DNA from: Phycisphaerales bacterium
GTDB taxonomy: Bacteria; Planctomycetota; Phycisphaerae; Sedimentisphaerales; Anaerobacaceae
Assembly (NCBI GenBank): GCA_030602885.1
Contig: JAUVYV010000021.1
Span: forward strand, 1-63,673
Direction: 5' to 3'
Length of the DNA: 63,673 bases
A program made the position numbers and the translations under genes. A model generated the notes under the pieces. The model saw nothing but the letters and a program-made list of their open reading frames with translations, was not told the DNA's origin and did no database searches. Every line of letters starts with the position of its first letter. Positions within the stretch are counted from its first letter, which is position 1. Shown one piece after another: positions 1 through 63,673 of the stretch.

Positions 1-511
1 TCCGGCCACAGAGATTCAGTCAGCAGGTGTTCTCGACAAACATTCTTCACGAAGCAAGCTTCTTCAGAATGTTACGTCTTCGTCCACATGAGCTACGCTC
101 ATAATATGAGCTGACTGAATAATTATTGGGTGGCTTTGGGGCTTGCCTGGCGGCGAGGGTTGCCTCGGCAGAGCCGGCTCTTTAAGCGAGCTTATTCGCC
201 GTCTGCTGCCTTCGGCGTTGCGGCCGACTGCGTCGGCCTTGCCCCAAAGCTTAGAGCAGCTTCACATAGAGAGCAGGGAGATTTTTTGGGTTGACGGGTA
301 TGGGGAGCTGACATTTACTATTTTCTATTTACGATTTACTATTTGGTGTTTAATATTGGGTTGATATTCGCTTGGTTTGGCGGCCCCGGTGAGATAGGCA
401 AAGGCGGCCATCTCACCGGCGATTACTGATTTCGAGGGCAGGCGGGGTAAAGCGGGTAAATTGGTTTGGGTGGATGAGTTGATGGGTGAGAATAGTCTCA
501 GGGTGCGGGGA
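1..511. other. Gene-free left flank
   Basis: I see no credible coding region here. The stretch holds an inverted-repeat element near the left end. Around 143-250 there is a GC-rich segment of the same character as the intergenic repeats near 4.2 and 9.6 kb. At 435-455 a motif (TCGAGGGCAGGCGGGGT) recurs almost unchanged near 9798-9815. Around 310-360 there is AT-rich low-complexity sequence built on TTTACGATTTACT. Confidence 0.6.
14..120. repeat. Inverted-repeat element with nested palindrome
   Basis: ATTCAGTCAGC at 14-24 is matched exactly by its reverse complement GCTGACTGAAT at 110-120. Between them lies a compact nested palindrome at 39-73: AACATTCT, then GAAGC, two bases, GCTTC, then AGAATGTT. 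It could be a small mobile palindromic element or a remnant of insertion-sequence ends. No coding sequence is associated with it. Confidence 0.55.
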
Positions 512-3500
512 TTATTTTTTGTGCTTCGAGGTGGGTGTGGAAGCGGCGAGGAGGGAGTCGTAGTTGGCGAGGATGCGGGAGGCGGTGGTATGTGAGGCGA
601 ACATATCTTCGGCTTCCTTCTGGAGGCCCTGGAAGGTGGAGAGGATGTATTCAACATCGTTTCGTTTGATGCCGTAGAGGATGAAGTATGCGGCGTCGAG
701 CTCGGCCATGAGGTCGATACGTTCGGCGGGGTCCCATTTGTGGACGAGAGGTTTGAAACCGGCGGCCTCGGCGAATGAAATCATATCGTTGCTCGTACAA
801 GTCAGTTTCAAGACGCGGACGGAGATCCATTTTTCGAGGGTCTGCTTCTTGTCCCAAGGACATTTTTGTTTGTAGAAGGCCGGTTCAAAAGTAGGGAGTT
901 GGTTGATAATGAAATAGCTCAAGTTTACACCGCCAATCTTTTGACGGCAAACGAAGTCATAGGCAAAGGCATTGAGATTTGCGAGGAGGCAGGCCGTAAG
1001 ATGGGTGCTGATATCTTCACTTATGAAAATGAGAGGAGCGGAGTGCACCACACCAGAATAGGGGATGAACGCAGCAATCATCGTGCGTTGATTGGTTGGG
1101 CTGGTGACGTTCTTGAAGGCAATGGTCCTCGTTGTATCGCGCTCGCCAAGGGCGGTTCGAACATCGGACTCGTTGACCCACCATCTTGGTTCGACGGTGA
1201 ATTCGGGGTTTTGATGCTGGACGATAGAGGTTTCATCGGTTTGTCCCTGTCGCATCCAGTTTGACTCATCGATGATGACGCCCGCGGCGCGGTGGTCATA
1301 CATCTGGATCATCTTTGCTTCGTAGAGGGGGAGGAAGGTTTGTTTACGTTTTTTCCAGATGGGGCCTTGCCGTTTGAAGCCGTCGGCTTTGAGTTTTTCT
1401 GCGGTGTGGAATAATTCGGCAGCACCGCTTTGGTGAAACATAGTAAAAAACTTGATACCCCAGGGATTACCGCCCTGTTTCCTGGAATTGTTTATAAGGA
1501 CGGGGACGCGTTTGTAGATGTATTTTGTGATGTTGGCATCTCTTCTTGAGCGGAAGATGGGGCAGGTCTGGGTATTGGGATTGAGGAGCTTGAAGTCGCG
1601 AGCGGAGAGAGTGATATGGCGGCTTTCGGACTTTAGCTCATCCATTTGGCGAGCGAAAAAGACGAAGTCTGCGGTTTTGGATTTGTTTTTAGCTCCGCCG
1701 AATATAAGGACGGAGAATTTGTAGGAGCGGTGAACATCGGGGAAGACAGGGGCTTTGTTCTCGAAGTCGTAGAGTCCTGCGAGGGATTGGGTGTTGACGA
1801 GCCGGGCGAAGAAGTCTTTGTTTGTTTTGTCGGTGGCGATACCTGTGGGGACGAGCAGGCCTACGCGGCCTGTAGGAGAGACGATTGAATGGGCGAGTTC
1901 TGCGAAGACGGCATAGGTATTTATATCGCCTTTGCCAGTGAGGGGGAATCGGCCGCATTGGCGAACGTAAGTCATCAACTTTTCAGCGGACTCTTTAGCT
2001 TTGGTATAGCGTTCGTAGAGCGGGGGATTTTGTGTTTTGAGTTTTTCAATCAGACGTCGGCTCTCAGCAGCAGTGGGGGCTTCAAGAATATGGGGCGCTG
2101 AGGTGTCAAAGAATTCGCGGTTCTTGAGCGTAAATCTTTCCCAGGGCGGATTTCCGATGACGCAGTCGAAGCCGGGGTTTGGGCGGTTGAAGACATCGGG
2201 GAATTGCTTTTGCCAATCGAGTGCACGTGGGTGAACGTCCGGGTCTGAGATTAGGGAATTTCCGCAAACGATATTTTTTGAGAGGTCTGCGAGAGATTTC
2301 TCTTTGTTTGCCGTGTGAAGCCAGAGAGATAGCTGGGCGATTTCGACGGCTTCAGTGGATAGGTCAACGCCGAAGAGGTTGTCGTGGAGGATGAAGTCAG
2401 AGACTTTGTTTCGCAGCTTGTCGGCGAGTTTGTGGTCGTGGATGGAGAGGACGTCGATAATCTGTTCGTATTTTTCATCGAGGATATCGAAGGCGCGGAT
2501 GAGAAAGGCGCCGGAGCCGCAGGCGGGGTCAACGACCTTGATGTCGCGGAGTTCTTCGACAGCCCTTTGGGCGAAGGCGGAGACCCTGGATTTTTCAGTG
2601 GAGGCGTCGATTTGTGCGAGGTCGATGTTGAAATTTCTTTGGAGCGATTTTATTCTCTCATCGGCGATTGTTTTAACGGTGTTTGTTGCGATGAAGGTGG
2701 TGAATTCCGGGGGCGTGTAGTATATACCGCCTTTTTTTCGTTCGGCGGATTTACGCATTTTGCCGCGCGGTTTTTGGTCTTCCTTTGATTCGAACAATCC
2801 TGTCAGGCGGATTTTTTCTATGTCGTTGATGGACTTTTCGAAGAGGTGGCCGAGGACATCGACGTTGACTTCGTGGGCGAAGTCATAGCCGCCGACAGTC
2901 TTGAAGAAATCGGTCCAGTCATCGTCGAGCTGGAGGTTATCAACGTCGGGGTCTTCTCGGAAGAGGCCACCGTTATATGGAGGGATATCGCGGTTGGCAT
3001 TGCCCTCGTCGACGCTTCTAAACAGGTCGAGAAAATTCTGCCATCTGGGATTTGTAACTCTGGCGAACGGTGGTACATTTTCCCACGCTTGGCCGAGTGA
3101 TTTTGGAGGGAGCAGCTCGCGGTCTTCACAGAAGGCGATGAAGATTATGCGGTCGAGGAGTTTTTGTGTAATGCGGATGGCCTTATCGAGGGTGAAGTTA
3201 TATTCCGGCGAGAGAAGATGCATTATCAGTTTTTTTCGCTCGATGTCATAGCGGGCGTAAAGCTCATCGCCGACCTGGCGTTCGCGGGTGAGGCATTTTT
3301 GGAGCAAGGCGTCTGCGCGGGGAGTTCTGGCAAGGCCGTCAGGCAAAAGTCCGCCGCGGGCAAAGAGATAGTAGAACTGTTCGAATACTTCTGGTTTGCG
3401 GAGGCCCTTTAGGGTGAAGAGCTCGTAAACTCTGGGGGTTTGGCGGCGGTGGTAGAGGCGAAAACTGACGAAGTTTGAGACGATACCCCATGGACAGTCG

Positions 3501-3982
3501 GGGAGGGCATTGAGGTAGTCCCAGCATTGCTGGACAGCAGTTCGGCCATTGAAGCGGTCCTTGTCCAAGTTGGCGGTTGGGCCCTTGAGTTCGATGACTG
3601 CTCGCGGGGATAATTTGGTGGTTGATGCGAACTGGCCGATAGCGGCATCTGCCTGTCCGCTATTGACTGAGAACTTTGGCTTGAGGTCCCAGCGGTCCCT
3701 ATTGTCTGAGAATAGAACATAGCCGAGAGCGTTCCCGAATACGTCGGTAAGGAATTCACCTTCGAGGGAACTTTCTTTTTCTTCCGGGAGCTTTCCGGAT
3801 GATTCGAGGTCGGCCCATTTGCAGAGGATTTCGTGGGCGTGTTCGTAGTTCTTACCTTTTAGCAGGTTGTTGCGAGAGTCGGTGCGGAGGGAATTGGGCA
3901 AAAAGAGTGGGCGCGATCGCCTGGCCTCACCGTAGCGGGCCTTATTAAATTCCGGGAAAAGATGTTCGCCCTTAGCGGGCAT
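512..3982 (-). CDS. Type IIG-like restriction enzyme / DNA methyltransferase (Eco57I family)
   Basis: A single polypeptide of 1156 residues likely to combine DNA cleavage and adenine methylation. Near residues 110-133 it has the pattern DAAI followed by ELK, typical of a PD-(D/E)xK nuclease. Motif I of N6-adenine methylases (DPACGSGAF) is near residue 485 and the catalytic NPPW motif near 608. The C-terminal third (about 800-1156) would then carry target recognition, as in Eco57I-type enzymes. No separate specificity, methylase or restriction gene is seen beside it, consistent with a self-contained type IIG enzyme. The ATG at 3982 is followed by a plausible N-terminus, and the frame is intact to the TAA at 512. 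PglX-like phage-defence methylases share these methylase motifs, but no BREX genes are present and the nuclease pattern favours type IIG. Confidence 0.85.
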   Translation of the reverse strand: MPAKGEHLFPEFNKARYGEARRSRPLFLPNSLRTDSRNNLLKGKNYEHAHEILCKWADLESSGKLPEEKESSLEGEFLTDVFGNALGYVLFSDNRDRWDLKPKFSVNSGQADAAIGQFASTTKLSPRAVIELKGPTANLDKDRFNGRTAVQQCWDYLNALPDCPWGIVSNFVSFRLYHRRQTPRVYELFTLKGLRKPEVFEQFYYLFARGGLLPDGLARTPRADALLQKCLTRERQVGDELYARYDIERKKLIMHLLSPEYNFTLDKAIRITQKLLDRIIFIAFCEDRELLPPKSLGQAWENVPPFARVTNPRWQNFLDLFRSVDEGNANRDIPPYNGGLFREDPDVDNLQLDDDWTDFFKTVGGYDFAHEVNVDVLGHLFEKSINDIEKIRLTGLFESKEDQKPRGKMRKSAERKKGGIYYTPPEFTTFIATNTVKTIADERIKSLQRNFNIDLAQIDASTEKSRVSAFAQRAVEELRDIKVVDPACGSGAFLIRAFDILDEKYEQIIDVLSIHDHKLADKLRNKVSDFILHDNLFGVDLSTEAVEIAQLSLWLHTANKEKSLADLSKNIVCGNSLISDPDVHPRALDWQKQFPDVFNRPNPGFDCVIGNPPWERFTLKNREFFDTSAPHILEAPTAAESRRLIEKLKTQNPPLYERYTKAKESAEKLMTYVRQCGRFPLTGKGDINTYAVFAELAHSIVSPTGRVGLLVPTGIATDKTNKDFFARLVNTQSLAGLYDFENKAPVFPDVHRSYKFSVLIFGGAKNKSKTADFVFFARQMDELKSESRHITLSARDFKLLNPNTQTCPIFRSRRDANITKYIYKRVPVLINNSRKQGGNPWGIKFFTMFHQSGAAELFHTAEKLKADGFKRQGPIWKKRKQTFLPLYEAKMIQMYDHRAAGVIIDESNWMRQGQTDETSIVQHQNPEFTVEPRWWVNESDVRTALGERDTTRTIAFKNVTSPTNQRTMIAAFIPYSGVVHSAPLIFISEDISTHLTACLLANLNAFAYDFVCRQKIGGVNLSYFIINQLPTFEPAFYKQKCPWDKKQTLEKWISVRVLKLTCTSNDMISFAEAAGFKPLVHKWDPAERIDLMAELDAAYFILYGIKRNDVEYILSTFQGLQKEAEDMFASHTTASRILANYDSLLAASTPTSKHKK

Positions 3983-4228
3983 TTATAATCTCCATCCAAT
4001 TGCCAAAAACATGCATAGTATCGGAGCGCGAACAAGGGATATTCTATTGATGGAGTGTTATCAAGCAATGAAAAAACTGGTTTGTTGATACGAATTCTGA
4101 CGAGGAGAGCTTTTTCATGTGGGACGCTTATTTTACGGGTGCGGAGAAGGGGTATTAGAAGCTGAGAGGGGCACTGCGGAAGGCAGGCGGGGGGCGGGTG
4201 AATTTGGGAAAGTGTACCTCACGCGGGC

Positions 4229-4311
4229 AACCCGCCGGTGGAACCGGGGGCTATATATGTCGCCTGCGTCCGGCTTCGCTCTGGCGAGCTACGCCGGGAC
4301 AGGTGGCAGAC
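4229..4311. repeat. Dispersed palindromic repeat, copy A
   Basis: Contains ATATGTCGCCTGCGTCCGGC, continuing to CTTCGCTCT, and then AGCTACGCCGGGACAGGTGG. The two halves are imperfectly self-complementary (GTCCGGC...GCTC against GAGC...GCCGGGAC). The same two blocks occur at 9625-9708, separated there by an extra ~30 bases. Confidence 0.6.
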
Positions 4312-4630
4312 GAAGTGGGGGATTGTGGATTTGCGATTTACGATTGATGTGGGTCCTCTGTAGAGAAACCAGAGTAGTAGCGGGTCCCCGGTTTGCAAAT
4401 CCAATTTAGCTCACCCGCAGGGATCTCCGCTGCGCTGCGAGATTCGGCGGGAAGTGGATAGGGAGCGAGAGAATCCTGAGTGGCGGGATTTGTTTTGTGA
4501 TTTACTGAAGTCAAGTAAGAATGGGTCCTCTGTAGCTGGGCCGAGGTAGCATGGGTCCCGAGGATTCGGCGGGATGTGGAAGCAAGCAAAGCTTGCGGTT
4601 TTTTATAACCCGCGCAATAAAATTGCGGGG

Positions 4631-4711
4631 CTAAATATGTCGCCTGCGGGCCGGCGAAGTAGGGTAAGCGGGCCTTGCGTTTGCAACCCGCCGGTGAAAC
4701 CGGGGGCGAAA
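4631..4711. repeat. Dispersed repeat, partial copy C
   Basis: Carries CTAAATATGTCGCCTGCG and, about 40 bases later, AACCCGCCGGTGAAACCGGG followed by GGCGAAATA. These are the two modules of copy A in the opposite order. A further fragment (ACCGGGGGCTAAATATGA) lies at 48951-48968. Confidence 0.5.
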
Positions 4712-4738
4712 TAGTGGGCGGAAACGGTCAGTATTTAG

Positions 4739-4767
4739 TTGCGGGGGATTGGCTTATTTTGTATAAT
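4739..4767 (+). promoter_or_regulatory. Sigma-70-type promoter of the beta-helix gene
   Basis: TTGCGG (-35) and a perfect TATAAT (-10) are separated by 17 bases, about 70 bases upstream of the first start codon of the secreted beta-helix gene. Confidence 0.55.
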
Positions 4768-4835
4768 GGTGGGGCTGGGGGGCCAGTTGTAGAGAGTCGA
4801 AAGGAGAACAGGTGAGAAGGTGTGCAGGAGGACAG

Positions 4836-5291
4836 ATGGCTGATGGCAGAGGAGGGACTATTTATCAATCATTGGTTACTATGGCGGTGGTGGTATTGTT
4901 TTGTCTTTGCGGTGTTGCTGGGGCGGCTCCGGTGGGGCGTGTTATCAGCGGGTATGTACAGACGAGCGGCGGAGCGGGAGTCGGCGGGGTAGAGATGGCC
5001 GGTGATAACGGGGCGGGGTCGGCGGTAACCGGAGCTGATGGTGCTTATTCAGTGACGGTGCCTAATAACTGGAGTGGGACGATAACGGTTAGCAAAGCAG
5101 GTTGGCTTATAACGCCTGGGTCGAAAGTATACAGTAAGGTTCACGCGGATATCGCAAATGAGAATTATACGGCTTATCAGCCAACAATCAGCGGGTATGT
5201 CAAACAAGCTGACGGGACTGGACTTAGCGGGGTGAGTGTTTCAGCGAGCGGTGTTGGGGGGGACGACGACGAACGTGAGTGGGTATTATGA
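4836..5291 (+). pseudogene. N-terminal piece of a broken secreted repeat / beta-helix protein
   Basis: This is the start of a large exported protein now split into three reading frames. The ATG at 4836 is chosen because AGGAGG lies at 4826-4831; an upstream GTG at 4812 has no better support. Residues 1-30 form a signal peptide (hydrophobic core after IYQSL, ending near VAGA). Next come carboxypeptidase-regulatory-like repeats with the pattern ISGYV...GV...Y...VP..WSGT. The frame goes wrong at a run of seven G at 5256-5262: with six G the reading would continue smoothly into the next frame, where the repeat pattern resumes (TTTNVSGYYEI). Beyond the G run this frame reads a short meaningless tail to 5291. 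Either a real frameshift, slippage in the G tract, or a sequencing error explains it. Confidence 0.7.
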
Positions 5292-5907
5292 GATAGTCGT
5301 GCCTTATGATTGGAGCGGGACATTAGGGGCGAGTCTGAGCGGGTATGGTTTTACTGCGAAGAACTATTACAATGTTACAGCGGACCAAGTTGGCCAGAAC
5401 TTTACAGGATATCAGCCGGTCATATCGGGGGTTATAACTTCTTATAGCGAGGGGCTTGATGGAGTGACGTTGACGGCGAGCGGCGGCGGGTCTGCGGTGA
5501 CCGATGCTGGGGGTAGTTACGACCTTATCGTTCCCTACGGCTGGAGCGGGACCGTTACGCCTTCGAAGGGGGAATATATTTTTACGCCGGGAAATAAAGT
5601 TTATAGCAATGTCACAGCAGATACAGGGTCGCAGGGTTACACAGCTATTTTGCCGCCTGTTAATATATCGGGTTATGTGCGGGATAGTAATGGGATCGGA
5701 ATTGCGGGTGTGGATGTTGCGGCTGATAACGGCGGTGGGAGTGGTTTGAGCGATGCGAGCGGGTATTATTCGATAAGCGTGCCGTATGGCTGGTCCGGGA
5801 CGGTTATTGCGAATAAACAAAAATGGGGGATAACGCCGACAAGTTATTCTTACAGTAATTTGACAGGCAACCAAAACGATCAGGATTTTACCGCAGTTTA
5901 TATATAG
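5236..5907 (+). pseudogene. Middle piece: repeats continuing after the frameshift
   Basis: From about 5263 this frame continues the carboxypeptidase-regulatory-like repeat array of the preceding piece (three more units with VPY.WSGT). It ends at TAG 5905-5907. The next frame-matched codons, directly after the stop, read into the beta-helix segment, so the TAG is an in-frame interruption of one larger gene. The apparent start at 5236 overlaps the preceding piece and is not a convincing start. These repeats probably form small beta-sandwich stalks outside the cell. Function of the intact protein is unknown. Confidence 0.65.
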
Positions 5908-5910
5908 ATC

Positions 5911-8900
5911 TTGAATGTTGAGCCTGACGGGACTGGTGATTATGCGACGATCCAAATGGCGGTTGATGCGGCGGTGGCTGGGGACGAGGTAGTCTTGCAA
6001 GCAGGGACATATACCGGCGACGGGAACCGAGACATTGATTTTCTGGGCAAGGCGATAACTGTTCGCGGGGCAACGGGAGATGCAAATGACTGTATCATCG
6101 ACTGTCAAGGGACCGAAGCAGAGCCACATCGAGGATTCAAGTTTGTCAGCGGAGAAAATACAAATTCTGTTCTCGAGAGCCTGACTGTTAAAAATGGGTA
6201 TGGCCCTCAGGAAGACCCCGATGGCAATGGACATTTCTTTTCGATGGGTGGCGCTGTTTATTGCCATTTGGCCAGCCCTACTATTAATAATTGCGTTTTT
6301 ATAAACAATGCCTGCAACACCTTTGGCAGCGGAATATATAATTACCAAAGTAATGCCGTTATTAGTAATTGTATTTTTGCTGGCAATTCTGGGAGTTCAG
6401 GAGGAGGAATTTGCAATTGGACCAGCAATGTAATTATAAGCAATTGCGATTTTGAGAATAACTCGGCAAATAACGGGGCGGGAATTTATAATCACGTATG
6501 TAGTCCTGAGATTACCAAATGCACTTTCATAAACAACAACGCCGATCTTTATGGTGGCGGGGGAATTACAAACCACAGCAGCAATCCGGATATAACGGGC
6601 TGTGTCTTTTTCAATAATTCTGCAAATCGTGGCGGTGGGATTTACAACAGCTCTTCGGTCGTTTCCGAAATAGTCAATTGTAGCTTCATTAACAATACCG
6701 CCTCATCGGGCGGCGGAATTTATAATGGCAGCTACTATTGCAGATCCGATCTGGAAAGCTGTATAGTCTGGAATAATATACCCAACCAGATCTCCGGCTC
6801 TTCTACCGCTGTTTACTCCGACATCGAAGGCGGCTTCAGCGGAGAAGGCAACATTAATGTCGATCCCGAATTCGTTGACAGTTACCACATTTCAGCAACC
6901 TCACCCTGTATAGATTCGGGTATCCCCAATTACGTCGCCGAGCCGGGCGAAACGGATATTGATGGCGACCCGCGGGTAATGGTCAGGATTGATATGGGAG
7001 CAGATGAGGTTTCGAGCGGTACTTCGCCTTTGTTAATAATAACACCGGGCATTTTGGATTTTGAAGTGCAGGGTTTGAGTTCGCCTCCGCAACCGCAGTA
7101 TGTGTCAATCAGAAATTACGGGGCGGAAGTGTTGAACTGGCAGATATCGGAACCAAGTCAGTGCGACTGGCTCAGTGTGTTTCCCGCGATGGGACAGGTC
7201 TATACCGGCGAAAGCAACGACGTTGAAATAACCGTCAATCTAAATACGGCTGGATATGGAACGCATAGCTGCCAGTTGCAGGTTACGGCTCCAGATGCAG
7301 AGAACAGCCCACAGGTGGTAACGGTGAATTTAGAAGTTCTTGGGCCGCAGGTCGGGGTGAATAATGATTACTTTTATTTTACGGCTTATGGGAAAAGCGA
7401 TCCGTGTGTTGCGGGGCAGGAGCTGGTAATCAGCAATACGGGATTTGATACGCTTAACTGGCATGTAGAGATACCGAACGATTGTAACTGGTTAAGCGTG
7501 AGTCCGGCGGCGGGGCAGGTCACGGACGGCAACAGCGTTATTATGCTGACGGTAGATCCGAATAAGGCGGCGGAGTATGGGTACAATTACTGCACATTTA
7601 ATATTGTCGATGCGAATGCGTCGAATAGCCCGGTTGCGGCAACAGCGCGGCTGACTGTTTATGGGCCGAGTTTGCATGTCAGTCCGCGGGGCTTGCAGAT
7701 TTACACCGAGAGGAACACAAAGGCTGAAAATACGTTTGAAATCAGAAATACCGGCTATGATGTCCTGCACTGGCAGGTAGAAGCCCCGAACGACTGCAAC
7801 TGGTTAGAGGGGGTGGAGCCGTTGAGCGGAGAATGCACGGCAGGGGAAGCCGATACGGTAACGGTAAGAGTTGATGCTAACGGGCTGGATGACAATGTGT
7901 ATCGCACGTGGCTTTCAATCCAGTCGCCGGAATCGCAGGCGTGGAGTATCGAGGTGTCTTTAGTTGTTTATTCGCCCAATGATATCCACGTGCCGGGCGA
8001 TTATCCAACCATCCAGGCGGCGATTGACGCCGCGGCGATAGGCGACGTCATTATTGTTCACCCGGGCAAATACGCGGGGTTTTACGTTGATAAACCAGCT
8101 CTTACGATTCAGAGTATCGAGCCGGAAAATGCGGCGATTATTGCGGCGACAATAATCGAAACAGCTGCGACAATTGGCGAATGGACAAGTGGTGTTGACT
8201 GTGTAAGTGTTCGCGGGTTTTCGTTTACTCGCCCTTGTCCTTCGTATTTTTATCCCGGCCTTTCTTATGCGATTAAATTATCCGGAGGTTCTGCTGTTAT
8301 AGAGAATTGTGTTGTGAAGAATCTTTCCTATGACTTGGATAAATACTACTCCGGCTTGGTAATAATTGAACAGAACAGGGCAATCGGCAAAGTGCTCATC
8401 AAAAACTGCCTCATAAGTTGTAACTATAAGTTGCTCAGCATGTATCAGAGGAGTATGCCGGCAATTGAAATGTATAACGCAAGTGCAGAAATCAGCAATT
8501 GTACAATTGCGTACAACCTGGGGAATTTGGACGGAGATGTGACTGATGAGACTTCGGGATTACTGATATCTGCGAGTGATGTGGTGATAGAGAATACCAT
8601 TTTGTGGGGAAATGTTTCGGACTACGACAGCCAGATATTGATATACAATGCTTCGACAGAGCCAAACCCGGAAAATTCGGAAGTTATAATATCCAATTGC
8701 AATGTACAGGGAGGTATCAATGGGGTCATGGTTTTTCCTGATCCGAATCAAATAGCACCGGGGACATTACTCTGGGATTCAAACAATATCGATGTCGATC
8801 CGTGTTTTGTGCGGGCGGTCTGTTGGGATGACAACAACACGCCTGAGGATGCAAATGATGATTTGCTGATGGGTGGGGATTATCATTTGAAAAGTGCTGC

Positions 8901-9465
8901 GGGGCGTTGGGAATGGAATGAGTTTATCGATATGGATGCGCAGGGGGATGGATTTCTCGATATGCGGGATTTTGCGGTATTGGCGGAGGAATGGCAAAAG
9001 ACGAGTGCGGTGCAAGATATCCCCGGGACACCATTCCTTTATTATCCATATTTGCGTGCAGACATTGATAACAGCGGAGTTGTGGATGTGTGTGACCTGG
9101 TGATATTCTGCGGGGGTTACCTTGCCGATTATAATGAGGGGCGGTGGGTTTATGACGATGTGAATAGCGCTTGTATTGACGCGGGGGATCCCGAGGCGAA
9201 TTGGACCGGTGAGTTGTGGCCTCATGGTAAGCGTGTGAATATGGGTGCGTATGGTGGGACGGCTGAGGCGAGTATGTCGATGGATGAGAGCGGCAATATA
9301 GCGGATATGGACGGGGACGACTGCGTGAATTTTGTGGATTTTGCGGAAGTCGGGCGGCGTTGGGGCGAAGATATTATGCCGATGAAGGAGGACCTTGACG
9401 GGGACGGCGTTGTTGGATTGATGGATGTGATGATATTCAGCGAGGAGTGGCTGGGTGGAGGGTAA
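5911..9465 (+). CDS. Secreted parallel beta-helix protein with dockerin-type C-terminus (main part)
   Basis: 1184 residues read from a TTG with no ribosome site, directly after an in-frame TAG, so this is best seen as the body of the gene starting at 4836. Residues about 1-370 form a right-handed parallel beta-helix (GDYATIQ.AVDAA start and many NC.F.NN turns). About 375-690 are three BACON-like or Ig-like modules (repeated pattern W.SVSP..G). About 690-960 is a second beta-helix, again opening with DYPTIQAAIDAA. Dockerin-like calcium loops occur twice: near 1000-1070, and at the C-terminus (DMDGDDCVNFVDF and DLDGDGVVGLMDV). Such proteins are typical of planctomycete secretomes and may bind or cleave polysaccharide. 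No catalytic residues can be assigned. If the breaks are real, export would fail, because the signal peptide is on another piece. Confidence 0.75.
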   Translation: MNVEPDGTGDYATIQMAVDAAVAGDEVVLQAGTYTGDGNRDIDFLGKAITVRGATGDANDCIIDCQGTEAEPHRGFKFVSGENTNSVLESLTVKNGYGPQEDPDGNGHFFSMGGAVYCHLASPTINNCVFINNACNTFGSGIYNYQSNAVISNCIFAGNSGSSGGGICNWTSNVIISNCDFENNSANNGAGIYNHVCSPEITKCTFINNNADLYGGGGITNHSSNPDITGCVFFNNSANRGGGIYNSSSVVSEIVNCSFINNTASSGGGIYNGSYYCRSDLESCIVWNNIPNQISGSSTAVYSDIEGGFSGEGNINVDPEFVDSYHISATSPCIDSGIPNYVAEPGETDIDGDPRVMVRIDMGADEVSSGTSPLLIITPGILDFEVQGLSSPPQPQYVSIRNYGAEVLNWQISEPSQCDWLSVFPAMGQVYTGESNDVEITVNLNTAGYGTHSCQLQVTAPDAENSPQVVTVNLEVLGPQVGVNNDYFYFTAYGKSDPCVAGQELVISNTGFDTLNWHVEIPNDCNWLSVSPAAGQVTDGNSVIMLTVDPNKAAEYGYNYCTFNIVDANASNSPVAATARLTVYGPSLHVSPRGLQIYTERNTKAENTFEIRNTGYDVLHWQVEAPNDCNWLEGVEPLSGECTAGEADTVTVRVDANGLDDNVYRTWLSIQSPESQAWSIEVSLVVYSPNDIHVPGDYPTIQAAIDAAAIGDVIIVHPGKYAGFYVDKPALTIQSIEPENAAIIAATIIETAATIGEWTSGVDCVSVRGFSFTRPCPSYFYPGLSYAIKLSGGSAVIENCVVKNLSYDLDKYYSGLVIIEQNRAIGKVLIKNCLISCNYKLLSMYQRSMPAIEMYNASAEISNCTIAYNLGNLDGDVTDETSGLLISASDVVIENTILWGNVSDYDSQILIYNASTEPNPENSEVIISNCNVQGGINGVMVFPDPNQIAPGTLLWDSNNIDVDPCFVRAVCWDDNNTPEDANDDLLMGGDYHLKSAAGRWEWNEFIDMDAQGDGFLDMRDFAVLAEEWQKTSAVQDIPGTPFLYYPYLRADIDNSGVVDVCDLVIFCGGYLADYNEGRWVYDDVNSACIDAGDPEANWTGELWPHGKRVNMGAYGGTAEASMSMDESGNIADMDGDDCVNFVDFAEVGRRWGEDIMPMKEDLDGDGVVGLMDVMIFSEEWLGGG

Positions 9466-9794
9466 GTGGGGGATTGTGGATTTGCGATTTCCGAATGACG
9501 ATTTGGGAATTGGGGGAAGGTTTAAGGGAGATTGATAAATAGTAAGCGTGAGTAACCCCCTTACACCCCGTCAAACGGAGCGCCGGGTAAACTTCGGCGT
9601 TGCCTCAGGCGTGACGGGGCGAAATATGTCGCCTGCGTCCGGCTTCGCTCTCCGGCTTCACCAAAGGCTACGCCGAGACAAGTGAAGCTACGCCGGGACA
9701 GGTGGCAGGCGGGCAGACGGAGTGGCGGGTAAGCACCGCGGTGAAAGTGGTGATAAACGGCATGGGGACCGGCCGTTTGTAGTGTCTGCGAAGC
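9466..9794. repeat. Dispersed palindromic repeat region, copy B
   Basis: Carries the 28-base block ATATGTCGCCTGCGTCCGGC + TTCGCTCT (about 9625-9652) and AGCTACGCCGGGACAGGTGG (about 9686-9708), both shared with the region upstream of the beta-helix gene. Its beginning (GTGGGGGATTGTGGATTTGC at about 9468) is also shared with about 4313-4332, directly after copy A. The gene between 4836 and 9465 is therefore bracketed by related repeats in the same orientation. No gene is visible here. Confidence 0.55.
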
Positions 9795-10169
9795 TCACCT
9801 CGAGGGCAAGCGGGGTGGGGATATGGTGAATATCCTCGTGAGGTTTGTGACCTCGAGGATTTTATGCGTGCTGGAATGCAAATTGGACAATTCCATACGG
9901 CCACCCATCTCGCAAATCCTCTTGTGGATTCTAATCAGAAGTGCAAGGAATATGGTCGATACGAATCGGACAGCGGCCAAATCCAAGACGACTGTTTTTT
10001 CTTTGGCTTGATCGAGCACAGGCAGGATTGAGTCCTCGAGCTGTTTGACCTGATGCTTTGCTGAGATGCGCTCGTCGTTGAAAGTCAGGAGTATGGCTTT
10101 GTCTGTGAACTCGACTGTTACTCTTGATTCCGCAGATTTCATCGCAGAGTCTCCCAAAATTTCACACAT
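9795..10169 (-). CDS. STAS-domain protein (anti-sigma-factor antagonist-like)
   Basis: 124 residues with the fold pattern of STAS proteins: a beta strand (VTVEFTDKAILLTF), a helix, VVLDLAAVRFVSTIFLALLIRI with the conserved strand-turn-helix where SpoIIAA-type proteins carry the regulated Ser/Thr, and a final helix ending LEVTNLTRIF. Such proteins bind anti-sigma kinases or act in partner-switching modules, but no kinase or sigma factor is nearby. The ATG at 10169 has AAGGA just upstream; an internal ATG at 10142 (MKSAES) is also possible. The last few residues read into repeat-like DNA (TCGAGGGCAAGCGGGGT), so the original C-terminus may have been replaced. A second STAS protein lies at 62041, with little similarity beyond the family pattern. 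Confidence 0.75.
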   Translation of the reverse strand: MCEILGDSAMKSAESRVTVEFTDKAILLTFNDERISAKHQVKQLEDSILPVLDQAKEKTVVLDLAAVRFVSTIFLALLIRIHKRICEMGGRMELSNLHSSTHKILEVTNLTRIFTISPPRLPSR

Positions 10170-10425
10170 CGTCCTTCACATATAATTGCCCGGTACGAAA
10201 GTGTGCGCATCTCAGAGAGAGAATTCACTCGCGCTATGTTTATCGGCAATTTGCCGGGCGTGCTCAAACTTAATTTGTGCGTTTGCGGCAAGACAAGAAA
10301 TGAAAAAGAGGTGAAATATTCATCGAATGCTTATTTCGGCGTTCAGGGGCCGTTAAAAGGCACTTTGGCCGAACGCAGAAAACCGGCTGAAAAACAGTTT
10401 ACTGCGGTTACGGGCAGAGCCGGGC

Positions 10426-10608
10426 TCAATTGCCGAACGGCAGCGAAGCCAGTCTGGTGATATCAGCGGCCTCGTCTGCGGCTAACACCTGCAATCCCGC
10501 TCGCAGAAGCACGAAAACGATGGTGAACATGATGGTCGCAATTGCAATGAGCGTAGGCCACGGTGAGCGATGATACGCTAAACGAATCGTTGCTTTGTGT
10601 GTGCTCAT
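10426..10608 (-). CDS. Small single-pass membrane protein
   Basis: 60 residues. The N-terminus is polar and basic (MSTHKATIRLAYHRS), followed by one hydrophobic helix at about residues 18-37 (PTLIAIATIMFTIVFVLL) and a short acidic tail. I recognise no family. Reasons to take it as real: AGGGGG lies 5 bases before the ATG, and a good promoter (TTGAAC-17-GATAAT) sits about 40 bases upstream. It may be an inner-membrane anchor or a small regulatory protein; neither neighbour gives a functional hint. Confidence 0.5.
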   Translation of the reverse strand: MSTHKATIRLAYHRSPWPTLIAIATIMFTIVFVLLRAGLQVLAADEAADITRLASLPFGN

Positions 10609-10646
10609 GATATCCCCCTATCTCAGACCTGTTCTCAATTAGGAGT

Positions 10647-10675
10647 ATTATCACATAAAGGGCCTCAGCGTTCAA
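10647..10675 (-). promoter_or_regulatory. Promoter of the small membrane protein
   Basis: Reading leftwards: TTGAAC at 10675-10670, a 17-base spacer, GATAAT at 10652-10647. The predicted start of transcription is about 35 bases before the ATG at 10608. Confidence 0.5.
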
Positions 10676-10676
10676 T

Positions 10677-10697
10677 AAAAAAAACGCGGGGGGCGTT
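10677..10697 (-). terminator. Intrinsic terminator reading leftwards
   Basis: On the minus strand AACGC, a C-rich loop and GCGTT are followed by an unbroken run of T (A run at 10677-10684 on the plus strand). It lies about 210 bases downstream of tRNA-Arg and directly upstream of the next leftward promoter, so it would insulate the two units. Confidence 0.5.
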
Positions 10698-10907
10698 ACA
10701 ATTTTGTTTTTTGGGGCATACGGTAACGAAAAACAATATCTTATCGGGCAATCTCAGGAAAAAGTTTGGAGAAAAAAGAACCGTGTATCTTCGCTCAGAC
10801 AACAGTTTCGCGAAGTCGGAATGCTTAGCGTGCAGCGGGCAGTTGTCTTGCTGCGCCTGCCGGCCAGCGTTTCTTAGTGCCCACAAGCGTGCGCCCGTAA
10901 GCCCCAC

Positions 10908-10981
10908 CACGCCTGAGAGGACTCGAACCTCTAACCTTTGGTTCCGTAGACCAACGCTCTGTCCAATTGAGCTACAGGCGC
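10908..10981 (-). tRNA. tRNA-Arg (anticodon ACG)
   Basis: A 74-base cloverleaf on the minus strand. The acceptor stem is GCGCCTG pairing with CAGGCGT (one G-T pair at the end). The D-arm is GCTC..GAGC. The anticodon stem TTGGT/ACCAA encloses loop CTACGGA, giving ACG. The T-arm is AGAGG TTCGAGT CCTCT. The discriminator base is G and CCA is not encoded. ACG would be modified to ICG and read CGU/CGC/CGA. Confidence 0.93.
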
Positions 10982-10995
10982 ATCGTTCACAACTA

Positions 10996-11024
10996 ATAAT
11001 ACACTGAGAGACCACCCTTTGCAA
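10996..11024 (-). promoter_or_regulatory. Promoter of tRNA-Arg
   Basis: On the minus strand TTGCAA (11024-11019), a 17-base spacer and TATTAT (11001-10996), ending 15 bases before the mature tRNA 5' end. Confidence 0.65.
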
Positions 11025-11075
11025 GAAATTAGCCGCGAAACAGGCCATTCGCTCGGGGATTACAGCCAAGAAAGC

Positions 11076-11103
11076 TTGACGAGAACTTGCAGTCTGCTAA
11101 TAT
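11076..11103 (+). promoter_or_regulatory. Promoter of the aminotransferase gene
   Basis: TTGACG at 11076-11081, a 16-base spacer and TAATAT at 11098-11103, about 40 bases before the ATG at 11145. It is divergent from the tRNA-Arg promoter. Confidence 0.6.
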
Positions 11104-11144
11104 CATCGCCAGAAAATGAACGCAATCAGAGAGGTCTAAAAAAG

Positions 11145-12338
11145 ATGAAAATCAGTGAAAGAGCACAGGCGGTGCCGCCGTCGGCGACGATTGCGGTAAC
11201 GGCGCGGGCGAAAGCGCTAAAGGCACAGGGTGTTGATGTGGTGAGCTTCGGGGCCGGTGAGCCGGATTTCGATACGCCCGACTATATCAAAGAAGCGGCC
11301 ATCAAGGCGCTAAAAGCGGGCGAGACAAAATACACGGCTGCGGCAGGAATACCACAGCTCAAGAAAGCTATAGCGGAAAAGCTAAAACGTGATAACGGAC
11401 TTGACTACACTGCCGAGCAGGTAATCGTCAACATAGGGGGCAAGCATTCGGTTTATGAGGCGATGCAGGCGGTGCTCGATGCCGGCGACGAGGTGATTCT
11501 GCCCACGCCGTACTGGGTGACATACCCGGAGACGATAAAGCTGGCAGGGGCCAGGCCGAAAATCATCAAGACAAATAAGGAAAACGACTACAAGGTGGCA
11601 CCGGCCCAGCTTGAGGAGGCGCTAACCAACAAAACCGCAATGCTGGTCCTCAACTCGCCCAACAATCCCGGGGGCTTCACCTACAGTCCGGCTGAGCTCG
11701 GTGCGATTGCCGGGGTGCTTGAAGGTACAAACGTGTACGTTTTGTCCGACGAAATGTACGAAAAGCTGGTCTATGGGGACACGAAATTCGTGAGCTTCGC
11801 GTCACTCAGCGACGATGCCTACAAGAGGACGCTGACGCTCAACGGCTGCAGCAAGACCTTTGCAATGACGGGGTGGCGTATTGGTTACGCGGCGGGGCCT
11901 CTCGATGTCATAAAGGCAATGGGCCGACTGCAGTCTCACATGACATCGAACGCGGTCACTTTTATTCAACATGCTGTCATTGCCGCGCTACAAGAACCCA
12001 CAGCGGGTGAAGCAATTGAGAAGATGCGCATAGAATTTGAACGGCGTGCGAGATTTATGGCTGAACGCCTGAATGCAATCAATGGCGTCACCTGCAGCGA
12101 GGTCACCGGCGCTTTCTACTGCTTCCCGGATGTTTCGGCCTATTTCGGTCGTGAAATCGGCGGCGTCAAGATCGGCGGTAGTATGGATTTTGCAAAGGCG
12201 CTGCTGGAACAGGCGAACGTCGCCGTCGTTCCGGGTGCACCGTTCGGCTGTGACAACAACGTTCGGCTGAGCTTTGCCTGCTCGATGGAGCAGATTACCG
12301 AAGGCCTCGACAGGATTGAAAAATGGCTCAGCCGATAG
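11145..12338 (+). CDS. Class I/II aminotransferase, aspartate aminotransferase-like
   Basis: A cytoplasmic PLP enzyme of 397 residues, most like the bacterial subgroup Ib aspartate (or aspartate/prephenate) aminotransferases, which move amino groups between aspartate or glutamate and 2-oxo acids. Visible landmarks: FGAGEPDFDTP near the N-terminus, NSPNNPGG for the cofactor pocket, LSDEMYE, the PLP lysine in SKTFAMTGWRIGY near residue 236, and the carboxylate-binding Arg in the C-terminal VRLSF. The ATG at 11145 is preceded by GAGAGG, and upstream in-frame codons lack family similarity. It is first in a plus-strand series with membrane and glycosyltransferase genes. That may be chance, or it may supply an amino donor. 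Substrate cannot be fixed from sequence alone. Confidence 0.9.
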   Translation: MKISERAQAVPPSATIAVTARAKALKAQGVDVVSFGAGEPDFDTPDYIKEAAIKALKAGETKYTAAAGIPQLKKAIAEKLKRDNGLDYTAEQVIVNIGGKHSVYEAMQAVLDAGDEVILPTPYWVTYPETIKLAGARPKIIKTNKENDYKVAPAQLEEALTNKTAMLVLNSPNNPGGFTYSPAELGAIAGVLEGTNVYVLSDEMYEKLVYGDTKFVSFASLSDDAYKRTLTLNGCSKTFAMTGWRIGYAAGPLDVIKAMGRLQSHMTSNAVTFIQHAVIAALQEPTAGEAIEKMRIEFERRARFMAERLNAINGVTCSEVTGAFYCFPDVSAYFGREIGGVKIGGSMDFAKALLEQANVAVVPGAPFGCDNNVRLSFACSMEQITEGLDRIEKWLSR

Positions 12339-12432
12339 AGACACGTGCAGCAGGTTCGGTTGCCGACTCTTAATCCAATAAATACAACAGTTTGCACACT
12401 CTCTTGACGATATACTATTCAGAGCTGAACAA

Positions 12433-15396
12433 ATGACCGATTTGGTTCAAAACAACGAGCGTTCCGCTTTGTCGGGCTGGCCGATGATAATCGCGTGGTC
12501 GGCTATGATTCTCTTTGCGTGCCACGCGAGCACACATATGGTCGGCGCCGGGGATACGTGGGTTGCTATGGCCTGCGGCAGACACTTCATAAACCACGGC
12601 GTCGATACCATCGAGCCGTTCAGCGCAAATTCACACAAGCCGGGCCCAACCGAGGAAGAGGTCAAGACCTGGCCCAAGTGGGCGCAGTCCATTACGAAAG
12701 TGGTCGGTCTTGACACCGTTAAATACTGGCATCCGACAGGGTGGGTGAACCAGAACTGGCTTACTCATGTCATCTTCTACTATCTGACACACTTATCGCC
12801 GTTTGCCGACGCCGAAGACTGGTCGTTTAATACGTTGGTCTATTGGAAGTTTGCGATTTATATCATCACCATCATCTGCGTCTATTACACCGGTCGAATC
12901 TTAGGCGCAAATCCTGCGTTGTCGGCCGTCTTCGCCTGCTTCGCTATGTTCATCGGTCGGTCCTTTCTCGACATCCGCCCCGCCGGTTTCTCCAATGTGC
13001 TCGTCGCAGTCTTTTTGCTCATACTTGTCCTGGCAACTTACAGAAACATACTGTATATCTGGCTCATCGTCCCGGTCACCGCCTTCTGGTGCAACGTGCA
13101 CGGCGGTTACATCTACGTTTTCATTGTGATGGTGCCGTTCATCGGCCTGAACCTCGTCACTGCTCTTTCGAAAAAGTGGTTTGTCTCCATAGGTCGAAGG
13201 GGCGTATATCACGCCCTCGGCGCCGCGGCGGCCGCTTTTCTCGCCTCAATAATCTTCAATCCGTTTCATCTGACGAACCTGACGCATACGTTCATCATAA
13301 GCATCAGCAAGCACGCCGAGGGCTGGCGAAACGTGCACGAATGGTGGCCGGCCTTCGCCTGGACAAACCCCGTCGGCACCGGCTTCCCGTTCCTCGTTAT
13401 GCTCGTCCTCGCCGTGGGGCTGTTCGCCATTACACTGCTCTCACGGCTGCTCTATCCCTCTAAGCTAAAGGCGCCCAAAAGTCAGCTCGACGCACAGCAG
13501 CGTCTCTTCGAGGTCGTATCGAAAATCATCATCAGCGCCCTAGCCGTACTCGCTTGCTGGACTACACTCATTTCATTCTCCCTTGCCGATGCGGGCTTTG
13601 TAAGCATGTTCATCTGCGCCCTGTTCGTTGCCGTCCTTTGCGCCAGTGTCCTCAAGAACATGCACTTCATATACCTGATGGTCTTAGTTGCTCTCTTTGC
13701 TGTCTATACAGCAAAGGACGCAAAGGGTTTCAACGGCACATACATCTATCCCTTCGTGATAATCCCCGCCTTTGTCATAACGCACGCAATTGCTTCGTTC
13801 GTCTCCAGGAAGATCCAAACCAGACCCCGAGACATCATTTTTGTGCTCATAGCTGCCGTCGCTGCCCTGGTTTCGATGACGGAAATCTTCAACCCCTTTG
13901 GCTTCGAAAAGCCCTCGTGGTACGTTGAGCAATTCGTCGGTCTGCACAGGGTGTGGCATCCTATCTATGAGCGAAACCTCAACTTAACTTACACGCACCT
14001 CTTTACCGTCATATACGTGGTCAACCTTGCTGCAATTATCGCATGGCTTTTTGCGGCCCTGCTCAGGAGTGTGCCCGATGAGCCGGCCCGACAGCAGAGG
14101 ACTGAGCCGGTACAGCCGCAGAACCGGCAGAACCAGACAGAATCCTACAAGCTTGCAGCGATTGACCCGGCATTGATAGCGATTGCGGCACTTACGGTCT
14201 ATATGGCACTTCGTTCGAGAAGATTCATACCAATCGCCGGCATTGCGATGTGCCCGCTGCTGGCCATGCTCATCGACCAGCTGACACGCACGTTCGCCTC
14301 GGCATACAACTTCCACAAAACCGGCCGACTGACCGTACCGCAAATGCCCGGAGCACTGAGGTCATTCTTCGCAGCAGTTGCTGTTCTCATTGTCGTCGGG
14401 CTCGGATACCACTGGGGCGCCAAATTCAAGTATGTGTATCTCGACCCCTGGCCCACCGATACCAAGCTCACGTCGCCGTTCATACGAATGACGGCCTCGC
14501 ACGCAAAACCATTCTACGCCTGTCAGTTCATAAAAGAAAACAACGTATCGGGGAAAATGTTCAACTACTGGACCGAAGGCGGATTCATCGCCTGGGGACA
14601 AGGACCCGACCTCAATACCGGCAAAACTCCTCTGCAGCTCTTTATGGATGGACGTGCTCAGGCCGCTTACAACTACCGCGCATACCAGGGGTGGTCGGCA
14701 TTGATGTTCGGGGGCCAAATCGTCCGCGAGGCGACCATCAGAAAACGAAAGCTCACAGTCAAGGACTATGACAAGATCGCAAAATGGCTGGACGAAGAGC
14801 TGACAAAAGACAAGGTCTGGGTCGTGCTGATGCCTGCAAACCAGTTTAACAAGCCATTCGTCAAAGCGATCGAACACCATTCAAAATGGCAGCTCGTCTT
14901 CCTCAATGACAAGCAGAAACTCTTTATCGACCTAAGAACACCCCAGGGGAAAAAGCTTTTCGACGGAATAGCCAACGGCGAGACCATCTATCCCGACGAA
15001 TACCACAGAAAGCTTATCCTTGCTCACAACCTGTTTTTCTTTGCAACCAACGACGCAGCAAAAAGCCAAGGCGTCGAATTGGCTATCCAGGCGTTCGACA
15101 TGGTCCCCTCAAGAACCCCTCTACAGTTGATTAAGCGGTACTACGACAGGAATCCCGCCTTGAGAGCTCGCATCCTCGAGTTTTTCCAGGGCTGCTTCGA
15201 CGAGTTTATCCGGAACAGAAAACAATACAACGCCCAGCATGGCATCCACCACAGAATAATAGCGGCACTGATGGCTACGGACCATCTTCAGCCCATGGCC
15301 GCAAGAGAAAAGGACACCGAGAAAATCGATTACTATAAGCAGCTCAGAAAAGAATTATCAGACCAGCTCAAGAGCTTTCGAGATAAAAGGTGGTAA
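12433..15396 (+). CDS. Large polytopic membrane protein, GT-C glycosyltransferase-like
   Basis: 987 residues with roughly 12-14 hydrophobic helices in the first 670, then a soluble, probably extracytoplasmic tail. After the first helix comes a loop with GDTWVAMACGR..I...G....EPFS, and later GWVNQNWL. This resembles the D..W..A.G...G...PFS...W..HEWL pattern I associate with a family of GT-C-fold proteins, where the loop Asp is the catalytic candidate. The role would be transfer of a sugar from a lipid carrier on the outer face of the inner membrane. The next gene, two bases after its stop region, is a GT2 of the kind that makes such lipid-linked sugars, supporting the link. A TATACT at 12411-12416 may be its -10. 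No good ribosome site precedes the ATG. Confidence 0.6.
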   Translation: MTDLVQNNERSALSGWPMIIAWSAMILFACHASTHMVGAGDTWVAMACGRHFINHGVDTIEPFSANSHKPGPTEEEVKTWPKWAQSITKVVGLDTVKYWHPTGWVNQNWLTHVIFYYLTHLSPFADAEDWSFNTLVYWKFAIYIITIICVYYTGRILGANPALSAVFACFAMFIGRSFLDIRPAGFSNVLVAVFLLILVLATYRNILYIWLIVPVTAFWCNVHGGYIYVFIVMVPFIGLNLVTALSKKWFVSIGRRGVYHALGAAAAAFLASIIFNPFHLTNLTHTFIISISKHAEGWRNVHEWWPAFAWTNPVGTGFPFLVMLVLAVGLFAITLLSRLLYPSKLKAPKSQLDAQQRLFEVVSKIIISALAVLACWTTLISFSLADAGFVSMFICALFVAVLCASVLKNMHFIYLMVLVALFAVYTAKDAKGFNGTYIYPFVIIPAFVITHAIASFVSRKIQTRPRDIIFVLIAAVAALVSMTEIFNPFGFEKPSWYVEQFVGLHRVWHPIYERNLNLTYTHLFTVIYVVNLAAIIAWLFAALLRSVPDEPARQQRTEPVQPQNRQNQTESYKLAAIDPALIAIAALTVYMALRSRRFIPIAGIAMCPLLAMLIDQLTRTFASAYNFHKTGRLTVPQMPGALRSFFAAVAVLIVVGLGYHWGAKFKYVYLDPWPTDTKLTSPFIRMTASHAKPFYACQFIKENNVSGKMFNYWTEGGFIAWGQGPDLNTGKTPLQLFMDGRAQAAYNYRAYQGWSALMFGGQIVREATIRKRKLTVKDYDKIAKWLDEELTKDKVWVVLMPANQFNKPFVKAIEHHSKWQLVFLNDKQKLFIDLRTPQGKKLFDGIANGETIYPDEYHRKLILAHNLFFFATNDAAKSQGVELAIQAFDMVPSRTPLQLIKRYYDRNPALRARILEFFQGCFDEFIRNRKQYNAQHGIHHRIIAALMATDHLQPMAAREKDTEKIDYYKQLRKELSDQLKSFRDKRW

Positions 15397-15401
15397 CAGC
15401 C

Positions 15402-16148
15402 GTGGCAGACGAAAACTCACAACCTCAAGACCGCAACGGCGCCCAAAATCGCAACGTTTCCATCACCGTCTTTTTCCCCTGTTACAACGAGCAGGAGAAC
15501 GTCGAACGCACGACCAAAAGCGCCCTTGAAGTCCTCAATGACCTTAACGCCGACTTCGAGATTATCATCGTCGATGACGGGAGCTCCGATGCCACCGCCC
15601 AAATCGCCGACCGGCTTGCCGACGATAATCCCTGCGTCAGAGTGATTCACCATGCGACGAATCTCGGATACGGTGCAGCGCTGCAGTCGGGCTTCAAAGC
15701 CGCAAAAAAACAGCTCGTCTTCTACACGGACGGCGACGGGCAGTTCGACATCAAAGAGCTGCCCCCTCTTATCGGGCTTATCGAGGACTGCGACATCGTC
15801 AGCTGCTATCGACTGAATCGTCAGGACCCGATGATGCGAAAAATCAACGGCTGGCTCTGGACGAAACTGGTATGCACTCTCTTTCGTATGAAGACCAGAG
15901 ATATCGACTGCGCGTTCAAGCTGTACAGGCGTGAAATCTTCGATAACATAATAATGTCCAGTAAAGGCGCGCTGATCGACACTGAGATCCTCGCTCGCGC
16001 CACGCGAAAGGGGTACAGGGTAGCTCAAAGGGGCGTTCACCATTACCCAAGAAAGGCAGGCGAACAAACCGGTGCGAAGCTCGGCGTAATATTCCGCGCG
16101 TTTGGAGAGCTTCTTAAACTCTACAATCGCATTCGCGCCGGCGATTGA
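15402..16148 (+). CDS. Family 2 glycosyltransferase (dolichol-phosphate mannose synthase-like)
   Basis: A 248-residue GT-A enzyme that probably loads a sugar from a nucleotide donor onto polyprenyl phosphate at the cytoplasmic membrane face. Seen: VFFPCYNEQENVE at the start of the fold, IVDDGSSDAT for nucleotide binding, YTDGDGQFD as the metal-binding DxD region, and a C-terminal amphipathic stretch but no membrane helix, as in soluble DPM1-type enzymes. I choose the GTG at 15402, with AAAGGTGG about 8 bases upstream. An earlier GTG at 15390 would overlap the previous stop (15394-15396). The tight spacing suggests translation coupled to the GT-C-like gene, so the pair could provide and use a lipid-linked sugar. 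Confidence 0.85.
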   Translation: MADENSQPQDRNGAQNRNVSITVFFPCYNEQENVERTTKSALEVLNDLNADFEIIIVDDGSSDATAQIADRLADDNPCVRVIHHATNLGYGAALQSGFKAAKKQLVFYTDGDGQFDIKELPPLIGLIEDCDIVSCYRLNRQDPMMRKINGWLWTKLVCTLFRMKTRDIDCAFKLYRREIFDNIIMSSKGALIDTEILARATRKGYRVAQRGVHHYPRKAGEQTGAKLGVIFRAFGELLKLYNRIRAGD

Positions 16149-16466
16149 TATGAGTTCTTATTACTACTACGCTACTTATGCTGTAAAAATTGGTTTATAT
16201 GCCCGAAAATCAAATATCAAAAATTAAAATGCAAAATGACAAATAAAAATTCAAAAAGGGATTTGCAAGCAAAAAACCCGGTCTTGGCAAGATTAAACCG
16301 GGCACAATTTAAAAAGTACCAAAAAAAAATTTGCATTTTGCTATGTAATTTTGATTTTTGCATTTTGATATTTTAATATGGCTGACATAACTTCTTATAC
16401 AATAAAAGATTAGCTCCGTTGTTAAATTCTAAGTAGCGTTGTAGGGTTATATTGCCATGATTTGCA
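16149..16466. repeat. AT-rich palindromic (MITE-like) element
   Basis: Two AT-rich arms mirror each other: AATATCAAAAATTAAAATGC... at about 16213-16250, and ...GCATTTTGATATTTTAATAT at about 16328-16379. Between them is a GC hairpin (CCCGGT...ACCGGG, about 16277-16312) followed by AAAAAG rather than T. The AT content contrasts with the genes on both sides, suggesting an inserted non-coding palindromic element. The central hairpin could also end transcription of the GT2 gene. TATATT at 16448-16453 is a possible -10 for the next gene. Confidence 0.55.
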
Positions 16467-18389
16467 ATGAGTGAGAATAGAGTCAGTTTGTTCATCTACG
16501 GTTCTCTGCGTGATGCGAAGATTTTCCAGTCCGTATGTGGTCTGAGCTTTACGAAAAAACGGGCTAAGGTTGACGAGCAGACGCTCCTTGCTGAAGCGGC
16601 CCTGCTGCCGGGCTATCGAAAAATAAGCCCCGACAAGGTTTATTTCTACGCCTTTCCCCTGCCTTCTTCAAAGATAGAAGGCTACGTCGTCCACAACGTT
16701 CCTGATTCGGCCATGGCTGAAATCGACAGATACGAAGGAAAAAGATACGAGCGTGAAACCGTCCGAGTCAACACGGCAACGGGCCCGGTCGAAACACAGG
16801 CATATCTTACAACCCACGAGTCTATGAAAAAGCAGTTCGGCGACAGATTCCACGTAAACCTTATACACGAACTGTGGCTGCGCAAACGTATCGAAAAGTT
16901 TTTTAAGAAACGTACGAGACCCGGCGACAAGACATTCGACGCGGAACTCGAGCGACGCGCCGACAGAGAGCTTCTTGGCACGACCGAACGTGACCTGGTG
17001 ATGAGCCATTACGGAAGTGACGCCGTCAGCGATTACTACCTTCAGCATGAGCTTGACCGGCCTCGACCGAGCATAAAATACCTGTACGGCGACCATCTCG
17101 CCGAACGATATATCGAAAACTACGTCTCACTGGTAATAAGGCAGGTCCTGCTCAATCAGCTCGACGAACAAATTCAGAACCGATATCGCTTTGAGCTTGA
17201 GCACATGCAGACGTCCGAGAGGTATTTCAAGCGGTCTGTCAGTCTGCTCGCGTCCATGGAGATCATAAACGAAAATGCCCCGACCGTTGAATTGATTGTA
17301 CGAAAGGGCATGCAGACAATGCCCCACGAAACACACGACCTCATCGATTACGTCAAGTACGCCGTCCGTGCCGCAAGGAATTTCTTCGACCCGCGTATCG
17401 TGGAGGACCACCTGGACCATATCCGGTCAAACCTTCACCCGGGCCTCGTACCACTCGGCTGTGAAATCGAGCTGAGCAACCTCGGCGCCGCCGCCGTCCG
17501 GCCTGAGTCGGTTGTTCCGGAGAAGACAGATCCCGTCTATGACGGCTTCAGGTACTTCCATGACTTCCAGCTCGACGTTCTATCGTGGAAACTCGGCGGC
17601 TACATAGACGACCACTCCGGCTCTATCAGCAACGAACGACGCACCGGTTTCCTTGAACTTGCGCCAGGGAGACTCAACATCTCCGGCGAGCTGTCCAGGT
17701 CCGCTACCGCCGACCCCTGGCTGCTGAACCGGCTCATACAGGAAGTCACCGCCTTCTATGACGTTAAGCCGCACAGTCTGCATCTGTCATTTCAGTTGAG
17801 GAGAAATCAAAGAGGCAAACAAAAGGTCCTTCCTCTCGGTTTTGTCAAATGCCTGCTCGCTCTCGGCGGTGGCCCGGAGCTGAAGGTAACCGGCGTAAGG
17901 GTCTCACGCCTCGGTCACCACGAAATCATAAGAGATGAATATGGCGAAGAGCTCGTCTTTGCCCGTACAAACGAACGAAGATGGTATCTGGGCCGCGACG
18001 AAATTGCCGACAAAGCACCAGCTCAGGCAACTGCTTGCGTCCAGCAATATAAATTCATTCGTCTCGACAGGCGGGCCAGCTACGAGCCGTTAATAATGTG
18101 TCTTAAAGGTCTCCAGCTCGGCTACAACCCGGGCGACTATCTGACTGCCGCACAGCTTAGAGCCAGCAAAAAGTTCAGCGAGGACTATGACCAGTTGAAG
18201 AGATGGGCCGATGACCCAACCAAAATCAGCCCACAGAGAATCAGCAGATTCTTAAGTGTCGTGCGCTATGGCCTGCTGAATGAGGGATACCACCGCCCCG
18301 TACACACCTTGCATTATATCGATTGGGCGCTAAGCGCGGTCAATGTTCAACTGCGAATGTTCAACGAGCAGCTCAAGGAAGAATCCTGA
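16467..18389 (+). CDS. Fusion of gamma-glutamylcyclotransferase-like and amidoligase-like domains
   Basis: 640 residues in one frame. Residues about 6-115 are an AIG2/GGCT domain: FIYGSLRD replaces the usual F.YGTLR substrate loop, and AEIDRYEGKRYER matches the D..EG..Y.R signature. A long helical linker (about 120-335) follows. Residues about 345-480 resemble the GCS/amidoligase fold: LGCEIEL near the start, then DDHSGSI...GFLELAPG, then HSLHLSFQL, in the order of G.E.E, D.S...E..P and H.H in Amidoligase_2 proteins. A helical tail closes it. Known GGCT enzymes cyclise gamma-glutamyl amines to release 5-oxoproline, and amidoligases form amide bonds with ATP. A fusion could make and trim a gamma-glutamyl-type adduct. 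Neighbouring GT2, WaaP-like and GT9 genes suggest an envelope substrate. The first domain call is firm, the second is an inference. Confidence 0.65.
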   Translation: MSENRVSLFIYGSLRDAKIFQSVCGLSFTKKRAKVDEQTLLAEAALLPGYRKISPDKVYFYAFPLPSSKIEGYVVHNVPDSAMAEIDRYEGKRYERETVRVNTATGPVETQAYLTTHESMKKQFGDRFHVNLIHELWLRKRIEKFFKKRTRPGDKTFDAELERRADRELLGTTERDLVMSHYGSDAVSDYYLQHELDRPRPSIKYLYGDHLAERYIENYVSLVIRQVLLNQLDEQIQNRYRFELEHMQTSERYFKRSVSLLASMEIINENAPTVELIVRKGMQTMPHETHDLIDYVKYAVRAARNFFDPRIVEDHLDHIRSNLHPGLVPLGCEIELSNLGAAAVRPESVVPEKTDPVYDGFRYFHDFQLDVLSWKLGGYIDDHSGSISNERRTGFLELAPGRLNISGELSRSATADPWLLNRLIQEVTAFYDVKPHSLHLSFQLRRNQRGKQKVLPLGFVKCLLALGGGPELKVTGVRVSRLGHHEIIRDEYGEELVFARTNERRWYLGRDEIADKAPAQATACVQQYKFIRLDRRASYEPLIMCLKGLQLGYNPGDYLTAAQLRASKKFSEDYDQLKRWADDPTKISPQRISRFLSVVRYGLLNEGYHRPVHTLHYIDWALSAVNVQLRMFNEQLKEES

Positions 18390-18448
18390 CGCCGGCGCCG
18401 ATTGCCCGGCTCTAAATGGCGCCAATTCTCGCCCCTCCGCCTTTTGAT

Positions 18449-18477
18449 TTTACCTTTCGCCTCTCTTTGCTTACAAT
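18449..18477 (+). promoter_or_regulatory. Promoter giving a near-leaderless transcript
   Basis: TTTACC (18449-18454), a 17-base spacer and TACAAT (18472-18477). The predicted transcription start (about 18484) is only two or three bases before the ATG at 18487, and there is no ribosome-binding site. Confidence 0.45.
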
Positions 18478-18486
18478 ACATCGCCT

Positions 18487-19389
18487 ATGGATTGTGAGCG
18501 GCTAAAAAGGTCTGCGAATGTTGAGACCGCACGGCTGAAACTTCTGCGTGGATGGAAGGCCACGGTGGTGCTCTCAGGTTTGTCGGACACGACTTTCTCC
18601 GCCGATGAGTGGGGCAACTGCCTGGCCAGACCCGAATCCATAGCCGAAGACTATGAGCAAATCCTAAAACAACAGGACCAAAACCTCGTCGTCGTCAAAT
18701 TCCTGACTCTTGCCGGCCGAGACATTAAGGTCGTAATAAAGCGCCACTATCCAAATCTCACGCTCCGTTCCTTTTTCCGCTCATTTCGTCCCGGCAGGGC
18801 GCTGCGCAACTTCAACACCGCTGTTGAGCTGCTCCGCTGCGCCGTCCCCGTCGCAATACCACTCGCAGCCATCGAGCAAAAGCGATTCGGCCGCTCGATT
18901 CAAAGTATTTACGTCACTGAATATATCGAAAACGGCGACCACCTTCACCACTTCCTCGCTCAGCTCCCTGCCGCTGTCTCCACAGAAGCGTTCAAGCTCA
19001 AAAAACAACTCTGCGTCCGCATCGCACAAGTCCTCGCCGCACTCCACCGGGCCGGCTATTGGCACCGCGACGCAAAGGCAACCAATTTCATCGTCTCCAA
19101 AGATGCTTTCGGACGGTACCGTCTGCTGATGACGGATATGGACGGAATAAAACCGTATCGTTTTCGAAAAAGGTACCGTCAACTGCGAGCATTTTGGCAC
19201 CTCGCCGCCTCACTCATGAACCTGCACAATGTCACTCGAACAGACTGCCTGCGGACCTTCACGGCTTACTGTAAGCTTCTCTGCATCAGTGCTCGGCAAA
19301 GGCGCGACCTCTTTCGCCGGATTGCAGCAGAAGCCGACGCCAAGTACGCACGCTCGCTGCGAAATTCTGCTGCACAAAAACAGAGATGA
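18487..19389 (+). CDS. Lipopolysaccharide kinase (Kdo/WaaP family)-like protein
   Basis: 300 residues with a small-molecule/lipid kinase fold related to WaaP and KdkA, which phosphorylate heptose or Kdo in the LPS core at the inner membrane. Visible: VVVKFL...VVIKRHY as the ATP-lysine region, ALHRAGYWHRDAKATNFIV as the catalytic loop (HRD.K..N pattern), and LLMTDMDGIKPYRF as the metal-binding DFD/DMD segment. Many basic residues in the C-terminal half fit a membrane-surface enzyme. It overlaps the next gene (GT9) by 4 bases, so the two are translationally coupled and probably act on the same core oligosaccharide. The N-terminal 60 residues are less conserved. Confidence 0.8.
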   Translation: MDCERLKRSANVETARLKLLRGWKATVVLSGLSDTTFSADEWGNCLARPESIAEDYEQILKQQDQNLVVVKFLTLAGRDIKVVIKRHYPNLTLRSFFRSFRPGRALRNFNTAVELLRCAVPVAIPLAAIEQKRFGRSIQSIYVTEYIENGDHLHHFLAQLPAAVSTEAFKLKKQLCVRIAQVLAALHRAGYWHRDAKATNFIVSKDAFGRYRLLMTDMDGIKPYRFRKRYRQLRAFWHLAASLMNLHNVTRTDCLRTFTAYCKLLCISARQRRDLFRRIAAEADAKYARSLRNSAAQKQR

Positions 19390-20447
19390 CCGAAGAATTG
19401 AAAAACTTGCTTGTTATCAAGCCAAGCGCCCTCGGGGACATCGTGCTCGCCCTGCCCACTCTGGCCGCCCTGCGAACCAGCCTGCCGAGCGCAAAAATCT
19501 CCTGGCTCGTCCGCACCGAATTCGCTGCTCTTCTCGAAAACCATCCTCACCTCGACGAAATTATCCTGTTCGACCGTAAACTCTTAGGCCGTGCCTGGCG
19601 CGACCCAAAGGCATTTAGTGCCTTATCCACGCTCATCCGCCGGCTTCGCGACAGCCGTTTTGACGCCGTGTTCGACCTCCAAGGACTTTTCAGGACCGCC
19701 TGCCTCGCCTGGCTCTCGCGCTGCCCAAAGCGCTTCGGCATGGCAGAGGCCAGAGAGTTCGGCCATCTCTTCTACAACCACAAAGTTGCGCAGGACGCCG
19801 CCTGCATCCACCTCGTCGATTACTATCTCAAAATCGCCGAAGCTGCCGGCGTTTCTAAAACCGATGTCCAATTCGTTTTCCCGGAAGATGCCTCCGCCGC
19901 CGAGTCGGTTGAAAACCTCCTCCGAGAACACAATATCCCCATCGACAACTACGTCGTTCTTGTCCCCGGCTCGGCCCGGGAAAATAAACGCTGGCCGGTC
20001 GAGCGCTTCGCCTGTCTCGCCGACAATATCGCCTCGAATTTTGCGTGCTCAATCGTCATCGTCGGCTCATGCTCTGAAAAAGGACTTGCAGAAAGACTAA
20101 AAGCCCTCACCAAGACGGCAGTTACAAATCTCGCCAGCCGAACCTCCATTGCCGATCTTGTACCTCTGCTGAAATCCGCCCGGCTTGTAGTCGGCAACGA
20201 TACGGGGCCGGGCCATATCGCCGCCGCACTCGGCGTCCCCATAGTCCTGATTTTCGGCCCAACAAACCCGTCGAGAGTTGCTCCTTACGGCAGGGGCCAA
20301 TGCGTCGTCGCTATCGACCCTTTCACCAGGGGCCTAAAGCCCGACAGTTGCGACCCAAAACACAACATCAAGAATATCACCGTTGATATGGTCTTCGAAA
20401 AGGTCGCTTCCCAGCTCAAAGGTGGCAGTGCAGCAGCCCATCACTGA
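19386..20447 (+). CDS. Family 9 glycosyltransferase (heptosyltransferase-like)
   Basis: 353 residues with the GT-B layout of WaaC/WaaF/WaaQ heptosyltransferases, which extend the inner core of LPS from ADP-heptose at the cytoplasmic face. Seen: LLVIKPSALGDIVLALPTLAALR at the N-terminus with the conserved D after the first strand, VLVPGSARENKRWPVERFA at the start of the second half, and VGNDTGPGHIAAALGVPIVLIFGPT, the ADP-binding signature with the conserved D-T-G-P-H. The ATG at 19386 overlaps the WaaP-like stop. At its 3' end it collides tail-to-tail with ileS, overlapping by 7 bases. Which sugar it transfers cannot be told. Confidence 0.88.
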   Translation: MTEELKNLLVIKPSALGDIVLALPTLAALRTSLPSAKISWLVRTEFAALLENHPHLDEIILFDRKLLGRAWRDPKAFSALSTLIRRLRDSRFDAVFDLQGLFRTACLAWLSRCPKRFGMAEAREFGHLFYNHKVAQDAACIHLVDYYLKIAEAAGVSKTDVQFVFPEDASAAESVENLLREHNIPIDNYVVLVPGSARENKRWPVERFACLADNIASNFACSIVIVGSCSEKGLAERLKALTKTAVTNLASRTSIADLVPLLKSARLVVGNDTGPGHIAAALGVPIVLIFGPTNPSRVAPYGRGQCVVAIDPFTRGLKPDSCDPKHNIKNITVDMVFEKVASQLKGGSAAAHH

Positions 20448-23293
20448 CTCGACTGCCTGACTGTCTCGGCACATCTGGCGCAGATGTCGGGGTGTTCGCC
20501 GTCGGCACCGACGGTCGGGGAGTAGTTCCAGCACCGCTGACACTTCTGATGGGTGCTTTTCTCTGCTATCACCACCGTCTCACCTGCGTCCTTCTCGAGC
20601 TTTACCTCACTGACAATACACAGCGCAACAAACTGCTCAAGCCCGAACCCCTCCAGCAGCTTCGCCGTTTCCTCGGCGCACCTGATGGTGACAGTCGCCT
20701 CCTGATTGCTGGCGATTGTCTTGTCCTGCCTCAGTCCCTCGAGGCCCCGCAGGACCTCGTCGCGCAGGGACATGATCTTATCCCACTTTTGGTCTTCGGC
20801 TTTGTAGTCAATCGAGTCATCGACCCTGGGCATCTCGGCCAGGTGGACGCTATCGAGGTCCTGCGACTTGAACTTCATTGCCGACCAGGCCTCCTCGGCC
20901 GTATGAACTAAAATCGGTGCCAATATCCGAACAAGCGTATCCAAGATTCTCTGCATCGCCGTCTGACAGCTCCGTCGGCTCATGCTCGGCGCACCGTCGC
21001 AGTACAACCGGTCCTTCAAAATGTCCATATAGATGTTGCTCATCTGGACCGTGGAGAAGTTGTAAATCAGCGAAAATACCCGATGGAACACAAAATTCTC
21101 GTATGCGTCGCCTGTCTGGACAATCAGCTTTTGAAGCTGCTGCACCGCCCAGCGGTCAATCTCGAACATGTCACTGTAAGCAACGCCGTCCTTCGCCGGG
21201 TCGAAGTCGTAGAGGTTGCCTAAGAGGAACCGCAGAGTGTTTCTAATCTTGCGATACGCATCCTGCGTCCGCCCGATAAGCTCATCGTTGCACCGGATAT
21301 CCTCCTGATAATTCACACTGGCCACCCACAGCCGCAGAATATCCGCACCGTACCTGCCCACCTCTTCCTGTGCGTTGACATAGTTACCCAATGACTTCGA
21401 CTGCTTTATTCCCTTCTCATCGACGGTAAAGCCGTGCGTCAGCACCGCCTTGAACGGCGCCTTGCCCGCCACACCAAGCGCCGGCAGCAGTGACAACTGA
21501 AACCAGCCGCGATGCTGGTCCGAACCTTCGAGGTACAAATCCACGGGCACAGGCCAGCCGGCCTTTTGTGCGACGCTGTACCAGCTACACCCCGACTCGA
21601 ACCAGACGTCGAAAATATTCTCTTCCTTCTTCAAATCGTTGAAAGTGAATCCTTCGGGCAAGCTGAAGTCGTCCCCTAAGATTTCCTTCGGCGAATCGGT
21701 GAACCAACTGTCCGAGCCCTTCCGTCCGATGTGTCTTGAAACTGCAAGTACGGATTCCTTCGTCAGCAGTGTTTGTCCCTTGCCGTTGACAAATACCGGA
21801 ATCGGCAGTCCCCAGCTCCTCTGCCTGCTGATGCACCAGTCGGGCCGCGATTCGAGCATGCCCTCGATCCGCTTCTGTCCCCACGCGGGTATCCACTGCA
21901 CGTCTTTGACGCTTTGCAGCGCCATATCGCGCAGACTCTTGCCGACCTCCGGCATCTCTTTGTCAACGCTCACGAACCACTGCTCGGTCGCGCGAAAGAT
22001 GACGGGTATCTTGCTTCGCCAGCAGTGCGGATAGCTGTGCATCAGCTTCTCCTGCTTAACAAGCCACCCTTTGGTCTCAAGGTGGTCGATGATTTCCTGG
22101 TCGACCTCGAGGACTTTTTTACCTCGCAGCCACTCCGGAACCGTCTCGTCATAGCAGCCGTCGTCGCCCACCGGTGAATAAATCGCCAAGTCGTATTGCT
22201 GGCCCGTCATATAGTCCTCGACGCCGTGCCCCGGCGCCGTATGCACTAATCCCGTTCCGTCCTCGGTCGTGACATACTGCGCGCAAACCACCATATACGC
22301 ATCCTTGTCCGTCGGATTCTTCTCAATATACGGATGCACATACCGCAGCCCTTCAAGATGTTGACCTCTAATTGGCTTGCCAGTCCTGTACTCTCCCTCT
22401 TTCAGACCGGCAGCGGCAACGACCGCCTCCAGCCGGTCCGTGCCGACAATCGACACCACCTTTTTGCCGTCCTTGTTATATCGCAGGCTTACGTACTCCA
22501 GAACCGGATGGACCGCAATGGCCAAGTTCGCGGCGAGCGTCCAGGGAGTCGTTGTCCATATCATAAAATGTACATTCGTGTCCCCATCCTCGGCAAGGCC
22601 CAGCTCTTTGAGCTTTCCCACCGACTCGGCTGCGACGGGAAAATTGACATAGATGCTCGGTGACTCGATGTCTTTGTATTCGAGCTCGGCCTCGGCCAAG
22701 GCCGTCTCACAGCCGACCGACCAGTGGATGGGCTTTAGCTGCTTGCGTACCAGCCCCTTGCCGACCAATTCGGCGAAGACCTCTAAGATACCGGCTTCGT
22801 ATTGCGGCTTGAATGTCAGGTATGGATTGGCGAAATCACCGAATATTCCAAGCTGCTGAAACTGTTTGCTCTGAATCCTGATGTACTTGCTCGCGTATTT
22901 GTGGCAGAGCTTGCGAATCTCCGGCTTGCTCATCTCGCGTGCCTTCTCGCCTAATTCCGTCACCACCTTCGACTCAATCGGCAGGCCGTGACAGTCCCAG
23001 CCGGGCACAAACGGCGCATCAAAGCCCGTCATCGTCTTGTATCGCACAACAAAGTCCTTCAGAACCTTGTTGATAACGGTCCCCATGTGAATATCGCCGT
23101 TCGCATAAGGCGGCCCGTCGTGGAGCACGTACAATGGCGAGCCGGCCCCGGCCTCTCTAATCTTAGCGTAGATATCCTGTTTCGCCCACTCTTTTCGCAT
23201 CGGCGGCTCATTCTGCACCAAGTTCGCCTTCATAGAAAAGCTCGTCTTCGGCAGATTCAGTGTATCGCGATATCCCTTCTTCTTATCCGACAT
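20441..23293 (-). CDS. ileS: Isoleucyl-tRNA synthetase
   Basis: A class I aminoacyl-tRNA synthetase of about 950 residues that charges tRNA-Ile. The HIGH-type motif is in HDGPPYANGDIHMG near residue 58. The KMSKS-type motif appears as KQSKS near residue 629 (second residue Gln instead of Met). The editing domain lies between them, and at the C-terminus two Cys pairs (CQRCW...CARC) form the zinc site of bacterial IleRS. I use the ATG at 23293 because AAGGG sits 8 bases before it; an ATG at 23299 and a TTG at 23311 are alternatives. It has its own promoter and no partner genes. No T-box leader is seen. Confidence 0.95.
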   Translation of the reverse strand: MSDKKKGYRDTLNLPKTSFSMKANLVQNEPPMRKEWAKQDIYAKIREAGAGSPLYVLHDGPPYANGDIHMGTVINKVLKDFVVRYKTMTGFDAPFVPGWDCHGLPIESKVVTELGEKAREMSKPEIRKLCHKYASKYIRIQSKQFQQLGIFGDFANPYLTFKPQYEAGILEVFAELVGKGLVRKQLKPIHWSVGCETALAEAELEYKDIESPSIYVNFPVAAESVGKLKELGLAEDGDTNVHFMIWTTTPWTLAANLAIAVHPVLEYVSLRYNKDGKKVVSIVGTDRLEAVVAAAGLKEGEYRTGKPIRGQHLEGLRYVHPYIEKNPTDKDAYMVVCAQYVTTEDGTGLVHTAPGHGVEDYMTGQQYDLAIYSPVGDDGCYDETVPEWLRGKKVLEVDQEIIDHLETKGWLVKQEKLMHSYPHCWRSKIPVIFRATEQWFVSVDKEMPEVGKSLRDMALQSVKDVQWIPAWGQKRIEGMLESRPDWCISRQRSWGLPIPVFVNGKGQTLLTKESVLAVSRHIGRKGSDSWFTDSPKEILGDDFSLPEGFTFNDLKKEENIFDVWFESGCSWYSVAQKAGWPVPVDLYLEGSDQHRGWFQLSLLPALGVAGKAPFKAVLTHGFTVDEKGIKQSKSLGNYVNAQEEVGRYGADILRLWVASVNYQEDIRCNDELIGRTQDAYRKIRNTLRFLLGNLYDFDPAKDGVAYSDMFEIDRWAVQQLQKLIVQTGDAYENFVFHRVFSLIYNFSTVQMSNIYMDILKDRLYCDGAPSMSRRSCQTAMQRILDTLVRILAPILVHTAEEAWSAMKFKSQDLDSVHLAEMPRVDDSIDYKAEDQKWDKIMSLRDEVLRGLEGLRQDKTIASNQEATVTIRCAEETAKLLEGFGLEQFVALCIVSEVKLEKDAGETVVIAEKSTHQKCQRCWNYSPTVGADGEHPDICARCAETVRQSSQ

Positions 23294-23334
23294 CCGCATA
23301 ACCCTTATCAATGTATATCAAGTCAAGTTAGGTA

Positions 23335-23363
23335 ATCCTATGCCCATTCACACAACGTGTCAA
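23335..23363 (-). promoter_or_regulatory. ileS promoter
   Basis: On the minus strand TTGACA (23363-23358), a 17-base spacer and TAGGAT (23340-23335). The transcript would start about 35 bases before the ileS ATG. Confidence 0.65.
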
Positions 23364-23462
23364 CATCGCCCATCTCTGACGGGGTGTGGCAATGACGCAA
23401 AAACACCGTTTTATGTCCATGGACGGTTACAAAAAGAAATTAGAAAAAAAATAAAAAAAGGG

Positions 23463-23490
23463 TTGACAAGGCACAGGATGCCTGTATAAA
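23463..23490 (+). promoter_or_regulatory. Strong promoter of the first giant secreted protein
   Basis: Perfect TTGACA (23463-23468), a 16-base spacer and TATAAA (23485-23490). No other plus-strand gene intervenes, so the transcript would carry a leader of about 420 bases before the ATG at 23917. Confidence 0.7.
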
Positions 23491-23826
23491 AGGCCACAGC
23501 AATTTGAAAGAGGAGTCGCACCCGGTTTTCTTACCCGGTCGACCTTAACGAACATTCACAGCGCGCTCAAGAGAGCCGTTGGGCGGGGTATTTGTGAATT
23601 CCTCATGGAGGTGGAATATGAGCCATGAAGGAAAGGGTAGATGGCGAAGCCGGTTGGGTGGTACGCCTGCACTATCGCCGCCTGGCGACGCAGCTCGGGC
23701 AATCATTTCTCGATTTTCAGCGCTTCAATCGCCGCCGTTGACAATTACACGCTTAGTGCGTGATAAAAATAAGGGGCCGTGTATAAGTTCTGTAAAGATT
23801 TGATATACCGGTGAAAGGAGGTGAGA
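23491..23826 (+). other. Long 5' leader with a possible 61-codon small ORF
   Basis: After the promoter comes a leader with several short hairpin-capable GC segments. An ATG at 23618, preceded by GGAGGTGGAAT, opens a frame of 61 codons to TGA at 23801-23803 (MSHEGKGRWRSRLGG..., basic, no recognisable domain). It may be a translated small protein or a leader peptide. I could not match the leader to a riboswitch class. Then AAAGGAGGTGA follows at 23814-23824. Confidence 0.35.
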
Positions 23827-23844
23827 ATGACAGGAGAGGAGTAA
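23814..23844 (+). promoter_or_regulatory. Perfect Shine-Dalgarno followed by a 5-codon mini-ORF
   Basis: AAAGGAGGTGA (23814-23824) is complementary to the full anti-SD end of 16S rRNA. Five bases after its GGAGG an ATG at 23827 opens ATG-ACA-GGA-GAG-GAG-TAA (MTGEE). The stop is followed at once by TTG 23845, in frame with the giant protein. A similar 11-base SD plus mini-ORF lies upstream of the next giant gene. Confidence 0.5.
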
Positions 23845-23916
23845 TTGAAGCGCACAGTTATGTGGTTCAATCTTGAAACAAAGTATTTTCTAAATTATTG
23901 TGGGAGGAAAAGAACA

Positions 23917-26900
23917 ATGTGGAAGAAACTCATATCTTTATCCGGCGTGCTGGTGCTCATCATTGGTTTGTCGGTCTCTGCCGCGCCATATCCCGGCCGA
24001 ATGGGTGTCGAGGCACCCGGCGATGTCTTCGTTGACATTGCCAGAGAAGGCTACAGATGGGCAAAGCCCGATGGGGCCGGCGGCTGGACCGATCTGACCG
24101 GCGCCGACGTCGACGCCGACGGCTGGCTTATGACCGATGCACAATGGGTAATTGATTACCGCCCTGTGGCCGAATGGGCAGGGGAAATCGATGACCCCGA
24201 AGAATACCGCGTTGACAGAAGCGGAACGTACAAATGTTCATTCATCGGCCAGGCGACACTTTCTCACGTCGAAGGTTCATGGACTATCCAAAACCAGTCC
24301 TACAACTCCGGTACAAACACCACAACATTTGATCTTGTAATGGACCCGCCGGGCCCGCACCACGGGATTATAGTTATGCACTTCACCGACACAAAGAGGA
24401 CGCCCGCCAGCCCGACCGGCAGCGGCTTCACCAACTTCAGATGCATTCGTCCCGGCTACCCCGCAGACACAACTCAGCTTTTCAGAGATGACATCATCAG
24501 CACACTCACCAGCGCCGACTTTGCCGCTGTCAGATTCATGGGTGTCGCTATGACAAACGGCAACGTCGAGTGGGATGAATTCGGGCCAATCACTCAGTCC
24601 TGGTCAAACCGAAAAAAGACCACGGATGCCTCTTGGGGAAGCACCATGGGCACCCTCAACAAAAAGGATGGCTGGCCCTGGGAGTATATGATTCAGCTCT
24701 GCAACACCGTCAATATGGACCTCTATATCTGTATTCCTGTCGCTGCAGACGACAACTACATCACACAGCTCGCCCAGCTCGTCCACAGCAATCTAAACAG
24801 CGGTCTCAACGTTTATCTCGAGCACAGCAACGAGATGTGGAACTGGGGTTTCATACAGTACGCCTGGAACAAGGCTGCTGCGGTCGAAGAAGTCAACGCA
24901 GGAGGCTCCAATCTCAATTACGACGGCTCGACCAATGAGGAGGTATGGGCTCAGCGCCGACATGCGCGAAGAGTAAAGCAAATCGTCGATATCTTCGCCT
25001 CTGTCTTTGGAAGCGGCGAAATTAACAATCGAATTCGTGGTGTTCTGGCAGGCGTGAGCGGAGACTTCTTCACCGTTGGCAGATTTGACCAAATGCTCGA
25101 CTTCCTAAACGCTCAGTATGGCGCGCCGAGCAACTACATCTACTGCACCTCATCACCGCTCTACTACGGCGGCACCGCCGCCTCAGGTGGCGAGGGTACC
25201 GAAACCTACACCGTCCAGCAGATACTCGATGCAATGAGTGACGCCACCGACGGCCAGGTCACAGGACGGCAGGGAGAAATCAACCTTGCAAGCTCATGGT
25301 CCTTGCCTGGTGGATTCTGCTCCTACGAGGGCGGACCTGATACCGGCGGAGGCAGCACCACAAACATCGGTAACAGAATCATGGCCGTTAGAAACTCCCA
25401 GCAGGCCGACATCTACAAGCGAAACTTCGCCAACAACTATTGGGACCTCGGCGGCGGACTGGCCATGCAGTTCACTCTGCAGGGCGCATACACCCGCTAT
25501 GGCTGCTGGGGACTCACCGACGACCTCAGTAACCCCGACCGAAATTACCTCTTCCAGGCCGTCAGGGACCTCATCGGCTCAGGCGGTGGACCAACCCTGC
25601 CCGGTGTGGCGACAGGGCCAAACCCGGTAAATGGCGCAACCGGCGTCAGTGTTAACGCAGACCTGTCCTGGACAGCCGGCTCCGGCGCCGATTCACACGA
25701 TGTCTATTTCGGCCAATCAAGTCCCGGCACATTCCAGGGCAACCAGGCCGGAACAACCTATGATCCCGGCACAATGGCCAACGATACGACGTACTACTGG
25801 CGCATCGACGAAAAGAACGCTGTCGGAACTACTACAGGCACCGTCTGGAGCTTTACAACAGAATCCGCCGGCGGCGGACTGCCCAGTCCATGGGTAAACG
25901 GCGACGTCGGAAGCCCGTCTCAGGCGGGAACAGCTTCCGAATCTTCGGGCACGTTCACTATCGAAGGCGGCGGAGCCGACATCTGGGGAACATACGATTC
26001 GTTCCACTATGTCTATCAGTCGCTCTCAGGTGACGGTGAAATCTCGGCAAGAGTTGCAAGCGTCGAGAACACCGACTCCTGGGCAAAGGCCGGCGTGATG
26101 GTTCGAGAGTCGCTCACCGGCGGTTCAACGCATGCTATGATGGTAATCACCGCAGGCAACGGCGCCGCCTTCCAGAGGCGAACCACCACCGACGGCTCCA
26201 GCTCTCACACAGCAGGCAGCAGCGTTACCGCCCCGTACTGGGTACGCTTAGTCCGCAGCGGCGACACGCTCACCGGCTACGAATCGAGCGACGGCGGCGC
26301 CTGGAACCAGGTCGGCTCCGCTACCGTCGCGATGGCGACCGATGTCTATATCGGTCTGGCCGTCACCGCCCACAACGACGGAACACTCTGCACCACGGAT
26401 ATCAGCAATGTCGCCGTGACAGGCGGCGGACCTCAGCCTCCCGATGCGCCGACAAATCTCATAGCGACACCGGGTGACGGGCAGGTGGCTCTGAACTGGA
26501 CGGGTTCTGCCGGAGCTACTGAATATAACATCTATCGCGGCACAGGAGGCAACTACTATCTCCACGCTGAGACTGCCAACACATACTATACCGATACGAG
26601 CGTAACCAACGGCGTGACGTATTATTATTACGTCACCGCGGAAAACGCCGCCGGTGAAAGCAGCGCGTCAAACGGTGTGACGGCAACTCCGCAGGCCGCT
26701 CCACAGCCGCCCGGACAGGCGAGCAATCCCAGTCCGGCCAATGGTGCTACCAGCGTCAATGTCGATGCCGACCTTGGCTGGACAGCCGGTTCTGATGCTA
26801 CCAGCCACGATGTGTATTTCGGACAGTCAAGTCCCGGCACATTCCAGGGTAATCAGGCCGGCACTACCTTTGACCCCGGCACACTCGCCAACAGCACGAC

Positions 26901-28104
26901 ATACTACTGGCGAATTGATTCGGTCAATGCGGTAGGCACAACCACCGGCAACGTCTGGAGTTTTACAACCGCAGCATCAGCCGGCGGTCCGGTGGGATAC
27001 ACCTGGTGCGCCAGCGAAGGGCAAACAGTAGTTTTCTCCGAGACAGTGGATGTGGCTTATGGAGCAGACGGCTACTTCAACTACATGTACGGAGTCACCG
27101 GCAGCATAACCTTCGACAACGCCACCTTCGGCGACCCCATTCCCGGCACGGTGAAAGACGGGTACTACAAGGTCGTGGGCGGCGGTGGAAACGGTACGGG
27201 TCTTACCGGCGACTATTATGACAACATGGACTTCACCGGTTTCGCTCTGACAAGGGTCGATGCTACCGTCAACTTCAACTGGGGCAGCGGTGCACCCGAT
27301 GCTTCTATGGGCGCCGACTCATTCAGTGTCCAATGGACGGGTCAAGTCGAGCCTTTGTATTCCGAGAATTACACCTTCTATACTAACTCCGACGACGGAG
27401 TACGGCTCTGGGTCAATGGCCAATCACTCATCGACAACTGGACAGACCATGGACCTACTGAAGACTCCGGGATCATCGGCCTCACAGCGGGTACCAAGTA
27501 CGACATCAGTATGGACTTCTATGAGAACGGCGGCGGTGCGGTAGCTGAGCTGCGATGGTCAAGCCCGTCGCAGGCCAAAGAAGTCATCCCGCAAACTCAG
27601 CTTTACGAAGCCGAAGGCGGCGGTACAGGAACCATCCTCCGCGAGTGGTGGACCGAAATAGGCGGAAACGCTATCTCAGACCTCACATCCAGCCCCGACT
27701 ACCCGGACAACCCCACCGGCAGCGATGAACCGACGTCATTCGAGGCCCCGACCGACTGGGCCGACAACTACGGCACGAGGATCAGCGGCTATCTGCACCC
27801 GACCGACAGCGGAGACTACACCTTCTGGATTGCCTCCGACGACAACGGCGAACTCTGGCTCAGCACCAATGACAACCCTGCAAATGCATCTCTGATTGCC
27901 AATGTCCCCGGCTGGAGCAGCTCACGTCAGTGGGATAAATACGCCGAGCAGCAGTCCGGTTCAATTTCGCTTACCGGCGGTAATGTCTATTACATCGAAG
28001 CCCTCCAGAAGGAAGGCGGCGGCGGCGACAACTTAGCAGTCGCATGGCAGGGTCCGGGTATCTCTCAGCAGGTCATACCCGGTGATTATCTCTCGCCCAA
28101 CTGA
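23917..28104 (+). CDS. Giant secreted GH-A-like putative glycosidase with Fn3, DUF1349-like and PA14 modules
   Basis: 1395 residues from the ATG at 23917 (GGGAGG 10 bases upstream); a TTG at 23845 would add 24 residues. Residues 1-24 are a signal peptide. Residues about 25-560 look like a catalytic domain of the (beta/alpha)8 clan: EHSNEMWNW puts a likely acid/base Glu at 306 after Asn, and CSYEGGPD a candidate nucleophile Glu at 471. I do not recognise the family number. Then follow an Fn3-like module (about 561-650), a DUF1349/concanavalin-like domain (655-830), a true Fn3 (840-925), a second copy of the Fn3-like module (926-1020), a small unknown module starting GYTWCASEG (1025-1090), a PA14 domain (1094-1235) and a PA14-like domain (1240-1395). 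It probably acts on polysaccharide outside the cell. No dockerin or sorting signal. Confidence 0.75.
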   Translation: MWKKLISLSGVLVLIIGLSVSAAPYPGRMGVEAPGDVFVDIAREGYRWAKPDGAGGWTDLTGADVDADGWLMTDAQWVIDYRPVAEWAGEIDDPEEYRVDRSGTYKCSFIGQATLSHVEGSWTIQNQSYNSGTNTTTFDLVMDPPGPHHGIIVMHFTDTKRTPASPTGSGFTNFRCIRPGYPADTTQLFRDDIISTLTSADFAAVRFMGVAMTNGNVEWDEFGPITQSWSNRKKTTDASWGSTMGTLNKKDGWPWEYMIQLCNTVNMDLYICIPVAADDNYITQLAQLVHSNLNSGLNVYLEHSNEMWNWGFIQYAWNKAAAVEEVNAGGSNLNYDGSTNEEVWAQRRHARRVKQIVDIFASVFGSGEINNRIRGVLAGVSGDFFTVGRFDQMLDFLNAQYGAPSNYIYCTSSPLYYGGTAASGGEGTETYTVQQILDAMSDATDGQVTGRQGEINLASSWSLPGGFCSYEGGPDTGGGSTTNIGNRIMAVRNSQQADIYKRNFANNYWDLGGGLAMQFTLQGAYTRYGCWGLTDDLSNPDRNYLFQAVRDLIGSGGGPTLPGVATGPNPVNGATGVSVNADLSWTAGSGADSHDVYFGQSSPGTFQGNQAGTTYDPGTMANDTTYYWRIDEKNAVGTTTGTVWSFTTESAGGGLPSPWVNGDVGSPSQAGTASESSGTFTIEGGGADIWGTYDSFHYVYQSLSGDGEISARVASVENTDSWAKAGVMVRESLTGGSTHAMMVITAGNGAAFQRRTTTDGSSSHTAGSSVTAPYWVRLVRSGDTLTGYESSDGGAWNQVGSATVAMATDVYIGLAVTAHNDGTLCTTDISNVAVTGGGPQPPDAPTNLIATPGDGQVALNWTGSAGATEYNIYRGTGGNYYLHAETANTYYTDTSVTNGVTYYYYVTAENAAGESSASNGVTATPQAAPQPPGQASNPSPANGATSVNVDADLGWTAGSDATSHDVYFGQSSPGTFQGNQAGTTFDPGTLANSTTYYWRIDSVNAVGTTTGNVWSFTTAASAGGPVGYTWCASEGQTVVFSETVDVAYGADGYFNYMYGVTGSITFDNATFGDPIPGTVKDGYYKVVGGGGNGTGLTGDYYDNMDFTGFALTRVDATVNFNWGSGAPDASMGADSFSVQWTGQVEPLYSENYTFYTNSDDGVRLWVNGQSLIDNWTDHGPTEDSGIIGLTAGTKYDISMDFYENGGGAVAELRWSSPSQAKEVIPQTQLYEAEGGGTGTILREWWTEIGGNAISDLTSSPDYPDNPTGSDEPTSFEAPTDWADNYGTRISGYLHPTDSGDYTFWIASDDNGELWLSTNDNPANASLIANVPGWSSSRQWDKYAEQQSGSISLTGGNVYYIEALQKEGGGGDNLAVAWQGPGISQQVIPGDYLSPN

Positions 28105-28131
28105 TTTTTAGTTGTGTGTATGAACGGTTCG

Positions 28132-28158
28132 AGCCCGCGGGTCTTTCGCCCGTGGGCT
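28132..28158 (+). terminator. Hairpin after the first giant gene
   Basis: AGCCCGCGGG and CCCGTGGGCT pair over ten base pairs (one G-T) around the loop TCTTTCG. There is no T tract after it, so it may be a weak terminator, an mRNA-stabilising hairpin, or a divider between the two giant genes. Confidence 0.45.
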
Positions 28159-28238
28159 TGAGCCGGCATAGGTGCAAACTGTCGCACCGTGCCCATGTGA
28201 AAAGAACCAACCAGCCAGAACATCCGGCTCTGTTCGAG

Positions 28239-28274
28239 AAAGGAGGTGAGAAACCAGAAATGGAGAAATGGTAG
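28239..28274 (+). promoter_or_regulatory. Perfect Shine-Dalgarno with a mini-ORF in the second leader
   Basis: AAAGGAGGTGA at 28239-28249, the same 11 bases as before the first giant gene. 13 bases after its GGAGG an ATG at 28260 opens ATG-GAG-AAA-TGG-TAG (MEKW). The real start of the giant protein is about 80 bases further, with its own weaker AGGGG. Confidence 0.4.
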
Positions 28275-28340
28275 AAAGCTCGTTTCCAACATTATGTATG
28301 CTTAACAAGTTAACAGAGGGAATTTTCAGGGGAACATCTC

Positions 28341-31300
28341 ATGTGTAAAAGATGGAAACATTTTAGTTTTTTGGCTGTTGCTGCGATTTTGTTGAGCACT
28401 TTCATTCCGGGTTTTGTCTTCGCGGCGACTATTACCGTCGATGAGTCAACTCAATATCAGACGATTGACGGCTTCGGTGCTTTCGGCCTCAGGAATGTCA
28501 ACTGGGCTAATCCTTCGGAATGGTGGAACGATTCTTTCGGTGACCTGATCATCTCAGATCTTGGTTTGACTATCCACAGGAATGAATACTATCCGCCGGA
28601 GGGCGACCAGGATACTCAGTTTTCGGCTCAGGCGCCGTATTATCAGTTGCTGCGAGACAAGGCGATTCAACACGGCGAACCGCTGAAGATCGTCATAACG
28701 TATTGGACGCCGCCCTCGTATATGAAGGACAACGGCAGCCCCGATGGCGGCAGTCTTTTGCCCGAGTATTATGATGACTTGGGCAACTATACGGTTGATG
28801 CCCGTGACGACTTTGCAGGTATCGGGGTTGATGTTTATGCGTGGAGTCTGCAGAACGAACCGCTGTTTCCCGAGCCCTATAACTCCTGTGTTTACACGGC
28901 GGAACAATACAGGGACATGTTCAAGATAGCTGCGCCTATCATTCACAATTCTTATCCCGACCTGAAGCTGTTCGGCGATGAGCATATGCTCTGGGGCATA
29001 ACCAGAGACTGGGACTGGGCAAACACTTCTGCTATAAGAAAGGTTAAAGACGATTCGCTGGCCAATTCGCACATGGGTATCTGGGCTGTTCACGGTTACA
29101 GTGACGGTATAAGCCCGGATCCGGCATCGCAGGCGGAGTGGGTCCTGGCCAGGCAGCGTCTGGACATCGACAATACGGGCAGGCATTTCTGGATGACTGA
29201 GACGAGCGGCTTCAGCACCGACTGGAGTGGCGCGTGGACTTTGGGAACGCAGATATTCTCCGGATTGAAGTATGGCCACCTCTCTGCCTGGGTATTCTGG
29301 CAACTGAGCAACGATACTGGCGGTGAGTATGCGCTTATGCAGTTAGGCAATCCCACAAAGCGTTACTATGTCTCAAAACAGTTCTACAGATACATTCGAC
29401 CGGATGCCGTCATGGTCGAGGCCGACACCGACCAGTCCGGTGTCTATGCCGCGGCATTCACACATTCTGCAAATCAGACACTGACAATTGTGCTTATCAA
29501 CGATTCGGGCTCGCAGAGGACGCTCGACATCAGCATCGGCGGTTCTATTATTCCGGACAACTTCGACGTTTACAGAACCACCTCGGGTGAGAACTGTGTG
29601 AATGCCGGCACCATCTCCAGCTCCGGGCCGGTTACCGTGCCTAACAGCAGTATAACGACACTCTACGGCGTGGGTGGTGCACCACAGCCGCCGGGGCAGG
29701 CAAGTAATCCGAGTCCAGCCAACGGCGCAACCGATATTAGTGTCGAAGCCGATATAAGCTGGACGGCAGGCTCGGGAGCCGATTCACATGATGTGTATTT
29801 CGGCCAGGATTCAACTCCCGATTCCGGTGAGTTCCAGGGCAACCAGACCGGAACTACATTCGATCCGGGAACTCTGGCTGCCAGTACTACTTACTACTGG
29901 CGTATCGATTCGGTCAATACCGCCGGTACTACCACAGGTAGCGTCTGGAGCTTCACGACCGAAGCTGCGCCTCAGCCTCCGGGCCAGGCGAGTAATCCTT
30001 CTCCTGCCGATGGCGCAACCGGTGTCAATACGACAGTAACTCTCAGCTGGTCTGCAGGCAGCGGTGCTATCAGCCACGATGTCTATTTCGGCACAGATCC
30101 AACACCCGACTCCGGCGAGTTCCAGGGCAACCAGACTGGCACGACCTTTGACCCCGGTACACTGGCCAATGATACTACATATTACTGGCGAATTGACGAA
30201 AAGAACGCTGTCGGCACAACCACAGGTGTTGTCTGGAGCTTTACGACCAGACCCGGAGCCGGCTCAGGAACCGGCCTGCAGGGCGACTACTATGATAACA
30301 TCGATTTCACAGCGTTTGTGTTGAGCAGAGTTGACCCTACTGTCAACTTTAACTGGGGCAGCGGCTCACCTGACCCATCAATTGGCGCAGATACGTTCTC
30401 TGTAAGATGGACGGGTTTCGTCGAGCCACTCTACTCAGAGACCTATACCTTCTACACAAACTCTGACGATGGCGTCCGTCTCTGGGTCGATGGCCAACTG
30501 GTCGTTGAGAACTGGACGGACCATGCACCGACCGAGAACAGCGGAACCATCGCCCTTACCGCCGGCACTCAGTATGACATCCAGATGGACTACTACGAGA
30601 ACGGCGGCGGCGCGGTTGCCGAACTGCGCTGGTCAAGTGCAAACCAGACCAAAGAGATAATCCCGCAGACCCAGCTCTATGAGCCAACTGCACCACCGCC
30701 GCCTGGTCAGGCAACGAATCCGAGTCCTGCCGATGCGGCGACGGGTGTGGACATAAATGCAGACCTGAGCTGGACGGCTGGTTCCGGTGCGGATTCTCAC
30801 GATGTGTACTTCGGCACGACCAGCCCCGGCACGTTCCAGGGCAACCAGACTTCCACGACCTTTGACCCCGGCACGATGGCTAATGATACGATCTATTACT
30901 GGCGTATCGACGAGAAGAATGCCGGCGGCACGACCACCGGTGTTGTCTGGAGCTTCACGACCGAATCTGTACTGCCACCCGGCCAGGCAACCAATCCGAG
31001 CCCGGCTGACGGTGCAACGGATGTAAGCACAACCGCAGACCTTAGCTGGACCGCAGGCTCCGGTGCAACAAGCCACGACGTGTACTTCGGCACGAGCAGT
31101 CCCGGCACGTTCCAGGGCAACCAGGGCGGCACTACATTTGATCCGGGTACACTGGCCTACAGCACTACGTACTACTGGAGAATCGACGAGGTCGGTGCCG
31201 GCGGCACGACCACCGGCAGCGTCTGGAGCTTCACCACCGAATCCGAACCCGGCGCAGCTATAGAGTTCGATTCGGTCGGCTCGAACTCCAACGGTACGAA

Positions 31301-34034
31301 CGGCACGACGCTGAGCTGGTCTCACACAGTCGGCAGCGGCAGTAACCGCATATTGATTGTCGGTGTGGCTGGCGAAGACAGCAGCGGCACCGATTTGAAT
31401 ATCAGCTCGGTAACCTACGGCGGCGTAGCGATGACGCTGGTTCCCAACTCGACGAGTACCGAAGGCACCAGCTATCTGCAGGGAACAGCGTTGTACTACC
31501 TGCTCAGCCCAACGGTCGGCACAGCCACTGTTACAGTCACGTACAGCGGCTCTGTCGCCGAGCGTAGCGGCGGTTCAATCAGCTTACGGAACGCCGATCA
31601 GGCAGTCGCCGAAGCAGTTGCAACCAACGGCAACACCGGCTCGAACAGCATCTCGACTAACATTACAACTCAGACAAACGGTGCATGGGTAATTGACGTA
31701 GTCGGCTGCGGCAACAGCGGCTCATACACAGCAACCGGCGGCAATACTGAGCGGTATGACGTCCAGAACGACAGTGCATCTGCAGCGGGAAGCACCAAGC
31801 TTGTCGCATCGGCTGGTTCTACAACCGTAAGCTGGACGCACTCAGGCGCCAACAGACTCGCACAGTCAGCGGCGGCCTTTGCGCCTGTGAGTGGACCACC
31901 GGTACCTCCGGACCCGGCAACAAATCCAAGTCCTGCCAACGCCGCGACTGCCGTGAGCACGACTGCCACGTTAAGCTGGACCGCAGGCTCCGGTGCGACT
32001 TCACATGACGTATATTTCGGCACGACCAGCCCCGGCACCTTCCAGGGCAATCAGACGGCTACGACTTTCGACCCCGGCACGATGGCCAACAATACCACAT
32101 ACTACTGGCGTATCGACGAGCTCAATGCCGGCGGAACAACTACTGGTGTTGTCTGGAGCTTTACGACCGAACCTGTAGCACCGCCCGGCCAGGCGACCAA
32201 TCCGTCACCTGCCGATGGAGCAACGGATGTAAGCATTGACGTAAGCTTAAGCTGGACGGCCGGCTCTGGGGCAACTTCACACGACGTCTATTTCGGCACC
32301 GACTCGACACCGGATTCAGGCGAGTTTAAGGGCAACCAGACCGGCACCACGTTTGATCCGGGCACGCTGTACAACGATACCACATACTACTGGCGTATCG
32401 ACGAAGTAGGCGACGGCGGCACAACAACAGGCATTGTCTGGAGCTTTACAACCGAAGCCGCAACACCTCCGCCTGGACAAGCAACTAATCCGAATCCTTC
32501 TAATGGCGCGACTGGCGTAAGTGTAGATGCTGATTTGAGCTGGACGGCAGGTTCCGGCGCAACCAGCCACGATGTCTATTTCGGGCAGACCAGCCCCGGT
32601 AACTTCCAGGGTAACCAGACTGCTATGACGTTTGACCCCGGCACAATGGCCAACAGCACCACCTACTACTGGAGAATTGACGAGAAGAACGCTGTCGGCA
32701 CAACCACGGGTGTCGTCTGGAGCTTTACAACGCAGGCGCCGCTTACTGAGCATTATGTCGAGTGTGGCGGGACAGAACCCTATGTCGACGGCCAGGGTAA
32801 CACCTGGGTCGCAGATGAGGGATACATCGGTGGTGAAACCGTCGACCGCGGCAGTATTGAGATTACCGGGACAACCGATGACAGGATTTATCAGACCGAG
32901 CGTTACGGTATGTCCGGCTATCAGTTCAATGTTGCCAACGACGACTACACGGTAAAGCTGCACTTTGCCGAGACCTACTTCGACAGCGCCGGCTCGCGTG
33001 TTTTCAGCATGGACGTGGAGGGCTCGCAATACAACGACCTTGACATCTGGGTAGAGGCCGGCGGCATGAACGCCGCTTTGATTAAGACATTCAATGTCAC
33101 GGTGACCGACGGCGTACTCGATATCACCTTCACGGCGTCTGTTAACTACGCTTTAGTCAACGGCATTGAGTTCACCACTGCTGCTCCTCCACCACCTCCT
33201 GATCAGGCAACTAATCCCAGTCCTGCCGATGGTGCAACGGATGTGAGTGTAGATGCGGATCTTAGCTGGACGGCAGGTTCCGGTGCAACCAGCCACGATG
33301 TCTATTTTGGTGACACCACTTCTCCACCGTTCGTGCAGAACCAGGCAGGTACCACCTACGATCCCGGCACGCTCGATGAAGTTACGACGTACTACTGGCG
33401 CATTGACGAGGTCGGCGACGGCGGCACAACTACAGGCGATGTCTGGAGCTTCACGACGGCAGCGGCGAGTGAATGGATTAGCCAGGACATCGGAAGTCCG
33501 GGCGTTGCCGGCAGCGCTTCGGAAACCGCAGGCACGTGGACTCTCAACGGCGACGGCAGTGACATATCCGGAACAAGCGATTCGTTCCACTATGTCTATC
33601 AGTCCGTCAGCGGCGACTGTGAGATAATCGCCCGAGTGGTGAGCTTCACAAGCATCACTGCGGACTGGGCAAAGGCCGGCCTGATGTTCAGAGAGACCCT
33701 GGCGGCGAACTCAACTTATGCACTGAACAACTACACGACCAATGTCGCTCGAACCGTTAATAGCTGGACAATCCTGCACCGTGACACTACCGGCGGCGAC
33801 AGCACCCAGACCGTATGGGGAACCAGCCAGAGTCCGCCCTATTGGATGAGACTGGTCCGTTCGGGCAACAGCTTCAGCGCTTATGTGTCCTCGAACGGCT
33901 CATCCTGGACGCTCATCGACACGGTAACCGTCAATATGGCTACCAACATCTATGTCGGCATGGCCGTGACCAGCCACGATTCCGGCAGTCTATCCACCGG
34001 AACTTTCGACAATGTGCAGATAATCGGTGGCTGA
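28341..34034 (+). CDS. Giant secreted GH30-type glycoside hydrolase with Fn3-like repeats, PA14, malectin and DUF1349-like domains
   Basis: 1897 residues. Residues 1-29 are a signal peptide ending near FVFAA. Residues about 30-445 are a GH30-like (beta/alpha)8 domain plus side beta-domain: QTIDGFGAFG at the start, acid/base Glu173 in LQNEPLF and nucleophile Glu287 in WMTETSG. GH30 enzymes cut xylan (often glucuronoxylan) or beta-glycosides. Then come eight near-identical ~90-residue Fn3-like modules (two, PA14 at about 640-785, two more, a beta-rich domain of about 210 residues, three more, malectin at about 1470-1612, one more) and a DUF1349-like lectin-fold domain at the end. The many binding modules suggest tight attachment to plant-type or algal polysaccharide. 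AGGGG precedes the ATG by 8 bases. No anchor or dockerin is seen. Confidence 0.85.
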   Translation: MCKRWKHFSFLAVAAILLSTFIPGFVFAATITVDESTQYQTIDGFGAFGLRNVNWANPSEWWNDSFGDLIISDLGLTIHRNEYYPPEGDQDTQFSAQAPYYQLLRDKAIQHGEPLKIVITYWTPPSYMKDNGSPDGGSLLPEYYDDLGNYTVDARDDFAGIGVDVYAWSLQNEPLFPEPYNSCVYTAEQYRDMFKIAAPIIHNSYPDLKLFGDEHMLWGITRDWDWANTSAIRKVKDDSLANSHMGIWAVHGYSDGISPDPASQAEWVLARQRLDIDNTGRHFWMTETSGFSTDWSGAWTLGTQIFSGLKYGHLSAWVFWQLSNDTGGEYALMQLGNPTKRYYVSKQFYRYIRPDAVMVEADTDQSGVYAAAFTHSANQTLTIVLINDSGSQRTLDISIGGSIIPDNFDVYRTTSGENCVNAGTISSSGPVTVPNSSITTLYGVGGAPQPPGQASNPSPANGATDISVEADISWTAGSGADSHDVYFGQDSTPDSGEFQGNQTGTTFDPGTLAASTTYYWRIDSVNTAGTTTGSVWSFTTEAAPQPPGQASNPSPADGATGVNTTVTLSWSAGSGAISHDVYFGTDPTPDSGEFQGNQTGTTFDPGTLANDTTYYWRIDEKNAVGTTTGVVWSFTTRPGAGSGTGLQGDYYDNIDFTAFVLSRVDPTVNFNWGSGSPDPSIGADTFSVRWTGFVEPLYSETYTFYTNSDDGVRLWVDGQLVVENWTDHAPTENSGTIALTAGTQYDIQMDYYENGGGAVAELRWSSANQTKEIIPQTQLYEPTAPPPPGQATNPSPADAATGVDINADLSWTAGSGADSHDVYFGTTSPGTFQGNQTSTTFDPGTMANDTIYYWRIDEKNAGGTTTGVVWSFTTESVLPPGQATNPSPADGATDVSTTADLSWTAGSGATSHDVYFGTSSPGTFQGNQGGTTFDPGTLAYSTTYYWRIDEVGAGGTTTGSVWSFTTESEPGAAIEFDSVGSNSNGTNGTTLSWSHTVGSGSNRILIVGVAGEDSSGTDLNISSVTYGGVAMTLVPNSTSTEGTSYLQGTALYYLLSPTVGTATVTVTYSGSVAERSGGSISLRNADQAVAEAVATNGNTGSNSISTNITTQTNGAWVIDVVGCGNSGSYTATGGNTERYDVQNDSASAAGSTKLVASAGSTTVSWTHSGANRLAQSAAAFAPVSGPPVPPDPATNPSPANAATAVSTTATLSWTAGSGATSHDVYFGTTSPGTFQGNQTATTFDPGTMANNTTYYWRIDELNAGGTTTGVVWSFTTEPVAPPGQATNPSPADGATDVSIDVSLSWTAGSGATSHDVYFGTDSTPDSGEFKGNQTGTTFDPGTLYNDTTYYWRIDEVGDGGTTTGIVWSFTTEAATPPPGQATNPNPSNGATGVSVDADLSWTAGSGATSHDVYFGQTSPGNFQGNQTAMTFDPGTMANSTTYYWRIDEKNAVGTTTGVVWSFTTQAPLTEHYVECGGTEPYVDGQGNTWVADEGYIGGETVDRGSIEITGTTDDRIYQTERYGMSGYQFNVANDDYTVKLHFAETYFDSAGSRVFSMDVEGSQYNDLDIWVEAGGMNAALIKTFNVTVTDGVLDITFTASVNYALVNGIEFTTAAPPPPPDQATNPSPADGATDVSVDADLSWTAGSGATSHDVYFGDTTSPPFVQNQAGTTYDPGTLDEVTTYYWRIDEVGDGGTTTGDVWSFTTAAASEWISQDIGSPGVAGSASETAGTWTLNGDGSDISGTSDSFHYVYQSVSGDCEIIARVVSFTSITADWAKAGLMFRETLAANSTYALNNYTTNVARTVNSWTILHRDTTGGDSTQTVWGTSQSPPYWMRLVRSGNSFSAYVSSNGSSWTLIDTVTVNMATNIYVGMAVTSHDSGSLSTGTFDNVQIIGG
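29682..33465 (+). repeat. Eight in-frame copies of a ~275-base Fn3-like module
   Basis: Approximate copies: 29682-29966, 29968-30252, 30691-30966, 30970-31245, 31900-32170, 32178-32458, 32465-32740 and 33183-33465. Each reads NPSP.(N/D).AT.V......SWTAGSGA.SHDVYFG, then GTTFDPGT, TTYYWRID and VWSFTT. Two more copies lie in the neighbouring gene at about 25597-25862 and 26695-26970. DNA similarity is high enough to permit recombination between copies. Confidence 0.85.
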
Positions 34035-34077
34035 GAAGTTCGGGAAATTGCAACAGGGACAAACAGACGTTAAACTC

Positions 34078-34113
34078 AGGCCCGCGGGCATAAGCCCGCG
34101 GGCCTGGCTTTTT
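34078..34113 (+). terminator. Intrinsic terminator after the GH30 gene
   Basis: AGGCCCGCGGGC and GCCCGCGGGCCT form a perfect 12-base-pair stem around the loop ATAA, followed by GG-C-TTTTT at 34109-34113. Confidence 0.85.
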
Positions 34114-34307
34114 CATCCCAATCCACAAATCCCTTGCCCGCGCCCAATGAAAAAACGGGAGCGGCTCAGGATAACGCCTTCAGGCGATAATTCTTCGATT
34201 AGTGATAAGAACATTTGCATTCCGATGACGGCTTTGCTATTTTGCGGCCGGCGGCAGATTCGGCAGTGCTGCCGAGCGTTGAGCATGGAAGGTCACGTGG
34301 ATACCAC

Positions 34308-34317
34308 AAAGGAGGTG
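34308..34317 (+). promoter_or_regulatory. Strong ribosome-binding site deciding the PurF-like start
   Basis: AAAGGAGGTG lies 4 bases before the ATG at 34322. This fixes the start and therefore shows that the residue after Met really is Ser. Confidence 0.85.
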
Positions 34318-34321
34318 GACA

Positions 34322-35812
34322 ATGAGCGGCGTTTTCGGGGTGGTCTCAAAGGGCAACTGTGCGGAAACTCTTTTCTACGGGACGGATTATCATTCGCACC
34401 TTGGAACAGAGTACGGAGGGTTGGCGGTACTTGGGGATGCCGGTTTCACTCGGCAGATACACAGCTTAAACCAGAGCCAGTTCAAGTCGAAGTTTTATGA
34501 CGATTATGAACGTATAAAAGGCAACAAGGGCATAGGCGTTATCAGCGATTATGAAGAGCAGCCGATTTACCTCAACTCGAAGTTCGGAGCATTCTGCATA
34601 GTGACGGGCGGATTCATAGATAACGCGGAGAAATTAACAGCCAAGCTGTTAGATATGGGGGCGTCGTTTAGTGAGATGAGCAAGGGAGGTGTTAATACCT
34701 CGGAGCTGATAGCAAAGCTAATCAACCGCGGCAGCGATTTGGTGGACGGGATAGAGGGGATGTTCAAAGTGATTGAGGGCTCGTGCTCGCTGTTATTGCT
34801 GCATAGCGACGGGATATACGCAGCAAGAGACAGATTCGGATATACGCCTCTGATTGTTGGCAGGCGGTCGGACGCCTGGGCAGTGACAAGTGAGACTACT
34901 GCGTTTGCGAATAACGAATTTGAGGTTGTGAAGCACATTGAGCCGGGAGAGGTAGTTCTTCTAAGTGAAGCCGGTATTGTGCAGAGAAGGCCCGGCGGTG
35001 CAAACGGCAGCCAGATTTGCGCATTTTTGTGGATATACACGGGTTTTCCTGCGTCAAATTATGAAGGTATAAACGTCGAGATAGTACGGGAAAGATGCGG
35101 GCGGCACCTTGCAAAGCGCGACCGGGATATCCGCGTGGATATGGTCTGCGGGATTCCGGATTCGGGATTTGCCCACGGCCTGGGGTATGCGATGGAATCG
35201 GGCAAGCCGTTCAGGCGGCCACTTGTGAAATACACGCCGGGATATGGCCGAAGCTATACTCCGCCCTCACAACGAACACGAGATCTGATCGCAAAGATGA
35301 AGCTGATCCCGATTAAAGAGGTAATCGAAGGTAACAGCATTGTTGTATGTGAGGATTCGATCGTCAGGGGGACCCAGCTTAAGAATTTTGCCATAAAGAA
35401 GCTCTGGGACTGCGGCGTCAAAGAGGTTCATATGAGACCGGCGTGTCCGCCTTTGATGTTTCCATGCAAATTTAATCTATCCACCCGCTCTATCCATGAG
35501 CTTGCCGCGCGCAAGGCGATTCGCAGCATAGAAGGTGACGACATAGAGAACGTCCGCGAATACACAGACGCAAACTGCGAAAAATACCGGAAGATGGTAG
35601 AGTGGATCGCCAAGGATTTGGGGGTCTCAACGCTCAGGTATCAGACTTTGGATGATATGGTCGGCGCCATTGGGTTTCCCAGAGAAAAACTTTGTCTCTA
35701 TTGCTGGACCGGCGAATGTCCAAAGTCGGCGTGTCCACAACCGGCAGCGGAAATAGTGGACGTGGAAAAGCCGGCTGCAAGGAAACCCGTTGAAGCAAAG
35801 GTTACAGTTTGA
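34322..35812 (+). CDS. Amidophosphoribosyltransferase-like protein with Ser instead of catalytic Cys
   Basis: 496 residues with the two-domain PurF layout: N-terminal class II glutaminase fold (GVFGVV..., GTDYHSHLGTEYGG, GIYAARDRFGYTPL) and C-terminal phosphoribosyltransferase fold with VCEDSIVRGTQL as the PRPP loop. In working PurF the residue exposed after Met removal is Cys, which attacks glutamine. Here it is Ser (AGC), so normal glutaminase activity is unlikely. The four [4Fe-4S] ligands of Bacillus-type PurF seem kept: Cys in QICAF, in FPCKF, and in CLYCWTGECP. From memory, a similar Ser2 version with the GTDYHSHLGT motif occurs in Bacteroidetes, so this looks like a real subfamily. It might use ammonia or have a regulatory role. 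No purine genes adjoin it; purH is 10 kb away. Confidence 0.8.
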   Translation: MSGVFGVVSKGNCAETLFYGTDYHSHLGTEYGGLAVLGDAGFTRQIHSLNQSQFKSKFYDDYERIKGNKGIGVISDYEEQPIYLNSKFGAFCIVTGGFIDNAEKLTAKLLDMGASFSEMSKGGVNTSELIAKLINRGSDLVDGIEGMFKVIEGSCSLLLLHSDGIYAARDRFGYTPLIVGRRSDAWAVTSETTAFANNEFEVVKHIEPGEVVLLSEAGIVQRRPGGANGSQICAFLWIYTGFPASNYEGINVEIVRERCGRHLAKRDRDIRVDMVCGIPDSGFAHGLGYAMESGKPFRRPLVKYTPGYGRSYTPPSQRTRDLIAKMKLIPIKEVIEGNSIVVCEDSIVRGTQLKNFAIKKLWDCGVKEVHMRPACPPLMFPCKFNLSTRSIHELAARKAIRSIEGDDIENVREYTDANCEKYRKMVEWIAKDLGVSTLRYQTLDDMVGAIGFPREKLCLYCWTGECPKSACPQPAAEIVDVEKPAARKPVEAKVTV

Positions 35813-35873
35813 CGGGTGTATCTGCGCAAGTTCCAGCCGAACGTTGGTCTGCAGACGAAGCGTTTTCGGGGGG

Positions 35874-36593
35874 TTAGAGCTGTTCCAAATACCGGTTTCT
35901 GTCGGCCATGAACTTTTTGTAGATTTTGAAGTAGTCGGTATCTTCGTAGCCGATGGATTTGATGGGGACATAGTCGAAGCTGAGGATTTTTGCGTCGGGG
36001 CAGGCCATGAGGATTGGTGAGTGTGTGGCGATGATGAATTGCGCGAGGCCTGCGCGTGCTGCTTTCGTGAGGATGCCGAGGAGCTTCAACTGGCTTGAGG
36101 GTGAGAGTGCGGTTTCCGGTTCGTCGAGAAGGTAAAGGCCCTTTATGCGGTATCGTGCTTCGAAGAAAGCAAGGAGGGACTGGCCATGGGATTTGGTCAG
36201 CAGGGAGCTCCCGCCGAAATAGTCAAGCTGGCCCCGGTCGGTGGATGCCCAGTCCTCGAGGACCTGAGCGAAGTGCTTGAATATGTCTGAGGCGAAGAAC
36301 GAGCCGGGGACGGGGCCATCGGTCCATTCGACGTCGATGGCTTTATAAAGCTTGTTTTCGTAGGGGTTGATGTCGAGGCGAGTCCTGGTTATGCCCTGCC
36401 AGATATAGATGGCGCATTTGTGGGAGATGGCTCTCAGGAGGGTTGATTTTCCGGTTCCGTTTTCGCCTATGAAGAATGTGACAGGTGAGGTAAAATCCAG
36501 ATTGTCCGTTCGATTGAAGATTTCGAGGTTGAAGGGGTAATATTCGGTGGTCGGGAATTTGTTGTGATGAAACGTGACTGTTCTGATGTGCAT
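35874..36593 (-). CDS. COG3910-type predicted ATPase (ABC/AAA fold)
   Basis: 239 residues. Walker A GENGTGKST near residue 45, an ABC-signature-like KSHGQSLLAFF near 140, Walker B GLYLLDEPETALSP near 155, and the switch His in FIIATHSPIL near 190. The N-terminal strand pair with YPFNLEIF is typical of this compact family, which I know as a stand-alone predicted ATPase (COG3910) without transmembrane or coiled-coil parts. Function in the family is not established; it resembles the head domains of RecF/OLD-like proteins. It is convergent with the PurF-like gene 61 bases away and has no partner nuclease, so a defence role has no support here. Confidence 0.8.
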   Translation of the reverse strand: MHIRTVTFHHNKFPTTEYYPFNLEIFNRTDNLDFTSPVTFFIGENGTGKSTLLRAISHKCAIYIWQGITRTRLDINPYENKLYKAIDVEWTDGPVPGSFFASDIFKHFAQVLEDWASTDRGQLDYFGGSSLLTKSHGQSLLAFFEARYRIKGLYLLDEPETALSPSSQLKLLGILTKAARAGLAQFIIATHSPILMACPDAKILSFDYVPIKSIGYEDTDYFKIYKKFMADRNRYLEQL

Positions 36594-36957
36594 GTAGTGT
36601 TTCCTAAAGCCTTTTTCCGGATCAATCGTATTGTAGCTTAGATTTTAGGGGCAGTGGAGGAAATTTCAAGTCGCGTTATTAGAGAGGCGCGGAGGGTATG
36701 TGGGGCGGGATGTTCGTTTGGGTAATAATTTGGTTTTATTTGTGAACAATTCGCGAGAGCAGGTTGACGGGATTGGGGCTGTTGGGTTAGAATTCCCGCT
36801 TTGTTCCAAGTTGAGGGGGGAAACGGCGAGGCATGGACGCAGGGGGCCGGTAGCACAAGGTGGTTTCTTCAGGATTGGCCTTGCCGAACCCATCTTTCGC
36901 GCGACAATAGCATGAGATTGCCGAGTCGGGCAGATTTTGCAGGAAAGGAGCTATACC
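36594..36957 (+). other. Leader region of the porin gene
   Basis: No gene is seen. A promoter sits at 36764-36793, leaving a leader of about 155 bases containing GC-rich stretches (GGGGGGAAACGGCGAGGC). I could not assign it to a known RNA class. Frames of about 70 codons here have no recognisable content. Confidence 0.45.
36764..36793 (+). promoter_or_regulatory. Porin promoter
   Basis: TTGACG (36764-36769), an 18-base spacer and TAGAAT (36788-36793). Confidence 0.55.
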
Positions 36958-38325
36958 GTGAGAAGTGTAAGTATCTTGTTAGGTGCGGTTTTGATAACGG
37001 CCTTAGCGGGAGTATGCCGAGCGGAGAAGACAGATGAGCCGGCGAAGGAAAATGCGGAGCTAAGGCAGCGGGTGGAGAAATTGGAGAAAGAGCTTGCGGA
37101 GATAAAACAGATGCTTTCCGGGCAGGCGGAGGCACCGAAGGCGAAGGGCGAGCCAGCAGAAGCACGGGAGCTAACAGAAAGAGAGATCGAGAGGATAGCA
37201 GCGCTTGTACAATCCGGCGAGAAGAAGCCGGTGACGAGCAGCTTAGACGTTGAGGTCTATGGTCGGCTGAAGCTCGATGCTGCGTACGATACATCGCGGA
37301 CAAATGCCGGCAACTATCTGAAGTGGGTGAGCCCCGAGGGGACGAACGAGAACGACGACGAGTTCAATATGACGGCGAATGAGACCCGGCTTGGTGTGCG
37401 AATCAGAGGGCCTGAAGACGGCGAGTTGAGAACGAGCGGGCGAGTTGAGGTGGATTTCTTCGAGGGCGGCTCGGAGAATAAATCCCGGCTGATGATGCGT
37501 CACGCATATATGAATTTAGACTGGCCCGAGGAGCGGTTCAGCATCATTGCGGGGCAGACATCGGATGTGATATCACCGCTGGTGCCTTACACGCTGAACT
37601 ATTCGGTTGCGTGGTGGGCAGGTAATATCGGTTATCGGCGTCCACAGATACGTTTGACGAAGAGCTATGCGCTTGCGAATGACGTTGATCTGAAGCTTGA
37701 AGGAGCGCTGGCGAGGACGATAGGGATAAGCAGCGGGTCCTTCGTGTTGCGAGATGCCGGCGAAGACGCAGGTATTCCGGGTTTCCAGGGCAGAGCGAGC
37801 TTGCAGTTTCCGTGTGTGAACAACAAGCCGATGACACTGGGTTTTTCGGGTCACTGGGCGAAAGAGGAATATGACACAACGGCCAGCGGCGGCAGCGATA
37901 AGTATGACAGTTGGTCGCTGAACCTTGATGTGCTGCAGCCGATTAACGAATGGCTGACGGTAAAGGGTGAACTGTTTACGGGTGAGAATCTGAGCGCTTA
38001 TCTTGGCGGAGTCGGCCAGGGTGTGAATACGACGAGAGGCAATGAAATCGGCAGTACAGGCGGCTGGGTGGCGGCGAGCTTAACTCCGTGCCCCAAGTGG
38101 AACTTTAATCTGGGTGTGAGCATCGATGATCCAAAAGACGGTGATTTGACCGGCATAACGGGTGATAAGCGTGAGTACAACCGGTCGATATTCGGCAACG
38201 TGATATACTCGGTGGACAAGAATACACAGGTTGGGTTTGAGCTTTCTCAGTGGCATACGGAATACGACGGCGACGACGACGGTGATGCTCTGCGTGCTCA
38301 GGCATCATTCATATACAACTTTTAG
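36958..38325 (+). CDS. DcaP-like outer-membrane porin
   Basis: 455 residues from the GTG at 36958, chosen for AAAGGAG 7 bases upstream and because a signal peptide follows directly (VSILLGAVLITALAGVCRA). Residues about 30-65 are a coiled coil (ENAELRQRVEKLEKELAEIKQ), a trait of DcaP-type porins, where it forms a periplasmic stalk. The rest alternates polar and aromatic residues as in a beta-barrel (YGRLKLDAAYDTS near the start, RAQASFIYNF ending in Phe, the usual barrel-assembly signal). DcaP relatives take up small dicarboxylic acids and similar anions. Downstream acs and an OFA transporter suggest entry of short carboxylates. Confidence 0.8.
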   Translation: MRSVSILLGAVLITALAGVCRAEKTDEPAKENAELRQRVEKLEKELAEIKQMLSGQAEAPKAKGEPAEARELTEREIERIAALVQSGEKKPVTSSLDVEVYGRLKLDAAYDTSRTNAGNYLKWVSPEGTNENDDEFNMTANETRLGVRIRGPEDGELRTSGRVEVDFFEGGSENKSRLMMRHAYMNLDWPEERFSIIAGQTSDVISPLVPYTLNYSVAWWAGNIGYRRPQIRLTKSYALANDVDLKLEGALARTIGISSGSFVLRDAGEDAGIPGFQGRASLQFPCVNNKPMTLGFSGHWAKEEYDTTASGGSDKYDSWSLNLDVLQPINEWLTVKGELFTGENLSAYLGGVGQGVNTTRGNEIGSTGGWVAASLTPCPKWNFNLGVSIDDPKDGDLTGITGDKREYNRSIFGNVIYSVDKNTQVGFELSQWHTEYDGDDDGDALRAQASFIYNF

Positions 38326-38337
38326 AACGGTTTTCGG

Positions 38338-38366
38338 TTGACAGTACCCGGCCGGTCACAGAAAAT
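38338..38366 (+). promoter_or_regulatory. Possible acs promoter
   Basis: Perfect TTGACA (38338-38343), a 17-base spacer and the weak -10 GAAAAT. It lies between the porin stop and the acs start. Confidence 0.4.
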
Positions 38367-38426
38367 ACAGTGTTCACAAGAAAAGCTGATTCGTATTAAC
38401 TTTCAGTCATAAAAAGGAGAAGTGTT

Positions 38427-40406
<1,980 letters not shown>

Positions 40407-40437
40407 AATTGGGTTTTAGCTTGAACAAGTGATTTAG

Positions 40438-40478
40438 GCCGGATGCGCAACAGTTGGTTGTGCATTCGGTTATTTTTA
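40438..40478 (+). terminator. Terminator between acs and the OFA transporter
   Basis: GCCGGATGCGCAAC and GTTGTGCATTCGGT pair with two G-T pairs around AGTTG, followed by TATTTTTAT. It would end or attenuate transcription from acs into the transporter gene. Confidence 0.7.
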
Positions 40479-40502
40479 TAGTCTGCATTGAAGGGGATTG
40501 AA

Positions 40503-41771
40503 ATGTCCGAAGAGAAAGTGATGAATCGCTGGCTGGTGGTTGTCGGAGGAATCCTCATCCAGCTCTGTCTCGGGGCCATCTACGCATGGAGCGTTTTCAC
40601 TCCGTCGCTCGCGGACGCCGGGTGGACCAAAGCACAAACACAGTTCGTTTTCTCAGCCGGGCTGGTTTCTTTCGCTGTCATCATGGTCCTGGCGGGGTAT
40701 TACCTGATGCCCAGGATTGGTCCGCGCAAGCTTGCAATTACCGGGGGAATGGTCCTCGGTCTTGGTTACCTTCTCGGGGGGCTGGTTGGAAAAACCAGCG
40801 TACCGCTTCTGGTCTTCTTCATCGGTATTGTCGGCGGAGCCGGCATTGGGCTGGGTTATGTGGTTCCGATCGCCGTCGGCATGCGATGGTTTCCGGACAA
40901 AAAAGGCCTAATCACCGGCTTGGCGGTCGCCGGCTTCGGCTTCGGGGCCATGCTTTGGGTCAAGCTGGCCGGCGCCTGGGGCAATCTGATCACCACAATT
41001 GGGCTAAGTAATACCTTCGCCATCTATGGTATAGTTTTCTTTTTCCTGGTGGCCCTGGGCGGAATCTGGATGGTATTCCCACCCGAAGGCTGGCGACCGG
41101 CTGGCTGGACACCGCCGCCGCCCAAGGCGGGACAAATCTCCGAAGGAACCAATATGACGGCCGGTCAAATGCTGAAGACACCTCAGTTCTACATGATCTT
41201 CCTAACGTTTGTATTCAGCGCCGGTGCCGGTCTTATGACAATAGGATTGATGAAGCTGTTTCCTAAGGAGGCGCTGCAGGCGGCGGGAATGGACGAAGCA
41301 GCAGCCAGCGCTGTTGCCGGCACGGCGATGGCCGTATTCTTCTCTCTCGCAAATGGTTTTGGACGTATTGCGTGGGGTAGTCTCTCAGACAAGCTCGGAC
41401 GAAAAGCGTCTGTTATAATCATGTGCGCAACACAGGGCATTTTTGTAATCGCGTTTACTAAAATGGCCGGCACACCTGTGCTGCTCTACATGGGCGCGCT
41501 GCTGATAGGCTTCAACTTTGGCGGAAACTTTGCCTTGTTCCCCACTATTACCGCCGATACGTTTGGCGCCAGGAACATAGCGCAACTCTATCCCCTGGTC
41601 TTCTTAGCGTACGGCGTTGGTGGTATCGGGGGACCTATTCTTGGCGGACGGCTTGGTGATTTGGGGAATTTCCCGCTGGCGTTCACTATCTGCGGTGTGC
41701 TCTGTCTGGCTGCGGCTGGAATCACCGCGGGTGTTAAACCACCAAAACCGGCGATGGCAGTGAAGTGTTAG
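40503..41771 (+). CDS. MFS transporter of the oxalate/formate antiporter (OFA) family
   Basis: 422 residues with 12 predicted membrane helices. The N-terminus has the OFA hallmark LGAIYAWSVFTPSL, followed by FSAGLVSFAVIMVLAGYYLMPRIGPRK. The cytoplasmic loop between helices 8 and 9 contains GRIAWGSLSDKLGRK, the MFS R-x-G-R-type motif. OFA members carry oxalate, formate, lactate, pyruvate or other small monocarboxylates. The ATG at 40503 is preceded by AAGGGG; a TTG five codons earlier is less likely. Lying after the porin and acs suggests acetate or a related acid as substrate, which is an inference. Confidence 0.88.
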   Translation: MSEEKVMNRWLVVVGGILIQLCLGAIYAWSVFTPSLADAGWTKAQTQFVFSAGLVSFAVIMVLAGYYLMPRIGPRKLAITGGMVLGLGYLLGGLVGKTSVPLLVFFIGIVGGAGIGLGYVVPIAVGMRWFPDKKGLITGLAVAGFGFGAMLWVKLAGAWGNLITTIGLSNTFAIYGIVFFFLVALGGIWMVFPPEGWRPAGWTPPPPKAGQISEGTNMTAGQMLKTPQFYMIFLTFVFSAGAGLMTIGLMKLFPKEALQAAGMDEAAASAVAGTAMAVFFSLANGFGRIAWGSLSDKLGRKASVIIMCATQGIFVIAFTKMAGTPVLLYMGALLIGFNFGGNFALFPTITADTFGARNIAQLYPLVFLAYGVGGIGGPILGGRLGDLGNFPLAFTICGVLCLAAAGITAGVKPPKPAMAVKC

Positions 41772-41858
41772 CGAATCGCAAGGGCACTGCCGTGAGGTAA
41801 GGGTATTTTACATTTCAGGTTTTCTTAGTAGGTGCACTTTCTGTTATGGCGTGAGGAA

Positions 41859-42461
41859 ATGGGCAAGAAAGCGGTTGATGTAGTTTTGCTCCCCTGTGAG
41901 GCAATGACGAATATGGCTATAGCGGCCAATGCCGAGCTGGCGGCAGGATTTGGCAAGAGAATAGTGCTCAGCACAAGGGACTGTCTGCCCCATATTTCGC
42001 TTGCTATGGGATGTATCGAGGAGGGGGACGTTGGGCAGGTGGGCAAGGTTTTGCGGCAAATCGCAGACAAGTATGCGCCGCGTCATCTGAAAATTATCGG
42101 GGTACAGAGTTCCACGAATTTTTCAGGCGAGACGGTCTCTGTTTTTACCGTGGAGAGGAGCGAACGGCTGGGGCGGTTTCACAAGAAGGTAATGGCTGAG
42201 CTTGAACGTTTCTTCGACTATGATGTCACAGTTGATATGATAGCAGGAGGCCGGGCAGACAACTCAACGATTGGCTGGATAAAGAACTATCCGGCAAACT
42301 CAAGCTATGCGAATTTCTCACCGCATATAACGATTGGATACGGCAGATTCGAAGGAGGCAGTTTTCCGATTGAATTTGGCGTTTCCCAACTCGCGCTGTG
42401 TCATTTGGGCAATCACTGTACGTGCCGAAGGATTCTGGTCGCGGTAGAGCTTACGGATTGA
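41859..42461 (+). CDS. 2H phosphoesterase (2'-5' RNA ligase-like)
   Basis: 200 residues from the ATG at 41859; a GTG at 41832 is possible. Two H-x-(S/T) motifs mark the 2H superfamily: PHISLA with His45 and SPHITIGYG with His156, spaced as expected for the bilobed fold. Members hydrolyse cyclic phosphates or 2'-5' links in RNA or nucleotides (ThpR and relatives). The gene follows the OFA transporter by about 90 bases and faces the guaA-like gene tail to tail. rtcB, another RNA-end enzyme, is in the window but 9 kb away, so a joint pathway is not shown. Confidence 0.75.
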   Translation: MGKKAVDVVLLPCEAMTNMAIAANAELAAGFGKRIVLSTRDCLPHISLAMGCIEEGDVGQVGKVLRQIADKYAPRHLKIIGVQSSTNFSGETVSVFTVERSERLGRFHKKVMAELERFFDYDVTVDMIAGGRADNSTIGWIKNYPANSSYANFSPHITIGYGRFEGGSFPIEFGVSQLALCHLGNHCTCRRILVAVELTD

Positions 42462-42664
42462 GCGAGAAGCATTTCGTGATAGCCGGCGAATGAGACAAAA
42501 GGCGGTTTTTGAGGCGATTTTTGGCTGAGTTGCGGTGCGTTCGCGACGATAAACCAGTAAATGCCTTGGGGAGGCAGGGTAGCCAGCTTTGCTGACGCAA
42601 CCGAGGGGTGTCGGCATCCACATTAGAATCAGTGGACAATCACAGTGGTGTTTGCGGTCGGCTT

Positions 42665-43597
42665 TTAGATGTATTCAACCGTCGCAGGCGGTTTGGGGGT
42701 CAGGTCGTACAGGCAGCGATTAACGCCCGTTATCCGGGTGATTTTTTCGGAAATCCGGTTGAGCTTATCCCATGAGAGGGGTGTAACCGTCGCGGTCCTG
42801 GCGTCGGTGCTTTCAATACAGCGGAGGACAATGATTTGGCCGAATTCGCGTTTGTTGTCTCGGATGCCGGTTGCGCAGTCGTTCAGGAGCACGGCAAGGT
42901 ACTGAAAGGCGCCACTATCAGCGAGCTCCTCCTCGACAATAGAAGTCGCAGCGCGGACGGTTTCGATGCGTTCGGGTGTAACTTCGCCGACGATTCTGGT
43001 AGCGAGAGCCGGGCCGGGAAACGGGATGCGCTTGCAGAGGTGCTCGGGCAAAGCTGCTAATCTTGCCACTTCACGAACATCGTCCTTGCGGAGGGTCTTT
43101 AGGGGCTCAATGACTTTGTAACCATAGGTCTTCTGTGGGTCTATGCCGAGCTGGGCAAGGATATTATGCTGCCGTTTTATTCCAGCGACGGTCTCTTCAA
43201 TATCCGTGAGGATTGTGCCATGGAGGAGGAACTTTGCTTTGGATTGCCTGACAAGCCGGCTGAAGACCTTCGCATAGAAGGTGTCGGTAATGGCCTGGCG
43301 TTTTTGCTCGGGGTCAGTCAGCCCGGCAAGGGCGGAAATAAACTCCTGACGGGCGTCTATGAGCTCGACGGGGATACCCAGGTCAGCGAAAATCTTTACG
43401 ACATGTTCGGGCTCACCTTCGCGCATGAGCGCGTTATCGACAAAGACGGTTCTCAACTGCTCACCGAGTGCGCGGTGTCCGAGGACAGTGACAACAGAGC
43501 TGTCCACTCCGCCACTGAGGGCGTTGATGGCCTTTTCGCCGCCGACCGTGTTTTTAATATGGGTAATCTGTTCTTGAATAAACTTTTCGTAATCCAT
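42665..43597 (-). CDS. Stand-alone GMP synthase ATP-pyrophosphatase subunit (GuaAb-type)
   Basis: 310 residues matching only the C-terminal two thirds of bacterial GuaA: PP-loop ALSGGVDSSV at about 26-35, VFVDNALMREGE, FLLHGTILTDIEE, RIPFPGPALATRIVGEVTPE, and the dimerisation domain ending YDLTPKPPATVEYI. It amidates XMP to GMP with ATP, using ammonia from a glutaminase. The usual N-terminal class I glutaminase domain is absent and no separate GuaAa-type glutaminase is in the window. Split GMP synthases are best known from archaea. The ATG at 43597 has AAGGA 8 bases upstream and the frame before it is not GuaA-like, so this is not a truncation artefact of start choice. Confidence 0.85.
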   Translation of the reverse strand: MDYEKFIQEQITHIKNTVGGEKAINALSGGVDSSVVTVLGHRALGEQLRTVFVDNALMREGEPEHVVKIFADLGIPVELIDARQEFISALAGLTDPEQKRQAITDTFYAKVFSRLVRQSKAKFLLHGTILTDIEETVAGIKRQHNILAQLGIDPQKTYGYKVIEPLKTLRKDDVREVARLAALPEHLCKRIPFPGPALATRIVGEVTPERIETVRAATSIVEEELADSGAFQYLAVLLNDCATGIRDNKREFGQIIVLRCIESTDARTATVTPLSWDKLNRISEKITRITGVNRCLYDLTPKPPATVEYI

Positions 43598-43659
43598 AAA
43601 GTGCTTCCTTGTATAGACAGATGAAGCAATACGGGAGCGCTGGGTTGTTCGAGCGGGGA

Positions 43660-43688
43660 ACTGTAACAGGTTTGACGGCCGCTGTCAA
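43660..43688 (-). promoter_or_regulatory. Promoter of the GMP synthase subunit
   Basis: On the minus strand TTGACA (43688-43683), a 17-base spacer and TACAGT (43665-43660). Its -35 lies in an inverted repeat TTGAC-GGCCGCT-GTCAA (43672-43688) that could be an operator. Confidence 0.6.
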
Positions 43689-43786
43689 GCAGCGCCAGGA
43701 TAAGGCCCTGCCCGGCGGTTAATTTGGGGAAATGTGTTGCAATCTTTGCTGTGACCGGTTAGATTCCTGGGGATGGGCCGGCGACA

Positions 43787-44140
43787 ATGGCGCAATGGGT
43801 CTGTGAGAAAACTGAGGTGCGGTTTTCAAAGGGCGGGTTTTGGCCGATGGCTGAGATAACGGGAAATAAGAAGGAGGGCAGGACGGCTGTTGAGCAGGCC
43901 GTGGGCGATTATGTCAATGGCCTAAGTGAAGAGTACAGGATGCTGGTCATCCTCAAGGCCCAGCTTTATGGTGGTTCGTGGGAGCCGATGCTCGACGACC
44001 TGCGGAACCGCCTGGCCGGTAAACCCTACATATTTAAGCTTGCTAATCGGATTCAGGATGACCTCGAGCGAATTGAAGAGATGAGGATGTTTGAAGCGGG
44101 GCATGATGTCGATTTGGCAGATTATGTCAGCCTGGAATAG
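43787..44140 (+). CDS. Small conserved hypothetical protein
   Basis: 117 residues, or 97 if translation starts at the ATG 43847 (MAEITGNKK), which fits better with a hydrophilic helical protein. The core reads EEYRMLVILKAQLYGGSWEPML followed by LAGKPYIFKLANRIQDDLERIEEM. I recall similar short proteins from related planctomycetes but no function. There is no signal peptide or membrane segment; it looks cytoplasmic and mostly alpha-helical. The next gene (beta-propeller) starts about 90 bases later on the same strand. Confidence 0.55.
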   Translation: MAQWVCEKTEVRFSKGGFWPMAEITGNKKEGRTAVEQAVGDYVNGLSEEYRMLVILKAQLYGGSWEPMLDDLRNRLAGKPYIFKLANRIQDDLERIEEMRMFEAGHDVDLADYVSLE

Positions 44141-44234
44141 TATCAGTACGAAATGTCGGGCTTTTAGTGAATCCGCCACAGGCAAAAGTGGTGTTGTGGT
44201 TTTCTGTAAAGTGAATATTTTTGGGGTGATGACG

Positions 44235-45335
44235 ATGACAAGAGTATCTCGGTTCAGATTTGCTTCGACAATCGGTATATTGCTGTCGGTGTTTGCGGGG
44301 TTCTGTGCAGCGAAGGATGTCGGCTTTCGCTGGCTGATTCCGGATTCTGCGGTAGCGGGCACAGAGCTGAAAGTCATGTGGCAGCATAATCTGCCGCTCA
44401 GGGACGGCGAGACACTGGAGCATCTGGTGGTTTTCGGCAGTCGTATCTATGTGCTTTCGAGTCGCAACTATCTTTCGTGCCTCGACAGGAATGACGGCAG
44501 CGTGGTGTTCAGCAGCTTCATAGGTCCGGCTGATCTGCCGGTGGCCGGCATGGTGCCATATCAAGACGGGTTGGTTTCTGTCATCGGCAACAAACTGGTA
44601 GAGATCAATCCGGAATTTGGCACAAAGCAGAGCAGCATAAACGTAGTCTATGGTATCACTTGTCCTGTGGTTCGAAACGACTCATACTTCTATGTTGCCG
44701 GCGGGGACAAACGTATTCATGCGCTGCGAGCGGAGGATAAGGTCCAAGTTTTTCAGGTTGCGGCGCAAAATAATTCCGGAATAGTATCGGTGATCGCGGA
44801 CAATGACTTTGTCGTGTTCGGGACCGACGCCGGCAATGTGATTTGTATTTTGCCGGACAGGCCGAGAAGATTATGGCAATTTGATGTGCCGGGCAAGATT
44901 GGCAGCGACCTGGTGCGGGATGGTAAGTGGCTGTTTCTGGCGAGCGAAGATACGAGGGTTTATAAGCTTGACATCTTCAAAGGAGATTTGGAGTGGTCGT
45001 ATCAGACTGAGGCGATTCTCGATGCGCCGCCTCAGGTCGGCAGGAGCGTTGTCTATCAGTACGTGCAGGACGTCGGGTTGACGGCGCTGGGCAAAGACAG
45101 CGGCAGTTTTCTCTGGCAGGTTTCGGGAGGAACAGGCTTGGCGTCGGAATCGGGCGACAAGGCATACGTGATAACAAAGGCGGGTACGCTCGTGGCAATG
45201 GAGAATGCGCGACGCATGCAGTTGTATGCGGTCGGTCTCGGAGGAACATCACGATACGCGACGAATACTGCAGACTCTAAGATTTACGTTGCGGATGAAG
45301 CCGGGCGGCTCGCATGTCTGCAGCCGGCCGAGTAA
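44235..45335 (+). CDS. Exported PQQ-type beta-propeller protein
   Basis: 366 residues from ATG 44235, with GGGG 8 bases upstream (an ATG two codons earlier is equivalent). Residues 1-26 are a signal peptide (STIGILLSVFAGFCAA). The rest is repeated beta-propeller blades with the pattern of PQQ-like or BamB-like repeats: IYVLSSRNYLSCLDRNDGSVVF, YVAGGDKRIHALRAEDK, VYKLDIFKGDLEWSYQT, TALGKDSGSFLWQ. No PQQ-binding dehydrogenase residues are apparent, so a scaffold or ligand-binding role in the periplasm is more likely than catalysis. BamB of the outer-membrane assembly machine is a formal alternative, but there is no lipobox. Confidence 0.7.
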   Translation: MTRVSRFRFASTIGILLSVFAGFCAAKDVGFRWLIPDSAVAGTELKVMWQHNLPLRDGETLEHLVVFGSRIYVLSSRNYLSCLDRNDGSVVFSSFIGPADLPVAGMVPYQDGLVSVIGNKLVEINPEFGTKQSSINVVYGITCPVVRNDSYFYVAGGDKRIHALRAEDKVQVFQVAAQNNSGIVSVIADNDFVVFGTDAGNVICILPDRPRRLWQFDVPGKIGSDLVRDGKWLFLASEDTRVYKLDIFKGDLEWSYQTEAILDAPPQVGRSVVYQYVQDVGLTALGKDSGSFLWQVSGGTGLASESGDKAYVITKAGTLVAMENARRMQLYAVGLGGTSRYATNTADSKIYVADEAGRLACLQPAE

Positions 45336-45518
45336 TGCGTCAGGACCCCTGGTGCGCAGCAGAGGGCGAGGAGGCGGACTCTTTATCCGAAATGAGTTTG
45401 CTGCCGTCGCCCGAGTGGGCGGCAAGCAGGTACAATGGTCGGCTGAGAGAGAAGCTGCGATTTAGTCTCTGACTAACAATGGATTGCAGGAAAAGGTTTT
45501 TTAAGGAAGGAATTTCAA

Positions 45519-47129
45519 ATGGAAGTGAAAATCAAGACGGCATTGATAAGTGTTTCAGACAAGACAGGGATAGTCGATTTCGCCGGCAGCTTAGCGGATA
45601 TGGGGGTGAAGATAATCAGCACGGGGGGGACAGCAAAGACTCTAAGCGAGGCGGGAATTGACGTTGTGGGTATCGAATCGGTCACCGGTTTTCCGGAGAT
45701 GATGGACGGGCGTGTTAAGACACTTCACCCGAAGATACACGGTGCTCTACTGGGCCTTCGCGACAAGGCCGAGCACAAGGCGGCTATGGCCGAGCACGAC
45801 ATCGAGCCGATTGATTTGGTTTGTGTGAATCTGTATCCTTTTGAGCAGACGGTTGCCAGGCCGGGCTGCACATTCGAGGAGGCGATTGAGAACATCGATA
45901 TAGGCGGGCCGAGCATGATTCGCTCGGCGGCCAAGAACCACAAGTTCGTCACAGTTGTCACCAGCCCGGACCAGTACGAAGAAGTGCTTGAGCAGATGAA
46001 CAAAAAGGGCGGTGCGGTAAGTGCAGAACTGCGGAGTGGGCTTGCGCGAGCGGCGTTTGGACTGACGGCGAGCTATGATGCTGCTATCTCGAAGTACCTT
46101 AACGCCAAGGCGGGCGAGCAGTGGCCGGAAAGGATGTCGATAGCTGTCAAGAAGGAAAGGTCGCTGCGCTACGGCGAAAATCCACATCAAAAAGCGGCGT
46201 TTTACAAGCTGCCTTCGAGCGGTGAGATGAGTATAGGCGGCGCGAAGATAATGGAAGGCCAGACCGAGATAAGCTTCAATAACCTGCTTGATTCCAATGC
46301 TGCTTTTGAGCTGGTCAAGGAGTTCGAAGAGCCGGCGGCGGTTGTGGTCAAGCACCTGAATCCGTGCGGCTGTGCGGTTGACGAAGACATTTGTGAGGCC
46401 TACAGGAAGGCGTATGAGGGAGATGTTATCAGTGCATTCGGCAGCATAGTGGCGGTGAACCGAACGGTGCATGTCGAGCTGGCTCAGATGATTATGGAAT
46501 CGTACAGCCGGTTCGGAAAGGCGCTCGGGGCAGGGGGTTTCTTTGCAGAAGTGATAATCGCACCGGAGTTCGAGGCCGATGCGATTGAGATTATTCGAAC
46601 CTTGAAGAGCTGGGGCAGGAGAGTTCGGCTGATAGTAACCGGCCGGATTGAGAGGTCCAGGATTGCAAGCGGTGAATACGACGTTCGTTACATTGTGGGC
46701 GGAATGCTCGTTCAGAGGCGAGATTTGGTCGGCTGGGAGCCGGATGCGCTTAGCTATCCGACAGAGAAGCAGCCGACAAAAGAGCAGCTCGACGATTTGC
46801 GAATTGCATGGCTCGCTGCCAAGCATACCAAGAGCAACACGATTGTGTTGGCGAAGAACAAGAAGATAATCGGTGTCGGAGCAGGTCAGATGAACAGGAT
46901 CGAGTCCGGCCTTATTGCCTTCAAGCACGCGGGCGACGAGACGCAGGGATGTGTGATGGCGTCGGATGCCTTCTTCCCGTTCCCGGACAATGTTGAGAAT
47001 GCCGCCGGGGCCGGTGTTGCTGCTATCGTCCAGCCGGGCGGCTCGAAAAAGGACGACGAGGTCATCGCCTGCGCCGATGAGCACGGCATCGCGATGGTCT
47101 TCACCGGCAAGAGACACTTTAAGCACTAA
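45519..47129 (+). CDS. purH: Bifunctional AICAR formyltransferase / IMP cyclohydrolase
   Basis: 536 residues. It carries out the last two steps to IMP in purine synthesis. The N-terminal MGS-like IMP cyclohydrolase part shows ALISVSDKTGIVDFA, IISTGGTAKTL, GRVKTLHPKIHGALL and NIDIGGPSMIRSAAKNH. The C-terminal transformylase part shows LRYGENPHQKAAFY, VVKHLNPCGCAV with the catalytic Lys-His, VISAFGSIVAVNR, and the ending MVFTGKRHFKH typical of PurH. AAGGAAGG is 9 bases before the ATG. No other de novo purine gene adjoins it. The PurF-like and GuaA-like genes are in the window but in separate transcription units. Confidence 0.95.
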   Translation: MEVKIKTALISVSDKTGIVDFAGSLADMGVKIISTGGTAKTLSEAGIDVVGIESVTGFPEMMDGRVKTLHPKIHGALLGLRDKAEHKAAMAEHDIEPIDLVCVNLYPFEQTVARPGCTFEEAIENIDIGGPSMIRSAAKNHKFVTVVTSPDQYEEVLEQMNKKGGAVSAELRSGLARAAFGLTASYDAAISKYLNAKAGEQWPERMSIAVKKERSLRYGENPHQKAAFYKLPSSGEMSIGGAKIMEGQTEISFNNLLDSNAAFELVKEFEEPAAVVVKHLNPCGCAVDEDICEAYRKAYEGDVISAFGSIVAVNRTVHVELAQMIMESYSRFGKALGAGGFFAEVIIAPEFEADAIEIIRTLKSWGRRVRLIVTGRIERSRIASGEYDVRYIVGGMLVQRRDLVGWEPDALSYPTEKQPTKEQLDDLRIAWLAAKHTKSNTIVLAKNKKIIGVGAGQMNRIESGLIAFKHAGDETQGCVMASDAFFPFPDNVENAAGAGVAAIVQPGGSKKDDEVIACADEHGIAMVFTGKRHFKH

Positions 47130-47377
47130 TGTCGTATCGCGTATCGCGTGATGCATATTGCGTGGAAAGGCATTGGCGCAGAGGACACAAAGAAAAAATC
47201 AAAAATTGAAAAGGCAGCAGAAGCACAGAGGCCCAAACTTTTTAGACTTGGGGTTTTGGTTTGTCGGAGACGGCGGTTTCGGTTACCGTATGGTTTGAAG
47301 GCAGGAGAGGGCAGAGTGAAAATAAGTAATGGTCTCCCTATTTTCTGAAATGGCCACTTGAGCAAGGGAACAAATAA

Positions 47378-48136
47378 ATGAATAGAATTACCGCTCGAGA
47401 AATTAGAAAATTTGAAAAGTCTTTAGATACGCTTTACGAAACTTGGGAATCGGTGAGGAGGGAGACTATAACATATTTTGGGAAGGATGCCTTTCATATC
47501 ATAAATTTTCATGGGAATAACTGGATAGACATAACTATTTGGATTACGTCCAAATACAGCCGAGAGAAGCAAATGAACATAATTCTTATTCAATTTGAAA
47601 GGCTGTTCAAAGAAATCCATTGGCTCCAGTTTCTGTTTCATAACGCAAATTACCCAATGGTTTATAGAAACTTGCGCTATATCTTAGAAATGATGACCCA
47701 AGCTTACTACATTGATTGGAAGTATCCCAGCTTAAACCTTGATAAGCAAATTGATAAGACAATAGACATAGAGGAATCTGTTTTTGGATGGAAGCTTGTA
47801 AAAACCGTATTGTGCCAAACTTTAAACTTTGACGAAAAAGATTTCGAGGGAAAATTTAGACCAACGTGGATTTACCTTAACAAACATGTTCATCCTTCAG
47901 CCAAGCAAATGGGTATAGTTGCTGAAGAAGATTTTTCAAGTCTTGTGACCGACTCATTTAACGAGAATCTTGCTAAAGATACACTGCAAGTAGTTGATGA
48001 GATATTTGATCTTATATATGTCATAGTTTTGGAAAAGTTCTCGAGAGCCAAAGAATCGGCCTTAGGATACAAATTCATAGGTGAGTGGGAAGAATATTTA
48101 CCAAATACTGTGAACATTATAAAAATGACTTCATGA
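47378..48136 (+). CDS. AT-rich gene of unknown function
   Basis: 252 residues, predicted mostly helical and soluble, rich in Ile, Lys and aromatic residues. I do not recognise a family with certainty. The central part (MVYRNLRYILEMMTQAYYIDW) and LNKHVHPSAKQMG recall uncharacterised HEPN-like or DUF5677-like helical proteins, where an R...H pattern can be an RNase site, but the match is weak. Base composition is much more AT-rich than purH and metK on either side, suggesting recent acquisition. The following gene is also AT-rich. No strong ribosome site is seen; AAGGGAAC lies about 10 bases upstream. Confidence 0.6.
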   Translation: MNRITAREIRKFEKSLDTLYETWESVRRETITYFGKDAFHIINFHGNNWIDITIWITSKYSREKQMNIILIQFERLFKEIHWLQFLFHNANYPMVYRNLRYILEMMTQAYYIDWKYPSLNLDKQIDKTIDIEESVFGWKLVKTVLCQTLNFDEKDFEGKFRPTWIYLNKHVHPSAKQMGIVAEEDFSSLVTDSFNENLAKDTLQVVDEIFDLIYVIVLEKFSRAKESALGYKFIGEWEEYLPNTVNIIKMTS

Positions 48137-48203
48137 CCCTTAGAGGAATGTTTAAAGGATAAAAAGGGGGATATATGAGAAAAATGAGATCGAAGTTGCC
48201 ACA

Positions 48204-48285
48204 TCATGTAACGCGGGCTTTGCGGCTCACTTTATTTGTCCAAATGCTTCGCGTTTCACAAAGCGTGAGAACATTATACGCAGTC
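48204..48285 (+). repeat. Cassette-like (attC-like) hairpin
   Basis: CTCACTTT (48226-48233) pairs with AAAGCGTGAG (48260-48269), leaving two unpaired bases as in the bulges of integron attC sites. It is flanked by TGTAACG (48207-48213) and ATTATACGC (48273-48281). The consensus ends GTTRRRY/RYYYAAC are not exact, so this is only suggestive. Confidence 0.3.
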
Positions 48286-48334
48286 GGGCGTGAAGAATTT
48301 ATGGTGATTGTGCACATCTCTTTTGGAGTATCGC

Positions 48335-48949
48335 ATGGAAAATAAAGAACAAAAATACAATTCGCAAATTGAAGAATACAAGTCATTGAGACAGGAAATA
48401 ATGAGCAGGCAAAATGCACGACTCCTCATACTGGGCTTTACGGTTACCGTCATAGGAACCATATTAGGACTTACCTTGCGAGAAGAAAATATCGTTCAGA
48501 CAAAATTAAATCATTATGCATTTGCCCTGATAACTTTTGCTATTGTGATAATTATTGCTGCTTTAGTTTTAACAATACATCATACTCAGCAGATTGATGT
48601 TATTTCTGGTTATATTAGAATATTTATTGAACCGAATGTTGAGGGCCTTTGCTGGGAGACACGATGGACACGTTATCGTGGAAGTATGCGTTCTAAGAGA
48701 GACAGCGCACTTTCTTTAGGAACGTCAAAACCTTTGGCAGTATTTTATGGCGCTCTCACAATTGGCACATTTTTATTGTCCCTTGTAATTGGTTTGCGCT
48801 GGTTTCCTGACCGTGCCTTGCTATTTGGCTTGATGCTTCTTTCGCTTTCAAGGTCTGCAGATTTATATCTACGAAGAACAAAAGGCTGGAAAATCGATTG
48901 GAAAGTAGTAGATGATAAGTCTCACGAAAATGAAGGGGACCTCCTCTGA
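48335..48949 (+). CDS. Small four-helix membrane protein, AT-rich
   Basis: 204 residues from ATG 48335 (TTTTGGAG 6 bases upstream). A charged N-terminal helix (NSQIEEYKSLRQEIMSRQ) leads into two membrane helices (about 38-55 and 68-92). A cytoplasmic segment with YIRIFIEPN...WETRW follows, then two more hydrophobic helices (about 148-185) and a basic tail. I remember the phrase YIR.FIEP...WETRW from a family of uncharacterised small membrane proteins in varied bacteria and archaea, but know no function. The layout is a little like membrane effectors of defence systems, without a sensor partner that I can identify. It shares the AT-rich composition of the preceding gene. Confidence 0.6.
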   Translation: MENKEQKYNSQIEEYKSLRQEIMSRQNARLLILGFTVTVIGTILGLTLREENIVQTKLNHYAFALITFAIVIIIAALVLTIHHTQQIDVISGYIRIFIEPNVEGLCWETRWTRYRGSMRSKRDSALSLGTSKPLAVFYGALTIGTFLLSLVIGLRWFPDRALLFGLMLLSLSRSADLYLRRTKGWKIDWKVVDDKSHENEGDLL

Positions 48950-49024
48950 AACCGGGGGCTAAATATGATATTGCTTCGCTGTGATTACAACAACGAGGCA
49001 ATGGATTCCCGCTTGCGCGGGAAT
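48950..49024. repeat. Repeat fragment plus REP-like hairpin
   Basis: ACCGGGGGCTAAATATG (48951-48967) is a piece of the dispersed repeat seen at about 4.2 and 4.6 kb. It is followed by ATTCCCGC-TTGC-GCGGGAAT at 49005-49024, a perfect 8-base-pair hairpin of the REP type, downstream of metK. Confidence 0.6.
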
Positions 49025-49058
49025 GGCAAGAAGTCGCATGGACTTACTGCTCGCGGCA

Positions 49059-50261
49059 TTACTTTTTCCTTGGCTTGAATCCTGCGGCTTTGCGGAGTTT
49101 GGCGGCCATGTCGGTTTTTTCCCAGGTGAAGTCGGGGAGGTTTCTTCCGAAGTGTCCGCCGTGCGATGTCTGGGCGAAAATGGGCCTTGCGAGGTTTAGG
49201 TACTTGATCATTTTCTTGGGAGTCAGCGGGAAAATCTGCCGGACAATTTTGCTTATTTTGGCTTCGTCGATTTTTGCTGTACCTTCGGTATCGACGAGGA
49301 CGCTGATTGGTTCAGCGACGCCGATGGCATATGAGAGCTGTATTTCGCATGCATCGGCGAGGCCTGCGGCGACGATGTTTTTGGCGATGTATCTTGCCAT
49401 GTAGCTCGCGCTTCTGTCGACTTTGCTCGGGTCTTTTCCGCTGAAGCAGCCGCCGCCGTGGCTTCCTCTTCCGCCGTAGGTATCGACGATGATTTTTCGT
49501 CCGGTCAGGCCGCAATCGCCTTTGGGTCCGCCGATGACGAATCTGCCGGTCGGGTTGATGTGATATACGATGTTCTTATCGACGAGCTTTTTGGGCAGGA
49601 TGGGCAGGATGACCTTTTCGATGATTTGTCTTCGCAGGTCTTTGTATTTTACGGAAGGGTCGTGCTGGGCTGCGATGACGACGGTGTGAATGCGGGCGGG
49701 CTTTGCGTTGTGATACTCGACGGTGACCTGGCTTTTGCCGTCGGGCCGGAGCCAGAGCAGCTTTTTGTTCCGGCGGACTTGTTCGAGTCGGCGGGTAAGG
49801 GCCTGGGCCAGGTAGATGGGCATCGGCATGAGCTGTGCTGTTTCGCGACATGCGAAGCCGAACATGAGGCCCTGGTCGCCTGCGCCCTGTTCTTTGTGCA
49901 GGCCCGCACCTTCGGTGACGCCCTGTGAGATGTCGGGGCTTTGTTTTCCGATAGCCACGAGGACGGTACAGTTTTCGTAGTCGAATCCGACTGCGGGGTC
50001 ATCATAGCCGATGTTCTTTATGGTTTCTCTGACGACAGCGGGAATATCGACCACGGCACTTGAGGTGATTTCTCCTGCGACGACTACCATTGAATCCTTG
50101 ACCATTGTTTCGCATGCGACTCTGCTTTTGGGGTCCTGGGCGAGCATTGCATCGAGTATCGCATCGGATATGTGGTCTGCGACCTTGTCGGGATGTCCCA
50201 TTGTGACAGACTCGCTGGTGAAGAGATATTTTTCAGCTCTTGGGGCGGATTTTCTTGCCAT
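49059..50261 (-). CDS. metK: S-adenosylmethionine synthetase
   Basis: 400 residues, normal length. It makes SAM from methionine and ATP in the cytoplasm. Seen: [21 protein letters not shown] at the ATP site, [14 protein letters not shown] loop, [26 protein letters not shown], and [23 protein letters not shown] near the C-terminal domain, ending with HGGHFGR. AAAGGTGA lies about 8 bases before the ATG. No SAM riboswitch is visible in the short upstream gap. The 3' end faces the AT-rich island and a REP-like hairpin. Confidence 0.96.
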
Positions 50262-50331
50262 TTATAGGTCACCTTTTAATGTCTGTTGTTTGTGATTGCT
50301 GTTCACGGCCTGTTTCAGTTTCCTGAGTGAG

Positions 50332-51429
50332 CTATTCGTTCAGTGTCCAATAGTACTTGAGGTAGCCGATGGAGTAGTTGGCAGTCTCCAGATAAGCTAC
50401 ATCCTGCTCCGGTATATAGTATGTAATAAAATTGAGGACGGCCCTGACGGCGGGGTCCTGGTCCTTGAACTTTTTGTCTGTGCCGAACTTGTTGACGAAC
50501 TGCTGAGCGTGCCACTTGAATAGTACGGACAGATAGATTTTGCCGTTGTCTTTGTCTATCTTGAAACCGTGCTGGCTGGATAAGTATTTGCTGACCTGGT
50601 CATCGAGTTGTTCGGAGAGCATGTCGCCATAGTACGGTTCGTTGCGAAGCGGCGGGCTGGAGACGGACGCGTAGGAAATTGCAGAGAAAATGCGGGGGTC
50701 GTCAAACTCGGCGAGGAAGAAACGCTGCTCAATTTCCTTTAGTGTGAACTGTTCGTCCATCACGATGAATTTGTGTTGGTCCCAGAGTCCTTTTATATGC
50801 CTGATGCTGTTCGGGGGCCAGAAGAGTCGAAGGACGCGCGACGAACGGATGGGGTAGTTGTCGATGATAATTTTAAGCAGGTGGAGATTGTACGTGTTTA
50901 TCCAAAAGGCGATTTTGTCTTCGGTTGACCAGGAGCCGTATGCTGCGGGGTTAAGGTCTTCGAATTGGCTTAATAGTGCTATTAGCTCAAGCTTTCTGCG
51001 AGAGAGGGTAGCATAATCGACATTGCCTTTCTCATCGACGTAAGTTCTGAAAATCCTGGCACATTTGTCATGCAGTGATGAAGCGGATTCGCACTCGGCC
51101 TGGGGCGTTTCAGGCTTGGCCGGTGTAGTTTCAAGCTCGGTCGGTGCAGTTTCGGACCCGACAGGTTCGGCGTAATTGGGTTCGTCGGAGTCTGATTCGA
51201 AGGCAGGAGGTTTTTCTGTCTGCAGCTCGGAGACGTTGGGCTCCGGCGGGGGCAGGTCGGCTTGATTCGGTTCAGCTTCGTCCTGGTCAAGAGGCGGTTG
51301 TGGGGGTGACGGCAGAATCTCAGGAGCTTCTGTTTGCACAGGGGGTGCGGTCTGCTCGGATGACGGGCAACCGGTTATAAAAAACAACGCGACGAGCGAG
51401 ACTGTGAAAACAAGCATATATCTGTTCAT
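50332..51429 (-). CDS. DUF547-domain lipoprotein
   Basis: 365 residues. The signal sequence ends in the lipobox FITGC, so the mature protein is probably lipid-anchored in the periplasm or outer membrane. Residues about 22-115 are a Pro/Glu-rich flexible spacer (PPQPPLDQDEAEPNQ...). The C-terminal 250 residues are DUF547: KIAFWINTYNLHLLKIII, SIRHIKGLWDQ, FTLKEIEQRFF, DPRIFSAISYASVSSPPL, in the usual order. The DUF547 pattern includes a conserved Cys/His/Asn region thought to be peptidase-like; here S.SSPPL stands where many members have C.S.PPL. GAGAGG precedes the ATG. Function unknown. Confidence 0.85.
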   Translation of the reverse strand: MNRYMLVFTVSLVALFFITGCPSSEQTAPPVQTEAPEILPSPPQPPLDQDEAEPNQADLPPPEPNVSELQTEKPPAFESDSDEPNYAEPVGSETAPTELETTPAKPETPQAECESASSLHDKCARIFRTYVDEKGNVDYATLSRRKLELIALLSQFEDLNPAAYGSWSTEDKIAFWINTYNLHLLKIIIDNYPIRSSRVLRLFWPPNSIRHIKGLWDQHKFIVMDEQFTLKEIEQRFFLAEFDDPRIFSAISYASVSSPPLRNEPYYGDMLSEQLDDQVSKYLSSQHGFKIDKDNGKIYLSVLFKWHAQQFVNKFGTDKKFKDQDPAVRAVLNFITYYIPEQDVAYLETANYSIGYLKYYWTLNE

Positions 51430-51597
51430 TTACTACCTCTCGGCGGCTGCGCACCGGTTAGCTTTGTATAGAATCTACAAGTCTTATTAGGATAGGTAAT
51501 TGGCGAGCGAATGCAACGTTTTGTTGGTTGTTTTTTTGCCGTAATTTCTCAGATGTGGTTGTGGCTTGGGCAAGGTTTCTGTCGAGAGCAGGCCAGG

Positions 51598-53040
51598 CTA
51601 TCCTTTGAGCACTGCCAGGGGAACCATCCTTGCGACTGGTTTTGCCCAGCCGCATTCGGTAACAATTCGAACTACCTCGTCGATGTCTTTGTAAGCACCG
51701 GGGGCTTCTTCCTTGATTCTGCGTCTGTTGCCGGTGATGAGTTTTATACCCCTCATGCTTCGTTTGAACTGCTCGTCGGTAATAAGGGCTTGTGAGACGG
51801 TTTTGCCTCTTCGGGATTTTCCGAGTGCAGCGGTACGGCTCATAACCCGGCCGGCGCCGTGATTTACCGAGCAGAGCGATTCGCCGGAGCTACCGGTGCC
51901 GACGAGCAGATAGCTGGCAGTTCCCATCGAGCCGGGTGTAATAATGGGCTGGCCGATTTTCTCAAAGGGTGTTTGAGCCATCCGCGAGGCGCCGAAGGCG
52001 CGGGTGGCGCCTTTTCGGTGGACCCAGAGTGCGGTGCCCTCATGCGTTTCGGGCTTGGCCATGTTGTGAGTGACATCATAGACGAGCGGCATCGGCGTTG
52101 GTCCGAACATCCTGTTGAAGCAGCGACGGACAAGCAGGGCCATGATGTGGCGGTTTGTGAAGGCGAAATTAGCGGCTGCGCCCATAGCGGCAATGTAGTT
52201 TTTCCCCTGTGGCGAGTCGGTCGGCAGGAAGCTGAGCATTTTTCTTCTTTCGGCCATTTCAGGTCTTCCAGCAGCGACGTTCATATACTCGTCGGCGATT
52301 TCATAGCCGAATCGCCGGGAGCCGGAGTGAATCATGACGACAATCTGGTTTTCGAAGAGGTCGAAGAACTTTGCTGTAGAATCATCGAAGATTTTCTGGA
52401 CGTACTGGATTTCGATGAAATGGTTTCCGCCGCCAAGTGTTCCGAGCTGGTTACTGCCTTTTTGGATTGCCATTTTGGGCACAGCGGCCGTCTCGGCCGG
52501 CATCCGGCCGTTCTCTTCAATCCTCCGGATGTCGTCAGCAAACTGATCGGGGTCAAACGCCTCCCATGCACGATGTTTGGTTTTCTGTGCAAGCGTGGGA
52601 ACAGCGGATACACCCTGGTGTATGACGATTTCGATTGCGTCTCTGTCAAGTGCGAGATTTGCCATACCCTCGCCGAGTGGAACATCACGGGCTATGGAAT
52701 CGGCGATTCTGTCGGTATCGATTTGTCCTTTCGAGAAGGGCGAGCGCAACAGTCGCATGCCGCAGTTAATATCGTAGCCAACCGCGGGGGGCATAATCGC
52801 GTTCTCGAGGCCAAGAACCGCTCCGATGGGTATCCCAAAGCCGACGTGAATATCGGCAGTGGCGAGCACCTTCCTGGCCGGCGGAAGGGAGGCGGCATCA
52901 CAGAGCTGGCGCAAGGCGTCGGGTTCGATTTTGATGTTCTCAGAAGCAAAGACCATTGCGTCCGTGACCATTTGGCCTGTGCGCTGCATCCGCAGGCGAA
53001 ACGGATCAATGCGAACGGGCCTGGGCTGGTCTTGTGTCAT
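51598..53040 (-). CDS. rtcB: RtcB-type RNA ligase
   Basis: 480 residues, the longer (archaeal/eukaryotic-sized) form. RtcB seals 2',3'-cyclic-phosphate or 3'-phosphate RNA ends to 5'-OH ends with GTP and manganese, as in RNA repair and tRNA splicing. Seen: ATADIHVGFG and VGYDINCGMR with metal ligands Asp and Cys, GTLGGGNHFIEIQ, VMIHSGSRRFGYEIADEY, YDVTHNMAKPETHEG, and VNHGAGRVMSRTAA with the His that becomes guanylylated. No Archease gene or RtcR regulator adjoins. It is divergent from the exported helical protein at 53255. Confidence 0.95.
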   Translation of the reverse strand: MTQDQPRPVRIDPFRLRMQRTGQMVTDAMVFASENIKIEPDALRQLCDAASLPPARKVLATADIHVGFGIPIGAVLGLENAIMPPAVGYDINCGMRLLRSPFSKGQIDTDRIADSIARDVPLGEGMANLALDRDAIEIVIHQGVSAVPTLAQKTKHRAWEAFDPDQFADDIRRIEENGRMPAETAAVPKMAIQKGSNQLGTLGGGNHFIEIQYVQKIFDDSTAKFFDLFENQIVVMIHSGSRRFGYEIADEYMNVAAGRPEMAERRKMLSFLPTDSPQGKNYIAAMGAAANFAFTNRHIMALLVRRCFNRMFGPTPMPLVYDVTHNMAKPETHEGTALWVHRKGATRAFGASRMAQTPFEKIGQPIITPGSMGTASYLLVGTGSSGESLCSVNHGAGRVMSRTAALGKSRRGKTVSQALITDEQFKRSMRGIKLITGNRRRIKEEAPGAYKDIDEVVRIVTECGWAKPVARMVPLAVLKG

Positions 53041-53184
53041 ACAAATAGTCCCTATAACAACTTATCCGCCGGTTTACAAGATGCTATTATACCCGTTGCA
53101 GGGGCACGGCAGGGGAAAAGCGAAAGAAAAGGGTTATATGTGCCGAATCAGAGAGCCAGAGAAGTCGTAAAAAGGGGAATTGCC

Positions 53185-53213
53185 TTGACATAGGGGCGGT
53201 TTAGGGTTAGTTT
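53185..53213 (+). promoter_or_regulatory. Promoter of the exported helical protein
   Basis: Perfect TTGACA (53185-53190), a 17-base spacer and TAGTTT. A nearby TTTATA with a longer spacer is an alternative -10. Confidence 0.45.
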
Positions 53214-53254
53214 ATATGTTCAAATATGGTGTAATTCATAGGAATAATTTCAAA

Positions 53255-54358
53255 ATGAGTCAAAAATACAAGGTACTTATCGCATTTTTTTGGGTATTTT
53301 TGGTTCTGACGTTGAGCGTGTGCACTTATGGGGTTGACACGCGTGATATCGATGCGGTGCGCAGCAAGGCGGTGCTGGACAACTCTGATTTGCAGACAAT
53401 CGACCGGTTCGTAGCACAGGCGCTGGATGAGCTGGTACAGACCAAGGATTTCGGCTCAATAGCAAATGCCCGGTCAATAATTTTAGCTTGCAGCTCAAGC
53501 AAAGAAGGTGTGCAGGAGCAGTATGCCCAGCAGTTTTGTGAGTCGGCGAAGAAACACATTGGTTCTGCGATGTCTGCGGCAGAGGGCCTTTCGGATGAGG
53601 GCCGCAAGGCGAAGGTCATTGCGAACCTTCTGATTCTTGTTGACGGTCTGGCTGACGTGCGGTTAGCGGACCTGGCCCTGCAGTACGTAAAGAGCAATAA
53701 CAAAGTTATTCGGTACTGGGCTGTTCATTCGGTTACGAACAACGCAATCCTGAATCGACTGAACGCGCTTGGGCTGGAAGGAGAGCAGCAGGCGAGAGAG
53801 ATCGCGAGCGGGCTTGCAGAAATAGTGGGCGACAGCGGCCCCGAGACGCTTTCGCTGATGGTCAATTTTTCCTCAAGTATGAAGATTCGGCGGGCCGAGG
53901 AGCTGCTTTTAAAAATAGCCGATGCGCGAATATTGCAGTACGAGGATTGGCGCGTCGAGTACGAGCTGGTTGATGCAGATATCCTCAAGGCAGTTGCCAA
54001 AAAGATGAACTCATCCAATCAGGGCAGGAGCGAGGCGGGCCGGCGGTTTGGCCAGCTCCTGTCGTATGTTTTTCAGCGTTACGTCAAAGGGCGGGATTAT
54101 CTGAGCGGGAGACAGAAGGGTCAACTGTTAAGCGTGTTGCTCGAGACGGAGAAGTCATGTATCAGTGTACTGCTGAAGCCGCAGTTGGCCATCAAGCGGG
54201 CTATCGAGGCCGATGACTCAAGTGCGTTGATGGGAGAACACAACCGGCTGCTCGGAGAGGGGACAAAGAGCGGCGAACTAAATATACAATACAGTGATTC
54301 GAGTGGTGGCGGTGGTACGAGTGGGCCGGCGATTCTGCCGGATCCGCCAATGAACTAA
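53255..54358 (+). CDS. Exported alpha-helical (HEAT-like) protein
   Basis: 367 residues from the ATG at 53255 (AGGA about 11 bases upstream). A signal peptide (YKVLIAFFWVFLVLTLSVCTYG) is followed by a wholly helical body. It contains paired helices such as LADLALQYVKSNNKVIRYWAVHSVTN that resemble HEAT or ARM repeats, where pieces bind other proteins. The tail (SGGGGTSGPAILPDPPMN) is flexible. No enzyme motif is seen. It precedes the Opp operon by about 70 bases on the same strand and might be co-transcribed, but I see no link in function. Confidence 0.6.
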   Translation: MSQKYKVLIAFFWVFLVLTLSVCTYGVDTRDIDAVRSKAVLDNSDLQTIDRFVAQALDELVQTKDFGSIANARSIILACSSSKEGVQEQYAQQFCESAKKHIGSAMSAAEGLSDEGRKAKVIANLLILVDGLADVRLADLALQYVKSNNKVIRYWAVHSVTNNAILNRLNALGLEGEQQAREIASGLAEIVGDSGPETLSLMVNFSSSMKIRRAEELLLKIADARILQYEDWRVEYELVDADILKAVAKKMNSSNQGRSEAGRRFGQLLSYVFQRYVKGRDYLSGRQKGQLLSVLLETEKSCISVLLKPQLAIKRAIEADDSSALMGEHNRLLGEGTKSGELNIQYSDSSGGGGTSGPAILPDPPMN

Positions 54359-54425
54359 TGGGCGAATACAGGGAAGGCAATACGATATAACGGCAGGGGC
54401 ATAACTTATCGCAAAGGGATTTTGC

Positions 54426-56222
54426 GTGAAGTTCTCGAGCATTGTACTCACAACGATGTTGTTATTGGCCGCAGGATGCGACCGCAAAGGCGGCGAGGGA
54501 GAATCCGACGAGATAGTATTGCAGCACCGACTCCGGGCAAAGGTGCAGAGCTTAGATGCGGCTAATATCGGAGACACCATTTCACACGGGGTTGCCAGCG
54601 AGATATTCGACTGTCTTTACACTTATCATTATCTTAAGAGGCCATACCTGATTGTGCCGCAGCTTGCAGCCCAGATGCCTGAGGTAAGTGAGGACGGCCT
54701 GACGTACACCATCAGGATTAAGGAGGGGGTACGCTTTGCAGATGATGAGTGCTTTGCGGGCGGAAAGGGCAGAGAGCTGAAGGCGAGCGACTTTGTCTTT
54801 GCGTGGAAGAGAATCGCCGACGTCAAGGCGCTGAGCAAGAACTGGTGGGTTTTTGACGATAAGATTGCCGGGCTTGATGAGTTTCGTGAATACACGCAGA
54901 CGAGCAAGAAAGATGAGGTAGATTATTCGCGTCCGGTCGAGGGGTTGACAGCGGCGGATGATTATACGTTGGTGATAAAGCTCAAGCGGGCGTGGCCTCA
55001 GATTTTGTATGTACTGACATACCTGCCGACGGCCCCGGCGGCCAAAGAGGCGGTCGATTACTACGGCAAGGACCTGATAAATCATCCTGTGGGGACAGGG
55101 GCGTTCAAGCTGAAGATCTGGCACCGGGGCAGTTATATTGAGATGGTAAGAAACCCAAATTTTCGCGAGGAGCTGTATCCATCGGAAGGGACCGAAGGCG
55201 ACGCCGAGGCCGGACTTCTTCGAGACGCGGGCAAGCGCATGCCATTTGTGGACCGGATAGTCTGGCGAATAGTCCCGGAGGACCAGCCCCGCTGGCTGAT
55301 GTTCGAGCAGGGCGATATCGATATAACGAGCATACCGAAGGATAATTACGGCCAGGCTATAGCGATGGGTCGTGAGCTGACGGCGAGTATGAAGGAGAGG
55401 AATATTCGTCTCGATGCGTTCAAAGAGCCGGATACCTTCTATATCGGATTCAATATGGAGGACCCTGTTTTAGGGGTGAATAAGCCGTTGCGGTTGGCTA
55501 TAAGCTGTGCGTTCGACCGTGAGAAGTGGATCGAGCTTTTTTACAACGGCAGGGGGGACGTGGCTTACGGATTTATCCCGCCCTGTATGCCCGGGTATGA
55601 TCCGAACGTTAAAGAGGGGTCAAGGACCGAATATAATCCGGAGAAGGCGAAGCGGTTGCTTGAACAGGCCCGGGAAATCAACGGAGGCGAGCTGCCGGAA
55701 TTCAAGCTGACGATGCAGGGGACGGATACGACATACCGGCAGATGGGCCAGTTCCTGAGCCGGTCGCTGCAGGAGATCGGATTGGATGTTGAAATGGAGT
55801 ATCTCGACTGGCCTACGTATTTGGAGAAGCTGCGGACCAAGGGTGTACAGATATATCAGAGCGGGTGGATAGCGGATTACCCGGACGTCGAGAACTTCCT
55901 GCAGATATTCTATAGCAAGCGTTCACCGTGGCCGAACAGCTCGAATTATTCGAACCCGGAGTATGACGGGCTTGTCGAGCAGGCGGCGTTGATGGAGGAT
56001 TCGCCGCAGCGGACGCAGCTTTACCGAAAGGCCGAGCGCATTGTTATGGAGGATGCGCCGTGTGCATTTATGTTCCACCGGATTTTTTACGTGATGTATC
56101 ACGACTGGGTGGGAAATTTCAAGCCGAATGCCTACCGGCCTGATTCGTTTGGGTATGGATTAAGCAAGTATTACAGGGTAGACGTTGCCAAGCGAGCGGC
56201 CTATCATAAGAAGTACAAATAG
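54426..56222 (+). CDS. Oligopeptide-type ABC transporter binding lipoprotein, copy 1
   Basis: 598 residues of the SBP_bac_5 (OppA/DppA) family. Start GTG at 54426, followed by the lipoprotein signal TTMLLLAAGC. The mature protein binds its ligand in the periplasm and delivers it to the permease encoded downstream. Family landmarks: LDAANIGDTISH, PQLAAQMPEVSEDGLTYTIRIKEGVRF, NHPVGTGAFKLKIWHRGSYIEMVRNP, LRLAISCAFDREKW, and YQSGWIADYPDVENFLQIFYS. Longer than Opp proteins of Gram-positives but usual for Gram-negatives. The next gene is a paralogue of about the same length. Confidence 0.9.
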   Translation: MKFSSIVLTTMLLLAAGCDRKGGEGESDEIVLQHRLRAKVQSLDAANIGDTISHGVASEIFDCLYTYHYLKRPYLIVPQLAAQMPEVSEDGLTYTIRIKEGVRFADDECFAGGKGRELKASDFVFAWKRIADVKALSKNWWVFDDKIAGLDEFREYTQTSKKDEVDYSRPVEGLTAADDYTLVIKLKRAWPQILYVLTYLPTAPAAKEAVDYYGKDLINHPVGTGAFKLKIWHRGSYIEMVRNPNFREELYPSEGTEGDAEAGLLRDAGKRMPFVDRIVWRIVPEDQPRWLMFEQGDIDITSIPKDNYGQAIAMGRELTASMKERNIRLDAFKEPDTFYIGFNMEDPVLGVNKPLRLAISCAFDREKWIELFYNGRGDVAYGFIPPCMPGYDPNVKEGSRTEYNPEKAKRLLEQAREINGGELPEFKLTMQGTDTTYRQMGQFLSRSLQEIGLDVEMEYLDWPTYLEKLRTKGVQIYQSGWIADYPDVENFLQIFYSKRSPWPNSSNYSNPEYDGLVEQAALMEDSPQRTQLYRKAERIVMEDAPCAFMFHRIFYVMYHDWVGNFKPNAYRPDSFGYGLSKYYRVDVAKRAAYHKKYK

Positions 56223-56235
56223 GAAAGACGCTGTT

Positions 56236-58047
56236 ATGAGAGATTTTAAGATAATTGCCGGTGTTACCGTTCTTGCGGCAGTGCTTGTATTGGCGGGCTG
56301 TAAAGGTAAAGAATCCGACGAAGAGTCCGGGGAGATGGTGCTGCATCACGTGCTGCCGACCAAGATAAAGAGTCTCGATCCGGTCAGTATGCGAGACGTT
56401 TATTCAGCCAGTGTGAGCGGTCAGTTTTTTGAGACTTTGTACGAGTATCATTTTCTGAAGCGTCCGTATGTGTTGAAACCTCTGCTGGCTGAGGACATGC
56501 CCGAAGTCAGCGAAGACCGGCTTACGTACACTGTAAGAATCAAGAAAGGGGTTCTGTATCAGGATGACGTGTGCTTTGAAGGCGGCAGGGGCAGAGAATT
56601 GAAGGCTGGCGATTTTGTTTATGGGGTTAAGAGAGTTGCGAACATCAAAAACATAAGCGAAAACTGGTCGCTGTTTGATAACAGGATTGTCGGACTCGAC
56701 GAGTTCCGCGAATATACCAAGACCTGTGAAAAGGCGGAAGACGTGGACTACTCCCGGCCGATAAAGGGTTTGCAGACACCGGACGATTACACGTTAGTGA
56801 TAAGGCTGAAAAAGCCGTGGCCCCAGATGGTGGGCACGGCCCTGGCAGACAGAGTCACTGCCCCCGTGGCCAGAGAAGCGGTTGATTACTATGGCAAGGA
56901 TATTATAAGTCACCCGGTGGGTACAGGGCCTTATATGCTCAAAGAATGGCGAAGAGGCAGCTTTATTGAGCTGGTACGTAATCCCAACTTCAGGGGCGAG
57001 GCCTATCCGAATGAGGGAGAACCGGGTGATTCGGAAGCAGGTTTGCTTGACGACGCGGGAAAGACGATGCCTTTTACAGATAAGGTTATCTGGACTATTG
57101 TCGAAGAGACACAACCGGCCTGGCTTATGTTTATGCAGGGCAAGATTGATACAAGTCCGATTTATAAGGACAACTACAATGAGGTCTTTTCCCAGGGAAC
57201 CGAACTTTCTGAGAAGATGAAGCAGCTTGGCATAAAGCTGGAGATATTCGACGACCCGTCAACGTTCTGGGTGGGATTCAATATGGACGATCCCGTGCTC
57301 GGCAAGAACAAGCCACTGCGTCTGGCGATAAATCGGGCGATTGACAGAGAGAAGTTCATAGAGTTGTTCTTCAATGGGCGGCACAAGGTTGCGCACGGCT
57401 TTGTGGCGCCACTAATGGATTCATACGACCCGAGCATCAATGATAGAGGATATGCACGGTATGACCCGGATGAGGGGCGCAGGCTTGTCAAAGAGGCAGA
57501 GCAGATTTATGGCGGCAAGCTTCCGGAACTGAAGCTGGCGGTACCGGGCACGGATACGTTTGGGCGCCAAATGGGCCAGTTCTTGAAAAGACAGTTGAAT
57601 GATGCAGGTCTCGATGTTGACGTTCAGTACATGGATTGGCCGACATACCAGGAAAAAATAAGCACCTCAAGTGCACAGATGTTTTTCTCGGGCGTCAGCG
57701 CAAGCATATCGGATGCCGAAGATTTTCTGGGATTGTTCTATGGCCCGAATAAGGCGCCCGGTTCGAACAAATTCAACTACTCAAATCCGGAATACGACAG
57801 CTTGTATGACGAAGCGACCATAATGAACGACGGCGACGAACGACGTGCGATTTATCGCAAGATGGAGATTATGGTTCTGAAAGATTGCCCGGCCGCGTTC
57901 TTGAATCATCGGGTTGCGTTTGCTCTGCGCCACGAGTGGTATAAGAATTATAAGCCGCACGCCTTCGCGTACGGGGTCAGCAAGTATCGCAGGATCGATA
58001 TGAAGAAGCGTGCGGAGTACAAGGAGCTTTTGAAGAAGGTTAAATGA
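56236..58047 (+). CDS. Oligopeptide-type ABC transporter binding lipoprotein, copy 2
   Basis: 603 residues from the ATG at 56236 (AGGAAAG about 9 bases upstream), with lipobox LVLAGC. It is clearly a tandem paralogue of the preceding gene: shared phrases include LKRPY, MPEVSED.LTYT.RIK.GV, VDYYGKD.I.HPVGTG, and WPTY.EK near the end, though many residues differ. Tandem SBPs for one permease usually widen or switch ligand range. Its end overlaps the first permease by 4 bases, so it is translationally tied to the transporter core. Confidence 0.9.
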   Translation: MRDFKIIAGVTVLAAVLVLAGCKGKESDEESGEMVLHHVLPTKIKSLDPVSMRDVYSASVSGQFFETLYEYHFLKRPYVLKPLLAEDMPEVSEDRLTYTVRIKKGVLYQDDVCFEGGRGRELKAGDFVYGVKRVANIKNISENWSLFDNRIVGLDEFREYTKTCEKAEDVDYSRPIKGLQTPDDYTLVIRLKKPWPQMVGTALADRVTAPVAREAVDYYGKDIISHPVGTGPYMLKEWRRGSFIELVRNPNFRGEAYPNEGEPGDSEAGLLDDAGKTMPFTDKVIWTIVEETQPAWLMFMQGKIDTSPIYKDNYNEVFSQGTELSEKMKQLGIKLEIFDDPSTFWVGFNMDDPVLGKNKPLRLAINRAIDREKFIELFFNGRHKVAHGFVAPLMDSYDPSINDRGYARYDPDEGRRLVKEAEQIYGGKLPELKLAVPGTDTFGRQMGQFLKRQLNDAGLDVDVQYMDWPTYQEKISTSSAQMFFSGVSASISDAEDFLGLFYGPNKAPGSNKFNYSNPEYDSLYDEATIMNDGDERRAIYRKMEIMVLKDCPAAFLNHRVAFALRHEWYKNYKPHAFAYGVSKYRRIDMKKRAEYKELLKKVK

Positions 58048-58982
58048 CGGCGTACATAATAAGACGGCTTCTGTACACTATTCCAATTGTTTTCGGTGTA
58101 TTGCTGCTTACATTCGTGCTGTTTACACTTGTGGGGGGGGATATTTCCCTTGAGATAGCGGGCAAAAACGCGACGCCGGAGACCATCGAGGAGATTCGCG
58201 AAGAATACGGGTTCAACAAGCCGTTATTTCTCTCGTGGGACAGCCAGTTCATAAACCATTTCAAGAGCGCCTTGACGTTTGATTTCGGCAGGGCGCTGGA
58301 CCGCGAGCCGGTTCTCGACAAGATAAAGAGAGGGGTGGGGCCATCTCTGGCCTTGACCGTGCCGATGTTCTTCGGTGTTGTGATAATCTCGGTGAGCTTG
58401 GCGCTGGTTGTGGCGTTTGTTCGCGGGACGGTGTGGGATATGCTGGTGGTGCTGATATGTGTTGCGGGGATGAGCATTCCGTATCTTAGCTTTATTCTCT
58501 TCGGGCAGTATTTTCTTGCGTATAAGTGGGGGCTTTTCCCGGTGTTTTTTTCGCCGGATTTGGCCATGGCGAGTTATGTTGCGCTGCCGGTATTGATCGG
58601 TATAGTGACGGGATTAGGGGGCAATCTTCGGTTCTATCGAACGGTGATGCTCGATGAGATGCGAAACGACTATGTGCGGACGGCCTTTGCAAAGGGTCTG
58701 AATACAAGACGTGTGCTGTTCAAGCACGTGCTTAAAAACGCGATGATACCTATTATTACGCGAGTGGTTCTGGCGATACCGTTTCTGTTTTTGGGGTCTC
58801 TGCTGCTTGAGAGGTTTTTCGGTATTCCGGGATTAGGGTATCTGATGGTCGAGGCGATCGGCTCGCGGGATTATTTTGTTATAAACGCGATGACATATAT
58901 CAGCGCGATACTTTTTGTGATTTTCAATGTGATAACGGATATATGCTACGCATTAGTTGATCCGAGGGTTTCATTTGACTGA
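58044..58982 (+). CDS. Oligopeptide-type ABC permease, OppB/DppB family
   Basis: 312 residues with six membrane helices. N-terminal MTAYIIRRLLYTIPIVFGVLLLTF is the standard OppB start. The cytoplasmic EAA loop reads DEMRNDYVRTAFAKGLNTRRVLFKHVLKNAMIPI, and the last helices end [11 protein letters not shown], typical of the family. It forms the membrane channel with the next gene product. ATG at 58044 overlaps the preceding SBP stop (ATGA type overlap). Confidence 0.93.
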   Translation: MTAYIIRRLLYTIPIVFGVLLLTFVLFTLVGGDISLEIAGKNATPETIEEIREEYGFNKPLFLSWDSQFINHFKSALTFDFGRALDREPVLDKIKRGVGPSLALTVPMFFGVVIISVSLALVVAFVRGTVWDMLVVLICVAGMSIPYLSFILFGQYFLAYKWGLFPVFFSPDLAMASYVALPVLIGIVTGLGGNLRFYRTVMLDEMRNDYVRTAFAKGLNTRRVLFKHVLKNAMIPIITRVVLAIPFLFLGSLLLERFFGIPGLGYLMVEAIGSRDYFVINAMTYISAILFVIFNVITDICYALVDPRVSFD

Positions 58983-59904
58983 GCATCAGCAGACAATTAA
59001 GAAGGCTCCAAAGGGCAGGAGCCTGTGGCAGGACGGGTTGCGAAGACTCGTGCGGCGAAAGCTGGCAATGGTGTGTTTAGTGGTTGTGGTGCTGTATTTT
59101 CTGCTCGCGGGGTTCCTTTATGTTGCGGAGTTTTTTGATTGGCAAGTGGGGCCGATCCGCTGGGCCGAGGAGGTCGGCGAATCTTATCAGCCGCCCAGCT
59201 CCAACAGCATCTTCGGCACGGATATATTCGGTCAATCGGTCCTGCGTAAGACGCTGTACGGGACGAAGATATCGATAACGGTTGCGTTGTGCGCTTCATT
59301 TATCAGTATTGCGATAGGTGTCCCGTTGGGTGCTATTGCGGGTTATTTTCGCGGGTTTGTCGATGAGATAATAGTCTGGATTTATTCGACGTTAAGCTCG
59401 ATACCGTATATTCTTTTGATACTGGCTTTTGCCGTGGTTCTGCGTGACAAGACGCTTTTCGGGCACAAGCTGGCGGGTATTACATCGGTCTATTTAGCTA
59501 TTGGGCTTACGAGCTGGGTCGGGATTTGCCGATTGGTCCGAGGGGAGATAATCAAGCACAAGGAAAGAGAGTATGTCCTCGCCGCGAGAAGCTACGGGTG
59601 CAGCACGCGGCGGATAATTTTTCAGCATCTGATACCGAATGTTTTTCACATAGTTATTATCGATTTTTCGCTTCGCTTCGTGGCATTCATTCACGCGGAG
59701 GTGATACTCAGCTTCTTAGGGCTCGGGGAGGCGGATCGGCCGAGCTGGGGCGCGATGATAAACGATGCGAGGATCGAACTGTCGCGTGGGGTTTGGTGGC
59801 AGATGGTGGCGGCGACGTTGGCGATATTTTTTATTTCACTTGCGTTGAATATTTTCGGTGACGCTTTGCGTGATTCGCTCGACCCGAAACTGAGGGTTCA
59901 ATAA
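58975..59904 (+). CDS. Oligopeptide-type ABC permease, OppC/DppC family
   Basis: 309 residues, six membrane helices. I start it at TTG 58975 (GAGGG upstream), overlapping the OppB-type stop by 8 bases. Seen: [16 protein letters not shown] before the first helix, the periplasmic [26 protein letters not shown] (the GTD..G.D motif of OppC), and the EAA loop [24 protein letters not shown], ending [10 protein letters not shown]. Partner of the OppB-type subunit. Confidence 0.92.
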
Positions 59905-59908
59905 GGCA

Positions 59909-60964
59909 ATGAAAGAGGATAAGACACTGCTGCGAGTCGAGGGGTTATCGACTCATTTTATGACCGAAGACGGCCTTGCCAAGGCGGTGCAGGAAGTGAG
60001 CTTGGAGATAAACAGCGGTGAGACGTTTGCGCTGGTGGGTGAAAGCGGGTGCGGTAAGAGCGTGACGGCGCTATCGATAATGCGGCTTGTCCCGGACCCG
60101 CCGGGTAAAATCGTGGCAGGTAAAATCATGTTCAGGGGACGAAATCTGCTTGAGCTAAGCGACAGACAGATGCGCAGGATTCGCGGAAATCGCATCGCGA
60201 TGATTTTTCAGGAACCGATGACAAGTTTGAATCCCGTCTATACGGTTGGCAATCAGATCGTGGAGGCGATTCGGCTGCATCAGAAGAGAAGTGAAAGCGA
60301 GGCATGGGCGCTGGCAACGGAGATGCTTGGCACGGTCGGCATACCGGACCCTGAGCAGCGGGTGACTGAGTATCCCCATCAGATGTCGGGCGGGATGCGC
60401 CAGCGGGTTATGGTTGCAATGGCGGTGAGCTGTAACCCGACCCTGCTGATAGCCGACGAGCCGACGACGGCCCTTGATGTGACGATTCAGGCGCAAATAT
60501 TGGATTTACTTGACGGGCTGCAAAAACAAAACGGGATGAGCATTTTGCTGATAACTCACGACCTTGGAATTGTCGCGGAGCGTGCGGAAGATGTTGCTGT
60601 GATGTATGCATCGCGAATCGTGGAGGTTGCCGATTGCGAAACGCTTTTTGCCGAGCCGCTGCATCCATACACGGAGGGGCTGCTCAAATCCGTGCCGCGA
60701 TTGGGCTTTGCCGGTGAGCGTCTTTATACGATTCCGGGGACGGTGCCTGAGCCGCTGGGTTTTCCGAGCGGCTGTAAGTTTCACCCCCGCTGCCCGATAG
60801 GGGCCGGCGATAAGAGATGCCAAAACGATGAACCGCAGTTGCGGCAAGTCGGCGACGGTCGTTGCGTCGCCTGCTGGTATGCACGCGGCTATGAGACCGA
60901 AGCCGAACGAAACGAGTATGAATCGAAGTATGGAAAGCACGAACGGATATCTTCTCAAGGTTGA
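59909..60964 (+). CDS. Oligopeptide-type ABC ATP-binding protein, OppD/DppD family
   Basis: 351 residues. Walker [11 protein letters not shown]-loop [13 protein letters not shown], signature [14 protein letters not shown], Walker [14 protein letters not shown] and H-loop ITHDLGIV. The C-terminal oligo_HPY region has [10 protein letters not shown] and further Cys (CQN, CVACW), which in some DppD-type proteins bind a [4Fe-4S] cluster. It begins 5 bases after the OppC-type stop and overlaps the next ATPase. Confidence 0.94.
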
Positions 60965-61910
60965 GGACCTGAAGACGTATTTTCCTATAAGGAAAGGGCT
61001 GCTGCGTCGGACGGTCGGTTACGTCAGGGCGGTGGACGGCGTCAGTTTCGATGTGCGCCGGGGGCGGACGCTCGGCCTTGTTGGCGAGAGCGGCTGTGGC
61101 AAGACCACGGTTGCAAGGACCATCGTTCGGCTGATACCGGCAACGGCGGGTCGGGTCAGCTTCGAAAAAACGGATATTCTCAGAGCAGACAAGAAACAGA
61201 TGCGGAACATTCGCAGCAATATCAGCTTAATCTTCCAGGACCCGTTCGGCTCGCTCAATCCGCGGATGACGGTTGGCAACATCGTCGGTGAGCCGCTGAA
61301 GGTCCACAAGAGGATTACGGGAACCGAGCTTATGGGCCGAGTCGGAGATATCCTGTCGCGGGTCGGCCTTTCGCGCGACCATATAAACCGCTACCCTCAC
61401 GAGTTTTCGGGTGGTCAGCGTCAGAGAATCGGCATCGCCAGGGCACTGATACTTGAGCCGAAACTTGTTGTTTGCGATGAGCCCGTTAGCGCGCTGGACG
61501 TTTCGATTCAATCGCAAATTCTGAATCTGCTTAAGGACCTGCAGGGAGAATTTGAGCTGACGTATCTGTTTATCGCACACGATTTGGCAGTGGTTGAATT
61601 TTCGTGTGATGCTGTCGCTGTCATGTATTTAGGCAAGATAGTCGAACGGGCGCCTGCTGACGAGCTTTATCGCAACCCTCTGCACCCTTACACAATTGCC
61701 CTGATGTCTGCAATACCAAGAGTTGACCCCTCGCAAAGGCGTGCAAGAGCGGTACTGGGAGGTGAGGTGCCGAGCGCGTCGAATCCGCCAAAGGGCTGTC
61801 GGTTTCATACGAGATGCCCGCTTGCCGAGGGTGAGTGTTTCGAGCAGACGCCGCCTCTGGAAGAAAAGGACGGTGGGAAAGGGCATTTTGTTGCGTGCTG
61901 GAAACGCTAA
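60918..61910 (+). CDS. Oligopeptide-type ABC ATP-binding protein, OppF/DppF family
   Basis: About 330 residues from ATG 60918 (MNRSMEST), or from the ATG four codons later; both overlap the OppD-type gene by 35-47 bases. Walker [11 protein letters not shown]-loop [11 protein letters not shown], signature [15 protein letters not shown], Walker [15 protein letters not shown]-loop FIAHDLAVV, and the C-terminal [14 protein letters not shown]. It completes an SBP-SBP-B-C-D-F operon for peptide (or similar) import. No strong ribosome site, in keeping with translational coupling. Confidence 0.93.
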
Positions 61911-62040
61911 AAAAATGATGATTGTCGCTAATTGGTGATTGATAAATTGGCCAAGATAACTGACAATTCAGCGCAGAATGCCGGCCTTGGGTTTATATGG
62001 CAGGTTTGGATTCGCAGCCATTAGGAGTGTTTGGTTTAAA

Positions 62041-62406
62041 ATGACTGAAAGTGTTATAGGTGAGATAGCTAAAGAAGGCGATGTAGCCGTAGTGACCTTT
62101 GCGAAGAATTCGATAAGCAACATAGAGGACGTGGCTGCAACGAGCGAGCAGATCGGCAATTTCATCGAGCAGAACCGGCCTAAGAGAGTGGTTTTTGATT
62201 TTGCGGACGTGAAGTTCTTCTCTTCACAGGTGCTGGGGCTGCTTCTTGCCGTGCGGGCGAAAATGATGCAGTGCGGCGAGGGACAAGTAGTGATAAGTTC
62301 GATAAATCCGCAACTGTACAGGGTCTTCAAGATAACCAATCTGGACCAGGTCTTCACATTTTTTCCGGACATGGAAAGTGCGATGAATCTGGCAGGATCG
62401 ACTTAG
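62041..62406 (+). CDS. STAS-domain protein (anti-sigma-factor antagonist-like)
   Basis: 121 residues from ATG 62041 (AGGAG about 13 bases upstream). The strand-helix pattern of SpoIIAA-like proteins is clear: VAVVTFAKNSI, then RVVFDFADVKFFSSQVLGLLLAV with the candidate phosphorylated Ser in FFSSQ, then VVISSINPQLYRVFKITNLDQVF, closely matching family motifs. It may respond to a partner kinase elsewhere. The ACT-domain gene follows 26 bases later, so the two could be one unit. Confidence 0.8.
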   Translation: MTESVIGEIAKEGDVAVVTFAKNSISNIEDVAATSEQIGNFIEQNRPKRVVFDFADVKFFSSQVLGLLLAVRAKMMQCGEGQVVISSINPQLYRVFKITNLDQVFTFFPDMESAMNLAGST

Positions 62407-62432
62407 TATGCAGTTTTGCAGGGGGTCGATGT

Positions 62433-62885
62433 ATGTATGTGGCGACACAGTTTTCGATCTTTATGGTGAATAAACCAGGGGTCTTGGCGCAGATTCTCGG
62501 TGAATTCGCCAACGCCAAGATAAACATTACAGCGATGACCGTTATGGATTCTGCTGAGCACGGTGTCTTGAGGGTGGTTCTGGCTGCGGCTCAGAAAGCT
62601 GAGGATGTGCTGTCCAAGGTCAATATGCCTTATAACAAGACCGAAGTTTTGTGCGTAAACCTCGCGAACAAAGCCGGAGCTTTTGCGACAATGACCGAGA
62701 AGCTGGCGAAGCACCACATAAACATCTCGTATGCTTATGCCACTGCCGGCGCGAGGGGCGGGCGCACGACCGGCGTATTGAAAGTGGCCGATGTTAACAA
62801 GGCGATAAGAGTGCTGCAGGCCTCCGAGAACAAACGGCCGAAGTCGCAACCGACGGTCAGACGCTCTCAAGCTTCGAGAAAATAA
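62433..62885 (+). CDS. Tandem ACT-domain protein
   Basis: 150 residues from ATG 62433, with AGGGGG 7 bases upstream. Two ACT repeats: TQFSIFMVNKPGVLAQILGEFANAKINITA (residues about 4-65) and VLCVNLANKAGAFATMTEKLAKHHINISYAYA (about 70-135), each with the Gly at the strand-helix turn that binds amino acids. The last 20 residues are basic and flexible. Stand-alone ACT proteins sense amino acids or regulate partner enzymes; partner unknown. Confidence 0.8.
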   Translation: MYVATQFSIFMVNKPGVLAQILGEFANAKINITAMTVMDSAEHGVLRVVLAAAQKAEDVLSKVNMPYNKTEVLCVNLANKAGAFATMTEKLAKHHINISYAYATAGARGGRTTGVLKVADVNKAIRVLQASENKRPKSQPTVRRSQASRK

Positions 62886-63003
62886 CTGCGGTATTCGGCC
62901 AACCATCAGCAGTCTGGACAGCGTTGCGAGGCATTTACCGGCTGAACATGGCATACTCCGGTGTAAATTTTCTCTGCCGAGGCCGACTTTGACGCCGAAC
63001 ATG

Positions 63004-63032
63004 TTGACAGACCGACAAATCCGTAATATACT
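63004..63032 (+). promoter_or_regulatory. Promoter of tRNA-Asp
   Basis: Perfect TTGACA (63004-63009), a 17-base spacer and TATACT (63027-63032), ending 22 bases before the tRNA. Confidence 0.8.
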
Positions 63033-63054
63033 TATTGGCTCTTTAGATAGTGAC

Positions 63055-63128
63055 GGGGCCGTAGCTCAATTGGATAGAGCATCGGACTGTCGATCCGAAG
63101 GTTGTGAGTTCAAGTCTCATCGGCCTCG
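63055..63128 (+). tRNA. tRNA-Asp (anticodon GTC)
   Basis: A 74-base cloverleaf: acceptor GGGGCCG with CGGCCTC (one G-T pair), D-arm GCTC...GAGC, anticodon stem TCGGA/TCCGA with loop CTGTCGA giving GTC, T-arm TGAG TTCAAGT CTCA. The discriminator base is G as expected for tRNA-Asp. CCA is not encoded. Confidence 0.95.
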
Positions 63129-63448
63129 CTAGCTAAGTCAAGAGCCAGTAAGCACTTACGCTTATTGGCTCTTTTCGTTGAGCCCTCAAAAAAGCCGTCT
63201 GCACCAATCTGCACCACTTTTTTGCTCACAGGTCTACTCCTGTCTTACGCAAAAACTAATCTGACGCTGAAAATTCAAATTCCACCGATCATTTTTTTAA
63301 ATCTAACTCATTGAAAACTGAATATTGGAAGTTTAGCGATTTATAATCTTTGTCGAAACATTAACTTTGGCAAGTCTTTCTAAATGGTTTTAGAATTTTT
63401 CTACCTGGCTTTGTAATCAGCCCAATTATTTTGCTGTATATTTTCAGC
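63129..63448. other. AT-rich gap between tRNA-Asp and the transposase fragment
   Basis: No gene is seen. After the terminator the sequence becomes AT-rich. CTGCACCA occurs twice within 63199-63217, between CAAAAAAG (63187-63194) and CTTTTTTG (63217-63224), a small inverted repeat. The insertion-sequence end should lie between here and the transposase stop, but I cannot fix its terminal repeat because the other end is outside the window. Confidence 0.4.
63140..63174 (+). terminator. Intrinsic terminator after tRNA-Asp
   Basis: AGAGCCAGTAAGC and GCTTATTGGCTCT pair around ACTTAC, followed by TTT. Part of the stem (CTTATTGGCTCTTT) repeats sequence found just upstream of the tRNA at 63031-63044. 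Confidence 0.75.
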
Positions 63449-63673
63449 TTACGCGACTCGATTGTATACGTGGTGAAGTCCGCCAAGGATTGGTTTGCTG
63501 ATAATTTTGCCAGTGATCTTAGCAGGGCGGTGAATCGGTGAATCCTTCTCAAGTGACATATGAGTTCGGCTGACATTGTAATACTCAAAGATGTATTCAT
63601 GTAGAACATTGTATAAATGTTTTTTATTGAGAATGATCATATAGTCGAGACATTCTCGACGAAGCGTGCCGAT
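63449..63673 (-). CDS. Transposase (integrase-core type), C-terminal part, runs off the window
   Basis: 75 codons in an open frame from the window edge to TAA at 63449. The phrases LRRECLDYMIILN, EYIFEYYNVSRTHMSLEKD and GGLHHVYNR are the end of an rve-type DDE transposase of the IS481-like or related group, where the pattern YYN..R.H.SL.KD is standard. The catalytic Asp residues and start lie outside. The frame is intact as far as seen, so the element may be active. Its lower GC agrees with recent arrival. Confidence 0.8.
   Translation of the reverse strand: MGTLRRECLDYMIILNKKHLYNVLHEYIFEYYNVSRTHMSLEKDSPIHRPAKITGKIISKPILGGLHHVYNRVA

Follow-up and report, generated by a model that had tools for sequence, protein, structure and literature searches.

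A gamma-glutamyl cyclotransferase obligately fused to an uncharacterised conserved domain in the Phycisphaerae

Amidoligases and gamma-glutamyl cyclotransferases have been described as pairs encoded side by side by two distinct genes, in phages among others. In phage LUZ24 the genes for a COOH-NH2 ligase, an amidoligase, a RimK-like ligase and a cyclotransferase lie together, and in phage PV036459 a putative amidoligase gene, annotated as hypothetical, is followed by a gamma-glutamyl cyclotransferase gene (positions 571-2079). A similar phage cluster with separate neighbouring amidoligase and cyclotransferase genes has been reported (PMC3890496). Such neighbouring phage genes therefore provide a precedent for pairing an amidoligase with a cyclotransferase. 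Enzymes of the GGCT fold have in common a YGSL motif and a catalytic glutamate, and form 5-oxoproline (PMC7022552). Here we describe an open reading frame of 640 amino acids (16467..18389, + strand) in a window of 63,673 nucleotides, the whole stretch of DNA analysed from a Phycisphaerales bacterium, in which a cyclotransferase domain is obligately fused to a probably helical middle region and an uncharacterised C-terminal domain.

The N-terminal domain (residues 8-117; 16488..16817, +) is matched by the curated GGACT model PF06094 with 45.2 bits against a cut-off of 22.8 (E=1.7e-11), and the same Pfam model matches 31 of 31 aligned homologues. The fusion gene is single-copy in its own genome, where it is also the sole PF06094 match. 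A profile of the family reaches the solved AIG2-like structures 2g0q (E 1.8e-6) and 2jqv (E 3.8e-6). The initial annotation had pointed to GGCT signatures in FIYGSLRD (residues 9-16) and IDRYEGKRYER (86-96), and both proved to be real. The first contains the YGSL loop (residues 11-14), in which Y11 and G12 are invariant among homologues, position 13 is Ser or Thr and L14 is near-invariant in the family alignment; the second contains E90, which is invariant in all alignment rows and aligns to the EG..YER segment of 2g0q. These matches firmly support assignment of the N-terminal domain to the GGACT/AIG2 type of GGCT-fold cyclotransferases. Since its YGSL loop and catalytic-type glutamate are both intact, the domain is expected to act on a gamma-glutamyl amide and release 5-oxoproline. 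The cyclotransferase half is by itself ordinary.

Both ends of the protein are present in 87 of 90 distinct homologous open reading frames, and the three exceptions, which have the C-terminus only, come from fragmented assemblies. The fusion is therefore obligate rather than occasional. A homologue was detected in 68 of the 99 near relatives sampled and in 73 of 298 genomes from the class; in one distant family of the class 26 of 35 genomes have one. One of the 73 is false: the match in genome G228 (E 1.2e-5) was rejected because a long MnmG-like frame covers that stretch on the opposite strand. Two of the loci are from named Phycisphaerales MAGs, and the class is therefore Phycisphaerae. Sequence identity is approximately 70% within the family and drops to 33-42% when other families of the class are compared. 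In a phylum-wide sample of 392 genomes matches were confined to the same order, a profile HMM of the C-terminal domain run against 294 genomes of the phylum gave only E values of at least 0.2 outside the order, and no relatives were found in IMG/VR or in phage or plasmid collections. Among the genomes searched the protein is found only in the Phycisphaerae and, as far as the searched databases and literature show, obligate fusion of a cyclotransferase to a family of approximately 500 residues that has no Pfam model, within a single planctomycete class, is new.

Three regions follow the cyclotransferase domain. The middle region (residues 141-325; 16887..17441, +) belongs to no known family and is probably helical, as judged from low-confidence helices in an AlphaFold model; nine of its positions are at least 97% conserved, R175, D176, Y219, R241 and S259 among them. 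The C1 block (residues 326-445; 17442..17801, +) is a putative active site, with the conserved motifs GxExE (331-335), W374-K375, D381-D382-H383, E397-LAPG and P435-H436...H439. The C2 block (residues 446-640; 17802..18386, +) is a second conserved block that includes R481, E486, R504, R532, K547-G548, Q550, Q563, W580 and H613, and within it QQYKF-x-R532-L and then Y539-E540 are also conserved. The C-terminal motifs named in the initial annotation, LGCEIEL (330-336), DDHSGSI...GFLELAPG (381-401) and HLSFQL (439-444), are present and are not chance resemblances, their key residues being at least 97% conserved: this applies to G331, E333, E335, W374, D381, H383, E397, G401, H436 and H439 in 79 homologues outside one distant family, f15. 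In all, 57 positions in residues 326-640 reach this level. When residues 141-640 were compared by HMM and by profile with Pfam, NCBIfam, PHROGs, PADLOC and PDB, nothing beyond chance was returned; isolated matches to Thoc2, to Biopterin_H/Trp_5_monoox (in one member), to a CBX7 tag and to a putative Ser/Thr kinase were dismissed as noise. It is thus shown that the C-terminal 500 residues form a family restricted to the class and without known relatives. Its most polar cluster of conserved residues is in 326-445, and the C-terminal domain is conserved, family-specific and probably catalytic.

In the mechanism that we put forward, the protein would be a cytosolic enzyme acting in the metabolism of gamma-glutamyl amides, its two activities permanently joined in one chain. 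The C1 cluster would form the metal/nucleotide site of a very divergent carboxylate-amine ligase of the glutamine-synthetase/GCS-like (GS/GCS-like) type, and the C-terminal domain would, at the expense of ATP, form an amide, gamma-glutamyl or similar, on a glutamate-type carboxylate. By analogy with separate phage gene clusters such as that of LUZ24, the N-terminal domain would then trim or quality-control this amide, releasing 5-oxoproline. That a GS/GCS-like ligase makes a gamma-glutamyl-type amide and the attached cyclotransferase removes it is a tentative proposal, which we consider plausible but more doubtful than probable. The fuller statement, that the protein is a single-chain make-and-trim enzyme combining an undescribed, very divergent GS/GCS-like ligase family confined to the Phycisphaerae with its own cyclotransferase and acting on a gamma-glutamyl acceptor, is less likely again, and on balance unlikely. 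We place the ligase mechanism first, despite giving a higher probability to a C-terminal domain of non-ligase fold, because it is the sole specific mechanism with positive evidence.

This evidence comprises the cyclotransferase match, the obligate fusion, the phage precedent for the pairing, the pattern of losses in family f15 (below), and the conserved motifs and their order. In the Amidoligase_2 alignment A3 the motifs run GxExE, W-K-x3-D-x-S, E-x-V-S-P, G-x-H-x-H, RY-x2-IN and E-x-R, and those of the C-terminal domain follow the same order (GxExE, WK..DDH, E-LAPG, HSxH and later QQYKF-R and Y-E), so that the earlier claim of motifs in the order and spacing of the GCS/amidoligase fold stands for order, while the spacing is close without being identical. 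The GxExE first strand of Amidoligase_2 is present as G331-x-E333-x-E335, conserved outside f15, and W374-K375, E397-L-A-[PL]-G and H439 follow in sequence. Four features of Amidoligase_2 are missing or shifted, namely the W+5 aspartate, the serine, the second histidine of HxH and the late E-x-R: the aspartate of the C-terminal domain is at W+7, the second histidine is Ser441, and there is no equivalent serine and no E-x-R.

Profile comparison gave a different result for the proposal that residues 330-500 form an amidoligase domain, for which no significant HMM, profile-profile or structural evidence was found. An HHalign query with an 81-sequence profile of the C-terminal domain gave a probability of 1.7-3.7% with the 51-sequence profile of Amidoligase_2 (PF12224), the best alignment being out of register, and 0.3% with GCS2 (PF04107), 0.5% with COOH-NH2_lig (PF14395) and 0.1% with Pup_ligase (PF03136); 27 unrelated neighbour families used as decoys scored in the same range. 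The search for an amidoligase-fold match by sequence profile thus ended at 4% or below, against positive controls of 95.4% (GCS2 with Amidoligase_2) and 95.7% (GCS2 with COOH-NH2_lig), and the pipeline is therefore able to see relationships at the distance of those controls. However, HHalign also misses accepted GS-like relatives (Pup_ligase with Amidoligase_2, 0.5%; Amidoligase_2 with COOH-NH2_lig, 2.8%), and the negative result therefore bounds the ligase claim rather than refuting it. In 31 members there was no Pfam match to Amidoligase_2 at E values up to 5, and homologues did not match GCS2 or COOH-NH2_lig. The bacterium's own genome gave no match to GCS2, Pup_ligase or Amidoligase_2, which we count in favour of the ligase mechanism. 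Unfiltered HMM scoring of the C-terminal domain was within the decoy range; the sole recurrent weak HMM alignments, to Amidoligase_2 and GCS2, covered the GxExE strand and were in register, which also favours it. AlphaFold models had a mean pLDDT of 36.7 for the whole protein (4 alignment rows) and 37.9 for the C-terminal domain (3 rows). By profile, the C-terminal domain does not appear to be a member of Amidoligase_2, GCS2, COOH-NH2_lig or Pup_ligase; it may be a distant amide-making ligase.

The reading to which we give the highest probability, while putting it at somewhat under an even chance, is that the C-terminal domain has a different, undescribed fold and is not an ATP-dependent ligase. 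It could be, for instance, a hydrolase, a module that binds metal or nucleotide, or a domain for substrate recognition, and the protein as a whole would do no more than degrade or sense gamma-glutamyl compounds, by means of its cyclotransferase. The lack of a library match for this domain, and of a profile relation to any GS-like family tested while two positive controls worked, argue for such a fold. Family f15, represented by loci L079 and L081 from two genomes of two genera, argues in the same direction. In f15 the C1 block has lost 16 of 30 residues that are otherwise at least 97% conserved, compared with 7 of 59 outside C1 (Fisher p 6e-5); D381, H383, E397 and H439 are all lost, and the acids of ExE are kept as Glu or Asp. 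In f15, 22 of 23 conserved residues remain in the cyclotransferase domain and 24 of 27 in the C2 block. The pattern is as expected if a single catalytic site had been abandoned while the rest of the protein kept a role, and in this respect it also favours the ligase mechanism; the loss, seen in two related sequences, is probably one event. With the protein, its cyclotransferase and C2 retained, ligase-type chemistry would be dispensable in this family. Against a non-ligase fold, both the set and the order of the conserved acidic and histidine motifs resemble those of GS-like ligases, and the profile test on which the fold argument draws misses true distant relatives, as the values of 0.5% and 2.8% above illustrate.

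The gene lies in the window between a GT2 gene and a WaaP-like kinase/GT9 pair, as first described, and this position raises the alternative of an enzyme that attaches an amide-linked group to an outer-membrane sugar and trims it, the sugar being made by the products of these and adjoining genes. Within the same order, represented by 22 loci, the upstream genes are highly constant. A class I/II aminotransferase (11019..12338, +; Aminotran_1_2 2.2e-79), the first gene of the conserved block, is present in 20 loci. A 987-residue membrane protein with approximately 16 hydrophobic segments (12433..15396, +) is present in 21; it had no Pfam match in four members tested, representing an unmodelled family, and we infer that it is likely a GT-C-type transferase. 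The most constant neighbour is a GT2 glycosyltransferase of the polyprenyl-phosphate-sugar synthase type (15390..16148, +; PF00535 4.9e-32; best NCBIfam match PRK10714, partial and below cut-off), which is directly or nearly directly upstream of the fusion gene in all 22. The GT9 heptosyltransferase-like glycosyltransferase (19386..20447, +; PF01075 7.6e-46), downstream when present, and the small Kdo/WaaP-type kinase (18487..19389, +; PF06293 3.9e-12) are occasional neighbours, in 10 and 3 loci respectively. The description as an envelope gene cluster is only partly right: within the order GT2 is a conserved neighbour, GT9 and WaaP are not, and in 19 loci from three other families of the class none of these genes was near the homologue and no common partner replaced them. 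In addition, GT2 is separated from the fusion gene by a gap of 318 bp in the window and by an alanine racemase gene in one family of the order, and the constancy of the upstream genes may reflect nothing more than synteny. Support for an envelope role is weak, and a glycan-decorating enzyme is improbable. For the amide-forming mechanism itself, a glycan acceptor is only one possibility and not the preferred one, since beyond a single order the gene has no glycan genes beside it.

Other genes of the window encode a type IIG restriction enzyme-methyltransferase of 1156 residues with an Eco57I/MmeI-type methylase domain (512-3982, -; PADLOC REase_MTase_IIG 4.5e-77), and two adjoining very large proteins of 1419 and 1897 residues with PA14, GLEYA, DUF1349 and malectin domains (23845-34034, +), which are apparently surface glycan-binding proteins. 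A 496-residue protein (34322-35812, +) has a glutamine amidotransferase domain over its first 40% only (GATase_7 4.3e-13).

Least probable of all is an ordinary GGACT enzyme with a lineage-specific stabilising or localising extension and no second catalytic site, which would agree with GGACT being the sole recognisable domain but not with the 57 highly conserved positions in residues 326-640, more than a passive extension would be expected to hold, at 33-42% identity across families.

If the make-and-trim mechanism is true, this always-fused cellular form would allow amide formation and removal to be tested in one protein. The homologues of f15, with a degraded C-terminal site and an intact cyclotransferase, would be useful controls as natural inactive variants. 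The C-terminal domain in turn contributes a new sequence family of approximately 500 residues, with no Pfam model, to be placed among ligase folds.

Pup ligase and Dop follow the logic of a GS-like ligase/hydrolase pair. Members of this family (PF03136) are present in the phylum, but they show no profile similarity to the C-terminal domain (0.1%), and their G-x-E-T-E-Y signature is absent from it. GCS2, which shares a superfamily with Amidoligase_2 and COOH-NH2_lig according to the HHalign controls (95-96%), shows a weak in-register GxExE alignment with the C-terminal domain, but the profile probabilities for GCS2 and COOH-NH2_lig are 0.3-0.5%. Amidoligase_2 and the phage clusters share with this locus the idea of the pairing, the GxExE strand and the order of the W/D, E..P and H motifs; they differ in that profile homology is not detectable (at most 4%), that the phage genes are separate where here they are fused, and that no RimK or GATase gene is adjacent here. 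Residues 8-117 belong by HMM to the GGACT/AIG2-like cyclotransferases (PF06094), with the YGSL loop and catalytic-type glutamate kept. Unlike these enzymes, which are usually small stand-alone proteins, the cyclotransferase described here is always the first fifth of a 640-residue protein.
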